Source: Hellea sp.
GTDB lineage: Bacteria; Pseudomonadota; Alphaproteobacteria; Caulobacterales; Maricaulaceae
Length of the DNA stretch: 64,000 nt
Reading direction: 5' to 3'
Assembly: GCA_013002305.1 (NCBI GenBank)
Contig: JABDKG010000102.1
Span: forward strand, 1 to 64,000
Shown here: one piece after another, positions 1 through 64,000 of the stretch
Layout: each line of letters starts with the position of its first letter
How positions within the stretch are numbered: position 1 is the first letter of the stretch
Position numbers and translations under genes: made by a program
Notes under the pieces: model-generated
Database searches by the model: none
What the model was told of the DNA's origin: nothing
Seen by the model: only the letters and a program-made list of their open reading frames with translations

Positions 1-65
1 GCGCCGGGGCCGCCGAGAAACAGGTTCGCGCCCGTCAATCGCCGGGAGTCTGAAAGCTCGCTCAC
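1..65 (-). CDS. Partial gene downstream of cphA (5' end only)
   Basis: A reading frame opens with GTG at 65, six bases after the cphA stop, and runs off the window edge. The visible residues end in SRRLTGANLFLGGPGA. I associate this RRLTG.NL....PGA pattern with a companion protein encoded beside cphA in other proteobacteria, but that is memory and not a search result. The tight spacing argues for cotranscription with cphB and cphA. Only 21 codons are visible, so no function can be assigned. Confidence 0.5.
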   Translation of the reverse strand, partial: MSELSDSRRLTGANLFLGGPG

Positions 66-71
66 CGTTGC

Positions 72-2933
72 TTAATCCGATTCTTCCGGCTCACTCGCCA
101 GCCGAACGCCGCGCTTATCTCTGACAAGTTTCAGACCGTCCATACTCAGCGTCTCAGAGCTTTCATCCAACTGCTCTAATATGTCCTTATTTTCGACCGT
201 GCCATAGACCGCGATAGGTTTGCTGCCTTCGGGAATAACGGATTTGGCCGAACTCAAATCGGATTTGGGTGTTCCGGGCCTGTTGAAATTGATAATCTGT
301 TTCCAGCACCGCGTAATTTCGTCGCCGAAAATCACGACGAGGTCACCCATTTCCGCCAGACTGAGCGCAGCGTCAACGGCGGCTTCCTCGGACGGAATGA
401 TCTGAATATCTTTCTCAGCAACGCCGTTTTCAAGCAAAGCCGCTTTGATAATATTGGGCACTTCTTCCGGTCCGCGGCCGCGCGGATTATCATCGCGTTT
501 CAAGATATAATGATCGTAATGACCGGCAATGATCCGCGCAGTCTCCTGCATGTCTTCGTCGCGGCGATCGCCGGGCATGGCAAATACGCCGATGCGCCGA
601 CCGGTTGGCGTGAGCTGGTCAACGAGGCCGGTCATCGCCTCAAAGGCAGCCGGGTTATGGCCGTAATCGAGAATGACTTTAAACGGATGTTCGTCAAACA
701 CGTTCATGCGCCCCGGCGCCTGGGAGAAGCTTGTCGCAAATGTCGTCAGGCCGTTTCGGATATCCTCAAGGCTTTTGCCCATGCTAAAGGCGATCGCGGC
801 GGCGAACATCGCATTGTTCACATTGAACATGGCTTTCCCTTCCATGGTCGCCGGGATCAGATGGGTCCACATTAGCGGGATATGGGCACAATTGTCATAA
901 ATCGTGATCATGTGACCGTTAATGCCCTGTTCGAGCACGACGGCGCGGCCGCCGACACGGATATGTTCTTTCACCAAAGGATGGGTGGCGTGCATGGTGA
1001 CATAGCAAATATTCTTGGCTTTCGTATGCTCCGCCATGCGCAGGCAATGCTCGTCGTCAGCATTGAGGACGGCCGTATCTCGGGCGATTTCCACGACGAG
1101 CCGCTTGACGCGGGCCATATCTTCGAGGGTTTCAACACCTTTCAGGCCGAGGTGATCGGCGGATATATTTAATACGACACCGATATCACAATGGCGATAG
1201 CCCATGCCGCTGCGGACCATTCCGCCGCGAGCCGTCTCGAGAACGGCGACGTCGACCGTCGGTTCACGCAGGACCATTTGCGCGGATTTCGGGCCGGTCA
1301 AATCGCCTTTGACCATCAGATTGCCGTTGATATAAACGCCGTCGGTTGAGGCCAGGCCAACCCGGTTGCCGCTCATCTGGCAAATATGCGAGGTCATACG
1401 CGCGGTCGTGGTTTTGCCGTTTGTGCCGGTGATCGATATCATCGGAATGCGGGCCGGCGCATTTTCCGGAAACAGCATATCCATGACGGCTCCGGCAACA
1501 TCGCGCGATTTACCTTCGGACGGGGCGACGTGCATTCGGAAACCCGGCGCGGCGTTTATCTCGCAAATTCCGGCGCCGTTATCCTTGTAGGACTGGGAGA
1601 TATCCGGCGACAGGAAATCCACACCGCCGACATCCAGACCAACGGCTTTGACGGCTCTGACGGCCATTTCGCGATTATCAGGATGGACGATGTCCGTGAC
1701 ATCAATGGCCGTGCCGCCGGTCGACAGATTGGCGGTCGAGCGCAGAAACAGCTGCTCGCCGTTCGCCAACACTGAATCAGGTGTGTAGTTTTTCTCCTCC
1801 AGATGCTCCATGGCTTTTTCATCGAGCTCCAACCGGGTGAGGGCCTTTTCGTGACCGACGCCGCGGCGCGGGTCGGAGTTTACCTGATCAACGAGCTGCG
1901 TGACGGTGCTTTTGCCATCGCCGATGACATTGCCCGGAACGCGTTTGGAAACGGCCACCAGATCATCATTAACCACCAGCATGCGGTGATCAAACCCGGT
2001 AATCATGGACTCGACAATGACGCTGCGGCTGCTGCTGTTTTCTTTAGCAAAATCAAAACCCTCAGCGATATGTTCGTCGACGTCCAGACCGACGGAAATG
2101 CCCCGTCCGTGATTGCCGTCGAGCGGTTTAACGACCACCGGATATCCGATCCGCTTGGCGGCTCTGACCGCTTCATTGCGGTTCTGTACCAAAAGCTGGC
2201 GCGGTACGGGCAAGCCGAGATCCGCGAGAATTTTATTGGTTTCTTCTTTGTCGGACGCCAGCTCAACCGAGATGTAATTGGTCTCGCTGGTGATCGTGGC
2301 CTGAATGCGTTTTTGATAGCGGCCGTGTCCGAGCTGTATCAGGCTGTAATTATTGAGCCGCTGCCACGGGATGTCCCGATCAACCGCCGCTTTGACAATC
2401 GACGCCGTACTTGGTCCAAGGGCGCGCCGCTGCGCGCTGCGGATGAAAGCTTCGAGCTCCGCGTCAAAATCAAAATCTTCGATCCGGTTTTCCGGCTCAA
2501 CCAATTCATCCGGAAGCAGGGAGGTCAGAAATTTTAACGCTAAATCCGAGGCTTGGAGCCCGACTTGCTCTTCCTCAAATTCGAACACCATATCATACAC
2601 GCCGGGCTCGCCTGCGCTGCGGGTTTTGCCAAATGTCGTGTCGGCGCCGGCAATGTTCTGAAGCTCAATCGCGACATGTTCCCAGACATGTCCAAACCAT
2701 GTGCCTTCGCCTTCTTTGAGGCGCCGGATAAAACCGCCCGGAACGCTGTAGGAACAGCCATGCTCATGCAGACTTGGCAGGGTCGCGATCAGCGGATCAA
2801 TGAAACTGTCGCCGAGTTTTCCTGTCGGCCAGTCCTCGAGGATTCCGATATCAATTTTGTGGAGAATGACGGGGAAAAGCGCGTAAACATTGGGCCCCCG
2901 ATAAATCAGCGTTTCTAGGATTTTCATAGCCAC
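72..2933 (-). CDS. cphA: Cyanophycin synthetase
   Basis: CphA polymerises aspartate and arginine into the storage polymer cyanophycin in the cytoplasm, using ATP for both additions. The 953-residue protein has the expected three parts: an N-terminal domain (about 1-160), an ATP-grasp domain with VVVKPLDGNHGRGI at 266-279 and EINAAPGFRMH near 458-468, and a Mur-ligase-like domain opening with the P-loop GTNGKTTT at 503-510. Further Mur-type motifs follow (ETARGGM, NADDEH, DYGHNPAAF). The length matches proteobacterial CphA. It lies 26 bases after cphB on the same strand, so one transcript can make both the polymerase and the depolymerase. A primer-independent CphA2-type activity cannot be excluded from sequence alone. 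Confidence 0.95.
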   Translation of the reverse strand: MAMKILETLIYRGPNVYALFPVILHKIDIGILEDWPTGKLGDSFIDPLIATLPSLHEHGCSYSVPGGFIRRLKEGEGTWFGHVWEHVAIELQNIAGADTTFGKTRSAGEPGVYDMVFEFEEEQVGLQASDLALKFLTSLLPDELVEPENRIEDFDFDAELEAFIRSAQRRALGPSTASIVKAAVDRDIPWQRLNNYSLIQLGHGRYQKRIQATITSETNYISVELASDKEETNKILADLGLPVPRQLLVQNRNEAVRAAKRIGYPVVVKPLDGNHGRGISVGLDVDEHIAEGFDFAKENSSSRSVIVESMITGFDHRMLVVNDDLVAVSKRVPGNVIGDGKSTVTQLVDQVNSDPRRGVGHEKALTRLELDEKAMEHLEEKNYTPDSVLANGEQLFLRSTANLSTGGTAIDVTDIVHPDNREMAVRAVKAVGLDVGGVDFLSPDISQSYKDNGAGICEINAAPGFRMHVAPSEGKSRDVAGAVMDMLFPENAPARIPMISITGTNGKTTTARMTSHICQMSGNRVGLASTDGVYINGNLMVKGDLTGPKSAQMVLREPTVDVAVLETARGGMVRSGMGYRHCDIGVVLNISADHLGLKGVETLEDMARVKRLVVEIARDTAVLNADDEHCLRMAEHTKAKNICYVTMHATHPLVKEHIRVGGRAVVLEQGINGHMITIYDNCAHIPLMWTHLIPATMEGKAMFNVNNAMFAAAIAFSMGKSLEDIRNGLTTFATSFSQAPGRMNVFDEHPFKVILDYGHNPAAFEAMTGLVDQLTPTGRRIGVFAMPGDRRDEDMQETARIIAGHYDHYILKRDDNPRGRGPEEVPNIIKAALLENGVAEKDIQIIPSEEAAVDAALSLAEMGDLVVIFGDEITRCWKQIINFNRPGTPKSDLSSAKSVIPEGSKPIAVYGTVENKDILEQLDESSETLSMDGLKLVRDKRGVRLASEPEESD

Positions 2934-2959
2934 TCCCTTTGTCCGTGTTGTTAGCCCTT

Positions 2960-3787
2960 TTATCCGGGCGCCGGACTTGCCTTCCGTGTCGAGAGATCAT
3001 AGCGCCCCCCGTCCAGTAATATATGCAGTTTTATCCCAATTAGACAAACGGGTTTTCCTTTGGCCACGTCGGCCATGGAGGAATGCTGTAAATCTGTCGG
3101 GTCAATTACCGTCAGGCCGCCGCTGCCGACAACCTCGATGACATCATCCGGGCCGATAAAGGCGGCTGTATCTTCATCGACGCCCAGTCCGATAGCAAAG
3201 GGGTTATAGGCCAGGGCCGATAATAGCCGCCCGAGCCGTCCGCGTTCTCTGAAATGCTGATCAATAATGACTTTATTGGTCAGCCCCAGGCCCGGCGCCA
3301 AAGTTGCCAGACCGCTTTTAGGCGTCGCGCCGCCGCGTCCAAAGGCAATCATATGTTCGGGAATGAAAGCCGCGCCTGCGGATGTGCCGGCGATCGGAAC
3401 GCCCTTGGCATTCGCGCTGCGCATCAGCGACGAGACGGAAGTGCCACCAATAATGGTCGCGAGCCGCAATTGATCACCGCCGGTCATAAATATACCGGTC
3501 GCATTTTCGAGCTTGCGCAGCTTGTCAGCATCTTCGCAGTCTTGGCGCGTATCAAGTGTGACAATGTCGGCCTGACCTACGCCAATCTCGGAAAAAACTT
3601 CCCGGTACCGATCTCCGGTATCCGAAAGGCGCGAGGCTGTTGGAATGATCACAACCCTTGCTTTTTTTCCGCCGCAAAGCTCGACAAACCGGTTTAAAAT
3701 ATCGGAAGATTTGACCTTTTTTTCACCCCCGCCAATGGGAATGATATAGCCACGGATAAATCCGTCATCGACTTTAGCTGGGCACAC
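2960..3787 (-). CDS. cphB: Cyanophycinase
   Basis: CphB is a serine peptidase of family S51 that cuts cyanophycin into beta-Asp-Arg dipeptides. The protein shows the glycine-rich start IIPIGGGEKK, the FMTGGDQ motif (about 100-106) and the nucleophile motif GTSAGAAF with Ser136, counted from the chosen start. I chose the GTG at 3787 (275 residues) because AGGAG lies ten bases upstream. A longer frame from TTG at 3811 would read through that ribosome site. It is the first gene of the cphB-cphA operon. I see no secretion signal, so it should be the intracellular form that mobilises the reserve. Confidence 0.92.
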   Translation of the reverse strand: MCPAKVDDGFIRGYIIPIGGGEKKVKSSDILNRFVELCGGKKARVVIIPTASRLSDTGDRYREVFSEIGVGQADIVTLDTRQDCEDADKLRKLENATGIFMTGGDQLRLATIIGGTSVSSLMRSANAKGVPIAGTSAGAAFIPEHMIAFGRGGATPKSGLATLAPGLGLTNKVIIDQHFRERGRLGRLLSALAYNPFAIGLGVDEDTAAFIGPDDVIEVVGSGGLTVIDPTDLQHSSMADVAKGKPVCLIGIKLHILLDGGRYDLSTRKASPAPG

Positions 3788-4032
3788 GGAACAAGGTCTC
3801 CTAAGACACAATAGCGCGGCAGAATAGGGGGTAACCCCCCGGTGTCAAGCGAAGGGTTGGCACCGGAAAACGCCCTGATTTATTCGGTCGGAAAAATGCG
3901 GCTATTGATTAATTTATACTTGATTTCAGCAACCGCCAGGAGATGTAAAGGCGGGGGGACTTGGCTCGTAACTTTTATCTAAACTACCACAAAGCTCTAT
4001 CGCAGCCTTGTGATATCTTATACGTGTAGTTC
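3788..4032. other. Intergenic region upstream of cphB
   Basis: This 245-base gap carries the leader of the cphB-cphA operon and the 3' flank of the Tam41-like gene. It contains a small G5/C5 hairpin (GGGGG-TAA-CCCCC at 3827-3839) about 40 bases upstream of the cphB start. I see no convincing gene or strong promoter consensus in it. Confidence 0.4.
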
Positions 4033-4950
4033 CTACCGAAAAGCGCCCTTACGCCAATATTTGTAAAACAGCACCGGGGACCAGAGGACCGGATGTTTGA
4101 TTTGGCTTTTGGTGACGGGGATGCGCACGCCGGAGTGTTTTTCGAGCTTGTGCTGCACATAAGGCAGCCCGCCCTCAAATGTCGCTGCGCTGCACAGGAC
4201 GCGGATGGCGTTGGCGGGTTTGCCGAGCAAGCGGCGGAAAAACCATTTGGTTTTCATGGCGCGTTTGGAGCCGGCAGGAAGTGTATAATAGCCCTCTGCA
4301 TCCGGCGCGCCGTAAAGCGCGGTCATAATGGCTGCGTAACGATCTTCGTACCGCAGGACAATTTCTTCGGCGCGGCCTTCTGAAGACTCGGGCCTAAGCT
4401 CGGTACGGTAGCTTTGCAAAAATCCGCGGGCCCAGAATTTGGGCGAGGTGGCCCTGCCATCAAACAAAGGCGCGGTCTGGGCGGCCATACGACGGATAGC
4501 GGTTTCCCGGGCCGCCATGATGCGATTGTAAACGTCTTCACTTTCCGGATAAAGCACGACACAGGGCTGAGAAAAACGACCCCAAGTGACCGAAAGAAAC
4601 GCCGACGGGCTGCAGCGACGCTCAAATCCGTTGAGCGACATGATAGAATATTTGCAGGTCGTCTTGATGCCGTCCTGATGTTCCATTTCGTGATAGTAAA
4701 CGGCCGGCGGAAAGGCCTTGTTAAGGACCATCCGGATTGGGTTTTTGTGGGTCTTGCGATAGCTGTCAACAATCACATAGAAATCGAGCATGTTGTCCGG
4801 ATCTTCCATATCGCGGAGGGACGAGCCGTAATAGATAAAGCCAAGTACGCGCCCCGGATGACGGGCGCGAATATCATGACAGACGGCCGCGATGCGCGGT
4901 ATCGGCTCGACATATTCACCGGCCAATATGTTTTGGATGTTTGTCGTCAT
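4033..4950 (-). CDS. Tam41/Mmp37-like nucleotidyltransferase
   Basis: The 305-residue protein shows a nucleotidyltransferase core: YYGSS at 40-44, then LDFYVIVD at 55-62 with two acidic residues (D56, D62) spaced as metal ligands. A later block beginning KYSIMSLNGF, with the string WGRFSQPCVVLY, is arranged like the KYGVI...AGRL.KPV region of Tam41, the mitochondrial CDP-diacylglycerol synthase. By family it should transfer CMP (or another NMP) to a phospholipid or phosphoceramide. Its ATG overlaps the stop codon of the upstream lipid kinase gene (TAATG), so kinase and nucleotidyltransferase are probably translationally coupled and act in sequence. The family call rests on motif pattern only, and the true substrate is unknown. 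Confidence 0.6.
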   Translation of the reverse strand: MTTNIQNILAGEYVEPIPRIAAVCHDIRARHPGRVLGFIYYGSSLRDMEDPDNMLDFYVIVDSYRKTHKNPIRMVLNKAFPPAVYYHEMEHQDGIKTTCKYSIMSLNGFERRCSPSAFLSVTWGRFSQPCVVLYPESEDVYNRIMAARETAIRRMAAQTAPLFDGRATSPKFWARGFLQSYRTELRPESSEGRAEEIVLRYEDRYAAIMTALYGAPDAEGYYTLPAGSKRAMKTKWFFRRLLGKPANAIRVLCSAATFEGGLPYVQHKLEKHSGVRIPVTKSQIKHPVLWSPVLFYKYWRKGAFR

Positions 4951-5882
4951 TAGCTGATAAAGGTTATCGGCCGTGTCGGGCGAATTTCAATAGCGGATTT
5001 GGACACGGCGAGTTTTTCGCCGTCCAGCGTCGTAGGCCCGTCATATTCAAGCCGCACAAATTCGGCATTCCAGCTCTCGACGCCCTCGGTTTTTTTAAGC
5101 TTCTCAAATCGCCGAAGCGCCGCGCTGAGCACCAGCCTTACGACTTTTTTATTGTCGCCGCGCAGATAGGTCATGCGCAAAGGCGCGTCGCCTTTTCCCC
5201 AAAATGGATCAATGCCCATGATGAAGCCGGGCATGGTTGTGAGGATCGTCCCGAGATGATCTTCGGCAATGCGGATTTCGTCCTTGGGATTGGTCACTGT
5301 CAATTTGACCGGGCTGGGCTCAATTAGAGCATTACCGCTGCCTGTACCGCGGCCAAGCGCCTTGAGAATAGTCGAGTAAACCGCCGATGTGTTGGCTCCG
5401 CCTTTCTCTGCTTTGCGGGTCTGAAAGTAATCTGTCGCCATCGGGATGGCACCGCTTGAAAATAAAAACCCATATTCGGACGGCGAACCGTCAATCGATA
5501 TTTCAAGTAGCGGAATTTGGTGAACATTCGCCGCTTGACCAGAGAGGATTTTCTGGACTTGTGTGAGGTCAATTTTCTTGGTGCCGATCACGCCGGCGAT
5601 CTGATTTGTCGTGCCGCCCGAAACAATGGTGAACCGCGCCGGTTTACGGTTCCCGAGCCGGCGAAAATATTCTGTCAAAACAATATGGGCTGTGCCGTCG
5701 CCGCCCTCGATGAAAATATGCTCGGGATCTGACTTCATATGTTCAGCCAGCTGCTCTTGGAATGTCTCAAGGCTGCTGGCATTGATGATCGCCGCGCCGA
5801 CCTGGCCCGCGATAGAGGCCAGCGAAGACCCTTTTTTCTGAACGCGGCTGCCGCGTTGATTTATGATAAAAAGGGGTGGCAA
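4950..5882 (-). CDS. Lipid kinase, diacylglycerol/sphingosine/ceramide kinase type
   Basis: This 310-residue protein belongs to the DAGK catalytic/LCB5 superfamily. It has the NPxSG-like start (IINQRGS), the ATP-site motif GGDGT at 60-64, SGGTTNQIAG near 88-97 in the place of the usual GTGND, and a C-terminal LDGE typical of the lipid kinase beta-sandwich. It phosphorylates a hydroxyl of a membrane lipid. The start is a TTG at 5882 with GGAG five bases upstream. Coupling to a Tam41-like gene, and the neighbouring acyltransferase and nucleotidyltransferase, favour a ceramide kinase role like Caulobacter CpgB over plain diacylglycerol recycling. That choice is inference. Confidence 0.8.
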   Translation of the reverse strand: MPPLFIINQRGSRVQKKGSSLASIAGQVGAAIINASSLETFQEQLAEHMKSDPEHIFIEGGDGTAHIVLTEYFRRLGNRKPARFTIVSGGTTNQIAGVIGTKKIDLTQVQKILSGQAANVHQIPLLEISIDGSPSEYGFLFSSGAIPMATDYFQTRKAEKGGANTSAVYSTILKALGRGTGSGNALIEPSPVKLTVTNPKDEIRIAEDHLGTILTTMPGFIMGIDPFWGKGDAPLRMTYLRGDNKKVVRLVLSAALRRFEKLKKTEGVESWNAEFVRLEYDGPTTLDGEKLAVSKSAIEIRPTRPITFIS

Positions 5883-6137
5883 ATGGACTCCGTTTCCCGG
5901 TCATAGTTTGAGTCTATATCCAACATTTTGTCGGCTTAATGAATGTTTTTTTACCGTGCGCATGCATTTATTCTCGCTGCCGCGCAAAAATATCGAATTT
6001 TTGGCTTATAATCGCGGCAATTGACAGCCAACCGGGCCTGTTGTCGTGACTTCTAAGAGTTGACCTGAGCCAAGATTAATCCCACAAACCCTGTTCGCTA
6101 TCGGGAATGCTCCCGGCCAATGATGGGGAAGTGGGAT
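5883..6137. promoter_or_regulatory. Divergent control region of the lipid cluster
   Basis: This 255-base gap separates the two divergent halves of the lipid cluster and must hold promoters for both. A TTGACA lies in it near 6021, but I could not pair it with a good -10 box, so no exact promoter is claimed. Shared upstream DNA suggests that the two halves may be co-regulated. Confidence 0.4.
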
Positions 6138-7280
6138 ATGGCGGATGCCGACATCATCGCTGTTGAGACGAAGGCCCACATTCGGGCTTTTCTGAATTTT
6201 CCCTACGAGCTTTACAAAGATGATCCGCAGTGGCGCGCCCCGCTTCGCTTTGAACGGGCCGCACAAATAACGCCGGAGAAGAACCCGGTATTGCATGCCA
6301 TAACCGACCAAAAATTTCTGGCCATGCGCGGCGATAAATGTGTCGGCCGGATTGCTGCCTTTATCAATCATTCCCACCAGGAGCAGCATAAAGACGGCGC
6401 CGGGCATTTTGGATTTCTGGATTTTGAAAATAATCCTGAGACGGGCCGCGCCCTGCTGACGGCAGCGCAGGACTGGCTGATGGCCAAGGGCGCGAAGAAA
6501 ATCCTTGGTCCCAATCAGTGGAGCGTCAATGAAGAGACCGGTCTGCTGGTCGACGGTTTTGATACACCGCCGGTGGTTTTAATGCCCTTTGGCCAGCCCT
6601 ATTATCAAAAAATAGTCGAGGATTTCGGCTTTGAAAAAGCAACCGACATGTATGCGTTTCAAAACAATCTTCACGAAGGGTTCCCGCGCCCCAAAACCAC
6701 CCAGATGATGCGCCGACTGGCGATTAAGGATAAGGGCATAAAGCTTCGCCCTGTCAATAAGAGCAAGTTTAAAGAAGAAATAGCCATAGCCATGTCGATC
6801 TTCAATGATGCCTGGTCTGAGAATTGGGGCTTTGTCCCGTTCACGGACGATCAAATTGATCATATGGCCAAGGAGATGAAACCGCTGGTCGATAAAGACC
6901 TGTTTCAATTTGGCGAAATAGATGGCGAGGTCATGACTTTTGGCGTCATCATCCCGGACATCAACTCCGCTGCCCATGGCCTGAATGGCAAACTCTTCCC
7001 TTTCGGTATATTGAAATTTCTTTACCGCCTGAAAATTAAGGGGGTGAAGCAGGCCAGATTGCCGCTTTTAGGACTGCGCAAAAAAGCCCACAATTCCCGC
7101 CGGGGGCTTGCGCTCACCGCGCACCTCTGCGAAACGCTTTTTGAGAATGCACGGGATAAAGGATTTACCCAGCTGGAATTGTCGTGGATCTTGGAGGATA
7201 ATGCCTCAATGATCCGGATTTGTGAGCAGGCAAGCTCCGTCAAATATAAAACCTATCGGATGTATGAAAAGCAGCTTTGA
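6138..7280 (+). CDS. GNAT-superfamily acyltransferase, candidate bacterial ceramide synthase
   Basis: The 380-residue protein has the features of a large GNAT-like family: an N-terminal block with FLNFPYELYKDDPQWRAPL, a central CVGRIAAFINHSH followed by HFGFLDFE, and LGPNQWSVNEETGLLVDGF, then a second acyltransferase-like half ending in LELSWILEDNASM. Members are often annotated N-acetyltransferase; the bacterial ceramide synthase of Caulobacter is, to my knowledge, a GNAT-type acyltransferase. If this is an orthologue, it N-acylates a sphingoid base. ATG 6138 is preferred over ATGs at 6120 and 6123 because GGGGAAG lies just upstream of it. The next gene starts inside its 3' end. The GNAT-like fold is fairly sure; the ceramide role is inferred from neighbours. 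Confidence 0.65.
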   Translation: MADADIIAVETKAHIRAFLNFPYELYKDDPQWRAPLRFERAAQITPEKNPVLHAITDQKFLAMRGDKCVGRIAAFINHSHQEQHKDGAGHFGFLDFENNPETGRALLTAAQDWLMAKGAKKILGPNQWSVNEETGLLVDGFDTPPVVLMPFGQPYYQKIVEDFGFEKATDMYAFQNNLHEGFPRPKTTQMMRRLAIKDKGIKLRPVNKSKFKEEIAIAMSIFNDAWSENWGFVPFTDDQIDHMAKEMKPLVDKDLFQFGEIDGEVMTFGVIIPDINSAAHGLNGKLFPFGILKFLYRLKIKGVKQARLPLLGLRKKAHNSRRGLALTAHLCETLFENARDKGFTQLELSWILEDNASMIRICEQASSVKYKTYRMYEKQL

Positions 7281-8037
7281 CAGTGCCAATATTTCCGTTT
7301 TGATCCTCGCCGGACAGCGTGAGGGTGAGGTTGACCCTCTCTGCGCCATGGCGGGGGTTGAGCGTAAAGCGATGATCCCGATTTGTGGCCGGCCAATGCT
7401 GGAATATCCGATTGAAGCCCTCAAACAAGCCGGACTGAGAACACCGTTTCATGTTAGCGGCTTCAGGCCGAACAAGTATGCAGATTTGACCGAAGTACCG
7501 TCTGGCCGGGGTCCGGCAGATAGTACGGTCACGGCGATCGAGACAGGAATTTCTTACCCGGTATTGGTGACCACCTGTGACAGTGCGCTGCTGAGCCGCG
7601 AGATGGTAGATAGTTTCGTGTCGCAGGCGATGGATACCGGCGCGGATTTTTGCGCCGGGCTCGCAGAAAAGAGGATCATCCAGCCGGCCTATCCCGACGT
7701 CAAACGCACCTATCTGAATTTCAAAGGTTCAGCCGTATCGGGCTGTAATCTGTTCTGGGTCGCTAATGAAAACGGCCTTGAGGCCATACGGTTCTGGAAA
7801 CGGGCGCAAAATTTTCGCAAACAGCCAATCAGGCTCGCCGCCAAAGTCGGAATTATTCCGCCGCTTCTTTATATTTTCAGACAGCTGACGCTGGACGGCG
7901 CTTTTCGGTATGCCGCAAAACGGCTTGGCATAACCGCCAAACCGGTATTGATCCCGATTGCTGAAGCGGCGATTGATGTCGACAAGCCATCGGACCTGGA
8001 ACTTGTCGAGCAGATTATGGCAGGCCGCGCCGCATGA
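7264..8037 (+). CDS. MobA-like nucleotidyltransferase (possible CDP-glycerate-forming enzyme)
   Basis: The 257-residue protein has a MobA-like NTP-transferase fold: VLILAGQREGEVDPL followed by KAMIPICGRPMLEYPI is the nucleotide-binding signature, and VLVTTCDSALL supplies the metal-binding aspartate. Such enzymes load a phosphorylated small molecule onto CTP or GTP. Caulobacter CpgD, a nucleotidyltransferase encoded near the ceramide synthase gene, makes CDP-glycerate for ceramide diphosphoglycerate; position and type match. I chose ATG 7264, overlapping the previous gene by 17 bases. A start at 7222 would overlap it by 59. Molybdenum cofactor guanylylation is unlikely because no moa or mob genes are near. 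Confidence 0.65.
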   Translation: MKSSFDSANISVLILAGQREGEVDPLCAMAGVERKAMIPICGRPMLEYPIEALKQAGLRTPFHVSGFRPNKYADLTEVPSGRGPADSTVTAIETGISYPVLVTTCDSALLSREMVDSFVSQAMDTGADFCAGLAEKRIIQPAYPDVKRTYLNFKGSAVSGCNLFWVANENGLEAIRFWKRAQNFRKQPIRLAAKVGIIPPLLYIFRQLTLDGAFRYAAKRLGITAKPVLIPIAEAAIDVDKPSDLELVEQIMAGRAA

Positions 8038-9398
8038 CGCCGAATTTCGACATTCAGTCTCAAAAATCGGCGGGCAAACGTATTGCCTCTAATGCCGGGC
8101 TTTTGATCGGCGCTAAAATAATCGGAACCATATTTGGACTGGGAACGCTGAAAATAGCGTCGGATGTTCTTGATCCTGTGGCTTTCGGAACCGTGATATT
8201 TCTGCACGCCTATATGCTGTTTTTTGGCGAAGTTACGACTTTTAAAAACTGGCAATCGGTTATCCGTTTTGGAACTGACGATTCTGAAGCCAAGGACCCG
8301 CACGCCTTTGGCCGGCTCGTGAAATTTACGGCCAAGCTTGATTTTGTCTCTGTGCTTTTCGCCTATGGTCTATCGGTTGCGCTGATCGGATTTGCGGTAT
8401 TTCTTTTTAAGGCTAACCCTGGGTTGGCGCCGAACGATCTTGACGTCGATGTTTTGCAAAAATTCGTACCGCTATATTGTTTGGTTTTGATATTCAGGCA
8501 GGTCGGCACCTCCGAGGGCGTGCTCCGACTGTTTGACCGGTTTGGCCTGCTCGCCATTGAAGCGCTGGTATTGCCGGTGCTGCGTTTTGCCGGCTCAGTC
8601 TATGTGCTGCTCACAGGCGGCGGGTTTGAGGCGTTCTTAATTGTCTGGTTTATCGCGTCGGCGGCCGGCTATTCAAGTGTGATTATGTTTGCGCTGCTTG
8701 AGCTGAGAAAACGACATTTGTTCGACCATGTAAAAGATGCCGATCAAGGCTTTAAGCGCACGCGCGAAGGGCTCTGGGCCTTTGCGATTAAGTCCAATCT
8801 CGACTCGTCTATCGCCAGCGGGTTTTTACATTTGCCGCTGATCATGGTCACAGCCGCCTTCGGTCCTGCCTGGGCCGGAGTCTATAAGATCGCCGAAGAG
8901 GTGATGAAGCTTTTAACCGAAGGCTTTAAACTGCTCGAGCAAGTGATCTATCCGGAACTGGCGAAATTCGTCTCGCAGGGGCAGCCGGACAAGATCTGGC
9001 CTGTGGTTAAACGCGCCTCGATCTGGATGTTGTCCTTTGGCTTTTTCGCTTCGGCAATTATTTGGTTTGCCGGGCCAGATGTTCTGACCTATTTGTTCGG
9101 CGAAACTTTTAGACCGTCCGCTTATCTGGCGGCGCTGCTTGTGCCGGGCGCGGCGCTGCTGGGCTGCGTCACACCGATCTACCCGATTTTCTACGCCGCC
9201 AATAAGCCGGAGCGCGCAATTTACGTGCGCGGCGGTGCCTTGATTGTCTATGTCATATCATTTGCGGTTCTCGGGTTTCTCATCGGAAAAATGGCGCCGG
9301 GCTGGGCGATCATCGTCTGTAATAGTTTTGCCGTTATTTTGGCGCTATTGGTGGCGCGCTCGACCCTGCGCAGTATGATCAGAGAGAAACATGCCTGA
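8034..9398 (+). CDS. Polysaccharide/lipid flippase of the Wzx/MATE (MOP) type
   Basis: This 454-residue protein is strongly hydrophobic with about twelve predicted membrane segments. The N-terminal stretch KRIASNAGLLIGAKIIGTIF resembles the first helix of O-antigen flippases of the MOP superfamily. Such proteins move lipid-linked intermediates across the inner membrane. Its ATG overlaps the preceding stop (ATGA), and the next gene starts eight bases before its own stop, so it is part of a tight operon. In this context it may flip a lipid-linked headgroup precursor or the finished lipid. No glycosyltransferase gene lies nearby, which argues against an ordinary O-antigen locus. Confidence 0.75.
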   Translation: MTPNFDIQSQKSAGKRIASNAGLLIGAKIIGTIFGLGTLKIASDVLDPVAFGTVIFLHAYMLFFGEVTTFKNWQSVIRFGTDDSEAKDPHAFGRLVKFTAKLDFVSVLFAYGLSVALIGFAVFLFKANPGLAPNDLDVDVLQKFVPLYCLVLIFRQVGTSEGVLRLFDRFGLLAIEALVLPVLRFAGSVYVLLTGGGFEAFLIVWFIASAAGYSSVIMFALLELRKRHLFDHVKDADQGFKRTREGLWAFAIKSNLDSSIASGFLHLPLIMVTAAFGPAWAGVYKIAEEVMKLLTEGFKLLEQVIYPELAKFVSQGQPDKIWPVVKRASIWMLSFGFFASAIIWFAGPDVLTYLFGETFRPSAYLAALLVPGAALLGCVTPIYPIFYAANKPERAIYVRGGALIVYVISFAVLGFLIGKMAPGWAIIVCNSFAVILALLVARSTLRSMIREKHA

Positions 9399-10062
9399 GC
9401 CAATGCTCGCCATTTTTGATCTGGATTACACGCTCACCCGCCGCGGGACATGGGGGCGCTTTACATGGCAGATGGCGAAATACCGGCCACATATCTGGAT
9501 ACAGCTTTTAATCTCCGCCGGGTGGACGCAGTGGCGCTATAAAAAAGGCCATCTCCCGCGCGTGCGCGTCAAACAAGCCATGATGCGCTGGTGCATGGTC
9601 GGCAAGCCGCGCGAGACAATGATATCCGAGGCGAAAAAATTTGCCGAGCGCGAAGTGAGCAGCGGCCTACGTCCCGGAGGGCTTACGAAATTGCGGGCCC
9701 ATCAAGAAGCCGGCGATCATATATTACTGGTCAGCGCCGCCGTCGATATTATTGTCAGAGAAATTTGTGAGCGGTTGGGGGTTGAGGATTATCTCGCGAC
9801 CAATATGGACTGGGATGAAAATAACAGGCTCAAGGAAGATTTTGCCTCGGCCAATTGTTACGGCCCGGAGAAAATCCTTCGCCTCGAAACCTTCCTTACA
9901 AGCCATCCCGATCTGAAGAACCGCCCATCGATAATGTACTCCGATAGCCACTCCGATATTCCGATAATGGAATTTTGTGACAGTTGCGTTGCGGTGAATC
10001 CATCCGAGAAGCTCGAAAAATATGCGCGTGAGCACGGTATTCCGATTGAAAATTGGGATTAA
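9391..10062 (+). CDS. HAD-IB family phosphatase (SerB-like)
   Basis: The 223-residue protein carries the HAD motif I as IFDLDYTLT (nucleophile and acid/base Asp), motif II in LLVSAAVD, and motif IV in MYSDSHSDIPIME. It fits subfamily IB, which includes phosphoserine phosphatases and fused lipid phosphatases. A region rich in aromatic and hydrophobic residues (about 30-55, MAKYRPHIWIQLLISAGW) could sit at the membrane. It overlaps the flippase gene by eight bases. A phosphatase acting on a phosphorylated lipid or headgroup precursor fits the cluster, but the substrate is not visible in the sequence. Confidence 0.75.
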   Translation: MPEPMLAIFDLDYTLTRRGTWGRFTWQMAKYRPHIWIQLLISAGWTQWRYKKGHLPRVRVKQAMMRWCMVGKPRETMISEAKKFAEREVSSGLRPGGLTKLRAHQEAGDHILLVSAAVDIIVREICERLGVEDYLATNMDWDENNRLKEDFASANCYGPEKILRLETFLTSHPDLKNRPSIMYSDSHSDIPIMEFCDSCVAVNPSEKLEKYAREHGIPIENWD

Positions 10063-10140
10063 CGCGCTCTTTTCATCACTTTTTTATTGATTGCGCCGCC
10101 TCCTTTTCCGAATATGCAATGGAGTATAGGCGGGGATTTA

Positions 10141-11358
10141 ATGAGATTACTCAAGGGGCTACTAACCAAATTTGTCGGGGATGGTCGTATGACTGTGATC
10201 GATGCTGACGGTAATCGACATGAGATTGGCAAGGGCCTGAAAGACGGCCCGCATCCAATCTTTAAAATACACGACAAGAAACTTTACACCCGGCTGTTTC
10301 TGAACCCTGAGCTTGTCGCCGGTGAAGCCTATATGGACGGAACCATAACTTTTGAAGAAGGCAGCACGTTGCACGATCTTCTTAAACTCTTCAAACAAGA
10401 CTCGACCGGCGTTCGCAAACATCCGATGCAAAAGGCGCTCAAAGGCTGGCTTAAGAAAATCCGCCGGTTTCACCAGCGTAACCAAACCCATGCCGCGCGT
10501 GAAAATGTTCAGCATCATTATGATTTGTCGAATGATTTTTACCGGCTTTTTCTGGATGAGGACATGCAATATAGCTGCGCATATTGGTCTGATCCCGACA
10601 TGACGCTCGAGCAGGCGCAAGAGGCCAAGAAGGCCCATATAGCCGCCAAACTAAACCTCAAACCCGGTGATAAGGTCCTTGATATTGGCTGTGGCTGGGG
10701 CGGCAAGGCAATCTATATCGCACAAAATTTCGGCTGCGAGGTGGTTGGTGTCACCTTGTCCGATAATCAACACAGATTAGCCCGTGAACGGGTCAAGGCA
10801 GCAGGTCTCTCTGACAAGATTAATATCCGCATTCAGGATTACAGGCATATTGAAGAAAAATTTGATGCCGTCGTCTCGGTCGGCATGTTCGAACATGTCG
10901 GGTTGGCCCATTTTCGGGAATATTTCGAAAAAATTCGCGATCTTTTGACCGATGATGGCTGCGCTCTCATTCATTCCATTGGGCGCAAGGGCGGGCCGAG
11001 CACTACCGGTGCATGGATCCGCAAATATATATTCCCGGGCGGCTACTCACCTGCCTTGTCCGAAACGTTTGCCGAGATTGAAAAGGCCAAGCTTTGGGTC
11101 ACGGACTGCGAGATTTGGCGTCTTCATTATGCCGAAACCATCAAAGAGTGGGAAAGTCGGTTTCAAGCCAATAAAGAAAAAATCACCGACATGTTTGACG
11201 AGCGCTTCTTCCGGATGTTTGAATTTTATCTGATTATCAGCGAATATTCCTTCCGTTATGGATCACATATGAACTTTCAAATACAACTAACCAAAGACCG
11301 AAATGCCTTGCCTTTGACGAGGGATTATATGATAGAGGCCGAACGAAAATTGAGCTGA
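10141..11358 (+). CDS. cfa: Cyclopropane-fatty-acyl-phospholipid synthase family methyltransferase
   Basis: The 405-residue protein transfers a methylene from S-adenosylmethionine to an unsaturated acyl chain in the membrane. It has the CFA N-terminal domain with ELVAGEAYMDG, the ENVQHHYDLSNDFYRLFLD signature, the SAM-binding VLDIGCGWGG, and the C-terminal helical region ending near FRYGSHMNFQIQLTK. I chose ATG 10141 because GGCGGGGA lies just upstream; an in-frame start at 10087 would add an unlike, proline-rich leader. It is on the same strand as the preceding lipid genes, after a 78-base gap. Close relatives include desaturase-like and other acyl-chain methyltransferases, so the exact modification is open. 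Confidence 0.85.
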   Translation: MRLLKGLLTKFVGDGRMTVIDADGNRHEIGKGLKDGPHPIFKIHDKKLYTRLFLNPELVAGEAYMDGTITFEEGSTLHDLLKLFKQDSTGVRKHPMQKALKGWLKKIRRFHQRNQTHAARENVQHHYDLSNDFYRLFLDEDMQYSCAYWSDPDMTLEQAQEAKKAHIAAKLNLKPGDKVLDIGCGWGGKAIYIAQNFGCEVVGVTLSDNQHRLARERVKAAGLSDKINIRIQDYRHIEEKFDAVVSVGMFEHVGLAHFREYFEKIRDLLTDDGCALIHSIGRKGGPSTTGAWIRKYIFPGGYSPALSETFAEIEKAKLWVTDCEIWRLHYAETIKEWESRFQANKEKITDMFDERFFRMFEFYLIISEYSFRYGSHMNFQIQLTKDRNALPLTRDYMIEAERKLS

Positions 11359-11378
11359 CCCCCTAAGGCTTTGTCCTC

Positions 11379-12185
11379 ATGACTGAAAGAACCGAAAAAC
11401 CCAAAAATCTTTCCAATCCGCGCCGCCGTTTTGTCAAAAAAACCGGTAAGAAACTGATGCGGACGGTTGCGAAATTGCAATCCAAAAGCTCCAAAGTTCC
11501 GGACACACCAAAAATCGATAATGGCAATTTCGACTTTTTGCAAAGCTTTGTCGATAATTGGGAAGTCATCCGTGATGAGGCACTTGAGGTTCTGAAATAT
11601 CGCGAGCAAATTCCGGGCTTTCAGGAATTGTCTCCGGATCAATATCGCCTTGCCAAGGGTCAGAACTGGAAGACTTTCGTATTGTTCGGATTTGGACAAC
11701 GGCTGGAGAAAAATACCCGGATTACGCCCAAAACGGCGGAAATCCTCGAGCAAGTCCCCAATCTGCAAACCGCTATGTTCTCCATTCTGGCCCCCGGATA
11801 TCATATTCCGGCCCATACCGGCGTGACCAAAGGCATACTTCGCAGCCATCTTGGGCTGATCATCCCCAAAGATTACAAGAAGTGCCGAATTCGGGTGGAA
11901 GACACGATCACCCCGTGGCGCGAAGGCGAAATATTCGTATTTGACGACACATATGAACACGAGGTGTGGAACGATACGGATGAAGAACGGGTCATCCTAC
12001 TGTTCGATTTTGACCGGCCTATGGGCTTTTCAGGACGTTTCCTCAATAAAGCCATGATGTCGGCCATGAAAAAAACCGCCTTTTATCAAGACCCCAAGAA
12101 AAATCTCGAAGACGCCGAAGCCCGCCTTGAAGCCGCCATCCGCCAAAACGACAAAAATATGGAAGCCATGAGCGACCCGTCTTAG
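11379..12185 (+). CDS. Aspartyl/asparaginyl beta-hydroxylase-family (LpxO-like) lipid hydroxylase
   Basis: The 268-residue protein carries the double-stranded beta-helix of the AspH family: YHIPAHTG, ILRSHLGLIIP, WREGEIFVFDD and YEHEVWNDT supply the histidine ligands and basic residue expected for Fe(II) and 2-oxoglutarate. Bacterial members include LpxO, which hydroxylates a lipid A acyl chain. A Lys/Arg-rich N-terminus could bind the membrane surface; I see no clear transmembrane helix. It follows cfa by 20 bases and ends the plus-strand lipid block. Hydroxylation of a ceramide or lipid A acyl chain is the natural guess. It overlaps the convergent XRE gene by four bases. Confidence 0.75.
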   Translation: MTERTEKPKNLSNPRRRFVKKTGKKLMRTVAKLQSKSSKVPDTPKIDNGNFDFLQSFVDNWEVIRDEALEVLKYREQIPGFQELSPDQYRLAKGQNWKTFVLFGFGQRLEKNTRITPKTAEILEQVPNLQTAMFSILAPGYHIPAHTGVTKGILRSHLGLIIPKDYKKCRIRVEDTITPWREGEIFVFDDTYEHEVWNDTDEERVILLFDFDRPMGFSGRFLNKAMMSAMKKTAFYQDPKKNLEDAEARLEAAIRQNDKNMEAMSDPS

Positions 12186-12652
12186 ATTACCCTGTCCCGA
12201 TAGAAAGTCATTTTAGCAAGCAGTCGGTCAGGCTTGGCGTTTGGCAATGGTTCGTAAATTGTGACGTCGTAATCATTGCCGTCCTGATGTTGATTTAGAA
12301 TCCCAAACAGATTATCTTTTTTGGACGCGAAGGGCATAAATCCGGCGGGATGAGAGAAATTCGGACCCTGTCCATTATCCTTTCCGTCATAAATCGGAAT
12401 ATGCTGGATCGGATGCTGGACATATATATGGGCCGGTGAGGTGGCAATTTCCTGCACGCCCGATAGCAGCCAGACCGATGTTACGCCAAGAACCTTCCCG
12501 ATTTTCTCCAGGACAGCCCGGCGCGGAATATGGCTTCCATTCTCCCAATTGGCGACCGTTGGCTGACTAACGCCGGTTTTTTCGGCAAGGATAGCCTGTG
12601 ATAATCCGCGATTGATTCGGGTGGCTTTGATTCGTCTGTGGAGGGAATTCAT
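12182..12652 (-). CDS. XRE-family transcriptional regulator
   Basis: Residues about 5-60 form a Cro/C1-type helix-turn-helix (IKATRINRGLSQAILAEKTG, then VSQPTVANWENGSHIPR). The remaining hundred residues, roughly, have no motif I recognise and lack the Ser-Lys protease pattern of LexA/CI-type repressors. The protein has 156 residues and is transcribed towards the lipid hydroxylase gene, sharing four bases at the stop codons. It may regulate the lipid cluster or itself through the AT-rich DNA upstream. Target and ligand are unknown. Confidence 0.8.
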   Translation of the reverse strand: MNSLHRRIKATRINRGLSQAILAEKTGVSQPTVANWENGSHIPRRAVLEKIGKVLGVTSVWLLSGVQEIATSPAHIYVQHPIQHIPIYDGKDNGQGPNFSHPAGFMPFASKKDNLFGILNQHQDGNDYDVTIYEPLPNAKPDRLLAKMTFYRDRVI

Positions 12653-12939
12653 GCGCTTTTCCTATAAATATAAGTAAAACTTATAAAAAAATAAGCGAGC
12701 AGTTTCAAGAAAATTCTAGAGAAAACACTAAATTACACAAATTTAATCCTTAAACCTATAGCAAATCCTAAATGAACACAGTCTGAAAATTCGCCAGAAA
12801 TAAACATTACAAAAAAGTTATACGTAAAACTAATGATTTTTCTTGAAATCTTGGGAATGACCCCTCATTTTATTGGAGTGGGCGGGAACCACTAGCTGCT
12901 TATTCAGGGACGAATGTGCGGCGCAGATATGAGGAAAAT
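12653..12939. other. AT-rich intergenic region
   Basis: This 287-base gap is clearly richer in A and T than its surroundings, especially 12660-12850, with runs such as TATAAATATAAG and AAAAAAATAAG. It should hold the promoter and possibly the operator of the XRE gene, plus the promoter of the small gene that follows. I found no gene or RNA in it. Confidence 0.5.
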
Positions 12940-13140
12940 ATGAAAGGCGATTATTGTACTCGTGAAGGCGCGGAACGTTTGAAGGCTCAAATTGAGGCTT
13001 ACTGGGCGGACCGTGGCAAAAATGTAAAGATCAATTTGATCCAGGCTGGCTTCTTGCCATCCATGCGATCAGCCCGGACCGATGTCCGGTCAAATATGAT
13101 CAATGGCGTTCCCAGCGCTAATACCGAAAATTTCGCATAA
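12940..13140 (+). CDS. Small conserved alphaproteobacterial protein
   Basis: A 66-residue protein starts at ATG 12940 with GAGGA five to nine bases upstream. Its N-terminal half is a short amphipathic helix (EGAERLKAQIEAYWADRG), and its C-terminal half contains FLPSMRSARTDVRSNMINGV, a pattern I recall from short hypothetical proteins in Rhizobiales and Caulobacterales (..RSAY..VRSDMVNG.P). No function is known to me. It stands alone between the XRE gene and gph. Confidence 0.65.
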   Translation: MKGDYCTREGAERLKAQIEAYWADRGKNVKINLIQAGFLPSMRSARTDVRSNMINGVPSANTENFA

Positions 13141-13164
13141 ATCCGGCGCACGGACTGCCGTGCG

Positions 13165-13851
13165 TTAGATCGGCGCGATCGGCCGTGACAGGCTAAGGAT
13201 CGATTCGGGCAGCTCGCGAAATCGGCGCAGGACTTTATCCGCGCGTAGCCGATCCGCTGGCGTACCCGCATAACCGTACCGGAACAGAACAATTGGAACG
13301 CCCGCTGCGCGGGCGGCCATGACATCCGGTGCTGAATCGCCGACCATAATGATGCTGGATCGTCTCCGGTGTCCCGTCGCGGCAAATATATGCTGCGCCG
13401 AGGGTTTCGTGGCCACGCCATCACTCGACCCCACAACCCGGTCAAAATAGGGCGTCAATTTCAACTCATCCAGTAATTTGCGCGCCAGATAGCCCGGCTT
13501 ATTTGTACAGACCGATAATTTCGCCCCGCCGGACCTTAAATCCCGCAGAATATGTTCAACGCCGGAAAAGGGCTGGGACAGCTCGGCAATATTCTCATCA
13601 TAGAGCTTGATAAACACATGCCAGAGCTCGGACACGCGCGCGTCTGATATAGTATGGCCAGCGCGCTCGCAGGCCTGCACAATCAACGCTTTAGCGCCAA
13701 AACCAACCTGACCGCGCGCCTTATCATAGTCGGTCGGCGGCAGGCCTTCCTCGGCGATTACCAAATTGAGGACGCGCACAAGATCGGGCGCCGTATCGAC
13801 CAGCGTCCCGTCAAGATCAAAACAAATAGAAAGTCCGGAAAATCCGCCCAT
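13165..13851 (-). CDS. gph: Phosphoglycolate phosphatase-like HAD hydrolase
   Basis: The protein removes phosphate from 2-phosphoglycolate, which arises from DNA repair or Rubisco side reactions, or from a related small substrate. It has HAD motif I (CFDLDGTLVDTAPD), a helical cap, motif II (LSVCTNK) and motif III/IV (IIMVGDSAPDVMAARAAG). I chose ATG 13851 (228 residues), which puts the nucleophile near residue 11. ATG 13866 and GTG 13881 are alternatives. It diverges from glmU with an 84-base gap. Assignment to Gph rather than another Cof-like phosphatase rests on overall similarity. Confidence 0.85.
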   Translation of the reverse strand: MGGFSGLSICFDLDGTLVDTAPDLVRVLNLVIAEEGLPPTDYDKARGQVGFGAKALIVQACERAGHTISDARVSELWHVFIKLYDENIAELSQPFSGVEHILRDLRSGGAKLSVCTNKPGYLARKLLDELKLTPYFDRVVGSSDGVATKPSAQHIFAATGHRRRSSIIMVGDSAPDVMAARAAGVPIVLFRYGYAGTPADRLRADKVLRRFRELPESILSLSRPIAPI

Positions 13852-13935
13852 AAAAGTCCATTCCATAGGTGCGCCATGCACCGCAATAGGTTAGAAGCTG
13901 TCTACATTACAGATTCGTCGCCGCAAGGGGGCCCC

Positions 13936-15273
13936 ATGAAAAAAGACCGCGCCGCTATTATACTGGCTGCAGGCAAAAGTACCCGGATGAAATCCGCAAC
14001 ATCCAAAGTGCTCCACCATGTTGGCGGGCGCTCGATGCTCGCATGGGTTAAAGCTCAAGCGGACGCTGCAGGGGTCTCAAAGGTCGTTTGCGTTGTTGGC
14101 GAAGCCAATCAGGATGTCCGCGACGCCGCCAAAGCCATGGGTATGGAAATAGCCGTTCAAGAACCGCAGCTCGGAACCGGGCATGCTGTGCTGGCAGCCA
14201 AACATATTCTGGCCGATTTTGACGGTACCGTCACGGTTTTATATGCCGACACGCCGCTGATCCGCACAGAGACGACACACAGAGTGTTTGACGCTCTGGA
14301 CGGCGCAGATGTTGCAGTTTTGGGATTTGAAGCGGCCGATCCGGGGGCGTATGGCCGTCTGATAACAAGGGGCGATGAACTGACTGCCATCGTAGAGGCC
14401 AGAGAAGCCACGCCAAAGCAGCTCGCCATTCAGCTGTGCAATAGCGGGGTTATTTCGGCCAGCCGCGCCGATATGTTCTCGGCGCTGTCCCGGGTCACCA
14501 ATGACAATGCCAAGGGCGAGTACTACCTGACCGATATTATCGAAATCCTGCGATCTGACGGTAAGAAAACTGTTGCCGTCATTGGCGACGAAGCTGAAGT
14601 TTTGGGTGTCAATTCGCGCGAAGATCTGGCGATGGCCGAGCAGGCCTTTCAAAGCGCCAAGCGGGCCGAAATAATGGACGGCGGCGTCACGCTGCGCAAT
14701 CCGGACAGTGTTATTTTCGCCTTTGATACGATTGCGGAGCAAGACGCGATAATCGGCGCTAATGTCGTGATCGAAGAGGGAGTTCGCATTCGTAAAAATG
14801 CCGAGATCAAACCTTTTACCCATCTGGCGGGCTGCGAAATAGGCGAAGGCGCGTCAATTGGGCCATTTGCGCGCATTCGCCCGTCCACCAATGTTGGTGA
14901 GAATGCTAAAATTGGCAATTTTGTCGAAACCAAAAACCTAGATCTCGGCAAGGGCAGTAAGATCGGGCACTTGTCTTACGTTGGCGACGCCGAGCTTGGT
15001 ATCAATGTCAATATCGGAGCCGGGACAATTACCTGCAATTATGATGGTTATAACAAGCATAAAACGATCGTCGGCGATCATGCCTTTATCGGCACGCATT
15101 CATCTCTGGTCGCGCCGGTGACCATCGGTGAGGGGGCGTTTTTGGGGTCCGGCGGGGTTATCACCAAAGACGTTCCGGACGACGCGCTCGCAATAGCGCG
15201 CGCCGATCAGGTCAATAAGGATGGATGGGCCAAGCGCTATCATGCCGCTCACCAGAAAAGAAAAGACAAATAG
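13936..15273 (+). CDS. glmU: Bifunctional GlmU (N-acetylglucosamine-1-phosphate uridyltransferase / glucosamine-1-phosphate acetyltransferase)
   Basis: GlmU makes UDP-GlcNAc for peptidoglycan and lipid A in the cytoplasm. The N-terminal half has the pyrophosphorylase motif IILAAGKSTRM, with K at VLHHVGG, and YADTPLI. The C-terminal half is a left-handed beta-helix built from hexapeptide repeats (for example IGPFARIRP, IGNFVETKN, VNIGAGTITCNYDG). The 445-residue length is normal. Start ATG 13936 follows AAGGGGG; an upstream in-frame extension to 13654 would run antisense through gph and is not used. rpiA and gor follow closely on the same strand. Confidence 0.96.
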   Translation: MKKDRAAIILAAGKSTRMKSATSKVLHHVGGRSMLAWVKAQADAAGVSKVVCVVGEANQDVRDAAKAMGMEIAVQEPQLGTGHAVLAAKHILADFDGTVTVLYADTPLIRTETTHRVFDALDGADVAVLGFEAADPGAYGRLITRGDELTAIVEAREATPKQLAIQLCNSGVISASRADMFSALSRVTNDNAKGEYYLTDIIEILRSDGKKTVAVIGDEAEVLGVNSREDLAMAEQAFQSAKRAEIMDGGVTLRNPDSVIFAFDTIAEQDAIIGANVVIEEGVRIRKNAEIKPFTHLAGCEIGEGASIGPFARIRPSTNVGENAKIGNFVETKNLDLGKGSKIGHLSYVGDAELGINVNIGAGTITCNYDGYNKHKTIVGDHAFIGTHSSLVAPVTIGEGAFLGSGGVITKDVPDDALAIARADQVNKDGWAKRYHAAHQKRKDK

Positions 15274-15287
15274 AGTTAGGATGGCTG

Positions 15288-15992
15288 ATGTCACAGGCTA
15301 AAGAAAATGCTGCGCTCGCCGCGCTGGATTTTGTCGAAGATGGAATGGTGCTGGGTCTGGGTTCGGGCTCAACCGCCGAAATCTTCATCGAGCATTTGGG
15401 CGAGAGAGTTGCCGGCGGGCTTAAAATCGAATGTGTCCCGACGTCCCAACAAACCGCCGATTGCGCGCGTGAAAACGGCGTGCCTCTGGTCGATATTGAC
15501 CGGGTCAGCGGCATTCAGCTGACCGTTGACGGCGCCGATGAGGTTGATCCGATGTTCAGCCTGATCAAAGGCGGCGGCGCTTGTCTTTTGCGCGAGAAAA
15601 TCGTGGCGCACGCCTCTGAACGTATGATCGTGATTGTCGATAATTCCAAGATCGTCGAAAAATTGGGCAAATTTCCATTGCCGGTCGAGGTCGATCCGTT
15701 CGGCGTCGCGCTGACAGCCGAACAAATTTACGCAGCGCTGCGGGCGAGCGGCTGCGAAAACGGCCAAACCGTGCTGCGCCAAAACAAAGAAGGCACGGGG
15801 CCGCTCATCACCGACGGCGGACACTATATTGTCGATTGTAAATGCGAGCTCATTCCGGATCCGGCCGAAACCGCCCATCTGCTTGATCGTATTCCCGGCG
15901 TTATGGAACACGGATTGTTTATCGATCTCTCAAGCGTTGTGATCGTCGGCGAAGATGATCATGCTAGGGTGATGGAGCTTAAGCGGGAATAG
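15288..15992 (+). CDS. rpiA: Ribose-5-phosphate isomerase A
   Basis: RpiA interconverts ribose 5-phosphate and ribulose 5-phosphate in the pentose phosphate pathway. The 234-residue protein shows the phosphate loop VLGLGSGSTAEIFI, the catalytic VDGADEVDP and the conserved IKGGGACLLREKI. I chose ATG 15288, six bases after AGGA; an ATG at 15281 is out of frame. The gene lies 14 bases after glmU and two bases before gor, so the three are probably cotranscribed. Confidence 0.95.
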   Translation: MSQAKENAALAALDFVEDGMVLGLGSGSTAEIFIEHLGERVAGGLKIECVPTSQQTADCARENGVPLVDIDRVSGIQLTVDGADEVDPMFSLIKGGGACLLREKIVAHASERMIVIVDNSKIVEKLGKFPLPVEVDPFGVALTAEQIYAALRASGCENGQTVLRQNKEGTGPLITDGGHYIVDCKCELIPDPAETAHLLDRIPGVMEHGLFIDLSSVVIVGEDDHARVMELKRE

Positions 15993-15994
15993 CC

Positions 15995-17341
15995 ATGCCG
16001 AAATATGATTATGATTTGTTTGTCATCGGGGCGGGCTCGGGCGGCGTTCGGGCCGGGCGGATGGCGGCGCAGCTGGGAAAACGCGTTGCCGTGGCCGAGG
16101 AAAGCAAGCCCGGCGGAACCTGCGTTGTACGCGGCTGCGTGCCGAAGAAATATCTGGTCTACGGCGCGGAATATGGCGCGGCGATCAAATCCGCCAAAAA
16201 TTATGGCTGGAGCGCTTCAAGCGTAAAATTTAACTGGGCAACACTGCGCGATAATATTCAAACCGAAGTCTCGCGCCTGTCCGGTATCTACGCCAATATC
16301 CTCGAGAAAAACGGTGCCAAGTTGTTTAACCAGCGAGCCGAACTCGTGGACAAACACACGGTGCGCCTGACTGATACCGGACAGGAAGTTACGGCCCATA
16401 CTATTTTGATCGCCGTTGGCGGACGCCCTTTTATGCCGGAAATAAAAGGGATTGAGCACGCGATCATGTCTGATGATGCGTTTTTGCTCAACCGACTACC
16501 CGAAAAGGCCGTGATCATTGGCGGCGGCTATATCGCTTCTGAATTTGCCGGTATTTTCGCCGGGCTCGGGGTCAAGACCACACAGTCTTATCGCGGCGAC
16601 AAATTGCTGCGCGGCTTTGACGAGGATGTCCGCGATCTGGTCACTAATCAGCAAAGACTCCTTGGCATCGAGGTGAAACTTAACGCCTCGCCCACCGAGA
16701 TTAAAAAATCCTCGGGCGGTTTGATTGTCAGTTTTGATGACGGCTCCAAAATCGGCACGGAATGCGTTTTTATGGCAACGGGCCGCAAACCCTATACGGC
16801 GACGCTCGGTCTTGAAAATGCCGGTGTGAAAACGGCCGATAGCGGCGCGATCAAGGTCAATGAATTTTCCCAATCCTCGGCCAAAAATATCTACGCCGTC
16901 GGGGATGTGACGGACCGGGTCAACCTGACGCCGGTCGCGATCCGCGAAGCTATGGCCTTTATCGATACGGTCTATAAGGACAAGCCGCGCGGCTATGATC
17001 ACAACGACATTGCCAGCGCCGTCTTTACCCGCCCGCCCGTCGGTGTGGTAGGACTGACGGAAATGCAGGCGCGCGAAAAATATGGTGACAAATTTAAAGT
17101 CTACACCACAAGTTTCCGGCCGATGAAAAATATTATTGCGGGCAAGGATGAGCGCTGTTTTATGAAACTGATCACACAGGGCCGTAAAGAGACCGTTATC
17201 GGCATACATCTGGTTGGCGACGACACGCCGGAGATTATTCAGGCTTTGGGAATTACGGTGAAAGGTGGCCTAACCAAGGCCGATTTCGACGCGACATGTG
17301 CGGTTCATCCGACGCTCGCCGAAGAGATTGTGACGCTTTAG
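15995..17341 (+). CDS. gor: Glutathione-disulfide reductase
   Basis: This FAD enzyme reduces oxidised glutathione with NADPH. The 448-residue protein has the FAD motif GAGSGGVRAGRMAA, the redox disulfide GTCVVRGCVPKK (two Cys spaced CxxxxC), the NADPH-binding GGGYIASEFAGIFAGLG, and the C-terminal catalytic HPTLAEE. The arrangement matches glutathione reductase rather than lipoamide dehydrogenase. It follows rpiA by two bases, which links NADPH-producing pentose flux with its use against oxidative stress. Confidence 0.93.
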   Translation: MPKYDYDLFVIGAGSGGVRAGRMAAQLGKRVAVAEESKPGGTCVVRGCVPKKYLVYGAEYGAAIKSAKNYGWSASSVKFNWATLRDNIQTEVSRLSGIYANILEKNGAKLFNQRAELVDKHTVRLTDTGQEVTAHTILIAVGGRPFMPEIKGIEHAIMSDDAFLLNRLPEKAVIIGGGYIASEFAGIFAGLGVKTTQSYRGDKLLRGFDEDVRDLVTNQQRLLGIEVKLNASPTEIKKSSGGLIVSFDDGSKIGTECVFMATGRKPYTATLGLENAGVKTADSGAIKVNEFSQSSAKNIYAVGDVTDRVNLTPVAIREAMAFIDTVYKDKPRGYDHNDIASAVFTRPPVGVVGLTEMQAREKYGDKFKVYTTSFRPMKNIIAGKDERCFMKLITQGRKETVIGIHLVGDDTPEIIQALGITVKGGLTKADFDATCAVHPTLAEEIVTL

Positions 17342-17359
17342 ATTAGGCCTTTATCGCGA

Positions 17360-18712
17360 TTACGCGCAGCGCTGCGATTTTTCTTCGATCGGTACAGCCA
17401 GCGGAATTTTGTAGTAGAACTGAGAGCCCTTACCGGCCTCGCTGAACAGGCCGATACGCCCGCCCATCGCTGTGACCAAATCTTTCGTAATAGCCAGTCC
17501 AAGCCCGGTTCCCTGGTGATTTATTGCTGCCCCAAGATTGACCTGTTCAAACCTTTCAAAAATCCGGGACTGGTTTTCAGCGGAAATACCGATGCCTGTA
17601 TCAACAACCCAGACTTCGAGTGCATAACATTTTTCGGAAACGGATTCGCCGCTGACATGCACAGATATTTTTCCGTTCTGAGTGAATTTTAGAGCATTTC
17701 CGATGAGGTTATGCGTCACCTGCCGTAATCGTCCACAATCGCCGATCAGGATATCAGGTGTTCGATTGGAGTATTTCAGGTGTAGGACGACATTATTCTC
17801 TACAGCTTGCGGATTATGCAAGTTCATAAGTGTTTCGAGCATATGTCGCAAGTTAAACGGCTCGGCGACAATATTTACTTTTCCCGCGTCCAGTTTTGAT
17901 AGATCCAAGACATCATTGAGGACCGTGAGTAGCCCGGAACTACATTGATTGACGATCTTTGCATATTGCGCCTGTTGACCCGACAATTCTGTTTTTAGCA
18001 AAAGGCCAGACATCCCCAGAATACCGTTGAGTGGCGTGCGAATTTCATGGCTGATATTGGCTAGAAAGTCGCTTTTCAATGCTTCGGTTTTTATGGCTTC
18101 TGCCTCTGCTTTCTCCGCGCGATCGATATTGGTTTCAAGGTCTTGATATAGCCCGAAAATTTGAAAGCTGAGAAGTCCGGCTATGCCTGAAACGAGAACA
18201 AATAACAGGGACGCTTGAAATGCGACTTGATAAGCGGCCGGATCATAGGCCCAGCCCGTTGTAAAGAAATAAAGGCTCCAAATAAAAGGTAAACCTAATA
18301 GGGAGAAGCCTAGAACCATTCTCCAATTGCTTATCACAGCATTGAGAATCGGCGCCACGATTATAAGCGGTAGCAAGTATGTATTAATACCGAGTCCCGC
18401 CTGCAACGAAGACGCGCCAACGCACAGTAAAAGCAGGGTGGAGTATGCAATCGCAAACTTCGAAAAAGCTTTTGAGTAGCGCAAGGTCGTAATGAGCGCG
18501 ACAAGGACAGCGATCGCAAATAAAGATACGGAATGCTGAAATGTCCAGCGTCCGCTGATAATTGTCATGGATATTTGGTTCAAAAGCTGGATGAAAATGA
18601 AGCCCCAACCGATCCAATAAATACCTCTCGCACGAATGAGATCACCGGTTGTCAGGTTCTCCAATCGCAAAAAACGCTCATATTTCGCCAAATATTTCAA
18701 AGGCTTTCCCAA
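17360..18712 (-). CDS. Membrane-bound sensor histidine kinase
   Basis: The N-terminal 190 or so residues form about five or six membrane segments without a periplasmic sensor domain. A short coiled coil (about 190-215) leads to the phospho-acceptor box SHEIRTPLNGILG. The HATPase domain has the N box (NLIGNALKFT), G1 (DTGIGI), F box (FERFEQ) and G2 (GTGLGL). No receiver or Hpt domain follows, and no response regulator lies nearby, so it is an orphan kinase. The start is a TTG at 18712; no ATG lies before the first membrane segment. The signal and partner are unknown. Confidence 0.85.
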   Translation of the reverse strand: MGKPLKYLAKYERFLRLENLTTGDLIRARGIYWIGWGFIFIQLLNQISMTIISGRWTFQHSVSLFAIAVLVALITTLRYSKAFSKFAIAYSTLLLLCVGASSLQAGLGINTYLLPLIIVAPILNAVISNWRMVLGFSLLGLPFIWSLYFFTTGWAYDPAAYQVAFQASLLFVLVSGIAGLLSFQIFGLYQDLETNIDRAEKAEAEAIKTEALKSDFLANISHEIRTPLNGILGMSGLLLKTELSGQQAQYAKIVNQCSSGLLTVLNDVLDLSKLDAGKVNIVAEPFNLRHMLETLMNLHNPQAVENNVVLHLKYSNRTPDILIGDCGRLRQVTHNLIGNALKFTQNGKISVHVSGESVSEKCYALEVWVVDTGIGISAENQSRIFERFEQVNLGAAINHQGTGLGLAITKDLVTAMGGRIGLFSEAGKGSQFYYKIPLAVPIEEKSQRCA

Positions 18713-18867
18713 TTATACCCGTCACGGTGCACTCATTTTGGGTTTTTATAGGCAAGTTTCCTTAGAGAAGGCTTAAAGTCGTGTTATTTTATAACTAGCG
18801 GACCAAGACTGTGTAAGGTCAAACTTTGTATAGCCGGGCTACAGTCCTTGGGCACGTGCGATGGAAT

Positions 18868-20118
18868 TTACTCCTCGGCCACGATGAACAGGCCGCGATC
18901 AATGTCGCTGACAATAATATTTCCGCTGGCAAAAAACGGATAAACGCTCCAGGCACCGTCAAAGCCACTGGCATTATTGGCGGGATAGGTGTCGAAAAAC
19001 CGGACTTGATTGAGCGTATCGGTCGAGAGATCGCCAAATTGCAGGATCCGAAGGCCGGCGTGGTAATTGGCCTGATAAAGCAGATCGCCAACGACATACA
19101 TATTGTGATCGCTGGCATTGGTTCCGGCCACATGGGTATAGAGAAATTGGGCGTTATTCAGGTCGCGAACATCCAAAACGATTGTGCTTGTGGCGATGCC
19201 GCGATCCACTTCGTCTGTTTCATCTCCGACAAATAGAAAGGAGTGGGTTTCATCGATCCAGTTCTGATGGGTATAACCAAAATTCGGGTAAGTGGCCGAC
19301 GACAGAGTGACGGGCGCGCTTTTATTGGTAACGTTTGAAATGCTGACCGAGTTTTCGTTGGAGCGAAAACAGATTTCCTTGCCGACATGGGCCGTGTCCG
19401 GGCCATTGTAAATCACGCATTGCGCGTCATGCGTGTAACCTTGATTGCTGTGACATCCGGCAAAAATCGGGTCTACCGGATTGGCAATATTGAGCATGTA
19501 AAGCCCGCCGGCGCACCTGTTACTGCCAACCACATAGGCAAAACCACTATCTTCATTAATCACGATATTATGGGCTGAATTAATATCGCTAAAGACCACA
19601 TCGGCCGAGAAATTGGCATTATTGCTAATGCCTCTTAGCCGCGTCAGGTCAAAAATTTGAATGCCATGCGCGCCGGCATTGTCAGCGACCACGAAGGCAT
19701 GATTTTGATAGACTTTAATGTCGCGCCAAGTGGATTCGGCCGTTTGGGTCGTCATTTTTCCAACTAGGACCGGGTTCTCCGGATCGGTAATACGCACAAA
19801 TGACACGCCGTTGCTCAGGCCCATCAGGGCATATTCATCGCCGTTATTTGGATCGGTCCAGCCCCAGATATCGTTACCCGCGCTCGCATTAAAATCCGAC
19901 AAGGGAACGCGCTTATGCAGTTTCATGCCGAGACAGGGAAAGGTTGCAGCGATGCCGCCGACACAAAGCGACGGGCCGAGCGTATCGGCCGGGGGCGGGG
20001 GCGGAACGACGCCTGGCGGCGCGGGTGTCGTTGTACCGGAGCCTCCGCAGGACGCGAGAAACATTGCGGCCAGAACCGTTGTAAGGCTGAATTTAAGCTT
20101 CATATATGTTCTTATCAT
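18868..20118 (-). CDS. Choice-of-anchor-B-type lipoprotein with beta-propeller repeats
   Basis: A lipoprotein signal (TTVLAAMFLASC) precedes a Gly/Thr/Pro linker with VVPPPPPADTLGP. The rest resembles the choice-of-anchor B family: repeated blocks such as GVSFVRITDPENPVLVG, HGIQIFDLTRL, GGLYMLNIANPVDP and TIVLDVRDL, which look like LVIVP-type propeller blades. Two or three cysteine pairs are likely in the extracytoplasmic domain. I prefer ATG 20118, which follows AAGGGG. Function is unknown; such proteins sit on the cell surface and may bind partners. It stands alone between the histidine kinase and tdk. Confidence 0.75.
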   Translation of the reverse strand: MIRTYMKLKFSLTTVLAAMFLASCGGSGTTTPAPPGVVPPPPPADTLGPSLCVGGIAATFPCLGMKLHKRVPLSDFNASAGNDIWGWTDPNNGDEYALMGLSNGVSFVRITDPENPVLVGKMTTQTAESTWRDIKVYQNHAFVVADNAGAHGIQIFDLTRLRGISNNANFSADVVFSDINSAHNIVINEDSGFAYVVGSNRCAGGLYMLNIANPVDPIFAGCHSNQGYTHDAQCVIYNGPDTAHVGKEICFRSNENSVSISNVTNKSAPVTLSSATYPNFGYTHQNWIDETHSFLFVGDETDEVDRGIATSTIVLDVRDLNNAQFLYTHVAGTNASDHNMYVVGDLLYQANYHAGLRILQFGDLSTDTLNQVRFFDTYPANNASGFDGAWSVYPFFASGNIIVSDIDRGLFIVAEE

Positions 20119-20166
20119 TTCGGCCCCTTTAAAAATCAACGATAAAACTTAATTGCTCGGTACAAA

Positions 20167-20760
20167 TCACGATTTCGTTCGTGTGATTTGAACTTTTCGC
20201 CAATGTTTTCGGCACAGGCTGATATAGCGGTCATTGCCGCCGATTTCGACCTGATCGCCTTCTTTAACCGGCAGACCCGCAGCGGTAGTCCGCAGGTTCA
20301 TCGTCGCCTTGCTGCCACACCAGCACAGGGTCTTGATTTCTCGGACATTGTCAGCCAGCGCGAGCAGGGCGGCACTACCGGGGAATAGATTGCCCTGAAA
20401 GTCTGTCCTGAGACCATAACAGATAACCGGAATAGACAGGCGGTCCGTGATAGCCGCCAACTGCCAGACCTGATCCCGGGTTAGAAATTGTGCCTCATCC
20501 AGGAATATACAATGTAAATCGTTCTGGAGCTCATGATCGGAAATAAATTCCTCGAGATTGGCATCGGCGGCAAAGGTCACAGCCTGTTTTTTTATCCCGA
20601 TCCGCGAAACAATTTCGCCGTCATCTGAATCGCGATTGTCTATATCGGGTTTAAGCAATAATACTTTCATTCCGCGCTCGGTATAATTGTGTGCAGCCTG
20701 CAACAGGATCATGGATTTACCGGCATTCATGGCGCCGAAATGGAAGTAAAGCTTTGCCAT
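20167..20760 (-). CDS. tdk: Thymidine kinase
   Basis: Tdk phosphorylates thymidine to dTMP in the salvage pathway. The 197-residue protein starts with the P-loop GAMNAGKSM, has FLDEAQF (catalytic/Walker B region), and a C-terminal lasso region with two cysteine motifs (TLCWCG and SLCRKHW) that bind structural zinc in type II kinases. Length and motifs are standard for the E. coli type. It is monocistronic and diverges from ffh. Confidence 0.95.
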   Translation of the reverse strand: MAKLYFHFGAMNAGKSMILLQAAHNYTERGMKVLLLKPDIDNRDSDDGEIVSRIGIKKQAVTFAADANLEEFISDHELQNDLHCIFLDEAQFLTRDQVWQLAAITDRLSIPVICYGLRTDFQGNLFPGSAALLALADNVREIKTLCWCGSKATMNLRTTAAGLPVKEGDQVEIGGNDRYISLCRKHWRKVQITRTKS

Positions 20761-20912
20761 GGGAAGGAGCTAGCAGAGGCGTAAATGAGTCGCTAGGTTT
20801 TGTTTGACATTAGCTGTTAATCTTCATATATGCCCCCTGAATTTCCGCGCAAATGACGATTTGCGCTCCGAGCTGTGCGATCCCATATCGAATGGATGAT
20901 GCAGACGGGGTC

Positions 20913-20940
20913 CTCCGGTCGATGATTACATCCACCGGAG
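20913..20940 (+). promoter_or_regulatory. Hairpin in the ffh leader
   Basis: A perfect seven-base inverted repeat (CTCCGGT at 20913-20919 and ACCGGAG at 20934-20940, 14-base loop) lies 31 bases upstream of the ffh start. It has no T-run, so it is not a standard terminator. It could be an operator or a leader structure acting on ffh. Confidence 0.4.
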
Positions 20941-20971
20941 ATTTTGTCGCTATGCGGAAATTGGAGAAATT

Positions 20972-22546
20972 ATGTTTGAAGCCTTAGGCGATAAATTAGG
21001 CGGCGTATTTGACGGTTTAACCGGCCGCGGCAGCCTGTCCGAAAAGGATGTCAGTGCGGCCATGCGCGAAATTCGCATTGCGCTGCTCGAAGCCGACGTT
21101 GCGCTGCCGGTGGTCAAAGATTTTATCGCGTCCATTAAAGCAGAAGCTGTCGGCGAAAAGGTCATAAAATCGATCAAACCGGGCCAGCAAATTGTCAAGA
21201 TCGTTCATGATGGTCTTGTTCAAATGCTTGGCGGCGTCATTGGCGAAGACGAAGAAGCTCAGGCCGAGGCCGCACGCACATCGGAGCTTAATCTCTCAGG
21301 CCGCCCGCCCGTCGCCATATTGATGGCGGGTCTGCAAGGCTCCGGTAAGACGACCACAACCGGTAAAATCGCCAAATTCCTTAAAGAGCGAGGCAAAAAG
21401 AAAGTTCTGCTGGCCTCGCTTGATACGAACCGTCCGGCGGCGATGGAACAGCTTGGCATTCTGGCTGAACAGGCCGGCGTTGATTTCCTCCCGATCGTAA
21501 AAGACCAGACCGCCCGGCAAATTGCCGACCGCGCGATGGAGCATGGCAAGCTTGGCGGATATGACGTTGTCTTTCTGGATACGGCAGGCCGCACCACCAT
21601 TGACGAACAGCTCATGACCGAGGTTGAAGATATCGCCAAGGCGACCAACCCGATCGAAACTCTATTGGTGGCCGATGCACTTACCGGACAAGACGCGGTC
21701 GAAACCGCCAAAAGATTTCATGCCCAGCTACCCCTGACAGGTCTGGTCTTGACCCGGATCGACGGGGATGGCCGCGGCGGCGCGGCTTTGTCCATGCGCG
21801 CTGTCACCGGTCTGCCGATCAAATTTCTTGGAACCGGGGAAAAACTTGACGGTCTCGAAGCTTTTGACGCCCAGCGTCTGGCCGGACGTATTCTAGGGCA
21901 GGGCGATGTCGTCTCGCTGGTCGAGAAAGCGGCAGAGGTCATTGACCAAAAAGAAAGTGAACGCCTCGCCAAAAAAATAAAAAAGGGCAAGTTCGATCTT
22001 GATGACTTGTCCAAGCAGCTTGGCATGATGCAAAAGATGGGCGGCATGGGCGGCCTGATGAAACTGATCCCCGGCATGGGTAAAATGAAAAAGCAACTCG
22101 ATGCCGCTGGCGGTATTGATGACAAATTGCTCAAGCAGCAACAGGCGATTATTCTGTCAATGACGCCGACCGAGCGGCAAAAGCCCGAACTTCTCAAAGC
22201 CTCGCGCAAGAAACGTATCGCCGCTGGCTCCGGTATGAGCGTCCAAGAGGTCAATAAGCTTCTTAAAATGCATCGCCAGATGAGCGATATGATGAAGAAA
22301 ATGGGCAAAAAAGGCATGGCCGGTATGATGGGTCAGATGATGGGCGGAATGCCCGGCGCGCCCAAAGGCGCCATGAAAGGCATGCCCGGAGGCGGAGATT
22401 TCGATCCCGCGATGATGGAAGAGCTCAAGAAACAAATGGGTAAGGGCGGCTTACCCGGAAATTTGCCTGGACTGGGAGGCGGTAAGCTTCCCGGACTGGG
22501 CGGCGGCGGATTACCGGGTCTCGGTGGTCCGAAGCCAAAGAAATAA
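20972..22546 (+). CDS. ffh: Signal recognition particle protein Ffh (SRP54)
   Basis: Ffh binds 4.5S RNA and the signal sequences of nascent membrane proteins and targets ribosomes to FtsY. The 524-residue protein has the N domain, the G domain with [18 protein letters not shown] and [10 protein letters not shown], and a methionine-rich M domain (from about 330) with [18 protein letters not shown]. The C-terminus is longer than in E. coli Ffh and ends in Met/Gly-rich and then Pro-Gly-Leu-Gly repeats ([20 protein letters not shown]). rpsP follows on the same strand, a common ffh-rpsP order. Confidence 0.97.
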
Positions 22547-22581
22547 TTATATTTGAACGCTATAAATTAAAGGAAAAACTC

Positions 22582-23157
22582 ATGGCACTCAAACTCAGAC
22601 TGGCCCGTCACGGCGCCAAAAAACGTCCTTATTACCGGATTGTCGTTGCCGACAGCCGTTCACCGCGCGATGGTCGTTTTATCGATCGCGTCGGTTCTTA
22701 TAACCCGATGCTGCCAAAAGACAGCGAAGAGCGCGTCAAAGTCGACGTGGAAAAAGTCAAAGAATGGCTCAGTAAAGGCGCCCGTCCAACCGACCGTGTC
22801 GCCCGTTTCCTCAATGATGCTGGCCTGTTTGAATGGAAAGCCGGCAATAACCCGAACAAAGGCAAGCCGGGCGAAAAAGCATTGCAGCGCATCGTGGATC
22901 GCAAAGAGCGTGAAGAAGCCCGCAAGGTTGCTGAAGCCGAAGCCAAAGAAGCTGCGAAAGAGGCTGCTAAAGCCGCTGAAGAAGCTGCCAAGGCCGCTGA
23001 AGCTGCAGAAAAAGAAGCCCCGGCCGAAGAAGCTGCCGCCGAAGAAGCACCGGCTGAAGCTGCCGCTACTGACGAGGCACCTGCTGAAGCCGCCGCTGAA
23101 GAAGCGCCAGCCGCCGAAGAAGCGCCTGCAGAAGACGCCAAATCCGAAGAAGAATAA
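22582..23157 (+). CDS. rpsP: 30S ribosomal protein S16 with long Ala/Glu-rich tail
   Basis: Residues 1 to about 100 are a canonical S16 ([33 protein letters not shown]). The remaining 90 or so residues are a low-complexity tail of Ala, Glu and Lys, ending in repeats of the type [11 protein letters not shown]. Long S16 tails are common in Alphaproteobacteria, but this one is at the long end. The gene follows ffh by 35 bases and is closed by a strong terminator. Confidence 0.96.
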
Positions 23158-23182
23158 TCCCGGATCCTATCCTGATTTATTG

Positions 23183-23204
23183 CCCCGCTTCGGCGGGGTT
23201 TTTT
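23183..23204 (+). terminator. Rho-independent terminator after rpsP
   Basis: A CCCCGC/GCGGGG stem with a TTCG tetraloop is followed by six T residues, 25 bases after the rpsP stop. It should end the ffh-rpsP transcript. Confidence 0.9.
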
Positions 23205-23281
23205 CATGGCTATTAGGATGCCTATTCTAACTATTCATTCTACCAAACGCTCTAACACCCGAATCTCTGATGGAGCGAGAC

Positions 23282-24184
23282 ATGGCCACCAAAACAAAAA
23301 CACCAGAACAACAATCCAAGCTACGCCGCGGCGCGCTTGCTTATGTCGGCATTTACGGCATGGCTTTCGATCACTTGCAGAAACGCCGCGCTGAAGCCGC
23401 GACAATCGCTGCTGACCGATTTGCTGACTTGAAGAAAAAAGGCGAGTTTACTTCCAAGAAAGCCGAATTATTCGTTAAGAAGGCCCAGGCAGACGCCCTG
23501 CGCAACTATTCTCAAACCGCTGAAAAAGTGTCCGAGATCCTACCATTTCAATTTAAAAACAAAGTTTCCCGTCTCGAAGACGATCTGGCTGATCTTCAAG
23601 CAAAGTTCGACCGAATGAGCAAAGCGGCCAAATCTAAGACGAAAGCCAAAAAGCCAAGTAAAACGACTGCCAGAAAGGCCGCTAAAAAACCGATGAAAGT
23701 CGCGCCTAAGAAAGTAGAGGCGATCGCAGCCGATAAGACTGTCGTCGCCAAGCCTTCTAAACCGGTTGTCGCCGCGAAAATTGTTGAAGCTGCCAAACCG
23801 GTTGAAACAATTGATCCCGTTAAAGACGCTAAAACCATCGAAACGGCCAAGCCAATTGAAACGCCGCGCCACGTCCCATATTTTCTCGACGTTAAGCGTT
23901 ACGATCCGTTCGCAAGCGAAGAAATCGTCCGCAAGATTGTCAATCATTGCGGCATCGCGCTGAACTCTGAAGATGCCCGTTTCGTGGCCTGTTCCGACGA
24001 AGCCGAACGCGTCACGGTTCGTGAGAGCTGGCTCAAGAAAAAGCTGGAACTGACGGCGTCAGACACAGATCTGGACAAGAAAGTCATGGAAATTTGCAGC
24101 TTGATGCAACGCGATCAAAAGAAAAACCGCGTCACATTCTATTACATGCTGGCCAAGAAAGAGCGCAAGCTCGAGGCGCTATAG
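23282..24184 (+). CDS. Three-part protein: helical phasin-like domain, H1-like linker, DUF2853 domain
   Basis: The 300-residue protein starts at ATG 23282 after GGAG. Residues 1-115 are helical and resemble polyhydroxyalkanoate granule-associated proteins (YVGIYGMAFDHLQKRRAEAA and a following coiled coil). Residues about 115-205 are a Lys/Ala/Pro-rich linker like histone H1 tails (KAKKPSKTTARKAAKK). The last 95 residues match the DUF2853 pattern: SWLKKKLELTASD, then VMEICSLMQRDQ and RVTFYYMLAKK. The gene sits alone between two terminators. Binding to a storage granule or to DNA is plausible, but no function is established for this combination. Confidence 0.7.
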   Translation: MATKTKTPEQQSKLRRGALAYVGIYGMAFDHLQKRRAEAATIAADRFADLKKKGEFTSKKAELFVKKAQADALRNYSQTAEKVSEILPFQFKNKVSRLEDDLADLQAKFDRMSKAAKSKTKAKKPSKTTARKAAKKPMKVAPKKVEAIAADKTVVAKPSKPVVAAKIVEAAKPVETIDPVKDAKTIETAKPIETPRHVPYFLDVKRYDPFASEEIVRKIVNHCGIALNSEDARFVACSDEAERVTVRESWLKKKLELTASDTDLDKKVMEICSLMQRDQKKNRVTFYYMLAKKERKLEAL

Positions 24185-24239
24185 AATACGCGGTTCAACG
24201 GTCTCCCAAACGGTGTCGTTTGACATCGTTCCCCTAATA

Positions 24240-24269
24240 CCGGATGCGACAATCGCATCCGGCATTTTC
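24240..24269 (+). terminator. Terminator after the DUF2853 fusion gene
   Basis: A perfect ten-base stem (CCGGATGCGA / TCGCATCCGG) with a three-base loop ends at 24262 and is followed by CATTTTC. The short T-run makes it a moderately strong terminator for the gene ending at 24184. Confidence 0.75.
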
Positions 24270-24358
24270 TATATCCAAGCCGATATTAAGGGTGGAAATA
24301 TCCGCCATCCCTATGATATAGCGCTGTGCTCGAGTAAATTTTTGCGTGGAAACAGCAA

Positions 24359-25738
24359 ATGACGAAATGGACACCTTCTTCCTGGCGCGCCCGGCCCGCC
24401 TTGCACATTCCGGAAGATTATCCGGATGTCGCCCATCTGGCCGAAGTTGAGAAAACCTTGGGCGGTTATCCGCCGCTGGTCTTTGCCGGAGAAGCCCGCC
24501 GCCTGAAAAAACGCCTCGGCGAAGTTGCTCTCGGAAACTCATTTCTTCTGCAGGGCGGAGACTGCGCCGAGAGCTTTAAGGAGTTCCATCCCGACAATCT
24601 GCGAGACATGTTCCGGGTCATGATGCAAATGGCCGTTGTGCTGACTTACGGCGCCGGACAGCCGGTCGTTAAAGTCGGCCGGATAGCCGGACAATTTGGC
24701 AAACCCCGTTCATCACCGATTGAAACCCGCGACGGGATCACACTGCCAAGCTATCGCGGCGATAATATCAACGGTATGGATTTCTCGCCGGAGGCTCGAA
24801 TCCCGGACCCGGAGCGCCTGCTAAAGGCCTATGGCCAATCGGCGGCGACTTTGAACCTGTTACGGGCATTTTCAACCGGCGGTTATGCGAACCTGCGCAA
24901 TATCCATAAATGGACGCTTGGATTTGTCGGCGGCTCCGAACAAACCACAAAATATAAAGAGCTTTGCGATAAAATTACCGAAGCGCTGGACTTTATGGAA
25001 GCCTGCGGCGTGACCCCGTCCTCGACGCCGCAAATGGCCTCGACCGAATATTATACCAGCCATGAAGGATTGTTGCTGGGCTATGAAGAGGCGATGACCC
25101 GGATCGATAGTACGACCGGACGCTGGTACGACACATCGGCCCATATGCTTTGGATTGGCAATCGTACGCGCCAGCTTGATCATGCCCATGTGGAGTTTTT
25201 CCGCGGCGTTGAAAACCCGATCGCGATGAAAATCAGCGGCGATCTGGAAAATGACGAACTTATCCGTCTGCTCGACGTTTTAAATCCGGCCAATGAACCG
25301 GGCCGGATCACACTGATCTCGCGCTTCGGCCATGATAAAGTCGCGCAAGGTTTGCCGCGTCTGGCGCGCACGGTCAAAGCGGAAGGCCGGCACGTGGTCT
25401 GGTCCTGTGATCCTATGCACGGCAATACGCGTAAAACCGATAGCGGTTATAAAACCCGGCCGTTCGACAATATTCTATCCGAGGTGAAAAACTTCATGCG
25501 CGTGCTGCATGCCGAAGGCTGCTGGCCGGGCGGAGTGCATTTCGAAATGACAGGTCAAAATGTCACCGAATGTCTCGGCGGAAGCGCCCGCGCGGTTCGC
25601 GAAGAAGATTTGTCCTCGCGCTACCATACGCACTGCGATCCTCGGCTGAATGCCGATCAGGCTCTAGAACTGGCATTTCTAATTTCGGAAGAGCTCGGCA
25701 GCTATCGGCGCGAAGAGGCGGCGCGGCTGGCCGGATAG
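24359..25738 (+). CDS. aroG: 3-deoxy-7-phosphoheptulonate synthase, class II
   Basis: This enzyme joins phosphoenolpyruvate and erythrose 4-phosphate in the first step of the shikimate pathway. The 459-residue protein is of the plant/class II type: [57 protein letters not shown] and [18 protein letters not shown] are diagnostic. It starts at ATG 24359 in a single-gene unit flanked by terminators. Class II enzymes are standard in Alphaproteobacteria; feedback behaviour cannot be read from the sequence. Confidence 0.95.
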
Positions 25739-25765
25739 AAAAAACCGCCAGCGTGAAGCTGACGG
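25739..25765 (-). terminator. Terminator of the HU gene
   Basis: Read on the minus strand, an eight-base stem CCGTCAGC/GCTGGCGG (one G-T pair, five-base loop) is followed by six T residues. It lies 27 bases after the HU stop and immediately after the aroG stop on the opposite strand, so it may slow both convergent transcripts. Confidence 0.85.
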
Positions 25766-25791
25766 TATAGCATTACGTGGGAGCGTAATTT

Positions 25792-26058
25792 CTAGAGATC
25801 TTTTAGACCAACTGACGGCTTGAACTGAGCCGATGTTTTGGCACGGGCTGTCATTTGCTGACCCGTCGCCGGATTGCGCATTTGACGCTCTGGACGGTGC
25901 TTGGCGATAAACTGGCCAAACCCTGGAATAGCGACTGTGTTGCCCTTTTTAAGTGAGCCAACAATTGTGTCGCAAAATGCACCGACGAATTCTCCGGCTT
26001 GTGCTTGAGTGGTGCCACAGCTATCAGCGATGGCGGCTACGAGTTCCTTCTTATTCAT
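25792..26058 (-). CDS. hup: HU-family DNA-binding protein
   Basis: The 88-residue protein is a histone-like dimer that bends DNA. It begins MNKKELVAAIADSCGTTQ and has the HU core with VAIPGFGQF, the beta-arm motif RPERQMRNPATGQQM and a short C-terminal helix. I chose ATG 26058, which follows AAGGGG by seven bases. A longer frame to 26193 lacks any HU feature. It is a monocistronic gene with its own terminator. Confidence 0.95.
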   Translation of the reverse strand: MNKKELVAAIADSCGTTQAQAGEFVGAFCDTIVGSLKKGNTVAIPGFGQFIAKHRPERQMRNPATGQQMTARAKTSAQFKPSVGLKDL

Positions 26059-26322
26059 GAGGTACCCCTTTTTCGAGTTTTGACCTGTCATCCATTGACC
26101 GTGGCCGTTAATAGATATCCTAACCGAAATGGTTAATCGTGGGTTAATAACCCCAGTAAAATAAGGCTTTTTGGCACTTTCGACTGTTTTCACAGGTAAT
26201 TTTGGTTAATTTCCCTCGAAAAATCGCTCTACTGTAGGTCAAATTTCGATTATTTCACTCGCAAATCAGAATCAAAAGTGTATCGGTTGGTCAAAATATC
26301 AGACAGAAAAGCACCCTAAAAC

Positions 26323-27228
26323 ATGGATAAAATCATTAAAATCGGCATTGTCGGCGCAGGTAAATTCGGCGGATATCACGCCCGGAAATGCGCTGATCAT
26401 CCGGAGACAGAGCTGATCGGGATCCATGATTTGAACGCCGAATCCCGCGACAGGCTGGCGCAACAATTTGCGGTTCGCGCATTTGAAAACCAGCATGATT
26501 TACTCGAAGATTGTGATGCTGTGGTGATCGCGGCGCCGGCCAGCCAGCATGGCAGGATCGCACGGGCAGGGCTGGCTTATGGCTGTCACCTTCTTATCGA
26601 AAAACCGATTGCGACCGCGCTGGATGAAGCTCTGGATATCGTCCAGATTTCCCAAGCTAAAAATCTGATCGTTCAGGTCGGTCACCAGGAGCGGTTCGTC
26701 GCCCGCGCCATCGGGCTCGACAAAATTGCCGAACGGCCGCGTCTCATCAGAGCCCATCGCCTCAACCCGTTTTCCGTTCGCGGAACCGATACGTCAGTGA
26801 CAATGGATTTGATGACCCATGATATTGATCTGGCCAATTGGTTGATGGGCGGCGTGCCAACACATGTTCAGGGCCGTACAATTACGCGCAAATCCGATCA
26901 TCCGGATCATGTCTGGGCGCACCTGTCCTATCCTGACGGCGACGTATTTTTAGAGGCAAGCAGGCTAGCTTTGCAAGGCGATCGCCGATTCGAAATCCAT
27001 TATCCCAGTGGCACAATTGAAATTAATTTCAATGCCAAGACCCTAACCCACGACACGCCGTTTCAAATGAATGCCGATTTCGGGCAGCACCCGGACGCAA
27101 AAGATAGTCTGGCCGCAGGAACCGAGGAATTTATCAGGGCGATAAAGACAAATTCGATACCTTTAATTTCGGCACAGGACGGTCTCAACGCCGCCGAAAT
27201 CGCGCTCAAAGTTGACGGGCACTTGTGA
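26323..27228 (+). CDS. Gfo/Idh/MocA-family NAD(P)-dependent oxidoreductase
   Basis: The 301-residue protein has a Rossmann domain starting KIGIVGAGKFGGYHARK, the family motif EKPIA near residue 90, and a C-terminal alpha/beta domain with DLMTHDIDLANWLMG, where a catalytic HDxD-type motif is expected. Family members oxidise or reduce sugars, inositols and nucleotide sugars. No transporter or sugar pathway gene lies near, so the substrate is open. The short length is typical for the UDP-sugar and biliverdin reductase-like branch. Confidence 0.85.
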   Translation: MDKIIKIGIVGAGKFGGYHARKCADHPETELIGIHDLNAESRDRLAQQFAVRAFENQHDLLEDCDAVVIAAPASQHGRIARAGLAYGCHLLIEKPIATALDEALDIVQISQAKNLIVQVGHQERFVARAIGLDKIAERPRLIRAHRLNPFSVRGTDTSVTMDLMTHDIDLANWLMGGVPTHVQGRTITRKSDHPDHVWAHLSYPDGDVFLEASRLALQGDRRFEIHYPSGTIEINFNAKTLTHDTPFQMNADFGQHPDAKDSLAAGTEEFIRAIKTNSIPLISAQDGLNAAEIALKVDGHL

Positions 27229-27325
27229 TTTAAGCGAGCAATCCCATCTTCTCTTATTCGGTGAGTCCTTTTCACCCTGGACCCCGACACATCTTATTCG
27301 CAATTTAGTACATTCTTCTCAACAT

Positions 27326-27436
27326 CCGCTCACCCCGCTATAGAGCGGGGTTCACGCCCACGGTGACCTAACCCCAATTGCGAATTTAGCTTGCCCCTAC
27401 CATTGCGTGGTTCCCGGCCTTCGCCGGGATGAACGG
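27326..27436. repeat. Cruciform intergenic repeat, copy 1
   Basis: This 111-base element lies between the Gfo/Idh gene and nadE. Outer ends are CCGCTC and GAACGG (near-inverted). Hairpin 1 is ACCCCGCT-ATAG-AGCGGGGT (27332-27351). Inner arms CACGC and GCGTG face each other, and hairpin 2 is TCCCGGC-CTTC-GCCGGGA (27412-27429). The same four-arm plan occurs at 30983-31054 and 53254-53370. Confidence 0.75.
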
Positions 27437-27512
27437 ATTTGGGGGAAGGGTGAAATTTAATTCGGGGAAACCATCTCTTGCCGATATCCAGTCCGCGGCG
27501 TAAACACGCGTC

Positions 27513-29174
27513 ATGACTCAAACCCTGAAAATCGCGTCGGCGCAGCTTAACCCTGTAATGGGGGATTTGGCGGGGAATTTTGCCAAGGGCAAGGCCGCAT
27601 ATACGCAGGCCAAGGCGGGCGGGGCGGATATTTTGGTTTTGCCGGAGCTTTTCATTCTCGGCTACCCGCCGGAGGATTTAGTTTTAAAGCCTGCGGCGAT
27701 TGAAGACTGCCTGATAAAAGCCGAAGAGTTTGCCAAGTTGACCAAGGATGGTCCGGCGGTTGTGTTTCCGTTGCCCTACCGCGACGGTGATAAACTGCAC
27801 AACGCCGCGATATTTATGCAAGACGGCCAGATCACGGATATCCGGTTTAAGCATCACCTCCCAAATTACGGCGTCTTTGACGAAGCCCGTGTGTTTGATC
27901 GCGGGCCTTTGCCGGACCCAATCACGTTTCAAGGCGTCAAAATAGGTCTGCCGATCTGCGAAGATCTTTGGCAAGCGGGCGTAGCGAGCCATTTGGCCGA
28001 CAAAGGCGCTGAGCTCCTGATATCGCCGAACGGCTCTCCGTGGCGCCGCACGGCGCTATCTGAGCGCGTTGAGGCGCTGGGCGAGAAGGTTCATAATGAA
28101 GGCCTGCCGCTGATCTATGTCAACCAGGTTGGCGGGCAGGATGAGCTGGTTTTTGATGGCTCGTCTTTCTCGATGTCAGGCGATGAAAAAATCGTGCAAT
28201 CGCTCAGATCCTTTATCGAGGATTTTGACATCGCGACGTGGGAAAAGAAGGACGGTGAGTGGGAATGCGTTAAGGCTGAAACCTACGACCAGCTTACCGG
28301 ACCCGAAGCGGATTGGCGCGCCATGTGTCTGGGCCTCGGCGATTATGTCAATAAGAACGGCTTTAAGCAGGTTGTCCTTGGCATGTCCGGCGGGATCGAT
28401 AGCGCCATGGTTGCGGCCATTGCGGCAGACGCCCTTGGTCCTGAACGGGTCTGGTGCGTGATGATGCCGTCTAAATATACGTCGGATAATTCTCTGGATG
28501 ATGCCAAGGACTGCGCCAACCGGATCGGCTGTAAATATGACATCATCTCGATCAAACCGGCGGTCGATGCTTACGGCGAAATGATGCAGCCCTTTTTTGA
28601 AGGGCTGCCGCCCAGCACCGCCGAAGAAAATATCCAGTCCCGCGCCCGCGCTGTCACGCTGATGGCGCTGTCGAACAAATTCGGGCCGATGCTTTTGACC
28701 ACAGGGAACAAGTCGGAAATGGCCGTCGGTTACGCGACGCTCTACGGCGATATGTGCGGCGGTTATAACCCGCTCAAAGATGTCTATAAAACCGAAGTGT
28801 TCAGGCTGGCGAGATGGCGCAATCAAAACACGCCCGATGACCTTCTGGGCAGCGATCACCCCATCACGGATAATATCATCACGAAACCGCCGACGGCTGA
28901 GCTTCGGGAAAACCAGAAAGACAGTGACAGCCTGCCGGAATATGATGTTCTGGATAATATTCTGTTCGGCCTAATCGAGCAGGAATTACCGGTTGAAGAA
29001 ATCATCGCGCGGGGGCATAAGCCCGCCGATGTGAAGCGGATTCAAAATCTGTTATTCATCGCCGAATATAAACGGCGGCAGGCGCCTCCGGGCGTTAAGA
29101 TCGGGACCAAGAACTTTGGCCGTGATCGCCGCTACCCCATAACGAATAGATATCGGGACGACGTTCCCGAATAA
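27513..29174 (+). CDS. nadE: Glutamine-dependent NAD(+) synthase
   Basis: NadE amidates nicotinic acid adenine dinucleotide to NAD, with ammonia released from glutamine. The 553-residue protein is the two-domain form: an N-terminal nitrilase-like glutaminase with LPELFILGYPPEDL (Glu), KHHLPNYGVFDE (Lys) and PICEDLW (Cys), and a C-terminal synthetase with the P-loop-like GMSGGIDSAMVAAIA. It starts 76 bases after cruciform repeat copy 1 and precedes gltX by 21 bases. Confidence 0.96.
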   Translation: MTQTLKIASAQLNPVMGDLAGNFAKGKAAYTQAKAGGADILVLPELFILGYPPEDLVLKPAAIEDCLIKAEEFAKLTKDGPAVVFPLPYRDGDKLHNAAIFMQDGQITDIRFKHHLPNYGVFDEARVFDRGPLPDPITFQGVKIGLPICEDLWQAGVASHLADKGAELLISPNGSPWRRTALSERVEALGEKVHNEGLPLIYVNQVGGQDELVFDGSSFSMSGDEKIVQSLRSFIEDFDIATWEKKDGEWECVKAETYDQLTGPEADWRAMCLGLGDYVNKNGFKQVVLGMSGGIDSAMVAAIAADALGPERVWCVMMPSKYTSDNSLDDAKDCANRIGCKYDIISIKPAVDAYGEMMQPFFEGLPPSTAEENIQSRARAVTLMALSNKFGPMLLTTGNKSEMAVGYATLYGDMCGGYNPLKDVYKTEVFRLARWRNQNTPDDLLGSDHPITDNIITKPPTAELRENQKDSDSLPEYDVLDNILFGLIEQELPVEEIIARGHKPADVKRIQNLLFIAEYKRRQAPPGVKIGTKNFGRDRRYPITNRYRDDVPE

Positions 29175-29195
29175 GAATAAGACTAAGAGAATTTT

Positions 29196-30536
29196 ATGTC
29201 CGTAATCGCTCGATTTGCCCCGTCGCCCACCGGCAAGCTCCACGTCGGCAATGTCCGCACCGCGCTGCTGAACTGGCTCTACGTGCGCGAGCAGGGCGGC
29301 GAGTTTATATTGCGGATCGATGACACGGATCTCGACCGCTCTACCCGGGAATATGAAGAGGGCATTCAAACAGATCTGTCCTGGCTTGGACTGAACTGGG
29401 ATCGTTCCTTTAACCAATCCCACAAATTCGAAATCTATGACGCGGCGGCGGATAAGTTGCGCAAAATGGGCCTTCTTTATGCCTGTTACGATACGCCTGA
29501 GGAACTTGACCGGCAGCGCAAATTGCTCAGCCTGCAGAAAAAGCCCCCGGTCTATGACCGTTCCGCGCTCGAGCTGACGGACGCGCAGAAAAAAGCCTAT
29601 GAAGAGGAAGGCCGCAAACCCCATTGGCGCTTTAAACTCTCCGGCGATATTGTGAGCTGGACCGATATGGTACGCGGCGAGCAATCGATCCAGACCGCCT
29701 CTTTATCTGATCCGGTTCTGATCCGCGGCGACGGTTCCTATCTTTATACGCTGCCAAGTGTTGTCGATGATATTGATGCCAAAATCACCCACGTCATTCG
29801 CGGCGAAGACCATGTCACAAACTCCGGCGCGCAGATCGAAATTTTCCGGGCGCTCTCGGATCACCTGCCGACCTTTGCCCACACGCCGCTTTTGGTCGGG
29901 AAGGACGGCAAAGGCTTGTCCAAACGGCTCGGATCTCTGTCGATCCAGCAGCTGCGCGAAGACGGCCTCGAGCCAATGGCGGTAAATTCCTTGCTGGCGA
30001 AAATCGGCACATCCGATCCGGTCGAAATCCGCGATAATCTTGCGCAGCTTTCGTCTGAATTTTCCTTTGACAAAATCGGACGCGCCCCGGCCCGGTTTGA
30101 CGAAGACGAGCTAAATCTGCTCAATGCCAAACTGCTTCACGAAACCGAATATGCCGAGGTTAAAGACCGCCTGGAGGCACTCGGTGTCGGCGGCGGCGAA
30201 GATTTCTGGAACCTGATACGCGCCAATATATCCAAACTCGGCGATGCCGCTAGCTGGTCGGTGATGGCTTTTGCGCCCATGGCCGGACAGATCGAGCCCG
30301 AAGATGCTGAATATTGCGCGCTCGCAGCCGATGCGCTCCCGGATAAAGTCACGGACGAAACCTGGAGCACATGGACAGCATTCCTAAAGGAAACCACGGG
30401 CCGTAAAGGCAAGGGCCTTTTCATGCCGCTGCGACTCGCGCTCACTGGCCGCGCGCGCGGCCCGGAAATGAATAAAATGCTCGCCGTCCTCGGCGCTGAG
30501 AAAGCGCGCGCTCGTTTAAAAGGCTTGCGAGCATAG
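29196..30536 (+). CDS. gltX: Glutamyl-tRNA synthetase
   Basis: This class I synthetase charges tRNA with glutamate. The 446-residue protein has FAPSPTGKLHVGNVRTALLN (the HIGH-class motif as HVGN), the IDDTD motif, and the KMSKS-class loop as KGLSKRLGS. Many alphaproteobacteria have two GltX paralogues, one of which supplies Glu-tRNA(Gln) for the amidotransferase route, and I cannot tell which this is. It follows nadE by 21 bases. Confidence 0.95.
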   Translation: MSVIARFAPSPTGKLHVGNVRTALLNWLYVREQGGEFILRIDDTDLDRSTREYEEGIQTDLSWLGLNWDRSFNQSHKFEIYDAAADKLRKMGLLYACYDTPEELDRQRKLLSLQKKPPVYDRSALELTDAQKKAYEEEGRKPHWRFKLSGDIVSWTDMVRGEQSIQTASLSDPVLIRGDGSYLYTLPSVVDDIDAKITHVIRGEDHVTNSGAQIEIFRALSDHLPTFAHTPLLVGKDGKGLSKRLGSLSIQQLREDGLEPMAVNSLLAKIGTSDPVEIRDNLAQLSSEFSFDKIGRAPARFDEDELNLLNAKLLHETEYAEVKDRLEALGVGGGEDFWNLIRANISKLGDAASWSVMAFAPMAGQIEPEDAEYCALAADALPDKVTDETWSTWTAFLKETTGRKGKGLFMPLRLALTGRARGPEMNKMLAVLGAEKARARLKGLRA

Positions 30537-30575
30537 TTAGATTGACTGAAACCCATATTAACAGACGTAAAATTC

Positions 30576-30977
30576 ATGGAAAAACTCCCCAAAGCCCTTC
30601 TGATTATACGCCTATCGATCGCGTTTTTCCTTCTCCATTGGGTGATCGATAAAATAGCGGCGCCGCAACATACGGCCGCCGTTTTCAAAAATTTCTATTT
30701 TGTCAACGAACTTCCGGCGAGCATTTCCTATGTGCTGGGCGGACTATTCGCTGTGCTTTTACTGGCGTTCACATTCGGATTTAAGAAACGCCTGTCTTAC
30801 GGGTTGGTTGCGCTTGTCCACGGCGCCGGGACGATCATGATATTGAATAATTTTATTCCTTTTACCGACGCTTATAAGATTGTGTTCGTCGCTTCGATCC
30901 CCGTACTCGGCGCGATGATCGCGCTCTATATTCTACGTGATCACGATACAGTATGGACCGTCTATAAGGCGCCTTAA
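30576..30977 (+). CDS. Small integral membrane protein, DoxX-like
   Basis: The 133-residue protein has about four membrane helices (AFFLLHWVIDKI, ISYVLGGLFAVLLLAFTF, LVALVHGAGTIMILN, FVASIPVLGAMIALYIL). The topology and the first helix (IIRLSIAFFLLHWVIDKIAAP) fit the DoxX-like superfamily. The function of such proteins is mostly unknown. It lies 39 bases after gltX on the same strand. Confidence 0.6.
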   Translation: MEKLPKALLIIRLSIAFFLLHWVIDKIAAPQHTAAVFKNFYFVNELPASISYVLGGLFAVLLLAFTFGFKKRLSYGLVALVHGAGTIMILNNFIPFTDAYKIVFVASIPVLGAMIALYILRDHDTVWTVYKAP

Positions 30978-30982
30978 AAATT

Positions 30983-31054
30983 CCGCTCGTTCCCGCGAAA
31001 GCGGGAATCCATTTATCTAAATTTGGGGTTCCCCGCTTTCGCAAGGAAGAGCGG
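30983..31054. repeat. Cruciform intergenic repeat, copy 2
   Basis: This 72-base compact copy sits between two convergent genes. Outer arms are CCGCTC (30983-30988) and GAGCGG (31049-31054). Hairpin 1 is TTCCCGC-GAAA-GCGGGAA (30990-31007). Hairpin 2 is TTCCCCGC-TTTC-GCAAGGAA with two mismatches. In addition GCGAAAGCGGG and CCCGCTTTCGC are inverted copies of each other, so an alternative long hairpin is possible. Confidence 0.75.
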
Positions 31055-31059
31055 CCGGC

Positions 31060-31260
31060 TTATCTGTTCTTCCACATCCGTACCGCATTTTTCCCCATCG
31101 CTGCCCATATCGGGTCAATGATGAGAATGGCAGCAATCACCATGGCGCCGAATATCCAGTGGAAATCCTTGATCTCGATCCAGATAAAAAGACCGATCAT
31201 GACCGGGTAAAATAAATAGGCGATCCCCATGCGCCAGAAGACTTGCCCGAGTTTTTTCAT
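31060..31260 (-). CDS. Small two-helix membrane protein
   Basis: The 66-residue protein has two hydrophobic segments (GIAYLFYPVMIGLFIWI and WIFGAMVIAAILIIDPIWAAM) with a charged tail. Its ATG overlaps the stop codon of the upstream sixA-like gene by four bases (ATGA), so it is cotranscribed and probably translationally coupled. I do not recognise the family. Confidence 0.65.
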   Translation of the reverse strand: MKKLGQVFWRMGIAYLFYPVMIGLFIWIEIKDFHWIFGAMVIAAILIIDPIWAAMGKNAVRMWKNR

Positions 31261-31745
31261 TCTAGTTCCCGAGGCAGGATCAGGTCTTTAAAGGTCCAAT
31301 TATCCGGCGAGAGCCAAGGCCCGTCACCCGCGCGCTCCAGAACCGTACAGGCGCCGGTCGGGTAATTGTGATACTGGCCTGTGAAGTGGTGATGAAGCTC
31401 GCCCCAACCCGGATTATGGCCAAGCAGCATGGTGGGTTTTTCGGGCTCGCCGCGCTGCGCGCAAACTTCTAGCACGTTACGGGCGCTGGCATGGTAAAAT
31501 TCGGGGATAAATTCAATGCCTTGCGCGCCAGGGATTTCGCGGATGAGGTGCATCGCAGTTTCGCGGGTGCGCTTACTGTCCGATGACCAGATTTGATCCG
31601 GTGCAAATCCGCGCGCCGTCAGCGCCTGTCCCATAGCAATCGCTGCACGTTTACCGCGTTTATTAAGCGGCCTTTCATGATCGCTAAGACCTTCCTCTGC
31701 CCAAGAGGATTTGGCGTGCCGCATAAGAAGGAGTCGATTGAGCAT
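31257..31745 (-). CDS. sixA: SixA-like histidine phosphatase
   Basis: The 162-residue protein belongs to the histidine phosphatase superfamily: LLLMRHAKSSW near the start carries the catalytic RHA motif, followed by DHERPLNKRGKRAA and, later, LLGHNPGW with the second catalytic histidine. SixA proteins dephosphorylate phosphohistidine, for example on Hpt domains or in the nitrogen PTS. I chose ATG 31745; a GTG at 31781 is possible but would lie inside the rplI terminator. Confidence 0.85.
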   Translation of the reverse strand: MLNRLLLMRHAKSSWAEEGLSDHERPLNKRGKRAAIAMGQALTARGFAPDQIWSSDSKRTRETAMHLIREIPGAQGIEFIPEFYHASARNVLEVCAQRGEPEKPTMLLGHNPGWGELHHHFTGQYHNYPTGACTVLERAGDGPWLSPDNWTFKDLILPRELE

Positions 31746-31781
31746 AGGGATAATATGGGCGCTTTCGCGGACAATGACCAC

Positions 31782-31807
31782 AAAAAAACCCGGCCAAATG
31801 GCCGGGT
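31782..31807 (-). terminator. Terminator after rplI
   Basis: Read on the minus strand, ACCCGGCC-ATTT-GGCCGGGT is a perfect eight-base stem followed by a run of T residues. It lies about 28 bases after the rplI stop and closes the rpsF-rpsR-rplI operon. A T-run on the other side gives it some activity in the plus direction too. Confidence 0.9.
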
Positions 31808-31834
31808 CGGTTTTTCAGCCTTGTTAAGAGCTGA

Positions 31835-32494
31835 CTATTCTTCTTCGCCTTTGTCAGCGGCTGCCCGGCGGGTCGGGGCTTGATCTTCGTCGTCATCTGT
31901 TGGCTCTTCTTCAGAGAGGCCTTCAGGAACGACATTGTCATCAAACATTTCAGCGGCAATAGCCGCACGTTCGGCTGCACCTATCTCGGCATCGGCGCGA
32001 TCTTCAGCCATTTGAGTGGCGATCACATCCTCACCTTTTGCCTGACGCTCGGCTTCGTCTTCGGAGCGGGCGACATTGACAGTGATCGTCGAGGAGACTT
32101 CCGGATGGAGCCGGATTTCAACTTCGTGAACACCGAGAGCTTTGATCGGCGTTTCCAGTTTGACCATATTACGTTTGACGCCGCCTGCCATGACTTCGAC
32201 AATGTCGCGGGATGAAACAGAACCGTAAAGCTGACCGGTTTCGCCGGCTTTCCGAATAATGATGTAAGTGTTGCCGTCGATAGACTTGCCGTCTTCGGCC
32301 GCTTGATCTCTGGCTTCAGCATTGCGGGCTTCGAGAAACTCGCGTTCAGCTTCGAACCGGGCCAAATTGGCTTTGGTTGCGCGGAGGGCCTTTTGCTGCG
32401 GGAGCAGGAAATTACGGGCAAAACCAGATTTGACATTGACGACTTCGCCCATGCCGCCCAGCTTTTCGACGCGTTCTAAAAGAATGACTTCCAT
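31835..32494 (-). CDS. rplI: 50S ribosomal protein L9
   Basis: L9 binds 23S rRNA and spans the base of the L1 stalk. Residues 1-150 are canonical ([19 protein letters not shown], then [13 protein letters not shown]). The remaining 70 or so residues form an acidic, low-complexity tail (for example [13 protein letters not shown]), longer than in E. coli L9. It is the last gene of the S6-S18-L9 operon, 11 bases after rpsR. Confidence 0.97.
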
Positions 32495-32505
32495 GATCCG
32501 TCTCC

Positions 32506-32769
32506 TTACTTGTTTTCATAAGGCAGGAGAGCCAGGAAGCGGGCGCGTTTAATGGCGCGGGCCAGTTCTCTCTGCTTTTTACGGGATACGGCGGTGATCC
32601 GTGACGGGACGATTTTGCCCTTTTCAGACATATAACGGCCCAGCATTTTTGGATCTTTATAATCGATGCTTATGCCTTTTTCGCCTGAGAATGGGCAAAC
32701 CTTACGGCGGCGCTTAAACGGCGTCCGTGTCGGCAGATTTTCGATTTTGATATCGGATTTTTTAGCCAT
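32506..32769 (-). CDS. rpsR: 30S ribosomal protein S18
   Basis: The 87-residue protein has the S18 core [38 protein letters not shown] and [20 protein letters not shown]18 binds next to S6 on the small-subunit platform. It lies two bases after the rpsF stop codon. Confidence 0.98.
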
Positions 32770-32771
32770 GA

Positions 32772-33128
32772 CTAACGGTCCTCTCTTTCGCGGCGCTTAC
32801 GCTCTTCGCGTTTTTTCATGATCGGTGAAGGATCTTCGGAAAATTCGTCAACGCGAATGCTCATATAACGCAGAATATCTTCATTGATGCGGTGCTGACG
32901 TTCCAGTTCGTGAATGACAGACGCTTCGGCGTTGATTTTCAGAAGATTATAATGGGCTTTACGGTTCTTCTTCATCCGGTAGGCCAGATTCCGAAGTCCC
33001 CAATATTCGGCACCTTCGATCGTGCCGCCCATATTCTGAACTTTACTATTGATGTTTTGGACAATCTCTTCGACTTGCGACGACGAGATGTCAGGGCGTG
33101 AAATAATCACGTGCTCATACAGAGACAT
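32772..33128 (-). CDS. rpsF: 30S ribosomal protein S6
   Basis: The 118-residue protein begins [20 protein letters not shown] and has the S6 fold with [21 protein letters not shown] chose ATG 33128, preceded by AAGGA at a normal distance. An in-frame extension to 33242 shows no S6 similarity. It opens the rpsF-rpsR-rplI operon. Confidence 0.97.
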
Positions 33129-33298
33129 GTTTAGTCCTTCATGTTGGGATGCGGCGTGATCGACAGTGGAAGGCTTGCCGATGTCACGATGGCTCCGAGC
33201 GAGATATTGACCCCATGTCAATATGGATCGCGCGGACCGCAACCGTTAGTGGGCGCCCTTTAGGCGCAGATCAGGGTGAAATCAAGCGTTTTCTGTGT

Positions 33299-35257
33299 CT
33301 AATTCGACTTACGAAGACCTAATTTATAATCCGTCAGCAAATCATCAATATCATCATTCAGCTGAGGGATCGGCGCGATACGTTCAGCGGCCGGCGCTTC
33401 ACCGGGACCGTCGAGCGAAAGATCATCTTTCTCGATCGAGAACATTGGTGAAATATCGTTCGATTTCGTGCTTACTCTCGCGGCAGGAGACCGCGTTGGC
33501 GCCGAAATCGGAGCCGGGGTCTCGATCGTCGTCGTATATGTGGCGGCCGGGGCGATATCCGGGCTCACGCTCGACGCAACATGGTCCCGCTGGCGAGAGT
33601 TTTGCGCCAACGTTGACGATACTTCGCGATAGCGCATATCCAGTTCGCTCGTCGCCTGTCTTGACTTAAGCAGAGCCTCTTCTGATTTATGCAGTTGATT
33701 GGTTTGTTCGTTTAGTGCCAATTGCAGACGTTCCCGTTCCAGATCCTGCGTCGTGCGTTCCTGACGCAAGGAGGAAATATCACGTGTTGCGGTTTCAACT
33801 ATCTCTTCTTTAAGCCGGAGACGGTCATTCATTTCGACCAATTGAGACTCAAGCTGCGCAATCCGTTCGTCGCGTTTGAGCAGGTTAAATTCATATTGTG
33901 TCTTAAAGCCGCGAATATCCTCGTGAACGCTCCCGATCTGCCCGCGCATCTGTGTGTTCTCGCGGTGCGCTTCTTCAAGGGCGTGGCGCAAATCAGCGGT
34001 TTCATCGCGCAGTTTTCTGCGGGTCTGAACTTGATCATCAAGATCAATCTTGAGAGTCTCAATCTGTTTGGCGAAACCAAGTTTCTCCGATGTCACCTTG
34101 TCGAGTTGCTCGGTTAGGGCCGTAATCCGGCTACGAAGGCTGGTATTTTCGCGATTCTCGACGCCAAGCTCATTATTATAACGCTCAGCCTTGAGGCGGG
34201 TTTCCTGTAATTCTGTGTTGAGCCGGGAAATATTATGCTCAGCATGCTCATGATTTTTCTTGGAATGGGCGAGTTTGGCCTGGGTGGCGTCGAGTTCGCT
34301 TTGCGTATCGCCAAACCGGCGCTGTAGATCTTCCAGCCCAGTTGACAGGTTGGCAATTTTACTTTTTCGTTTCTCAAGCTCTGAACTCAGCGCAAGATTT
34401 TCCGACTTCAAGGCCCGGTTTTCAGGCTCAAGACGGTCTAGCAGCGAGAAATCGACTTCAGCGCGCTCAATATAATTTGTCAGATTTTCAACGCGCTGCT
34501 GGGCCCTGCGAAACATCGAGTCTCCATTTTCAATATCGGAAATTATACTCGATACATCCATGCGCATATCGCCGAGATTGATCCGTCGATGCCCTGTCGT
34601 CGGCTGTTCGCTGCGATAGGCCGGTTCGGCAGTCTTCGTTTCCAATTCAGGTGCCTCATCTTCGGTCGTCATAGTTTCTATCTCAATCTCAATTTCGGTT
34701 GTATCAGCCTCCAGACCTTCTGTCTCGGCGGCTTCAATCGGCGTTTCTTCAATCTCGGGGATGGCGTCTTCAGCGGAAATTTCTTCTTCTATATTGGGCT
34801 CGTCAACTTCTTCTTCAGATGCAAGCATTTCAGTTTCGGAAGCAGGTTTTTCGAGTTTCGCTTCAAGCTCTTCCGGAGGTTCGGTTAGTTCGCCGCGCAA
34901 AAGGCTAAGCGCGCTTTTATAGCTGTCATCACTGAGAATATCGTCGACAGATTTCTGACTGCGGGTTTTTGGAGCATCGGCTTTCAGATTCAAACTGCTC
35001 GCCTGTTCAAACTTGTCTTCAAAGGACACGTTATCGTCTTTCGGGAGCGGTTTGTCTGACAAAATAGATTCTATCATCTCTTGTTCCTTTTTAGTGAAAC
35101 TCGAGAGAGACGGCATTTTGTCCTCGGGTGTTTTGGGTAGGGGATTTTTATCCTCTATCTCGTCGGTTAGGCAGAGCGTTTCATCGAGGGCCATTTCGGC
35201 TTCTTCCTCGACTTTTTTCTCTGATTTATTGCCTGAAAAGCGCTTAAAAATTGACAT
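33299..35257 (-). CDS. Large coiled-coil protein, possible filament or cytoskeletal element
   Basis: The 652-residue protein has three parts. Residues 1 to about 225 are acidic and disordered-looking (EEEAEMALDETLCLTDEIED, then many Glu/Ile repeats). From about 240 to 560 it is a nearly continuous heptad-rich coiled coil (RAQQRVENLTNYIERAEVDF through RYREVSSTLAQNSRQRD). The last 80 or so residues are a Pro/Ala/Ser-rich tail ending in DDIDDLLTDYKLGLRKSN. There is no signal peptide or membrane segment. The head-rod-tail plan is like crescentin and other bacterial intermediate-filament-like proteins, but I cannot show homology. It stands between rpsF and fabD. Confidence 0.6.
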   Translation of the reverse strand: MSIFKRFSGNKSEKKVEEEAEMALDETLCLTDEIEDKNPLPKTPEDKMPSLSSFTKKEQEMIESILSDKPLPKDDNVSFEDKFEQASSLNLKADAPKTRSQKSVDDILSDDSYKSALSLLRGELTEPPEELEAKLEKPASETEMLASEEEVDEPNIEEEISAEDAIPEIEETPIEAAETEGLEADTTEIEIEIETMTTEDEAPELETKTAEPAYRSEQPTTGHRRINLGDMRMDVSSIISDIENGDSMFRRAQQRVENLTNYIERAEVDFSLLDRLEPENRALKSENLALSSELEKRKSKIANLSTGLEDLQRRFGDTQSELDATQAKLAHSKKNHEHAEHNISRLNTELQETRLKAERYNNELGVENRENTSLRSRITALTEQLDKVTSEKLGFAKQIETLKIDLDDQVQTRRKLRDETADLRHALEEAHRENTQMRGQIGSVHEDIRGFKTQYEFNLLKRDERIAQLESQLVEMNDRLRLKEEIVETATRDISSLRQERTTQDLERERLQLALNEQTNQLHKSEEALLKSRQATSELDMRYREVSSTLAQNSRQRDHVASSVSPDIAPAATYTTTIETPAPISAPTRSPAARVSTKSNDISPMFSIEKDDLSLDGPGEAPAAERIAPIPQLNDDIDDLLTDYKLGLRKSN

Positions 35258-35381
35258 ACCAACCCGTTCCGATAGATTCGGTTTTTCAATTTATGAATAA
35301 ACAGCCTTAACGAAGCCTTAATTATTTCTTTGGGTCTACCCATAAATTCTCAGGTTCTAAGGCGATAAAATAGGATTTTAC

Positions 35382-36329
35382 ATGATCTTTTCGTTTATTT
35401 TCCCCGGACAGGGCAGCCAGTCCATTGGCATGGGAAAAGCCTTGGCCGATGCCTTTCCAAGCGCAAGGCAGGTTTTCGAGGAGGTTGACGATGCGTTGTC
35501 GCAGAAACTCTCATCGATGATGTGGGACGGTCCGATCGAGGATCTGACGCTCACTTCCAACACTCAGCCGGCTTTGATGGCGACTTCTGTCGCCGCGATG
35601 CGGGCTCTGGATAAAGAGTTTGGCGTCAAAGTCACAGATGCCAAATTTGTCGCCGGACATTCTTTGGGCGAATATTCGGCCCTATGCGCGGCCGGGACTT
35701 TGCCACTGTCAAAGACCGCCCTGCTTCTGCGGCTACGCGGTGATGCAATGCAGGCGGCCGTTCCGGTTGGGGCCGGCGCTATGGCAGCGCTGCTCGGAGC
35801 GTCGCTCGAGGATGCCGAAACTGTCGTTGAGGCCGGGCAGTCGGTCGGGATTTGCCAAATCGCCAACGACAACGCGACAGGCCAGATCGTCATTTCCGGT
35901 GAAAAATCGGCCGTCGAACGTGCTGCCGAAAAGGCTAGCGAGATCGGCGTTAAAAAAGCTGTTATGCTGCCCGTGTCGGCGCCGTTTCATTGTGACATGA
36001 TGCAGCCTGCGGCCGAAGCCATGGCGGACGCTCTGGCTGACACATTATTTATCAAGCCCGCTGTGCCGGTCGTCAATAATGTCAGCGCAAGAGCGATAAC
36101 TGATCCTGATCAACTCCGTGATGATCTGGTGGCGCAGGTGACGGGCCGCGTCCGCTGGCGCGAATCTATTGAATGGATGGCCGGAAAGGGCGGCGTCGAG
36201 CTGTTCGCCGAACCCGGCTGCGGAAAAGTACTCACGGTCATGCTACGGCGGATCGTCAAAGGGGTTGAAGGCAAGGCGCTGAATTCGCCTGAAGCGCTCG
36301 AAGCGTTTGCGGCCCAACTGAAATCATAA
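35382..36329 (+). CDS. fabD: Malonyl-CoA:ACP transacylase
   Basis: FabD moves malonyl groups from CoA to acyl carrier protein. The 315-residue protein starts FIFPGQGSQSIGMGKAL and has the nucleophile motif GHSLGEYSAL and the second catalytic histidine in VSAPFHCDMM. It opens the fabD-fabG-acpP-fabF cluster, 14 bases before fabG. Confidence 0.97.
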   Translation: MIFSFIFPGQGSQSIGMGKALADAFPSARQVFEEVDDALSQKLSSMMWDGPIEDLTLTSNTQPALMATSVAAMRALDKEFGVKVTDAKFVAGHSLGEYSALCAAGTLPLSKTALLLRLRGDAMQAAVPVGAGAMAALLGASLEDAETVVEAGQSVGICQIANDNATGQIVISGEKSAVERAAEKASEIGVKKAVMLPVSAPFHCDMMQPAAEAMADALADTLFIKPAVPVVNNVSARAITDPDQLRDDLVAQVTGRVRWRESIEWMAGKGGVELFAEPGCGKVLTVMLRRIVKGVEGKALNSPEALEAFAAQLKS

Positions 36330-36343
36330 AAACAGGATAGAAT

Positions 36344-37084
36344 ATGTTTGATTTAACTGGAAAAAGAGCCCTCGTGACCGGCGCAACAGGCGGTCTGGGC
36401 GGCGCGATCGCCAAAACCCTGCACGCGAGGGGCGCTCATGTTGCTTTATCGGGCACGAGAGCTGAAAAACTTGAAACCCTGGCGGGTGAGCTGGGAGATC
36501 GCTGCGCCGTTACGCCTTGTAACCTATCCGATAGTGAGGCCGTCGACGGTCTGGTCAAGCAAGCCTCCGAAGCTTTGGATGGCGGCATTGACATTTTGGT
36601 CTCAAATGCAGGCCTGACCCGCGACGGACTTTTAATGCGGATGAAAGCCGATGATTGGGATCTGGTTCAGAAGGTCAATTTGGAAGCCTATTTCCGTCTT
36701 TCCAAAGCTTGCCTTCGCAGCATGATGAAGGCGCGATTCGGTAGAATTATTGGAATCACGTCCGTTGTCGGCGTGACCGGCAACCCGGGACAGGCTAATT
36801 ATGCCGCCTCTAAAGCCGGAATGATCGGATTTTCTAAATCTCTGGCCCAAGAAGTCGCCAGCCGGGGCGTGACCGTCAATTGTATCGCGCCCGGATTTAT
36901 AGCCTCGCCAATGACGGATGCGCTTAATGATGCTCAAAAAGAAGCGATTCTCACTAAAATACCGGCAGGAACGCTGGGATCAGGGGACGATATCGCCAAT
37001 GCGGCGCTTTATCTGGCGAGTGATGAAGCCTCTTATGTGACGGGTCAGACGCTTCACGTAAATGGCGGAATGGCGATGATTTAG
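36344..37084 (+). CDS. fabG: 3-oxoacyl-ACP reductase
   Basis: FabG reduces 3-ketoacyl-ACP with NADPH. The 246-residue short-chain dehydrogenase has the cofactor motif TGATGGLGGAIA, the NAG motif in LVSNAGLTRDGLLMRM, and the catalytic Ser-Tyr-Lys (ITSVVGVTGNPGQANYAASK). GFIASPMT and the end GQTLHVNGGMAMI are typical FabG. It follows fabD closely. Confidence 0.96.
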   Translation: MFDLTGKRALVTGATGGLGGAIAKTLHARGAHVALSGTRAEKLETLAGELGDRCAVTPCNLSDSEAVDGLVKQASEALDGGIDILVSNAGLTRDGLLMRMKADDWDLVQKVNLEAYFRLSKACLRSMMKARFGRIIGITSVVGVTGNPGQANYAASKAGMIGFSKSLAQEVASRGVTVNCIAPGFIASPMTDALNDAQKEAILTKIPAGTLGSGDDIANAALYLASDEASYVTGQTLHVNGGMAMI

Positions 37085-37235
37085 CGTCAAAAAAGCGGAT
37101 TTTAGAGGCTAGCTTTGGCAATTTTACTGTGTTAGACGCCGCGCGAGTTAATCTTGGGGCTTGTAATCGGGCGAATAAACCTTATTTTCCGGCCTGAAAC
37201 CGCCGCAGTTCGCGGCCATATTTAAGGAAAAACAT

Positions 37236-37472
37236 ATGTCAGATATTTTAGACCGCGTAAAAAAGATGGTAGTCGAGCATCTGGATGCGGACGAAGATAA
37301 AGTGACTGATAAAGCTCACTTCATTGATGATCTAGGCGCAGACAGCCTGGATACTGTAGAGCTTGTCATGGCTTTTGAAGAAGAGTTTGACATCGAAATT
37401 CCGGATGATGCCGCTGAGCACATCCAAACAGTCGGTGACGCTGTAAAGTTCATCTCTGAAAAATCCGGCTAG
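37236..37472 (+). CDS. acpP: Acyl carrier protein
   Basis: The 78-residue acidic protein carries the phosphopantetheine site in [15 protein letters not shown] (Ser37). ATG 37236 follows AAGGA by seven bases. A 151-base gap separates it from fabG, so acpP probably also has its own promoter, in keeping with the high level of ACP needed by cells. Confidence 0.98.
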
Positions 37473-37491
37473 GCTGGTATTTAGTTAAGCA

Positions 37492-38781
37492 ATGCGGCGG
37501 GTTGTAGTCACCGGATTAGGTATTGTCTCGCCCGTCGGTTGCGGCGTCGAACACGCTTGGGCCGCCATTAAAGATGGAAAGTCCGGCGCAGGGGCTATCG
37601 ATCATTTCGAATCCGCCGACCTGGGCTGCACAATTGCAGCGATGGTGCCGAAGCTTGACGGTGTAGGCGGCGGCGGTCCGGATATTCCGGGCACGTTTGA
37701 TCCCGACGCCATCATGTCCAAGCGCGAACGCAAGCGCATTGACGAATTTATCCTCTATTCCATCGCAGCTGCCGATGAAGCGATGCAGGACTCCGGCTGG
37801 AATCCGCTGGAAGAAAGCCAGGAAGAGCAAGAGCGTTCCGGCGTTTTGTTTGGCTCAGGGGTTGGAGGATTAAAAACCACGTCCGAAGCCACGCAGATTC
37901 TGGCCGAAAAAGGTCCGCGACGCGTTTCCCCATTCATCATTCCCAGCATGTTGATCAATTTGACCTCCGGGCAAATCTCGATCCGTCACGGTCTTAAGGG
38001 TCCGAATTCCAGTGTAGCGACCGCTTGTGCGACTGGCGCTCACGCCATCGGCGATGCCGCGCGTTTGATCCAGCAAGATAAAGCCGATGTGATGGTTGCT
38101 GGCGGCGGCGAATCTTCTATTTGCCGGCTTGGCATTGCCGGATTTGTCGCGTGCCGCGCGATGACAACCAGTTTCAACGACAATCCAGAGGCTGCGTCGC
38201 GTCCCTATGATGTTGACCGCGACGGATTTCTAATGGGCGAAGGTGCCGGCGCTGTCGTTCTCGAAGAATATGAACATGCCAAAGCGCGCGGCGCGAAGAT
38301 TTATGCCGAATTTAAGGGCTATGGTATGTCGGGCGATGCTTTTCATATCACGAGTCCGGCGCCGGAAGGCAATGGCGGGTATCGCGCCATGAAAGCCGCG
38401 CTTGAGGATTCAGGTCTGGATGTGAATAACATTGGATATGTCAATGCACACGGAACGTCGACGCCGATGGGTGACGAGCTCGAGGTCATGGCCGTTGAAA
38501 AACTGTTTGGCGGAAATCCTGTCGGGCTCAGTATGTCGGCGACGAAATCGATGACCGGGCATTTGTTAGGCGCTGCCGGTGCCGTTGAAACAATATTCAC
38601 AATTCTGGCATTGCGCGATCAAATTGCCCCGCCGACGATCAATCTGGATAATCCATCGGTCGAAACCCCGATCGATCTGGTTCCGCACAAAGCCAAACCG
38701 ATCAACTGTACGGCGGCCATGTCAAATTCTTTTGGCTTTGGAGGCACGAATGCGGCTTTAATTTTCGCCAAAGCGCCTTAA
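37492..38781 (+). CDS. fabF: 3-oxoacyl-ACP synthase II
   Basis: FabF condenses acyl-ACP with malonyl-ACP. The 429-residue protein has the active-site cysteine in ATACATGAHAIGDA, and the two histidines in NAHGTSTPMGD and TGHLLGAAGAVE. GFGGTNAALIF near the C-terminus is the usual glycine-rich end. It follows acpP by 19 bases and is followed by mltG. Confidence 0.97.
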   Translation: MRRVVVTGLGIVSPVGCGVEHAWAAIKDGKSGAGAIDHFESADLGCTIAAMVPKLDGVGGGGPDIPGTFDPDAIMSKRERKRIDEFILYSIAAADEAMQDSGWNPLEESQEEQERSGVLFGSGVGGLKTTSEATQILAEKGPRRVSPFIIPSMLINLTSGQISIRHGLKGPNSSVATACATGAHAIGDAARLIQQDKADVMVAGGGESSICRLGIAGFVACRAMTTSFNDNPEAASRPYDVDRDGFLMGEGAGAVVLEEYEHAKARGAKIYAEFKGYGMSGDAFHITSPAPEGNGGYRAMKAALEDSGLDVNNIGYVNAHGTSTPMGDELEVMAVEKLFGGNPVGLSMSATKSMTGHLLGAAGAVETIFTILALRDQIAPPTINLDNPSVETPIDLVPHKAKPINCTAAMSNSFGFGGTNAALIFAKAP

Positions 38782-38790
38782 TATCGGACT

Positions 38791-39888
38791 ATGTCCAAAC
38801 GCAAATCCTTCTCGACTCGAAAGAAAGATAACGCGCCCTCGGCCATGGAAAATGGCCAATCCTCACCCAAATTGAAAAAACGCCACAAAGGCCTGATTGC
38901 TTTTGTCGGGCTCGGCGCGGTCTTGACAATCCTCGTCGGCGTGCTGTTCGCAAGTTGGAGCTTTTTACAATATACATTTGTCTCGCAAGGCCCGCTGGCC
39001 GAGGAGACCGTCTTTACCGTTCCCCAAGGCGCCGGAACCTCGTCAATTGCAAACAAACTGGCAGCAGAAGGTATCATCGATAGCGCCACCATGTTCAAGC
39101 TGATGATCCGCTTGGATAAAGTTGACGGCACGCTTAAGGCCGGCGAATTTATGATCCCGCCCGAGGCCAGCCTGCGCGATGTTATGGAGGTGCTAAAAGA
39201 CGGCAAAGCCATTCTTTATCCGTTTACAGCGCCGGAAGGGCTTACATCCGCCCAGATTATGCGCGCCATGGCCAAAGTACCAACATTGATCGATGACAGT
39301 CCGGGCATGCCCGCCGAAGGCACTTTGTTGCCGGAAACCTATATGACACCGCGCGGTATGAGCCGCTCGCAGCTGGTCGCGAAAATGCAGACCGCCCAAT
39401 CTGATTTGCTGGATAAATTGTGGGATAAAAGACAAGACGGCCTCCCGATAAAGACCCGCGAAGAAGCTATTATTCTGGCCTCCATCGTCGAAAAAGAAAC
39501 CGGGGTGACGTCAGAGCGGGACAAGGTCGCCGGCGTGTTTATCAACCGTCTAAATAAAGGTATGCGATTGCAATCCGACCCAACGATCATTTACGGCGTA
39601 TCCCAGGGTGAACCGCTGGGCCGCGGCATTCGCCAATCTGAAATTGACCGGGTCACGGATTGGAACACCTATCAGATGGACGGGCTGCCCAAGACCCCCA
39701 TCTGCAACCCCGGCCGGGAGGCAATCGCCGCCGTCCTTAATCCGGCGGCAACCGAATATATCTATTTTGTCGCCGATGGAACTGGCGGGCATATATTTGG
39801 CAAGACGCTGGCTGAACATAATGAGAATGTAAAAAACTGGCGCAAGATTGAGCGCGAACGCAAACGCGCAGCAGGCGGCGGGGAGTAG
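38791..39888 (+). CDS. mltG: Endolytic murein transglycosylase MltG (YceG)
   Basis: MltG cuts nascent glycan strands at the inner membrane. The 365-residue protein has a short basic cytoplasmic N-terminus, one membrane helix (LIAFVGLGAVLTILVGVLF), a LysM-like region, and the catalytic domain with IILASIVEKETGV, SDPTIIYG and YQMDGLPKTPICNPG. The glutamate in VEKET is the expected catalytic residue. It lies 9 bases after fabF and two bases before gmk; the yicC gene often found between mltG and gmk is absent. Confidence 0.94.
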   Translation: MSKRKSFSTRKKDNAPSAMENGQSSPKLKKRHKGLIAFVGLGAVLTILVGVLFASWSFLQYTFVSQGPLAEETVFTVPQGAGTSSIANKLAAEGIIDSATMFKLMIRLDKVDGTLKAGEFMIPPEASLRDVMEVLKDGKAILYPFTAPEGLTSAQIMRAMAKVPTLIDDSPGMPAEGTLLPETYMTPRGMSRSQLVAKMQTAQSDLLDKLWDKRQDGLPIKTREEAIILASIVEKETGVTSERDKVAGVFINRLNKGMRLQSDPTIIYGVSQGEPLGRGIRQSEIDRVTDWNTYQMDGLPKTPICNPGREAIAAVLNPAATEYIYFVADGTGGHIFGKTLAEHNENVKNWRKIERERKRAAGGGE

Positions 39889-39890
39889 TC

Positions 39891-40535
39891 ATGGATTTGC
39901 AAGAACTTAAAAGTCATCGCCGCGGCCTGATGATAATCCTGTCGTCACCATCGGGCGCAGGCAAGACAACGCTGACCCGGCAATTATTGTCCGAGAACCA
40001 GAAAATGACCATGTCAGTATCGGCAACGACCCGCAAACCGCGCCCCGGCGAGATCGACGGCAAGGACTATTTCTTTGTTTCCAAAGAAGAGTTCTCAAAC
40101 ATGATCGACGAGGATGAATTTCTCGAGCACGCCAAAGTCTTCGACAATTATTATGGCACGCCGCGCGGGCCGGTCGAAGAGGCCTTGTCGCAGGGTCACG
40201 ACGTCATATTTGATATTGACTGGCAGGGCGCGCAGCAATTGACTCAGGCCGCGTCTGATGACCTTGTCAAAATATTTGTTCTGCCGCCCAATATGCAGGA
40301 GCTTGAGAAACGTCTGCGCTCACGCGCTCAGGACAGCGACGACGTGATCGCCCGGCGGATGAGTAAATCCGAGGCTGAGATCAGTCACTGGGCTGAATAT
40401 GACTATGTCATCGTCAATGAAGATATTGACCTTGCAATGGCCGAACTTTCAGCTGTTATTATTGCAGAGCGGCAAAAACGAAAACGCCAGCTCTGGCTCG
40501 GTCCATTTGTGAAGTCGTTGGTGCAAGGCGGGTGA
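39891..40535 (+). CDS. gmk: Guanylate kinase
   Basis: Gmk converts GMP to GDP. The 214-residue protein has the P-loop LSSPSGAGKTTL, the GMP-binding SATTRKPRPGEIDGKDYFFV, and VIFDIDWQGAQQL. It ends the fab-mltG-gmk cluster. Its stop codon lies inside a hairpin shared with the convergent DUF2254 gene. Confidence 0.97.
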   Translation: MDLQELKSHRRGLMIILSSPSGAGKTTLTRQLLSENQKMTMSVSATTRKPRPGEIDGKDYFFVSKEEFSNMIDEDEFLEHAKVFDNYYGTPRGPVEEALSQGHDVIFDIDWQGAQQLTQAASDDLVKIFVLPPNMQELEKRLRSRAQDSDDVIARRMSKSEAEISHWAEYDYVIVNEDIDLAMAELSAVIIAERQKRKRQLWLGPFVKSLVQGG

Positions 40536-40551
40536 CCTAGTCTAGGTCACC
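40531..40551. terminator. Bidirectional hairpin containing two stop codons
   Basis: GGTGACCTA (40531-40539) and TAGGTCACC (40543-40551) form a perfect nine-base stem with a three-base loop. The TGA of gmk and the TAG of the DUF2254 gene both lie within it. There is no T-run on either side, so it is a candidate convergent attenuator or an mRNA 3'-end stabiliser. Confidence 0.5.
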
Positions 40552-41873
40552 ATCTTAAGGCGTTTTTTCAAATAATCCTTATCGGCGGCGACGATTTGGC
40601 TGTCAGTGGCAGCAATATTCAGGGCGCGGGCGTGCGCTCTTAATATTTTTTTCTGAGACGTATTCTCAGCCGACTCAATCAGGTCATCTAAAATATCCAA
40701 CAGCCTGCAAGTGACGTTAAAATCGGTCGCGACATAATTGCGCGACTGACCAAGCATATTATCGGCAAAATGTTTGAAATCGATCGGGTTCGTGATCACG
40801 CGCACATCGCCGTTATCATCGGCGCGATAGGGGTTTGGAATATTGGCCCGCATCATCGCTTTCAGTGAACTTTTAAACCAGTTTATACAGTTGATCGCCG
40901 TAAAGGGATCATTGACGCCCGGGGACAAGGCCCGGGCTAGAATTTCAACCAGCTCATCGGCGAGAAACAGAATATTTTGATGGGCCGTGCGTTCTTTGCC
41001 CATGGCATAGGTTTTCTTAAAACTAGCCGATATCTCCTGTAGGGTTTCATCATCAATATCTTTTTGGGGCCAAATGCTAACGAGTTCCTCGCCGTTCGTG
41101 ATGAAATCGCCGGGCTGTTTCATGAGTTCGATTACCAAATCATGTTCTATTGCAAGGCGCATCATCGCGCTATCATTGACGGCCTGGACGAAGCCTTCGG
41201 ATTCGGCACATACATGATGAGCGCTCGCCTCGGGGATGGAACGGCGGTCAAACTTTTTCGTCTCGGTTGCCTTGCCAAGATCCGCCGGGAACGTCTTTTC
41301 AATATTATCTCGCAATTTTTTGCCGACCCGCGCCAGAATATTGCCAACATTGAGAGTTTCAGGAATGTGATGTATGAAAAATATCATCACACCAACGCTG
41401 ACCAGAGTCATAATAACGGCGACCAGCAGTGAAAGGTTAGGGACAAATTGAGATATCGTGTCGGGACCGGATGAGGCGTCGCCAGCATGGGTAATCCGAA
41501 GGACAAGCAGCGCGTAAACAAATGTGGATGTAAAGGTTCCGAGCGTAAATTGATTGGCGCGATCGCGCATAAAATTACCGATCAGGCGTGGCCCATATTG
41601 GCCGGATGCGGTGGTGACGGCGACCATCGTAATTGAGAATGTCACGGCGGCGACAGTCATCATGGCTCCGGCAATCGTAGCCAATACGGCCCGCGCGCCG
41701 CCCGGTTCGATTGCATAAAAAATGTCGAGCTTTCGCGCAATTTCCGCGCTTAGCTGGGCGTCAATATAAGCGGTTGCTGTCGCTAAAATGACAGTCAAAA
41801 GAACCATGATTCCAGGAATAAAATAATAGCTGCTCTGGAGGTCCTGCCAGAATTTGATGAGACGTGCATTCAT
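40542..41873 (-). CDS. DUF2254 family membrane protein
   Basis: The 443-residue protein has four membrane segments in its first 170 residues or so (YFIPGIMVLLTVILATATAY, VLATIAGAMMTVAAVTFSIT, FTSTFVYALLVLRI, LSLLVAVIMTLVSVGVMIFF) and a soluble C-terminal half. The motif SITMVAVTTASGQYGPRL is characteristic of DUF2254. The biochemical role is unknown. It is convergent with gmk and followed by rsmA on the same strand in the lower-numbered direction of a separate operon. Confidence 0.85.
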   Translation of the reverse strand: MNARLIKFWQDLQSSYYFIPGIMVLLTVILATATAYIDAQLSAEIARKLDIFYAIEPGGARAVLATIAGAMMTVAAVTFSITMVAVTTASGQYGPRLIGNFMRDRANQFTLGTFTSTFVYALLVLRITHAGDASSGPDTISQFVPNLSLLVAVIMTLVSVGVMIFFIHHIPETLNVGNILARVGKKLRDNIEKTFPADLGKATETKKFDRRSIPEASAHHVCAESEGFVQAVNDSAMMRLAIEHDLVIELMKQPGDFITNGEELVSIWPQKDIDDETLQEISASFKKTYAMGKERTAHQNILFLADELVEILARALSPGVNDPFTAINCINWFKSSLKAMMRANIPNPYRADDNGDVRVITNPIDFKHFADNMLGQSRNYVATDFNVTCRLLDILDDLIESAENTSQKKILRAHARALNIAATDSQIVAADKDYLKKRLKMVT

Positions 41874-41921
41874 GATTGAACCTTGGCGGTCAAATTTGTT
41901 TAGGTCAATGTAAAGGCGCGC

Positions 41922-42770
41922 TTATTTGCTTAGCGAGACCGATTTTGCCAGTTCCTGAAACGCGGATATCGGCAAGGTTTCGGGGCGGTCGGTCGGATTG
42001 ACAGCCTTTGCCGCAAGCCATGTTTCTAAATCCAGCCCGTATTTCTTGGCAAAGGGTTTGAGGGATTTTCTCAGCATTTTGCGGCGCTGACCAAATGCAG
42101 CTCGCGTGAGTTCTCCGAGTAACTTCAAATTTGAAAACCGTTCGGCTTCAGGAAGAGGCTCCAATACGACGACGGCGCTATCGACCTTAGGCGGCGGAGA
42201 GAAAGATTTCGCCGGAACGTCAAAGGCCATGCGGCACGTACAGACAGATTGCGCCAGAATCGCGAGACGGCTATAGGCGCTCTCACCGGGCGCCGCTACG
42301 ATGCGCTGGGCCACTTCTTTTTGAAACATCAAAACGGCTTGATCCCAAAATAGCGGATCGGCGGTGAGCCAGTTGATCAGCATCTTCGTGCCGACATTAT
42401 AGGGTAGATTGGCCGCGATTTTGATCGGCTTACCAGGGCCGAGCTCTGTCGCGATATCGACGCTCAGCGCGTCGCCTTTAATAATCGAGAGCCGGTTGTC
42501 GCTCACATCGGCGATCGCTTTGAGCGCGGGCAGGAACTGCTCATCCATTTCAATCACGGTCACGGCTTCTGCGCCGGCTTTGAGCAGAGACCGGGTTAAC
42601 CCGCCCGGGCCGGGGCCAATTTCGGCGACATGCACGCCTTCCAGCGGCAGAGCTAAACGCGCGATCATGTCGGTGACATTCATATCGAGCAGGAAATGCT
42701 GGCCGAGCTTTTTATTAGCACCCAGCCCGTATAGACGGACAGTTTGAGAGAGAGTTGGGAGATTATCCAT
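41922..42770 (-). CDS. rsmA: 16S rRNA (adenine(1518)-N6/adenine(1519)-N6)-dimethyltransferase
   Basis: RsmA (KsgA) dimethylates two adenines in helix 45 of 16S rRNA late in 30S assembly. The 282-residue protein has the RsmA start NKKLGQHFLLD, the SAM motif EIGPGPGGLTRSLL and the catalytic NLPYNVGTKML. Its ATG lies eight bases inside the end of pdxA, so it is coupled to it. Order surA-pdxA-rsmA is conserved in many proteobacteria. Confidence 0.97.
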   Translation of the reverse strand: MDNLPTLSQTVRLYGLGANKKLGQHFLLDMNVTDMIARLALPLEGVHVAEIGPGPGGLTRSLLKAGAEAVTVIEMDEQFLPALKAIADVSDNRLSIIKGDALSVDIATELGPGKPIKIAANLPYNVGTKMLINWLTADPLFWDQAVLMFQKEVAQRIVAAPGESAYSRLAILAQSVCTCRMAFDVPAKSFSPPPKVDSAVVVLEPLPEAERFSNLKLLGELTRAAFGQRRKMLRKSLKPFAKKYGLDLETWLAAKAVNPTDRPETLPISAFQELAKSVSLSK

Positions 42771-43785
42771 TCCGGGTATCAGCGATTTGCCGTGCCAGCT
42801 TTATCGCCGCAATCAGGCTGTCAGGCCGGGCGATATTCTGCCCGGCGATATCAAACGCCGTCCCGTGATCGGGGGATGTTCGGACTATTGGCAGTCCCAT
42901 GGTAACATTGACTGTGCCGTGAAAGTCGATCGTTTTGACCGGGATCAGACCTTGATCGTGATACATGCATAGTGCCGCGTCATATTTGGCACGGGCTTCC
43001 TTGTGAAACATAGTATCCGGCGGCATCGCGTCCGAAATATCGATGCCTTCGGCTCGCAGTTTTGCGGCAGCGGGATTAATTATAGTGATCTCCGTATCGC
43101 CCATGGCACCATTTTCTCCGGCGTGGGGGTTGAGCGCTGCCAAGGCGATGCGCGGATTATCGATCCCCAGATCATGGATCAAAGCGCCGTGTAAAATCCG
43201 GGCATGGCGGATGATTTTGTCTTCGGTCACTGAAAGTGCAGCCTGTTCAACCGACTGATGGACCGTGACCAGTGCAACCCGCAGCTCGCTATTGGCCAGC
43301 ATCATCAGCGGCCCGTGCGCATATGGTGCCTGATGGTCCTGCGTGAGCATGCCGAGATACTCTGTGTGCCCGGGATATTTAAAATTGGCCTGGTACAATA
43401 TATCTTTGGATATTGGATTTGTCACAATTCCTTCGGCTTCACCGGCCAGGCAATGTTTGACAGCCCGCTCAATACTGCCGGTTACGACTGTGCCGTTAAC
43501 CGGCGTCGGGCGCCCGTCTTCGACGTCTTGATTGAGCTTCATTGGCAAAAGCGGCAGGGCGGTTCCAAACATGGATCTTGCCATTTCGGGGGTTTCGATA
43601 ATTCGCGGTGCCGGCTGTCCCATTTCATTGAGTTTGCGCGCCATCAGATCATAAGGGCCGACCAGCGTAAATGACAGCTTCGGATTATCGCGAAGGGCGC
43701 TCCAGGCTTTGACCGTAATTTCCGGACCCACGCCGGCGGGATCGCCGAGGGTGAGAATTAAAGGGCGAAAAGCGTTGATTGACAC
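42763..43785 (-). CDS. pdxA: 4-hydroxythreonine-4-phosphate dehydrogenase
   Basis: PdxA oxidises 4-phosphohydroxy-L-threonine in vitamin B6 synthesis. The 340-residue protein has LTLGDPAGVGPEI, the metal-binding histidines in YPGHTEYLG, LNPHAGENG and MYHDQGLIPVK. It starts with GTG immediately after the TAG of surA (zero gap), so translation is likely coupled. Confidence 0.96.
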   Translation of the reverse strand: MSINAFRPLILTLGDPAGVGPEITVKAWSALRDNPKLSFTLVGPYDLMARKLNEMGQPAPRIIETPEMARSMFGTALPLLPMKLNQDVEDGRPTPVNGTVVTGSIERAVKHCLAGEAEGIVTNPISKDILYQANFKYPGHTEYLGMLTQDHQAPYAHGPLMMLANSELRVALVTVHQSVEQAALSVTEDKIIRHARILHGALIHDLGIDNPRIALAALNPHAGENGAMGDTEITIINPAAAKLRAEGIDISDAMPPDTMFHKEARAKYDAALCMYHDQGLIPVKTIDFHGTVNVTMGLPIVRTSPDHGTAFDIAGQNIARPDSLIAAIKLARQIADTRNG

Positions 43786-45042
43786 CTAACGTATAACAAT
43801 GGTCGCCTGGCGGCGAAGATCGCGCAAATGGCGCTTGGACGCCTGTGCCAGCTGTTGATCCATCAAGCGGTCTTCAATTTCATCCCGCGTCGGGACGTTT
43901 GACCCGCTGAGTGAACGGTCGCAAACCATGATTGCCGCAACACCGCTCGGCGTTTCGATCGGATCGGATAGGCCGCCGACATCGGTTTCGGCCAGCTTCT
44001 CCAGAATAGTTTCGGCGAGGTCCGACGTTTTAAGCTCGCCCATATCAGCTTGGCGTAAATCGGCATGGGCCTCGATATCTTTGGTCAGCGTATCGCAGGA
44101 AGTCAGCTTACCCTGAAGCGCGATAAGTTTGCCCTTTGCAGCATCTTTCTCGTCTTGGCTATCCGCCAGATAATTGACCTGTTTGAGGCGATAAAGCGTC
44201 TCGGTTTCAGATGTTTCTTTCTCGACCAGCGCGATCACATAATATCCGCCCGGTACCTGGATCGGATCAGACACTGCGCCGACTTCCATTTGCAGCAGAA
44301 CTTCGTTCAGCTCGGGGCGAAGTTCACCTTCACGGACAAATCCGATAACGCCGCCCGCTGAAGCCGACGGGGCAGATGAAAATTGCTGTGCTAGAAGCGG
44401 AAAAGGCGCGCCTTGCTGGACCTGTGCAATCATGGCCTGAGCGCCCTTGAGCGCGCCGTCCATGCCGCCGATTTCCGGCGAGGCTTCTATGTAAATCTCG
44501 GCAACATTGTAACTTGGCTTTGACGCATTTGCCGTCAGGCGGTTGAGTGTTTCATTGATCTGGGCATCGCTGATCCGGATACGCGAGCCATAAAGTCCAT
44601 TGACGATCCGCTGCCAGGCGATCTCAGATTCGACCTGATCCTGCAAAGTTCGAATTGAAATACCAGCTTGTGCTAGGCGCTGAACAACGTCATTGGCGTC
44701 CAGACCGTTCCGGCTGATAAGCGCAGCGACGGAGCGATTGACTTCCTCTTCGGATATGTCTTGCTCATATTTTTGCGCTTCCTGAATTTGAATCTTTTCG
44801 TCCACGAGATTTCGCAGGGCTTGCGCCTGAACACGCGCCAGTGATTCTTCGGTCCGTTCAACACCGGTCGTGGCCAGCATAAATAGCACGCGCTGGCGAA
44901 GGTCGTGGCTGGTGATGATATCATCATTGACGACTGCCGATATGCCGTGATTGACCTGCGCGCTGGCGACGGGCGCAGCTGCAAAGCTTGCCAGGCAAGC
45001 GGCGCTGCCAAGAATGATAGATTTGAGATTGAATCGGGTCAT
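43786..45042 (-). CDS. surA: Periplasmic chaperone/peptidyl-prolyl isomerase SurA
   Basis: The 418-residue protein has a signal peptide (SIILGSAACLASFAAAPVAS, then AQ), the SurA N-terminal domain (NHGISAVVNDDIITSHDLRQ) and one or two parvulin-like PPIase regions (PFPLLAQQFSSAPSASAGG, IGFVREGELRPEL). SurA escorts outer-membrane beta-barrels to the Bam complex. In many alphaproteobacteria lptD lies just upstream; here a 118-base gap leads directly to lptG. Confidence 0.9.
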   Translation of the reverse strand: MTRFNLKSIILGSAACLASFAAAPVASAQVNHGISAVVNDDIITSHDLRQRVLFMLATTGVERTEESLARVQAQALRNLVDEKIQIQEAQKYEQDISEEEVNRSVAALISRNGLDANDVVQRLAQAGISIRTLQDQVESEIAWQRIVNGLYGSRIRISDAQINETLNRLTANASKPSYNVAEIYIEASPEIGGMDGALKGAQAMIAQVQQGAPFPLLAQQFSSAPSASAGGVIGFVREGELRPELNEVLLQMEVGAVSDPIQVPGGYYVIALVEKETSETETLYRLKQVNYLADSQDEKDAAKGKLIALQGKLTSCDTLTKDIEAHADLRQADMGELKTSDLAETILEKLAETDVGGLSDPIETPSGVAAIMVCDRSLSGSNVPTRDEIEDRLMDQQLAQASKRHLRDLRRQATIVIR

Positions 45043-45160
45043 AAATTTTCCACTGTCTCGCTTTGCGCGGGACTATACTCATATTCCGCGTCGTTTCAAT
45101 TCGCGATATCACTAATTCCTGCATTTTGAAAAATTAAAATACAGTCATATCTGCGGGCAC

Positions 45161-46252
45161 TTACCCGTCCTCCAGACCGCTTAAATAGGCCAGCCCGCAA
45201 GCTAGAACGAAAATCGGAATTACCCAAACCGCAAAGCTCGCGGAAATCGACCCTGCCTCCCCAAATGCGCGTATCGTATTTTCGATGAAATATACCGCAA
45301 ATCCAATGATTGCGCCTTTGAGCATAAAGCCGAGCGCGCCGCCTTCACGGGTCAATCGCATCGACACACCGGCCGCTATCACCGCCATGGCTATCAGGGT
45401 TAGCGGCAAAGAGAGAAGCTTGTGATATTGTATTTTAAGGCTCGTACTTGAAAAGCCGGCCTGGCTTAACGCTTTGATCTCGGCCGGTAATTTCCACAGC
45501 GGCGAGAGCCCTCTCTTGCTTTGCGATTCCTGAAATTTCTGCGGCGTGATCGAGGTCTTAAACGACATGGATTTGTTGACCTGTTGTTGTCCGTCCGGCC
45601 AGCTCTCAAGTACGTCGGTCAGCTGCCAGAATCCGCCCGGTAAAAGCTTAGCTTCAGCCGCGTCAAGACGGGAATTAAATACCAGATCACCAGTTTCATC
45701 GGCCTTGAAGACGGTAAATTCCGGATCAAAAAGGGTTCGGTCGACGAGGCTGAAATAGGGGGCAAAAATCACGGTTTGTTCGAACTCTGTACCCTCGCGT
45801 AGCCAAATGGTTTCACCGGCTCCGGCCTGCGCGCCGCCGCTATAGCTTGATTTGATATTATCATATTGCCGCATGGCGCTGGTGGCCATTGGGTTGAAAA
45901 TCAATGACCACAAAACGCCAATGATCAAAACCACAAAGATCGCGGGCCGCAAAAACCGCCACGCCGAAAGGCCGGAAGCGCGCATAATGATAAGTTCACT
46001 GCGCCGGTTCATGGCAAAGAGGGCGCCCATGACACCAAATAAGACAATAAAAGGAATGGTTTGCTCGATTAATTGCGGCGTTTTGAGCGCGGTCAACATA
46101 AAGACCTGCCCGGCGTGAAGGTCATCGTCGGCGCCGATATTGCGGGTGCCTTCGACAAAATCGACCAGCATAATGATCGATGTAACAATACAAAAAGCCA
46201 CGATTATTCCGCGTAGGGTCTGCCAGGCGATATAGCGGCTGATGACTTTCAT
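45161..46252 (-). CDS. lptG: LPS export permease LptG
   Basis: The 363-residue protein has three N-terminal and three C-terminal membrane helices around a periplasmic jellyroll domain, as expected for the YjgP/YjgQ family. It begins MKVISRYIAWQTLRGIIVAF, with ATG 46252 overlapping the lptF stop (ATGA). With LptF and LptB2 it extracts LPS from the inner membrane. LptG rather than LptF is assigned by position and by the second place in the pair. Confidence 0.92.
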   Translation of the reverse strand: MKVISRYIAWQTLRGIIVAFCIVTSIIMLVDFVEGTRNIGADDDLHAGQVFMLTALKTPQLIEQTIPFIVLFGVMGALFAMNRRSELIIMRASGLSAWRFLRPAIFVVLIIGVLWSLIFNPMATSAMRQYDNIKSSYSGGAQAGAGETIWLREGTEFEQTVIFAPYFSLVDRTLFDPEFTVFKADETGDLVFNSRLDAAEAKLLPGGFWQLTDVLESWPDGQQQVNKSMSFKTSITPQKFQESQSKRGLSPLWKLPAEIKALSQAGFSSTSLKIQYHKLLSLPLTLIAMAVIAAGVSMRLTREGGALGFMLKGAIIGFAVYFIENTIRAFGEAGSISASFAVWVIPIFVLACGLAYLSGLEDG

Positions 46253-47379
46253 GCGGCGGATGCCTGACGACGGGGGAAGATCATACGCCATAAATTGCCC
46301 GCTTTGGAGCGGCTTAGTAGGTACCATAAACAGGCCAGGCTCACGACGATCGGCACCGCATATTGCAGCGGGTTAAGCGCCATATTGCCTTCGCTGGCGG
46401 AGATCAGCGCAAAGCCAACCAGCCGGAGGCCAAACCCGATCACAGCAAGCAGCGCAATCCGGCGGCCATAGCCGAGTTTCTGAAACTGCCCGCGTACCAG
46501 AAACGCCAAGGCCAGTAAGGTTAGGGCGATATTGTAGAGCGGGGTTGCTAGGCGGGCATGGCCTTCGGCGATCAAGGAGGGGTAAAAGTCTGGATTTGCC
46601 CGATCGACTGCGGAGGGGTAAAACAATTCATGCAGATAGCGGTCCGAGGTTTTGAGCCGGAAATTCCGGTCCATCGCCACAATTTCGGACAGATCGATCT
46701 GGTATTTCTCAAAGGTGATCGGCGTGAAAGTCCCGTCATTTTCAAGCTGCTGGATCATGCCTTCTTGAAGGGTGAGGCGGGCGCTATCACGGGATTTTGT
46801 GATGATGCCGGCTTTTGCGGTGTAAGTGCTCACCGGCTCGACCCGGGCATCGCGGATGATAACATCTTCCATTCGCCCATTGGGCAATATTTCCCGGGCA
46901 TAAACGGTTAGGCCGCTGGTCGGGGTCACAAATTCACCGGGCCTAACCATTTGCGAAGCCAGATCGGTTTTGACCTTTAAGAGCTCCACCCGCATGGTCC
47001 GAAAAGAACTCGGCTGGATCCATAAATTCAACAGCAAATGGCCGATGACCGCAAGGCAGGCGAGCCGCACAAACGGCGTCGAAATTTGCCACGGGCTGGT
47101 CCCGACCGCTTTGGCAACCGACATTTCACTGTCAACATTGAGGCGGTTAACCGCGTAAATAACGGCCATAAAGACCGCCAGCGGCAAGATGATGCTCATA
47201 AGCTGGGGCAGGGCCAGTATGGTAATGTAAAAAAATGTCAGAGCCGACTGGCGATTTTCGACAATCAGATCAAGCGTGGTCAGGCTTTGCGTCAGCAGGG
47301 CAAGCGCGGCCAATCCCAATAGCGTAATAATCAGAGGCCAAAAGGCTTGTTTCCAGAAATATTCTTGCAGTTTTGACAT
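46249..47379 (-). CDS. lptF: LPS export permease LptF
   Basis: The 376-residue protein has the YjgP/YjgQ fold: helices near 15-35, 55-80 and 100-120, a periplasmic domain (about 130-270) and three C-terminal helices. It is the first gene of the lptF-lptG-surA-pdxA-rsmA group. The gap to divergent pepA (about 125 bases) should hold both promoters. Confidence 0.92.
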   Translation of the reverse strand: MSKLQEYFWKQAFWPLIITLLGLAALALLTQSLTTLDLIVENRQSALTFFYITILALPQLMSIILPLAVFMAVIYAVNRLNVDSEMSVAKAVGTSPWQISTPFVRLACLAVIGHLLLNLWIQPSSFRTMRVELLKVKTDLASQMVRPGEFVTPTSGLTVYAREILPNGRMEDVIIRDARVEPVSTYTAKAGIITKSRDSARLTLQEGMIQQLENDGTFTPITFEKYQIDLSEIVAMDRNFRLKTSDRYLHELFYPSAVDRANPDFYPSLIAEGHARLATPLYNIALTLLALAFLVRGQFQKLGYGRRIALLAVIGFGLRLVGFALISASEGNMALNPLQYAVPIVVSLACLWYLLSRSKAGNLWRMIFPRRQASAA

Positions 47380-47504
47380 GGAAGAATCAAATACCGGGGC
47401 CCTCAGTTGTTTTTGACTTCTAATATAGCGTGCTTTGGTTTACCACAGCGCAAATATAAAATAACGGCAATAATTTGCGCGACATGTTTGAAAGGAAATT
47501 TGCG

Positions 47505-48980
47505 GTGAAAATCAGTTTTGTAACAGCCAGGCCAGCAACCAGCGGGACTGCTGTCATCCCGGTCTTTGACGGGGATAAGAAATATGGCAGCGCTAAAGAC
47601 TATTACTCGGCCAGCAAGGGCGCAATTGCCAAGGCTGCCAAAGCGGCAAAATTTTCCGGAAAAGCAGGGCAGAGATTTGATGTCTATGCGCCTGCCGGCT
47701 CAAAAGCCTCGCGCCTTCACATCGTCGGGCTCGGAAAAAAAGATAAGTTTAATCCTGAAATGCTGGCCGCCAATGTTGTAAAAGGCCTGCTGTTTTCAGG
47801 CGATACGACTTTGACGTTTCACCTTGATGGCTTGGGTCTGACACCGGACCAAGCGGCGCGTGCCGCGGTAGGCGCGCGTCTGGCCGCCTATCAGTTCAAT
47901 CGCCACAAAACCAAATTACCCAAAAACAAAAAGCCGACCATCGCCAGTGTCAAAATCGCCTATGATTCTTCATCCAAAGGCAAAAAGGCTTATGATAATT
48001 TTCATGGCCCGGTTTGTGACGGCATTATTTATGCCCGCGATCTCGTCAATGAGCCGCCAAATGTAATTTACCCCAAGGCCTATGCGGCAAGAGTGAAGAA
48101 ACTCGCCGATTTGGGCTTGAAAATTGAAGTGCTCGGCGAAAAACGTATGGCCACACTCGGCATGCATGCATTGCTGGGCGTGGGCCTCGGGTCAGAGCGC
48201 GAGTCGCAGCTTGTAGTGATGCGATGGGACGGCGGTAAAAAGGGCGCCAAGCCTGCCGCTTTGATCGGCAAAGGCGTGACGTTTGATACAGGCGGAATTT
48301 CGCTCAAACCTGGCGCAGGCATGTGGGATATGAAAGGCGATATGGGCGGGTCAGCCGCCGTGGTTGGCGCTATGATCGGTATCGCCGGACGCAAAGCCAA
48401 AGCCAACGTAATCGGCATTATTGGACTGGTTGAAAACATGCCGGACGGCAGGGCTCAAAATCCGGGCGATATTGTCAAATCCATGTCTGGGCAAACGATA
48501 GAAGTTCTCAATACCGACGCGGAAGGACGCCTCGTATTGGCCGACGCTCTGCATTACGCCCGAACAAAATACAAACCGGCGGCAATGATCGACCTCGCGA
48601 CCCTGACGGGCGCCATTATCGTGTCACTCGGTCATGAACATGCCGGTGTCTTTTCCAATGATGATGGCCTTGCCGAGCAAATTTCGGCGGCTTCGGAAAG
48701 CTCCGGAGAACGTAGTTGGCGTCTGCCATTGTTGCCTGAATATGACAAGCTGATGGACACACCAAATGCCGACATGAAAAATCTTGGCGGCAAGGCTGCA
48801 GGTTCGATCACAGCCGCGCAATTCTTGCAACGCTTTGTCGGCGATACGAGCTGGGCTCATATTGATGTGGCGGGTACGGCAATGAAAAATGAGCGGCATG
48901 ATCCGCGAGAGACGACCTTCGGAACGGGTTATGGCGTTCGCCTGCTCAATCATTGGATCGCTGAGAATTTTGAAGGCTAG
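47505..48980 (+). CDS. pepA: Leucyl aminopeptidase
   Basis: PepA is a two-metal M17 aminopeptidase. The 491-residue protein has the M17 signature NTDAEGRLVLADAL and the metal-binding GKGVTFDTGGISLKP and KGDMGGSAAV blocks. I chose GTG 47505 because AAGGA lies eight bases upstream and it gives the natural start MKISFVTARPAT; an ATG at 47484 is an alternative. It precedes holC by two bases, as in many proteobacteria. Confidence 0.94.
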   Translation: MKISFVTARPATSGTAVIPVFDGDKKYGSAKDYYSASKGAIAKAAKAAKFSGKAGQRFDVYAPAGSKASRLHIVGLGKKDKFNPEMLAANVVKGLLFSGDTTLTFHLDGLGLTPDQAARAAVGARLAAYQFNRHKTKLPKNKKPTIASVKIAYDSSSKGKKAYDNFHGPVCDGIIYARDLVNEPPNVIYPKAYAARVKKLADLGLKIEVLGEKRMATLGMHALLGVGLGSERESQLVVMRWDGGKKGAKPAALIGKGVTFDTGGISLKPGAGMWDMKGDMGGSAAVVGAMIGIAGRKAKANVIGIIGLVENMPDGRAQNPGDIVKSMSGQTIEVLNTDAEGRLVLADALHYARTKYKPAAMIDLATLTGAIIVSLGHEHAGVFSNDDGLAEQISAASESSGERSWRLPLLPEYDKLMDTPNADMKNLGGKAAGSITAAQFLQRFVGDTSWAHIDVAGTAMKNERHDPRETTFGTGYGVRLLNHWIAENFEG

Positions 48981-48982
48981 AT

Positions 48983-49429
48983 TTGACCGAATATTGGTTT
49001 TATCATCTCGAAACATCCTTGCTCGAAGGCGTTTTGCCCGAGCTTTTGGATAAAACCCGGGCCCGTAATTGGCGGGCCTTGGTCAAATTACCGCCCGATC
49101 TTCTCGCGCATTTGGATCAGTTCTTGTGGACTTATAAGGATGACGGTTTTTTGCCCCATGGGCGCGATGATGAACCTATGTCTGACCAACAGCCGATCCT
49201 GCTTTCCGCCGACGCCGAGTCGAGTGAGGGTCATGATTGTGCATTCCTCGTAGACGGTGCCAAGTGCGATATCGCCGAGCAGACATCACGATGTATTGTT
49301 ATGATTGATGGCCGCAATGAAGGCGCGGTTCAAGAGGCGCGATCCCATTGGAAGACCCTAAAGGACCAAGGCGCAAACCTATCCTACTGGCAGCAAAATG
49401 ATCTCGGCCGCTGGGAGAAAAAAGCTTAA
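48983..49429 (+). CDS. holC: DNA polymerase III chi subunit
   Basis: Chi links the clamp loader to single-strand binding protein. The 148-residue protein matches HolC: EYWFYHLETSLLEGVLPELL, LDQFLWTYKDDGFLPHG, DEPMSDQQPILLS and RCIVMIDGRNE. It uses a TTG start at 48983 with GAAGG about six bases upstream, inside the end of pepA. The pepA-holC order is a classic pairing. Confidence 0.92.
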   Translation: MTEYWFYHLETSLLEGVLPELLDKTRARNWRALVKLPPDLLAHLDQFLWTYKDDGFLPHGRDDEPMSDQQPILLSADAESSEGHDCAFLVDGAKCDIAEQTSRCIVMIDGRNEGAVQEARSHWKTLKDQGANLSYWQQNDLGRWEKKA

Positions 49430-49484
49430 GGTCAGCAGCGTCTTTGACTTGACCGACCCGCAGCCTGTCAGGCTAATTAAGCGC

Positions 49485-49952
49485 ATGATTCGAATTGCTC
49501 TATGTGTCGGCCTATTGCTCTTGTCTGCCTGCCAGACATCACCGCGCGGTACGCGAGGATTTTATGCTCCGCCGCCGGACCGAGGTCAATATATCCGCCC
49601 GGACTATCTCTCGGCTGTCCCGACACCGGGAATTCCGGCAGCCGATTTATGCCGCTCTCAACTTTATCAGGGTCTGATTGGACAGCCCGAAGGCGCGATA
49701 TTCATCCCCGGCCTACCGGGCGCCAAGCGCGTTTTAAAGCCGGCGACCACCGAAGATTTTGATGATGGCGAAGATCCGTTTCCATTGCCGCCGACCTATT
49801 TAGAGGTTCGAGATTACCTGCCCGGGCAAACGCTCTATGCGCCGTCGATTAGAACGCCGGGGTCAATCGTGGCTTTGGGTGATCTGGATATGAACCGATT
49901 GACTTTAGAACTGGACGAAGAAGGGTTCGTGCGTGAAGTACGCTGCGGCTAA
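49485..49952 (+). CDS. I78-like peptidase inhibitor lipoprotein
   Basis: A lipoprotein signal (IALCVGLLLLSAC) is followed by a Pro-rich linker and a domain with the I78 inhibitor pattern: DLCRSQLYQGLIGQPEGA at the start and PGSIVALGDLDMNRLTLELD plus VREVRCG at the end, with two cysteines placed to form the domain's disulfide. Known I78 proteins inhibit serine peptidases. ATG 49485 (155 residues) is chosen because it opens the signal peptide. It shares four bases with convergent rnd. Confidence 0.7.
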   Translation: MIRIALCVGLLLLSACQTSPRGTRGFYAPPPDRGQYIRPDYLSAVPTPGIPAADLCRSQLYQGLIGQPEGAIFIPGLPGAKRVLKPATTEDFDDGEDPFPLPPTYLEVRDYLPGQTLYAPSIRTPGSIVALGDLDMNRLTLELDEEGFVREVRCG

Positions 49953-51106
49953 ATCTCAAAGGCGACGACTTTTCGGCCTTCCAGCTTCAGCCCGATTTTT
50001 CCGTCGAGCATTTTGAGCGCGTCTTCGCCGAAAACTTCGCGCCGCCAACCCTTAAGGGCGGCAACTTCAGCCTTTTCCCCGAAAGCTGCTATCTGATCAA
50101 TGTCCTTGGACTTTGCGACCAAGCGAGGCGCTATATCTTCATATTCGGTCCTAAGGCGCAAGAGCGTTCTCAACATTTCAGATTTTGGCCCGATATTGGG
50201 CGGCATGTGCTGAGGTTTGGGCACTGGCGGGCCGTAGGTTTCGACATTGTCCAGCGCGTAATTGATATCCTCGACCAGTTTCTTGGCGGTTTCCGAGCGT
50301 TCAAATCCGTTGGGTACGCCGCGAAGTGCTGCCAGCGCCTTTAATGTTCGCGGTTTTTGCTGGGCTATGTCGTACAGAGCGTCATCTTTGAGCACGCGCC
50401 GTCTGGGGATATCGCGATTGATCGCTTTTTTTTCCCGCCACGCGGCGGCGGCCTTTAGCACAGCAAGATATTCGCGTTTGGGCCGTCTGATTTTCAGGCG
50501 CTCCCAGGCGACTTCCGGATTGTTCTCATAGAGCGATTTTTGCAGCTGCGGCTTCATTTCTTCAAGCACCCAGTTCAGGCGTCCGCGCTCGGTCAATTCT
50601 TCGACGATCCCCGGATAAAAGTCGCGCAAATGGGTGACATCGCCCATGGCATATTTGAGCTGCTTGTCGCTTAAAGGGCGTTTCGACCAATCGGTGAATC
50701 TGGCGCCCTTATCAAGATCGAGATCCAGCCGCCCTTTGACTAAGGCCTGATAAGATACCGAGTCTCCAAATCCCAATGCCATTGCGGCAATTTGCGTATC
50801 AAAAACCGAATTCGGGACCTTGCCAAACATGTGGTAGAAAATTTCCAGATCTTGCCGAGCCGCGTGCATGACCTTGGTAATTTTTGGATTCGCCAAAAGC
50901 TTGCCGAGCGGCGCCAGATCGATCCCGTCTGCCAGCGGGTCAATAATGGCTTCATCATCGTCGGTGGATAGCTGAATCAGGCACAGGATTGAGTAATATG
51001 TGCTTTCGCGCATAAATTCGGTGTCGACGCACAGAAACTCTTTATGTTTGGCTTTGTCGCAAAAGGCCGCAAGCTCTGCGGTGGTGCGAATAGTAGGAAT
51101 CGTCAT
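49949..51106 (-). CDS. rnd: Ribonuclease D
   Basis: RNase D trims tRNA and other small RNA 3' ends. The 385-residue protein has the DEDD exonuclease motifs LCVDTEFMRE, VMHAARQDLEIFYH and YAMGDVTHL, followed by one or two HRDC domains (about 205-290, with RDIPRRRVLKDDALYDIAQ). It is convergent with the I78 lipoprotein gene. Confidence 0.95.
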   Translation of the reverse strand: MTIPTIRTTAELAAFCDKAKHKEFLCVDTEFMRESTYYSILCLIQLSTDDDEAIIDPLADGIDLAPLGKLLANPKITKVMHAARQDLEIFYHMFGKVPNSVFDTQIAAMALGFGDSVSYQALVKGRLDLDLDKGARFTDWSKRPLSDKQLKYAMGDVTHLRDFYPGIVEELTERGRLNWVLEEMKPQLQKSLYENNPEVAWERLKIRRPKREYLAVLKAAAAWREKKAINRDIPRRRVLKDDALYDIAQQKPRTLKALAALRGVPNGFERSETAKKLVEDINYALDNVETYGPPVPKPQHMPPNIGPKSEMLRTLLRLRTEYEDIAPRLVAKSKDIDQIAAFGEKAEVAALKGWRREVFGEDALKMLDGKIGLKLEGRKVVAFEI

Positions 51107-51139
51107 GGAGGCTGGGGATAGGGTGATGCGCTGCTTTTG

Positions 51140-51607
51140 TCACGCTGTTTGTTGAAGGGATTTAATCAATCCCTCGCAGGCGTCTTCTATCAGGTCGAGT
51201 ACCTGTTCAAAGCCTTGGCCGCCCCCATAATAAGGGTCGGGAACTTCGGACTCGGAGGATTGTCCGTAACTGAGAAATAGTTTGATTTTGTTCGCATATT
51301 CGGCGGGTGTTTCGGCTTTTAAATCAGACAAATTACGACGGTCCATCGCCAAAATATGGTCAAAATCCCTATAGTCTTCCGGTTCAACGGCGCGGGCGGA
51401 CTGACCGGCAAAACTATATCCGCGCTGGCTGCCCGCTTTAATGGCCCGGCTATCGGGCGCGTCCCCTTGGTGCCATCCGCCTGTCCCGGCGCTGTCAATA
51501 TAAACATCCAGTCCCGCCGCCGAGGCTTTGTGCCTGAAAACGGCTTCGGCCGTAGGGGAGCGACAAATATTGCCCAGACAAACAAAAAGGACTTTGGGTT
51601 TTGACAT
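51140..51607 (-). CDS. Low molecular weight protein-tyrosine phosphatase
   Basis: The 155-residue protein starts KPKVLFVCLGNICRSPTAEA, containing the CX5R phosphate loop, and has the general-acid aspartate in VPDPYYGGG. In bacteria such enzymes act on tyrosine kinases or exopolysaccharide regulators, or on protein arginine phosphate. It diverges from the sirtuin gene with only 21 bases between the two start codons. Confidence 0.93.
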   Translation of the reverse strand: MSKPKVLFVCLGNICRSPTAEAVFRHKASAAGLDVYIDSAGTGGWHQGDAPDSRAIKAGSQRGYSFAGQSARAVEPEDYRDFDHILAMDRRNLSDLKAETPAEYANKIKLFLSYGQSSESEVPDPYYGGGQGFEQVLDLIEDACEGLIKSLQQTA

Positions 51608-51628
51608 GAGTTTGGGATAAGACGTGTC

Positions 51629-52348
51629 ATGGTAAAAATCAAAAACATTGTTGTTTTGACCGGCGCGGGGATTTCGGCTGAAAGCGGTATTAGAACTTTT
51701 CGCGACACGGGCGGGTTATGGGAGGAGCATTCGATCGAGAAAGTCGCTACGCCCGAAGCCTATGCCGCCGATCCGGAACTTGTGCTCGGCTTTTACAATG
51801 CCCGCAGGGCGCAGCTCTCGACGGTCGAGCCTAATCCGGCGCATCACGCATTGGGGCGGCTCGAAAAAGGTCTGCTGGATGGCGGCGGATATTTGACCCT
51901 GGTGACACAGAATGTTGACGATCTGCATGAGCGCGGCGGCGCCGACAATGTTATCCATATGCACGGCGAGCTTTTATCTCAGTGGTGCCGGGCGTGCGAC
52001 AGTAAGTTCAAAAGTCGCGACGACTTTACGACGTCCAGCGTCTGCCCGAAATGCGACCATATTGGCAGGGTTCGGCCAGACATTGTCTGGTTTGGCGAAA
52101 TGCCCTATTCTATGGGGGCGATCGAAACTGCCGTGAACAATTGTGATCTGTTTGTTTCAATTGGCACCAGCGGCGCGGTTTATCCCGCGGCCGGATTTGT
52201 CCAGCTCGCGCGGGGAATGCGAAAACAAACCCTTGAAATTAATCTCGAGCCGTCAGAGGGGTCGTCTTTTTTCCATGACTCGCGTCTGGGTAAAGCCGGT
52301 GAGCTGGTCCCGATATGGGTCGATGAAATATTGGAGGCTTTAACGTGA
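51629..52348 (+). CDS. cobB: NAD-dependent protein deacylase, sirtuin
   Basis: The 239-residue protein has the NAD-binding GAGISAESGIRTFRDTGGLW, the catalytic histidine region TQNVDDLHERGG and VIHMHGELL, and four zinc-type cysteines (CRAC and CPKC). It removes acetyl or other acyl groups from lysines. The next gene starts inside its stop codon (GTGA). Confidence 0.93.
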   Translation: MVKIKNIVVLTGAGISAESGIRTFRDTGGLWEEHSIEKVATPEAYAADPELVLGFYNARRAQLSTVEPNPAHHALGRLEKGLLDGGGYLTLVTQNVDDLHERGGADNVIHMHGELLSQWCRACDSKFKSRDDFTTSSVCPKCDHIGRVRPDIVWFGEMPYSMGAIETAVNNCDLFVSIGTSGAVYPAAGFVQLARGMRKQTLEINLEPSEGSSFFHDSRLGKAGELVPIWVDEILEALT

Positions 52349-52788
52349 TAATTCCTTTATTGTTGGGCATTGGATTGATCATCACAACTCTGATCACCCA
52401 GGCTTTGTTTCTGGAATTCGGTCAGTCCATTCTCCAGAGATTTGGCAATCAGATTTTGGGGAAAGGCGGCTGGACCCGCAAAGCCACAATCTTAAGCCTT
52501 ACAATTTTATGGATGTTGGCAGCGCTGAGTATAGCCATTGCGATTTGGGCAATAGCTTTTTTCGTCGTCGGCGCATTTCAGACCTTTGAAGAGAGTCTCT
52601 ATTTTGCCCTTGTGTCTTTTACGACGCTTGGTTTTGGGGATGTGATATTGGAGTATCAGTGGCGCCTCATGGCGGGCATTATCGCGGCTAATGGGCTATT
52701 GCTCTTGGGCCTCAACACGGCAGTCCTGATCGATGTGATGGCGCGAATGCGGGACGGTGATATGCAAACCTATAACGATAATGAGTGA
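52345..52788 (+). CDS. Two-helix potassium-channel-like protein
   Basis: The 147-residue protein has three hydrophobic segments and the pore motif FTTLGFGDVI, an acceptable K+ selectivity filter (TLGFGD in place of TVGYGD). There is no RCK or ligand domain, so it would be a minimal channel. It starts at GTG 52345 overlapping the sirtuin stop by four bases. Its 3' end overlaps the next gene. Linking with a sirtuin may be only genomic convenience. Confidence 0.7.
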   Translation: MIIPLLLGIGLIITTLITQALFLEFGQSILQRFGNQILGKGGWTRKATILSLTILWMLAALSIAIAIWAIAFFVVGAFQTFEESLYFALVSFTTLGFGDVILEYQWRLMAGIIAANGLLLLGLNTAVLIDVMARMRDGDMQTYNDNE

Positions 52789-53242
52789 TATTCATATTTG
52801 GATTGATGCCGATGCCTGTCCGGTGCGCGAAGAGACCTACAAGGTCGCGCTACGTCACAAAGTGCCGGTAACGGTCGTGTCCAACAGCTATTTGCGCGTT
52901 CTCGAACATCCATCGATCAAACGGGTGGTTGTATCGGACGGATTTGACGCGGCTGATGATCATATCGCCGAGAATTGCGGACCGGGAAGTGTGGTTATCA
53001 CAGCGGATATATTGCTCGCGGATCGTATTTTAAAAGCTGGCGCAATGGGTCTCTCGCCCAAAGGCGATCTGTGGACTGATGACAATATCGGGACGGCTAT
53101 CGCGACCCGCGCCATCATGGCGGACCTTCGAGCCGGCGCGATGGGCGAGCATATTGGCGGACCAAAACCCTTTTCCCACGCTGACCGGTCGGAATTTTTG
53201 CAATCGCTTCACACGATGATCGAGCGCGAGAAGCGGGGGTGA
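52781..53242 (+). CDS. YaiI/YqxD family protein (DUF188)
   Basis: The 153-residue protein matches the family pattern: IWIDADACPVREETYKVA, VVSDGFDAADDHIAE, ITADILLADRIL and MGLSPKGDLWTDDNIG. The fold is related to PIN-like nucleases, but no activity is established for the family. I chose ATG 52781, eight bases inside the end of the channel gene. Confidence 0.88.
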   Translation: MSDIHIWIDADACPVREETYKVALRHKVPVTVVSNSYLRVLEHPSIKRVVVSDGFDAADDHIAENCGPGSVVITADILLADRILKAGAMGLSPKGDLWTDDNIGTAIATRAIMADLRAGAMGEHIGGPKPFSHADRSEFLQSLHTMIEREKRG

Positions 53243-53253
53243 CAGACCCCATC

Positions 53254-53370
53254 TCGCTCACCCCGCTGACGAGCGGGGTCCACGCTCATCCCTATAAAAG
53301 GTGCATTATTGTCACTTGAACACTTCTTTGGAACGTTGGCGTGGATACCGGCCTTCGCCGGTATGAGCGG
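53254..53370. repeat. Cruciform intergenic repeat, copy 3
   Basis: This 117-base copy lies between the YaiI gene and the LRAT gene. Outer arms are TCGCTC and GAGCGG. Hairpin 1 is ACCCCGCT-GACG-AGCGGGGT (53260-53279), inner arms are CCACGC (53280-53285) and GCGTGG (53339-53344), and hairpin 2 is ATACCGGC-CTTC-GCCGGTAT (53345-53364). Hairpin 2 differs in sequence from copy 1, but both strands of the stem have changed together. Confidence 0.8.
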
Positions 53371-53426
53371 AAAGGGACTTGAAAATGTTATTGATTATCG
53401 ATAAACAATATGAAAAGGAGTCGATT

Positions 53427-53783
53427 ATGTGGTATAGTCCAGGTGACGTTATCAGTATCCGGGTGGGAACTATCCGCCATGAAGGCATTATGACCGAACA
53501 TGGCCGCGTAATCTGTAACTCACGGCGTTACGGGGGCGTCGCCGAGAAAAGCGTTCGCGATTTCGCCCGGGGCCGCAAAATTACCAATCACGGCGCGCTC
53601 AGCCGGACCAAACCCGGACTTGTTCTGGCGCGTGCCCGGGCACAAATGGGCCGGCGCTATCATCCGGTTACCCATAATTGCGAACATTTCGTCCGCGAAT
53701 GCCACGGCAAAGACCCCTATAGCCCGCAAAAACGCACCGTTTTGGGTTTGGCCGCGCTCGCCGCCGCGATCGCCGCTTTGTGA
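53427..53783 (+). CDS. LRAT-domain (NlpC/P60-like) protein
   Basis: The 118-residue protein starts at ATG 53427 behind an excellent AAAAGGAG site. Its beginning, YSPGDVISIRVGTIRHEGIM, supplies the catalytic His of a permuted papain-like fold, and HNCEHFVRECHG supplies the Cys in the NCEHF motif typical of lecithin:retinol acyltransferase-like proteins. The C-terminus (LGLAALAAAIAAL) may insert in a membrane. Eukaryotic members act on lipids as acyltransferases or phospholipases; bacterial roles are little known. Confidence 0.75.
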   Translation: MWYSPGDVISIRVGTIRHEGIMTEHGRVICNSRRYGGVAEKSVRDFARGRKITNHGALSRTKPGLVLARARAQMGRRYHPVTHNCEHFVRECHGKDPYSPQKRTVLGLAALAAAIAAL

Positions 53784-53870
53784 TCATGATATCTGGCCGC
53801 AGTGCGGCGATCTGACTAATCGAAATTGGCGCAGTCCGTCTTACCTAAAAAGTAGGAATGGAGACCGATT

Positions 53871-54533
53871 ATGCAATTGCAGAGCCGCCCTAAACCGAGA
53901 GCTGTCAATCCCGACATTGACCTAGAAACGCACATCCAGCCCAAAACCATTTCAGACAAAGTCGCCTATGGATTTGTAAGGTTTCTCAGGTTTTTCGCCG
54001 ATAGATTATTTGCCAAACGCTATGGCCACCGCGCTGTCGTTCTTGAAACCGTCGCAGCGGTTCCGGGCATGGTTGGCGGTCTTTGGCAGCATCTTCACGC
54101 ACTCCGTAAAATGCGCGATGATGAGGGTTGGATCCGAACTTTGTTGGATGAGGCGGAGAATGAGCGTATGCATCTCATGACTTTTATCGAGATCGCCCAG
54201 CCGAACTGGTTTGAACGCCTTTTAATCGCGATTGTGCAGCTGATCTTCTACAACGCCTATTTTTTCCTCTATCTGTTTGCGCCGCGTACAGCCCATCGTG
54301 TGGTCGGCTATTTCGAAGAAGAAGCCGTCATCAGCTACACGCAATATCTGGCCGAGATTGATGCCGGAACTCATGAAAATGTCCCTGCGCCGCAAATCGC
54401 GATCGATTATTGGCAGCTACCTTCTGACGCTACTTTGCGCGACGTCGTCATTGCCGTTCGCGCCGATGAGGCCGAGCACAGAGATGTGAACCATTTTATG
54501 GTCGGTCAGATTGACCAAAGACGCGCGGCCTAA
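53871..54533 (+). CDS. aox: Alternative oxidase (ubiquinol oxidase, non-heme diiron)
   Basis: AOX oxidises ubiquinol with oxygen, without pumping protons, and resists cyanide. The 220-residue protein has all four diagnostic iron-ligand motifs: [38 protein letters not shown] and [12 protein letters not shown]. Between motifs two and three is a hydrophobic hairpin ([16 protein letters not shown]) that anchors it in the inner leaflet. ATG 53871 follows GGAG. It is the alphaproteobacterial form related to the mitochondrial enzyme. It follows the LRAT-type gene by 87 bases. Confidence 0.94.
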
Positions 54534-54925
54534 ACTCTCCAGGGCGGGAAGCGGCGGTTGTCGCCCGCGCTGAAAATGCGAATGCGATTGCCCGATGGGT
54601 CGAGAATATCGGCTTCGGTCCAGAGATAGGATTTAAGCTCCGGCGCTGCGATGGGTTTTACACCGACATCTTCCAGAAACGCGGCGACGTCTTCGACTTC
54701 AAAATAAATCAGCGGTCCATCATCCCGCGCCTTCCACCCCGCTTCAACGGCATGCAAAGATAGGGTATCGGGTTCTCCTCCATCACCGCGCGGAAACTCG
54801 AACCGGACATAGCGCGGCGCGCTATCGACAATGACGGTGAGGCCAAGATTTTTGTAAAACACGACGCTGGCAGCCATATTTTTGGCGCCGAGCGTGACTT
54901 GGTTTAGGCGGATTGTGTGGGTCAC
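54530..54925 (-). CDS. VOC (glyoxalase/bleomycin resistance) family protein
   Basis: The 131-residue protein has a paired beta-alpha-beta-beta-beta fold: [40 protein letters not shown] and [18 protein letters not shown]. Metal ligands resembling the family His/Glu are present but not conclusive. It starts with GTG immediately after the TAG of the YjbR gene and ends in a four-base overlap with aox. The substrate is unknown. Confidence 0.8.
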
Positions 54926-55306
54926 CTAACCCTCAAACGGTGGTAAAGCCGCCTGCGCCTTTTTCGTCAGTTTCCCGCGAATGATTTTATAGGCACCTAT
55001 TAAGCGGTGACGGAGCTCGTCCTCATCCACGTCTTCATTGAGCAAAACCCATGAGCGGTGAAAATAAGGAGCCTTGGTTCCGAGCCCGACATCGATTAGC
55101 ATTTGAGCGGTTTCAATTGAGTCGGTTTTGACGGAAACGCCCGGCGTTTTAGAGCCGACACAGGCATACATTTTTCCGCCGATCTTCCACACATCATGTC
55201 TTGGCCCGTCATGGTCAGCGCTCTTACCAACATCTTTCCAGGGATCGGAGTTTTCACTTCCCGGGAGCGAGGCGCATATTTTATTGGTCAGGTCGCGCGT
55301 GGTCAT
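54926..55306 (-). CDS. MmcQ/YjbR family protein
   Basis: The 126-residue protein has the MmcQ/YjbR pattern: ICASLPGSENSDPW, DVWKIGGKMYACVG, YFHRSWVLLNEDVDEDEL and a C-terminal helical end. The fold resembles a CyaY-like domain and some members are suspected to bind DNA, but no function is firm. It is cotranscribed with the VOC gene (zero gap). Confidence 0.85.
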   Translation of the reverse strand: MTTRDLTNKICASLPGSENSDPWKDVGKSADHDGPRHDVWKIGGKMYACVGSKTPGVSVKTDSIETAQMLIDVGLGTKAPYFHRSWVLLNEDVDEDELRHRLIGAYKIIRGKLTKKAQAALPPFEG

Positions 55307-55330
55307 GATCGTAGCCTATCAAACTTTGCG

Positions 55331-55358
55331 CAAAAGAAAAGCCGCCCCGGAAGGCGGC
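55331..55358 (-). terminator. Terminator of icd
   Basis: Read on the minus strand, GCCGCC-TTCCGG-GGCGGC is followed by TTTTCTTTTG. It lies about 25 bases after the icd stop and separates icd from the YjbR-VOC pair. Confidence 0.85.
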
Positions 55359-55383
55359 TTCTCATTCAAAATCGTTGCGAGAC

Positions 55384-56595
55384 CTAAGTCATCCGGCGTT
55401 CGAAGTTTTCGGCGATGGCTTCAAGGTAGCCGGTTGTTGTCAGCCAGCCTTGTGTATCGCCAACCAATAGGGCCAAGTCTTTCGTCATTTGGCCGCCTTC
55501 GATTGTGGCTTTAACCGTGTCTTCGAGGCCGGTTGCGAATTTGACCAATTCTTCATTGTCATCAATGCGGCCGCGGTGCGCGAGGCCCCGAGTCCATGCA
55601 TAGATAGAGGCGGTGGAATTGGTCGAAGTGGCTTCGCCTTTTTGGTGATTGCGATAGTGACGGGTCACTGTGCCGTGGGCCGCTTCGGCTTCCATGGTCT
55701 TTCCGTCCGGCGTCAGAAGGAATGATGTCATCAGGCCTAGCGAGCCAAAGCCCTGCGCGACCGTATCGGACTGCACGTCGCCATCATAGTTCTTACAGGC
55801 CCAGATATAGCCGCCGGACCATTTCATCGCCGCCGCGACCATGTCGTCGATCAAGCGGTGCTGATATTCGCCGCCAAATTCGGCATATTGGTCCGCATAT
55901 TCGGCGTCATAGATTTCCTGGAAGATATCTTTGAAGCGTCCGTCATAGGCTTTGAGGATCGTATTCTTGGTCGACAGATAAACCGGCCATTGACGCTGCA
56001 GGCCATAGGAGAAACAGGCGCGGGCGAAGTCCTGAATCGATTTATCCAGATTATACATGCCCATAAGAACACCGCCGCCCGGGAAGTCGAAAATTTCTTT
56101 TTCGATCACGGTGCCGTCAGCGCCTTCAAACTTCATGGTCGCTTTTCCAGGACCGGGGACGACGAAGTCTGTCGCTTTATATTGGTCACCAAAGGCGTGA
56201 CGTCCAATGACAATTGGCTGGGTCCAGCCCGGCACAAGACGCGGGACATTGTTACAGATGATCGGCTCGCGGAACACAACACCGCCCAGAATGTTCCGGA
56301 TTGTGCCGTTAGGCGAGCGCCACATTTTCTTGAGGCCAAACTCTTCGACGCGCTGCTCGTCCGGTGTAATGGTCGCGCATTTAATGCCGACATTGTGTTT
56401 CTTAATGGCGTTGGCGGCATCGATCGTGATCTGGTCATCAGTTGCGTCGCGGCTTTGAATCGACAGGTCATAGTCCAGAAGTTCGATATCCAGATAAGGA
56501 TTGATGAGGCGATCGATAATCATGTCCCAGATGATCCGGGTCATCTCGTCTCCGTTCATGTTGACGACCGGGTTATTTACCTTGATTTTTGCCAT
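55384..56595 (-). CDS. icd: NADP-dependent isocitrate dehydrogenase
   Basis: Icd decarboxylates isocitrate to 2-oxoglutarate in the TCA cycle. The 403-residue protein is of the mitochondrial-like type [50 protein letters not shown] and VARFFL-type regions of the dimer clasp; [15 protein letters not shown] is the NADP site. I chose ATG 56595, after GAGGA; an extension to 56682 has no similarity. It diverges from trmJ. Confidence 0.95.
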
Positions 56596-56665
56596 TTGAT
56601 CCTCTGTATACTTACGATAAATTTGGGGGCATTTAACAGACCTGAAACTAATAGGAAAGACCAAA

Positions 56666-57457
56666 ATGGGCGGAACCGTCAAGGATCAATTAGGCCGGGT
56701 GCACGGCGGCAAGGAAGGGCGTGCGCCAGCGGTAATTCTGGTCACGCCGCAGCTCGGCGAGAATATCGGCGCAGCGGCGCGCGCCATGCTCAATTTTGGC
56801 TTGACAGAGCTGCGTCTGGTTGCCCCGCGCGATGGCTGGCCTAATCCAGCAGCCGAAGCGCCAGCCGCGGGCGCTATAGACGTGCTGAGGGACGCCAAAG
56901 TGTTCGAAACGACAAAGGAGGCAGTCGCCGACCTGTCTTTTGTGCTGGCCGCCACAGCACGCCGCCGCGAACTTGCGATTCCCGTTATTGGCACCGAAGA
57001 CGTTGGCGCAATGCTCCATGCGCATCAGGCGCAAGGGACGCGCTGCGGCATTCTATTCGGCCCTGAGAAGGCCGGGCTTAAAAACTCCGATGTGGTGCTG
57101 TGCAATCACATATTGACCTATCCGATAAATCCGGCTTTTCATTCGCTCAATCTTGCGCAAGCCGTTGGTGTCTTTGCTTACATTTGGAAGTCAGCCGAGG
57201 GCGCCGCCCCGCCGCCGGCTTTTGATATGGCGCCGGCTGATGCGGCCAGCCGCGAAGATCTGGTGCGGATGTTCGAGCATCTTGATGATGAGCTGGAAGA
57301 TAGCGGGTTCTATTATCCCGCGGACAAGCGAACCCTGATGAGCCGTAATATTCGCGCGCCATTTACGCGGGCGAATATGACCGAACAGGAAGTCAGAACC
57401 TTTCGCGGCGTGATTAAGGCGCTCGCCAAAGGACGCGGACGCGGACGGAGAAAGTAG
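56666..57457 (+). CDS. trmJ: tRNA (cytidine/uridine-2'-O-)-methyltransferase TrmJ
   Basis: TrmJ methylates the ribose at position 32 of tRNAs. The 263-residue protein is a SPOUT methyltransferase: [34 protein letters not shown] and the knot motif [18 protein letters not shown]. The basic tail GRGRGRRK likely binds RNA. It diverges from icd and is followed by a small gene. Confidence 0.88.
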
Positions 57458-57599
57458 CGCGCCCAAGCACAGCTAAATCCTTTAAAACATTAACAAAATA
57501 TTTAAATCCCTGCAAAAATGCATAGCTTATAAGGCGACTTTGGCGGTTCTAATTTTGACCGAAAAACTTATATAGAGATCATCTGAATAGGAGATCATT

Positions 57600-57758
57600 A
57601 TGACAACTCAGTTTAACGGTCGCACATTTAAAAATCAGGCGACACACACATTTGGTGAAACTTTTGAAGGTGGCTTTGTCCGCCGTGAGAAAGCTCTCGG
57701 AAGTCTTGTGGTTCGCCGCGATGCTCGTCGGGAACGCCGCAATAATCGCGCGATCTAA
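57600..57758 (+). CDS. Unannotated 52-residue basic protein
   Basis: A short frame opens at ATG 57600, with AGGAG six bases upstream, and stops at TAA 57756-57758. The start reads MTTQFNGRTFKNQATHTF and the end is very basic (VVRRDARRERRNNRAI). A terminator follows 30 bases after the stop, so the gene looks like a complete independent unit. I know no family. The basic tail suggests RNA or nucleic acid binding, but that is only composition. Confidence 0.7.
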   Translation: MTTQFNGRTFKNQATHTFGETFEGGFVRREKALGSLVVRRDARRERRNNRAI

Positions 57759-57767
57759 TCACGCTTA

Positions 57768-58643
57768 TTATTTTAAACCTAATAGTGAGGTCCATCCTGC
57801 AAGGGATGGGCCTTTTTTTATGGCAAAACCCTGTGCTTCGAACGCACGCGCAACCCGGCCAGCCTGTTCATCGAGTATGCCCGACAAGATGACATGTCCG
57901 CCTCCGGTCATCGCGCCCTTGATATCAGGCGCGAGCGCCATCAGCGGTCCGGCTAGAATATTGGCAAAAATCAAATCAAAAGTCTGGCCTGACAAACGCT
58001 GATGGTTAAAGCCATCGGCGTGAAATGCGTCTACTAACGGCCCAACCTCGTTTTGGACCGCATTGTCGAGGCTCACACTCACGGCGTCCGGGTCGATATC
58101 GGTCGCCATTACGGACTGTTTGAGCGATAATGCGGCCGCAATGGCGAGCACGCCAGCGCCGCACCCCAAATCTAAAACCCGGTCGAAATTTGTGCCGTCT
58201 TTCAAAAGCTGATCAAACATCAGCAGGCAGCCTTTTGTGGTGCCGTGGTGCCCGGTGCCGAAGGCCGCCCCTGCCTCTATATGGATCGGCCACGGAATAT
58301 CGTGTGGGACTTTGGCTCTGTCATGGCCGCCAAATATCCAAAACCGCCCCGCGTCGACAGGCGGCAGGCCCTTTTGGCTGAGCGCTACCCAGTCTTCATC
58401 GGGTAATTGGCTGACAAAGCCCTCAACCTCTTTCGGGAGGCACAGCGACTCCAGAGCCGCATTCGCGTCCGCCGCAGAGGCATAGAGCGCCTGAACGTGG
58501 AATATCTCGTTGGTCTCATCATCCTCAAATATGGATACGGCAAGGGCTTCCATTTCGCTGTCAAAACCAAGCTGATCGGACAGATCAAAAATCAGGGATT
58601 TAGGCCCGCGAACGAAAAGCGCGAATGGTTGATTTGACGTCAC
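57768..58643 (-). CDS. prmA: Ribosomal protein L11 methyltransferase
   Basis: PrmA trimethylates lysines and the N-terminus of ribosomal protein L11. The 291-residue protein has an N-terminal recognition domain, PIHIEAGAAFGTGHHGTTKG, the SAM motif VLDLGCGAGVLAIAAA and the catalytic region FDLIFANILAGPLM. It is four bases downstream of the lipoprotein hydrolase gene and may be cotranscribed with it and uvrD. Confidence 0.92.
   Translation of the reverse strand: MTSNQPFALFVRGPKSLIFDLSDQLGFDSEMEALAVSIFEDDETNEIFHVQALYASAADANAALESLCLPKEVEGFVSQLPDEDWVALSQKGLPPVDAGRFWIFGGHDRAKVPHDIPWPIHIEAGAAFGTGHHGTTKGCLLMFDQLLKDGTNFDRVLDLGCGAGVLAIAAALSLKQSVMATDIDPDAVSVSLDNAVQNEVGPLVDAFHADGFNHQRLSGQTFDLIFANILAGPLMALAPDIKGAMTGGGHVILSGILDEQAGRVARAFEAQGFAIKKGPSLAGWTSLLGLK
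57789..57819 (+). terminator. Terminator of the small gene, inside prmA
   Basis: GGTCCATCC and GGATGGGCC (nine-base stem with one G-T pair) are followed by seven T residues. It lies 30 bases after the 52-residue gene and within the 3' end of prmA, which is coded on the opposite strand. It therefore doubles as prmA coding sequence. Confidence 0.85.
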
Positions 58644-58647
58644 CGGT

Positions 58648-60015
58648 TCATTTGCCGGTCTGTACGGCTAAACAGCCCAGGTCATTGCGTTTGCCGTTCT
58701 CCGCGCCGCACAAGATTAATTTTGAGATGCCTTTCTCTTTCATATGGTCTTTGTGGGCTTGAAGGGGGTTTGCGAGCCCAGTGAGAACCCCCAGCATCGG
58801 ATCGGCAAATTCGACCCGGACATCGACAAAGTCAAAGCCGAGATGCTGGCTAAGGGCCTCTCTGGCCGGGATATCAAATTCTCGCTTCGGTTGGTCGGGG
58901 CTCCAATATTGCTGGCTCCAGAGATTCTCAAAAAACGGATTGATCTCATAAGATAGAGAATCGTTGATCTCGGTAAGCGCAATTATTCTTGGGCGTTCAG
59001 AAGCGCCAAACTTGGCGGGCAACATTGCCTCGCCCCGGTTCAGTTCACTCAAAGACAAAAGCGCGATCTGATTGGCCATCATATAAAGTTCGGTTCCAAC
59101 GATCATTTTATCAAGATTATTCGTGGTTTCGTCCGTCATAATATCCCGCATCACGTCAAACATAATCTTGCTGCCGAGACTTTCGCTGACAAATACGAAT
59201 TGATTGGTTGCAATGGGCTGATGTTTAATGGCCGAACAGGCTTTCTGAGCAGAGATAGAATTGTCTTGAATTTCGAATGTCGTGCCGGAGGCGTCGAGCA
59301 GGGCAGCGCACATAGCACCCGTTACAGCGAGGCGAATTTCGCGCCCGGCTGGCCCCAGATACATGACCGCGTCGGAGAACCCGAAATTGACCATTTCGTC
59401 TTTGAGCTTCCGATTATATTTTTTTCGTGTATCGGCAATCGTTAGAGTTTCTTCATTGTCCCAGTCCTGACCGACATGAGCTTCTTGAATTTGATCCCAG
59501 AAAATATCGTCCCAGAATACGCGGTAAACTGTGAATTCGAGATCATCAACAGGACGAAATATTAAGCGATCCATACAGACCAGTTTTTCCACGCGAAGCT
59601 GCGCGCCCGGGATAATGGTTTCATAAATGACGGGCGCTGTCGTAATTTCGATCGACGCCGGATTAGTGATTTCATCACCGCCATCGGTTTCGAGCTTACT
59701 GCATTTGGGTGCAAATCTCGGACCGCTTAGATCATATTTATAGGCTTCGGATACACCTGATACAAACCGGCGGCCGAGAGCGACATTCTTGGGGTCTTCG
59801 GTCCAGCCAATACCGTGGATGTAAAAGACATTGACGCGCTTAATATCGTCAGGTGTCTGGCGGTCTGCCAGACGTTCAATGCCGGCAAATGCACCCATAT
59901 TTGTTGCGTTATCGGACAGGGCATCAATCTGTGAAATTTTCAGGCTCGTGGCGGTTAGGGCACAGCTTGACAGAAAGACGGCGCAGAAAACAAGGATATG
60001 AGTATAAAGCCGCAT
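58648..60015 (-). CDS. Lipoprotein with a probable alpha/beta-hydrolase domain
   Basis: The 455-residue protein has a lipoprotein signal (YTHILVFCAVFLSSC). The mature part has VNVFYIHGIGWTEDP, which looks like the oxyanion-hole HG of alpha/beta hydrolases, and FVFVSESLGSKIMFDVM, a nucleophile-elbow-like SESLG (small residue, Ser, small residue). Six or so cysteines are spread over the chain and could form disulfides in the periplasm. The ATG at 60015 overlaps the uvrD stop (TGATG). I do not recognise the family; esterase or acylhydrolase activity is a guess. Confidence 0.6.
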   Translation of the reverse strand: MRLYTHILVFCAVFLSSCALTATSLKISQIDALSDNATNMGAFAGIERLADRQTPDDIKRVNVFYIHGIGWTEDPKNVALGRRFVSGVSEAYKYDLSGPRFAPKCSKLETDGGDEITNPASIEITTAPVIYETIIPGAQLRVEKLVCMDRLIFRPVDDLEFTVYRVFWDDIFWDQIQEAHVGQDWDNEETLTIADTRKKYNRKLKDEMVNFGFSDAVMYLGPAGREIRLAVTGAMCAALLDASGTTFEIQDNSISAQKACSAIKHQPIATNQFVFVSESLGSKIMFDVMRDIMTDETTNNLDKMIVGTELYMMANQIALLSLSELNRGEAMLPAKFGASERPRIIALTEINDSLSYEINPFFENLWSQQYWSPDQPKREFDIPAREALSQHLGFDFVDVRVEFADPMLGVLTGLANPLQAHKDHMKEKGISKLILCGAENGKRNDLGCLAVQTGK

Positions 60016-62342
60016 CAAATCTTCTCAACAAACCCTTCTAACACTTTCTTTTCACCCGCTTTTTCAAAAGCTACAGTCAATTTGGCACCATCGATCAATT
60101 TGATGCTGCCATAGCCAAATTTCTGGTGAAATATGCGTTCGCCAACCGTGAAATCGCTGGTCGATCTGGCGGTAGTCCGGCGGACAGCTTTGCCCTGAAT
60201 GGTCGGTGGTGATTGGCGGTTTTTCTGAAAACGTTTCCAGCCCGGAGATGATCGGGTTCTGTCAAAGGAGCTGGCGAAATTTTCGGACACTTCATCGCGA
60301 AAACTATTGCGGCCCATCTGATCGAAAAATCCGGTTTCCGACTCGGCGGTCACATGGTCCGGTGGCAGCTCGTCAATGAACCGCGACGGGATGCTGGATT
60401 GCCATGAACCGTAAACCTGACGGTTGGCAGCGAAGTAAATCTTCGCGCGTTCGCGCGCCCGGGTCAGGCCGACATAAGCAAGCCGGCGCTCTTCCTCGAG
60501 GCCGGCCAACCCGTTCTCATCGAGCGACTTTTGCGACGGAAAAATGCCTTCTTCCCAGCCCGGTAAAAACACCAGCGGAAACTCAAGTCCTTTGGCCGCA
60601 TGTAGCGTCATCAAACTGATCTCATCTTCTTGCGGTCCGGACTCAATATCGAGCACGAGGCTGACATGTTCGAGATAGGCGGGCAGGGTTTCAAACTCGC
60701 TGATTGCCTGAATTAGTTCTTTAAGATTTTCAAGCCGGCCTTGTGATTTGGCATCTTTATTGTCGCGCCACATTTGCGTGTAGCCGGACTCATCCAAGAT
60801 GCGTTCGGCTAGGTCGACAGGTGTCAAAGATTTGCTATCGGCGCGCCATCTTTGCAGATCGAGTAAAAACGCTTTAAGTGATGTTCTGGCCTTGCCGCGA
60901 ATCTCATCGGTTTTGACAAGCTCGCTCGTCGCATGTTCCAGACTTCTATTCATCGCGCGCGCGGCCATTTGCAATTTTTGCACGGAAGTCTGCCCGATAC
61001 CCCGTTTGGGGACGTTGATGACACGCTCAAAGGCCAGATCATCTGTTTCCGATACGATCAGGCGTAAATAGGCATGGGCGTCGCGAATTTCCTGACGTTC
61101 GAAGAAACGCGGACCGCCTATCACCCGGTAAGGTAAGCCAAGGGCGATAAAACGCTCCTCAAAGGCGCGCATTTGGCGTGATGCCCGAACCAGAATGGCA
61201 ACATCATTGTAAAGGCGGCCGCAGCTTTTCCAGTTCTCGATCTCGTTGGAGATATTACGCGCTTCGGCCGGGGCGTCCCAGACACCGGTAACTGTGACCA
61301 GATCGCCGCCATCAATGTCAGTCCATAAGGTTTTTCCGAGCCGGTCTTGGTTGGCCGTGATCAGGCCGGACGCGGCCCCTAAAATATGGGCGGTGGAGCG
61401 ATAATTACGCTCTAATTTAACAACTTTTGCACCCGGGAAGTCTTTTTCGAAGCGCAGAATATTGTCAACTTCAGCGCCGCGCCAGCCATAAATCGACTGA
61501 TCATCATCCCCGACGACGCAGAGATTGCCTGTGCCTTGGGCCAGTAGTCTAAGCCACAGATACTGGCAGACATTCGTATCCTGATATTCGTCGACGAGAA
61601 TATAGCGAAATTTCTTGTGATAGCGCTGGAGGATGTCCGGATTTTTAGTGAAAATCGTGATATTGTGCAGCAATAAATCGCCAAAATCACAGGCGTTCAG
61701 GACTTTCAGACGGTCTTGATAGATTTTATAAAGCTTGCCGCCTTTGCCTTCGGCAAATTTGAAGGATTGACGGGAGTTTAATTTATCCGGGGTCAGCCCT
61801 TTATTCTTCCACCCATCAATCAAGCTGGCCAGAAAGCGCGGCGTCCAGCGCTTTTCATCAATATTTTCGGCTCTTATCACTTGCTTAAGTAGCCGAATTT
61901 GATCGTCTGTATCAAGGATGGTGAAACTGGATTTTAAATCGACAAGCTCGGCATGGATGCGCAGGATTTTGGCGGCGATTGAGTGAAAGGTTCCGAGCCA
62001 CGGCAAGCCTTCGACCGTTTCGCCGATCAAATCACCAACCCGTTCGCGCATTTCCCGGGCGGCTTTATTGGTGAATGTCACCGAAAGAATTTGCGACGGA
62101 TAGGCCAGGCCGTTGGCGAGAATATGCGCTAATCGGCACGTCAGGACCCGGGTTTTGCCGGTTCCCGCCCCCGCCAGCACTAATACGGCACCTTCCGTTG
62201 CCAGTACGGCATCGCGCTGCTCGGGGTTCAGCCCATCAAGATAGTCGCCGACTTTGGCTGTCTGCCGCGGCATAGCCTGAGCCGAAAGGGGCCCTCGGCC
62301 CGGCGGCGGCGGGGCCGGACGAAATGAATCAGGATTAGACAT
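60015..62342 (-). CDS. uvrD: DNA helicase II (UvrD/PcrA)
   Basis: UvrD unwinds DNA 3'-5' in nucleotide excision and mismatch repair. The protein (775 residues from ATG 62342) has superfamily 1 motifs: LNPEQRDAVLATEG, VLAGAGTGKTRVLTCRLA, YILVDEYQDTN, VVGDDDQSIYGWRGAE and LMTLHAAKGLEFPLVFLPGWEEG (only key parts quoted). The C-terminus ends in the PcrA/UvrD tudor-like region VGERIFHQKFGYGSI. A Pro/Arg-rich N-terminal leader (SNPDSFRPAPPPPGRGPLSA) precedes the helicase core. The hydrolase lipoprotein gene starts at its stop codon. Confidence 0.95.
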   Translation of the reverse strand: MSNPDSFRPAPPPPGRGPLSAQAMPRQTAKVGDYLDGLNPEQRDAVLATEGAVLVLAGAGTGKTRVLTCRLAHILANGLAYPSQILSVTFTNKAAREMRERVGDLIGETVEGLPWLGTFHSIAAKILRIHAELVDLKSSFTILDTDDQIRLLKQVIRAENIDEKRWTPRFLASLIDGWKNKGLTPDKLNSRQSFKFAEGKGGKLYKIYQDRLKVLNACDFGDLLLHNITIFTKNPDILQRYHKKFRYILVDEYQDTNVCQYLWLRLLAQGTGNLCVVGDDDQSIYGWRGAEVDNILRFEKDFPGAKVVKLERNYRSTAHILGAASGLITANQDRLGKTLWTDIDGGDLVTVTGVWDAPAEARNISNEIENWKSCGRLYNDVAILVRASRQMRAFEERFIALGLPYRVIGGPRFFERQEIRDAHAYLRLIVSETDDLAFERVINVPKRGIGQTSVQKLQMAARAMNRSLEHATSELVKTDEIRGKARTSLKAFLLDLQRWRADSKSLTPVDLAERILDESGYTQMWRDNKDAKSQGRLENLKELIQAISEFETLPAYLEHVSLVLDIESGPQEDEISLMTLHAAKGLEFPLVFLPGWEEGIFPSQKSLDENGLAGLEEERRLAYVGLTRARERAKIYFAANRQVYGSWQSSIPSRFIDELPPDHVTAESETGFFDQMGRNSFRDEVSENFASSFDRTRSSPGWKRFQKNRQSPPTIQGKAVRRTTARSTSDFTVGERIFHQKFGYGSIKLIDGAKLTVAFEKAGEKKVLEGFVEKI

Positions 62343-62412
62343 AGGGTGAACATACATGCGGGCCTGAATAATTCCACCGGAATTCTATGGAATTAATTTG
62401 TCCCGGTCGATG

Positions 62413-62640
62413 TCAGTCCTGCTGTCGATTTTGAACGGTTTTGAGGACCCACACCCGAAGATATGAAGCCAGCCCCGACCGGCTGCGCTCGGCGACACGC
62501 TGATCATCAATTTGGGCCAACAGGCCGGCTAAAGACTGATTGCGGGTTTCGGCTTCCGCTTCGATCACTGCCCAAAATTCCGGTTCCAGCGCGATGGACG
62601 TTCGGTGCCCGTGAAGGGATAAGGACCGTTTTTTTTTCAT
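62413..62640 (-). CDS. Ribbon-helix-helix domain protein
   Basis: The 75-residue protein has the alphaproteobacterial RHH_4 pattern: HGHRTSIALEPEFWAVIEAE, then NQSLAGLLAQIDDQR and LASYLRVWVLKTVQ. The beta strand HRTSIAL should insert in DNA. These short proteins are usually coded next to DUF4169 and fumarase genes, as here. Overlap of four bases with DUF4169 points to one operon. Confidence 0.85.
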   Translation of the reverse strand: MKKKRSLSLHGHRTSIALEPEFWAVIEAEAETRNQSLAGLLAQIDDQRVAERSRSGLASYLRVWVLKTVQNRQQD

Positions 62641-62819
62641 GGGTCTCGTTTGTGATCATCAAGGTTTTGATCACGTTTGGAAGTTACCGATTGATCCAGT
62701 TTTTTCTGAGCTTTGGTGCGCCCGAATTTTTGACGGTTGGCTTCGGCTTGGGCTTCCTTGGCTTCGCGGTTCAGCGCCTTTTTGGCTTTGCCGAACTTTA
62801 TGACATTGTCGTCACTCAT
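62637..62819 (-). CDS. DUF4169 family protein
   Basis: The 60-residue protein has the DUF4169 pattern: VIKFGKAKKALNREAKEAQA, then ANRQKFGRTKAQKKLDQS. It is highly charged and helical, and no function is known. Its ATG overlaps the fumC stop by one base and its stop overlaps the RHH gene by four bases, so fumC-DUF4169-RHH form one transcription unit. Confidence 0.85.
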   Translation of the reverse strand: MSDDNVIKFGKAKKALNREAKEAQAEANRQKFGRTKAQKKLDQSVTSKRDQNLDDHKRDP

Positions 62820-64000
62820 TATCTGGGTTTAATCATCAGTTCCGGCCGAACGATTTTGTCAAACTCCGCTTCTGTCACAAACCCCAGTTTTACGGCCTCT
62901 TCGCGCAGCGTCGTCCCGTTCTTGTGGGCTGTTTTCGCGACTTTTGTGGCATTGTCATAGCCAATGGTCGGTGCCAGCGCAGTGACCAGCATCAGAGAGC
63001 AATCGAGCAATTGCTTAATCCGCTCTTCATTGGCCGTTATGCCAGTGACGCATCTGTCCGTGAAACTATGAGCGCTGTCGCCCATCAGCTGAATCGACTG
63101 CAGCATATTATAGGCCATCATCGGTTTGAACACATTAAGCTCAAAGTGACCTTGTGACCCGGCCATGCTGATGGCCGTATTATTGCCCATAATTTGAGTG
63201 CAGACCATTGTCAGCGCCTCGCACTGTGTCGGGTTGACCTTCCCGGGCATGATAGAGGATCCGGGCTCATTGGCCGGTAAAGATATCTCGCCAAGTCCTG
63301 ATCGAGGGCCGGAGCCGAGAAAACGAATATCATTAGCGATCTTAAACAGGCTCATGGCGACCGTATTGATCGCGCCGTGCGCCGAAACATAGGCGTCATG
63401 CGCGGCGAGGGCTTCGAATTTATTTGGCGCCGTTCTAAACGGCAGTTTGGTGTAGGCAGCAACTTCTTCGGCGAAGGCTTTGGCAAATCCTAGCTTGGTG
63501 TTTAGTCCCGTACCAACGGCTGTCCCGCCTTGAGCGAGATAAAATAGCTCTTTAAGGCCGTTTTCGACCCGTTTTATACCATTGTCGAGCTGCGCGACAT
63601 AGCCGGAAAACTCCTGACCCAGCGTAACCGGCGTTGCGTCCTGCGTATGGGTCCGGCCGATTTTAATGATTTTTCGAAATTCTTTGGACTTGTCATTTAA
63701 AGCGTTTCTAAGCTTGCGAAGCGCGGGCAAAAGATGATGATGAATTTCTTCCGCAGCTGCAATATGCATAGCTGTCGGGAAAGTATCATTAGAGCTTTGC
63801 GATTTATTGACATGGTCATTGGGATGGACCGGGTCCTTGGATCCGATCTCGCCGCCGAGAATTTCGATCGCCCGGTTCGACACAACTTCATTGACGTTCA
63901 TATTGGACTGAGTTCCGGATCCGGTCTGCCAAATCGATAAAGGGAAATTGTCGTTTAGTTTGCCTTCTGCGACTTCAGACGCGGCTTTAACAATTGCCTT
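62819..64000 (-). CDS. fumC: Fumarate hydratase class II (partial, 5' end outside window)
   Basis: FumC interconverts fumarate and malate in the TCA cycle. The visible frame is open to the window edge and begins with residues [17 protein letters not shown], followed by [18 protein letters not shown], then [19 protein letters not shown] and the fumarase/aspartase signature [13 protein letters not shown]. About 393 residues are present; 60 to 70 are missing at the N-terminus. An internal ATG at 63901 is not the start, because active-site sequence precedes it. The iron-free class II form complements icd in this window. Confidence 0.96.

Follow-up and report, generated by a model that had tools for sequence, protein, structure and literature searches.

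Organization of the cluster

Eight genes in two divergent blocks occupy positions 4033–12185 of the window, the 64,000-nucleotide stretch of a Hellea sp. contig analyzed here (Table 1). All eight open reading frames were confirmed where the sequence-only reading had placed them, two on the minus strand and six on the plus strand. Four of the joints overlap by 1–17 bp (4950, 7264–7280, 8034–8037, and 9391–9398), and two starts were moved inward from the longest reading frames, to ATG 7264 for the MobA-like gene and ATG 10141 for the cyclopropane synthase (CFA) gene. The same gene order was found again in relatives, which points to more than chance. Together, the eight genes most likely finish a bacterial sphingolipid with an acid headgroup and decorated fatty chains.

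Table 1. Features of the cluster and the basis of each assignment.
Feature	Position	Strand	Basis
CpgC (CC_1161)-like protein, predicted Tam41 fold, 305 aa	4033..4950	-	Predicted structure and identity to Caulobacter gene
CpgB-like ceramide kinase, DAGK family	4950..5882	-	DAGK_cat 3.6e-9 (Pfam)
Divergent intergenic region	5883..6119		lptF2-lptG2 site in relatives
CerS (CC_1154/YghO)-type ceramide synthase, predicted tandem GNAT fold	6120..7280	+	Identity and model
CC_1153-like nucleotidyltransferase (MobA/CofC type)	7264..8037	+	NTP_transf_3 2.8e-11 to 2.9e-11 (Pfam)
MOP-superfamily flippase (CC_1166-like)	8034..9398	+	Polysacc_synt under Pfam cut-off
HAD-IB phosphatase	9391..10062	+	Pfam HAD 2.3e-24, TIGR01490
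CFA synthase-like methyltransferase	10141..11358	+	Pfam CMAS 5e-98
OlsC/LpxO-like hydroxylase	11379..12185	+	Pfam Asp_Arg_Hydrox 3.1e-54

Relationship to ceramide-phosphoglycerate loci

The cluster is the headgroup and CerS half of a Caulobacter-type ceramide-phosphoglycerate (CPG) locus, in rearranged form. The same families occur in the named Caulobacter loci, in the published order, which bears out the earlier view of a two-block sphingolipid cluster related to that locus, and they are found in largely the same order in Caulobacter and Phenylobacterium loci and on a Roseomonas plasmid. With the C. crescentus CPG/CPG2 locus (CC_1168–CC_1152), the cluster shares CerS, CC_1153, CpgB, CpgC, and the MOP flippase; aasR, cerR, acpR, and spt also keep the same order, but lie here on other contigs, away from the cluster. 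Compared with that locus, CpgA, CpgD, and LptF2/G2 were not found in the genome, the cluster has no CC_1158-type gene, and HAD phosphatase, CFA synthase, and AspH-type hydroxylase genes are added. Roseomonas mucosa p1-AD2 (NZ_CP025188) likewise carries CC_1153, CerS, CpgB, CpgC, and MOP counterparts with spt, acpR, cerR, and aasR, and additionally has CpgA, CpgD, LptF/LptG, and a metallophosphoesterase. In that stretch a sterol-desaturase-family gene adjoins CerS, and the annotation lists no AspH-type, CFA, or HAD gene.

Comparisons of single genes agreed with two of the enzyme assignments made from the sequence. The GNAT-like gene was upheld as a ceramide synthase counterpart: its product is 41%–43% identical to the Caulobacter protein over nearly the full length, and its predicted structure matches a tandem GNAT, with a Pfam GNAT score under the cut-off and marginal, partial matches in PDB sequence searches (best E 0.0008 and 0.008). 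The kinase is supported as the CpgB counterpart by its DAGK domain, in which GGDGT is invariant across an alignment of 24 relatives, and by identity to the Caulobacter gene adjoining CpgC, although at just 24%–27% we also count this identity against the proposed scheme.

The MobA-like gene had been assigned to the CpgD class of nucleotidyltransferases but is instead the counterpart of CC_1153. Its product is 35%–37% identical to that of the Caulobacter gene adjoining cerS and has a profile match to 2dpw (1.5e-39). Identity with CpgD was rejected because a LicC-like, CpgD-type gene adjoins CC_1153 in the Caulobacter loci, and none was found in the source genome. Of 34 mapped stretches, 6 (L089, L090, L094, L097, L101, and L102) have no CC_1153-type gene, a count that refers to the stretches only and weighs against the proposed scheme. 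We note that the CC_1153 and CpgD profiles of the HMM locus map also catch other nucleotidyltransferases; counts for CpgA and CpgD are therefore taken from genome-wide searches only, and the locus-level table, which holds such enzymes, is left out. One window gene (13654–15273), read as GlmU, was mapped by HMM profile as 'CpgD+[220]'.

The Caulobacter-type ceramide set of spt, acpR, aasR, cerR, and cerS is present in the source genome. As the sequence-only reading had supposed, spt, its ACP, and the reductase lie elsewhere. One contig ends with aasR (84%), cerR (61%), acpR, and spt as far as codon 65, the last two identified by reading the sequence; another starts with the last 257 codons of spt, the middle of which falls outside both contigs. 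A genome search for serine palmitoyltransferase, whose absence, together with best matches to unrelated families, had been named beforehand as refuting the sphingolipid reading, thus found the gene.

Across genomes, the CpgC-like gene and Spt were closely associated. The CpgC-like gene was found in 52 of 149 genomes, the source genome included, and Spt in every one of these; eight genomes had Spt alone and 89 had neither. Their presence varies jointly within four genera (g23, g25, g28, and g29), with Spt alone in three g23 genomes. Among mapped stretches with a CpgC-like gene, spt lay within the same stretch (20 kb or less) in 24 out of 31.

A predicted Tam41 fold in the CpgC-like protein

The Tam41-like gene had been listed as an extra, but the Caulobacter loci show it to be the counterpart of CpgC (CC_1161), with 30%–31% identity to the Caulobacter gene adjoining spt. 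CC_1161 is reported to be needed for CPG and to carry a CDP-DAG-synthase InterPro domain (PMC11324152), and a 2026 preprint, in its available text, describes the mechanism by which ceramide-1-phosphate becomes ceramide phosphoglycerate at the CpgC step as unidentified (PMC13228409).

Sequence profiles and structure gave different views of this protein. No Pfam or NCBIfam model matched it up to E 0.1, the Tam41 family PF09139 among them, which counts against the scheme proposed below; PF09139 had its sole match in the source genome at another place (E 0.22) and no match in Caulobacter vibrioides at E 10. PDB sequence searches returned partial matches (best E 0.8 and 0.056, the second a nucleotidyltransferase domain), and a broad CpgC alignment offered no stretch conserved enough to scan the collection. 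Foldseek with the AlphaFold2 model (pLDDT 89), by comparison, gave Tam41 in all five top rows. Structural matches to Tam41 CDP-diacylglycerol synthase (7ecd, 6ig2, and 6ig4), at 14%–16% identity, reached Z scores of 19.3, 16.2, and 15.8 against 7.3 for the next fold, the best (7ecd) covering 227 residues. The CpgC-like gene further differs from Tam41 in having ceramide genes as its genomic partners. This fold match points to CDP-ceramide as an intermediate, and we propose, from the predicted model, that CpgC is a candidate CTP-dependent CDP-ceramide synthase. A literature search, mostly outside subscription papers, found no paper on CDP-ceramide in bacteria.

Headgroup, phosphatase, and transport genes

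Gene content suggests that the CPG branch was kept and the CPG2 branch largely was not. Counterparts of the CPG-branch genes CpgB (kinase) and CpgC are present, as is the CC_1153-type gene of the CPG2 branch. In Caulobacter, CC_1160 is described as the ceramide kinase, and CC_1153 as required for CPG2 but not for CPG (PMC11324152); retention of the CC_1153-like gene here without CpgA and CpgD counts against the proposed scheme. The source genome had no match to CpgA (CDP-alcohol phosphotransferase) at E 1e-5 or to CpgD (CDP-glycerate synthase) at E 1e-20, and a search with PF03739 for dedicated LptF2/LptG2 found one LptF/LptG pair only (window 45182–47361), absences that are provisional because the assembly is 97% complete. 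They make a Caulobacter-style CPG2 unlikely, and with CpgA and LptF2/G2 not found, the gene content does not indicate a longer route to CPG2. Among the 149 genomes, CpgD occurred in 26, all 26 of which also had CpgA.

The headgroup transferase for CDP-ceramide is not in the cluster, which also counts against the scheme. Across the source genome, PF01066 detected PgsA and a single PgsA-like protein, encoded next to pgsA (L238:1970–2734), and this second protein is a candidate for the transferase.

In relatives, an lptF2–lptG2 pair lies between the kinase and CerS genes (e.g., L074, L075, L082, and L092). No lptD lies between lptG and surA; the idea that the organism is without LPS was rejected, as LpxC is present in the source genome and in 147 of 149 genomes.

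Of the genes thought to be additions, the HAD phosphatase, CFA synthase, and AspH-type hydroxylase proved to be the only ones relative to the Caulobacter locus. The flippase is not one, since Caulobacter already has the flippase CC_1166 (PMC11324152) and a MOP gene adjoining aasR in its loci. The MOP protein is 25%–29% identical to that of the Caulobacter and Phenylobacterium loci and, at 454 aa, has no CpgA domain, whereas eight relatives encode MOP–CpgA fusions of 824–836 aa. The HAD protein scored 128.6 bits with TIGR01490 (cut-off 98.3). HAD and CC_1158-type phosphatases (40 versus 54) occur together in no mapped locus, and we propose that the HAD phosphatase fills the CC_1158 slot.

Chain-tailoring genes

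Two added genes suggest hydroxylated, cyclopropanated ceramides. The CFA protein scored 328 bits with Pfam CMAS (cut-off 27) and 540 bits with NCBIfam CPFASynBruc, under the equivalog cut-off of 600. The hydroxylase resembles the OlsC and LpxO acyl 2-hydroxylases in its Asp_Arg_Hydrox domain and in matching their NCBIfam models, but falls far below the equivalog cut-offs (OlsC NF052565, 215.5 versus 450 bits; LpxO NF033391, 131 versus 500 bits) and is encoded in a ceramide synthase operon. A protein under the OlsC cut-off can still work like OlsC. Judging from sequence, we propose the AspH-type hydroxylase as a candidate ceramide N-acyl 2-hydroxylase and the CFA synthase-like protein as a candidate for acting on ceramide chains.

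AspH-type orthologs (at least 403 bits) were found in 33 of 149 genomes, including the source genome, and Spt in 32 of the 33, which are not independent cases because these orthologs are confined to one family. Some clusters keep the AspH-type gene without CFA (L198, L201, and L206), a point against the proposed scheme. OlsC/LpxO-like hydroxylase genes also occur in two Pseudomonas sphingolipid-type plasmid loci, which favors the scheme, although in one of them (pPNP1) the stretch read lacks spt and contains CerS only as a piece. AspH-type genes were additionally found outside such loci (L248), and the source genome has a second one on another contig (G000:C51; 43% identity), both further points against. 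In the titles and abstract openings searched, mostly outside subscription papers, CFA, LpxO, and AspH types were undescribed in bacterial sphingolipid synthesis.

Proposed pathway and alternatives

We consider it probable (roughly 0.7) that the cluster completes the ceramide made by AasR-AcpR-Spt-CerR and CerS into a CPG-like lipid via CDP-ceramide, with tailoring of the chains. The scheme builds on gene content, gene order, co-occurrence, and predicted folds, and its substrates, order of steps, and tailoring targets are inferred from these. AasR-AcpR-Spt-CerR, from the other contigs, and CerS would form ceramide, which the CpgB-like kinase would convert to ceramide-1-phosphate. The CpgC-like Tam41-fold enzyme would then use CTP to convert ceramide-1-phosphate to CDP-ceramide, by analogy with Tam41 acting on phosphatidic acid, and a glycerate or phosphoglycerate headgroup would be joined on. 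The HAD phosphatase may remove a phosphate, like phosphatidylglycerophosphate phosphatases, the MOP protein may flip the lipid, and the CC_1153-like protein may catalyze another step that depends on a nucleotide. Modification of the chains would fall to the hydroxylase and cyclopropane synthase. Given that CpgA and CpgD were not found, the end product would be a CPG-like lipid rather than CPG2.

A headgroup other than phosphoglycerate, with CpgB and CpgC giving a common CDP-ceramide to which another acceptor is attached, seems unlikely but has several observations in its favor. Besides the missing CpgA and CpgD and the CC_1153-like gene retained without them, one locus (L212) has an ATP-grasp protein and a second MobA-like paralog, so headgroup genes look exchangeable in relatives; another (L201) has the same paralog after the end of a reading frame read as the ATP-grasp partner, and a GMC oxidoreductase is added beside CpgD in L202 and, by reading, in L197. 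Against this, both CC_1160 and CC_1161 are reported as required for CPG in Caulobacter (PMC11324152), and the window cluster contains no alternative acceptor gene.

Somewhat less likely still, and in line with the original proposal for CpgC, its Tam41 fold could, rather than making CDP-ceramide, activate phosphoglycerate or move it onto ceramide-1-phosphate. The published scheme takes ceramide-1-phosphate to CPG with CpgC and, in its available text, leaves the mechanism undefined (PMC13228409), and the nucleotidyltransferase core is common to many non-lipid enzymes. However, the match to the Tam41 lipid enzyme stands far above other nucleotidyltransferases over its 227 residues, and the choline-phosphate-cytidylyltransferase-like CpgD is described as already activating phosphoglycerate in Caulobacter (PMC13228409). 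A glycerolipid or polysaccharide cluster with no sphingolipid role is very improbable: the DAGK, CFA, MOP, MobA, and OlsC-like families, all present here, do serve such pathways, but the co-occurrence with Spt, on which an unrelated glycerolipid cluster was rejected, the frequent placement of spt in the same stretch, the matching CerS and CpgC genes of named Caulobacter loci, and the spt operon in the genome speak against it.

Taking the CDP-ceramide scheme together with the comparisons, we tentatively suggest a broader reading. The route may copy the logic of mitochondrial phosphatidylglycerol synthesis (Tam41, phosphotransferase, HAD phosphatase). A core common to Caulobacter, Sphingomonas, Roseomonas, and the family of the source organism may consist of CpgB and CpgC, in most cases joined by a CC_1153-like enzyme, with CpgA plus CpgD or other cassettes as optional headgroup extensions and HAD and CC_1158-type phosphatases interchangeable. 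Ceramide in the source family could be 2-hydroxylated by an OlsC-like enzyme and cyclopropanated by a dedicated CFA synthase.

Implications

The fold evidence turns the CpgC mechanism into a one-enzyme question, whether CDP-ceramide is made. The comparison divides the headgroup genes into a core module and an optional CpgA-CpgD extension, points to the HAD phosphatase as a possible stand-in for CC_1158, and supplies candidate genes for bacterial ceramide hydroxylation and cyclopropanation. In Caulobacter, CPG2 is reported to partly support viability without LPS (PMC12275187), and CPG-locus genes to affect polymyxin B sensitivity (PMC11324152), so this headgroup chemistry bears on outer-membrane biology.

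Cluster organization and membership in the sphingolipid pathway

All eight open reading frames of the lipid cluster were confirmed, arranged as two closely packed, divergent sets. Up to E 0.1, neither Pfam nor NCBIfam gave a match for the CpgC-like protein. In Caulobacter, its counterpart had a single sub-threshold Pfam match, to RhlB, and a relative on a Roseomonas plasmid is annotated as a hypothetical protein. Of the 20 downstream stretches from relatives, 10 (L193, L194, L195, L197, L198, L199, L202, L208, L209 and L211) have a homologue of the small HTH protein close to where the cluster ends.

Features of the window and of mapped stretches (L-numbers)
Stretch	Position	Feature	Family or remark
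Window	72-3811	Gene read as cyanophycin synthetase, and cyanophycinase	TIGR02069 (cyanophycinase); directly adjoin lipid cluster
Window	4033-4950	CpgC-like	
Window	4950-5882	CpgB-like kinase	DAGK kinase
Window	6120-7280	CerS	GNAT (weak)
Window	7264-8037	CC_1153-like	MobA-like nucleotidyltransferase; start ATG 7264 (homologues and sequence)
Window	8034-9398	MOP	Polysaccharide flippase (weak)
Window	9391-10062	HAD	HAD-IB phosphatase
Window	10141-11358	CFA	Cyclopropane synthase; start ATG 10141 (homologues and sequence)
Window	11379-12185	AspH	Asp/Arg hydroxylase, OlsC closest
Window	12182-12652	Small HTH protein	Convergent with hydroxylase gene
Window	43786-46327	lptG and gene read as surA	surA right after lptG
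Window	45182-47361	LptF/LptG pair	
L197	17330-18931	GMC-type oxidoreductase (by reading)	Between CpgD and CFA
L201	21-1348	Second MobA-like paralogue	Ahead of AspH; no CpgA/CpgD
L202	1130-2704	GMC-type oxidoreductase (Pfam)	Between CpgD and CFA
L212	9220-11036	ATP-grasp protein and the same MobA-like paralogue	Between HAD and CFA; no CpgA/CpgD
L238	1970-2734	Second, divergent PgsA-like protein (window's genome)	Beside pgsA, next to gene read as uvrC
L244	2878-24493	CPG2-type sphingolipid locus	Roseomonas mucosa plasmid p1-AD2 (skin sample)
L245	5579-16134	Full ceramide gene set (yghO region)	E. coli PN43; own LptF/LptG pair and MOP protein

Membership in the Caulobacter-type sphingolipid pathway, as a variant of that locus, was our best supported conclusion. 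Across 149 genomes (148 relatives plus that of the window; relatives are not independent cases), the CpgC-like gene occurred in 52 and Spt in 60; Spt was present in all 52 genomes with the CpgC-like gene, occurred alone in eight, and 89 lacked both. Spt was scored at a threshold of at least 189 bits; leaving aside one fragment, from a genome that the count includes, lower values fell to ~134 bits and were read as paralogues. The two genes covary inside four genera (g25, g28, g29 and g23, the last with three Spt-only genomes), and spt shares a stretch with the CpgC-like gene in 24 of 31 mapped stretches (L072-L102). The usual order in the window's family, with gaps in single genomes, is aasR, cerR, acpR, spt; CpgC, kinase, LptG2, LptF2; DUF2141, CerS, CC_1153, MOP, HAD, (CpgD), CFA, AspH. 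The window holds the right-hand part of this order without LptF2/G2, and the spt operon is located elsewhere.

The sequence-only reading had placed spt, its ACP and the ceramide reductase elsewhere in the genome, with a lack of serine palmitoyltransferase counting towards its refutation; all three were indeed recovered from the assembly (2.94 Mb, 102 contigs, 97% complete), spt in two pieces. Contig C13 carries aasR (84% to a relative in the same genus) and cerR (61%), with acpR and the first 65 spt codons identified by reading at its end. Contig C91 starts with the last 257 spt codons, followed by a TamA/BamA-like gene and a 1370-aa gene read as TamB-like. This spt piece matched NCBIfam SerpalmtaseBetaP at 1.4e-96, falling short of a 500-bit cut-off set for the whole protein, and the top entries of a PDB search bear the name serine palmitoyltransferase. 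The HemA-type and Kbl-type genes of this genome are distinct from spt.

A scan with three order-level proteins, for which the best 80 of 171 relatives were named, included Caulobacter vibrioides OR37 and DSM 9893, C. segnis, Phenylobacterium and Sphingomonas among those 80. Taxonomically, the window falls in the same order as Caulobacter, in a different family. Gene order around spt in the Caulobacter loci is the published CC_1152-CC_1166 order (PMC11324152). Compared with four Caulobacter/Phenylobacterium loci (L119, L120, L144 and L146), window proteins showed 41-43% identity for CerS, 35-37% for the CC_1153-like protein, 30-31% for CpgC, 25-29% for MOP and 24-28% for the kinase. CerS, whose predicted fold is a tandem GNAT, is also ~40% identical to E. 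coli YghO, and yghO is listed together with CC_1154 in PMC9386255. In E. coli PN43, the remaining four ceramide genes lie in the yghO locus; for BL21, a related set has been described (PMC9386255).

CpgD and the CC_1153 partner

The MobA-like gene had initially been assigned to the CpgD class, which did not hold. The CpgD-type gene, identified by its position next to CC_1153 (L120), is a separate gene, and the window's MobA-like gene is therefore not CpgD. Where a long match was found, CpgD-type proteins of Caulobacter/Phenylobacterium loci were about 41-51% identical to the product of the gene in the HAD-CFA slot of the window's family, itself a PF00483 protein. This fits the reported likeness of CpgD to choline-phosphate cytidylyltransferase (PMC13228409).

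Of 34 mapped stretches (L072-L102, L211, L212 and the window), 28 carry the CC_1153-like gene and six lack it, and all 34 have a kinase match, so CC_1153 looks like a usual, not constant, partner. It directly follows CpgC in the Sphingomonas-group loci L151, L154, L157, L160, L163, L169 and L172, usually behind the kinase; in several of these, no CpgA was seen within the stretch.

Headgroup genes and the phosphatase slot

CpgA was first noticed as a fusion to MOP in relatives. Sixteen of 30 CpgA matches had open frames of >800 aa, with a MOP match seen in the same frame in eight. The single MOP-CpgA protein (824-836 aa; L072, L075, L076, L080, L082, L084, L086 and L087) physically ties flipping to second-headgroup transfer. 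Of the 149 genomes, 30 had CpgA, with scores of >240 bits in 27, and all 26 genomes with CpgD were among those 27. Strong CpgA and CpgD were missing from 26 of the 52 CpgC genomes, and neither gene was found in the 97% complete assembly of the window's genome. Loss of the CPG2 extension (the extended ceramide phosphoglycerate) is moderately supported.

A single LptF/LptG pair was found in that assembly, and the CDP-alcohol phosphotransferases found numbered two: PgsA itself and, next to it, a PgsA-like protein that scores under the PgsA cut-off and is a candidate headgroup transferase. The incompleteness of the assembly qualifies each of these absences. LpxC is present. In related bacteria, lptD lies between lptG and surA; it was not at this position in the window, the one place inspected. 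The ATP-grasp protein of L212 and the MobA-like paralogue that L212 and L201 share possibly form an amino-acid-type headgroup cassette.

With a threshold of 60 bits and the whole of each stretch considered, two phosphatase types were never found together. Among the named loci (best 80 of 171), 45 had only a CC_1158-type phosphoesterase, 19 only HAD and 16 neither; among 33 relatives and the window, these numbers were 9, 21 and 4. Two genomes are counted in both sets (L099/L177 and L100/L128), and the class with neither is inflated by loci broken at contig ends. HAD was seen in the window's family, family f2 and the Sphingomonas group, and the CC_1158-type in families f3 and f5 and in g7, a genus of the window's family; genus g4 has one locus with each type (L088, L089). 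We take this pattern to mean that one phosphatase has been replaced by another. The HAD protein weakly matches PgpC (3.4e-4), which would fit a phosphatidylglycerol-like logic.

Putative tailoring genes

AspH orthologues (at least 403 bits; next match 238 bits) were found in 33 of 149 genomes, all of one family; Spt was present in 32 of these, and the one without it is 70% complete. AspH was present in 15 of 20 downstream stretches and CFA in 12 (13 if L081 is counted for the genome of L209). Among 101 plasmid records matching AspH, the annotated neighbourhood was inspected for three; one more carried no annotation. Two of these matches are cases outside the family. The best match (44%) lies on a Pseudomonas veronii plasmid, in a ceramide locus that also holds spt, acpR, cerR, aasR, cerS and a CpgB-like kinase. 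Another (42.5%), on Pseudomonas plasmid pPNP1, adjoins CpgA; its stretch contains CpgD, CpgB, CpgC, CC_1153, LptF/G and a weakly matching CC_1158-type gene, with CerS as a piece only and no spt found. However, the Pseudoroseomonas cervicalis AspH gene lies outside any such locus, which counts against an AspH-sphingolipid link.

Caulobacter ceramide hydroxylation is reported to proceed via the DesA-type enzyme CC_0202 (PMC11324152), and a sterol-desaturase-family gene adjoins CerS in the Roseomonas locus; hydroxylation may thus have been acquired via different enzymes. The tailoring targets of AspH and CFA are, jointly with the exact headgroup, the least supported part of our interpretation.

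CpgC fold and a putative CDP-ceramide route

For the window CpgC, an AlphaFold2 model built from 29 sequences (pLDDT 89) had Tam41 chains in all five best Foldseek rows. Structural alignment with VIA-align gave Z 19.3 against 7ecd, Tam41 with CTP-Mg (rmsd 3.0 over 227 residues), and Z 16.2 and 15.8 against mitochondrial Tam41, followed by aminoglycoside nucleotidyltransferases at Z 7.3. The modelled fold agrees with the CDP-DAG-synthase InterPro domain of CC_1161, described in PMC11324152. A common fold is no proof of substrate; CDP-ceramide as the CpgC product is moderately supported. The CC_1153 count slightly lowers, to just under 0.4, our rating of the tentative reading of a CDP-ceramide route with a shared CpgB-CpgC core, usually with CC_1153. 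An NDP-activated ceramide had already been suggested by the authors of the InterPro remark (PMC11324152), and what our analysis adds to that suggestion is the fold evidence and the gene distribution.
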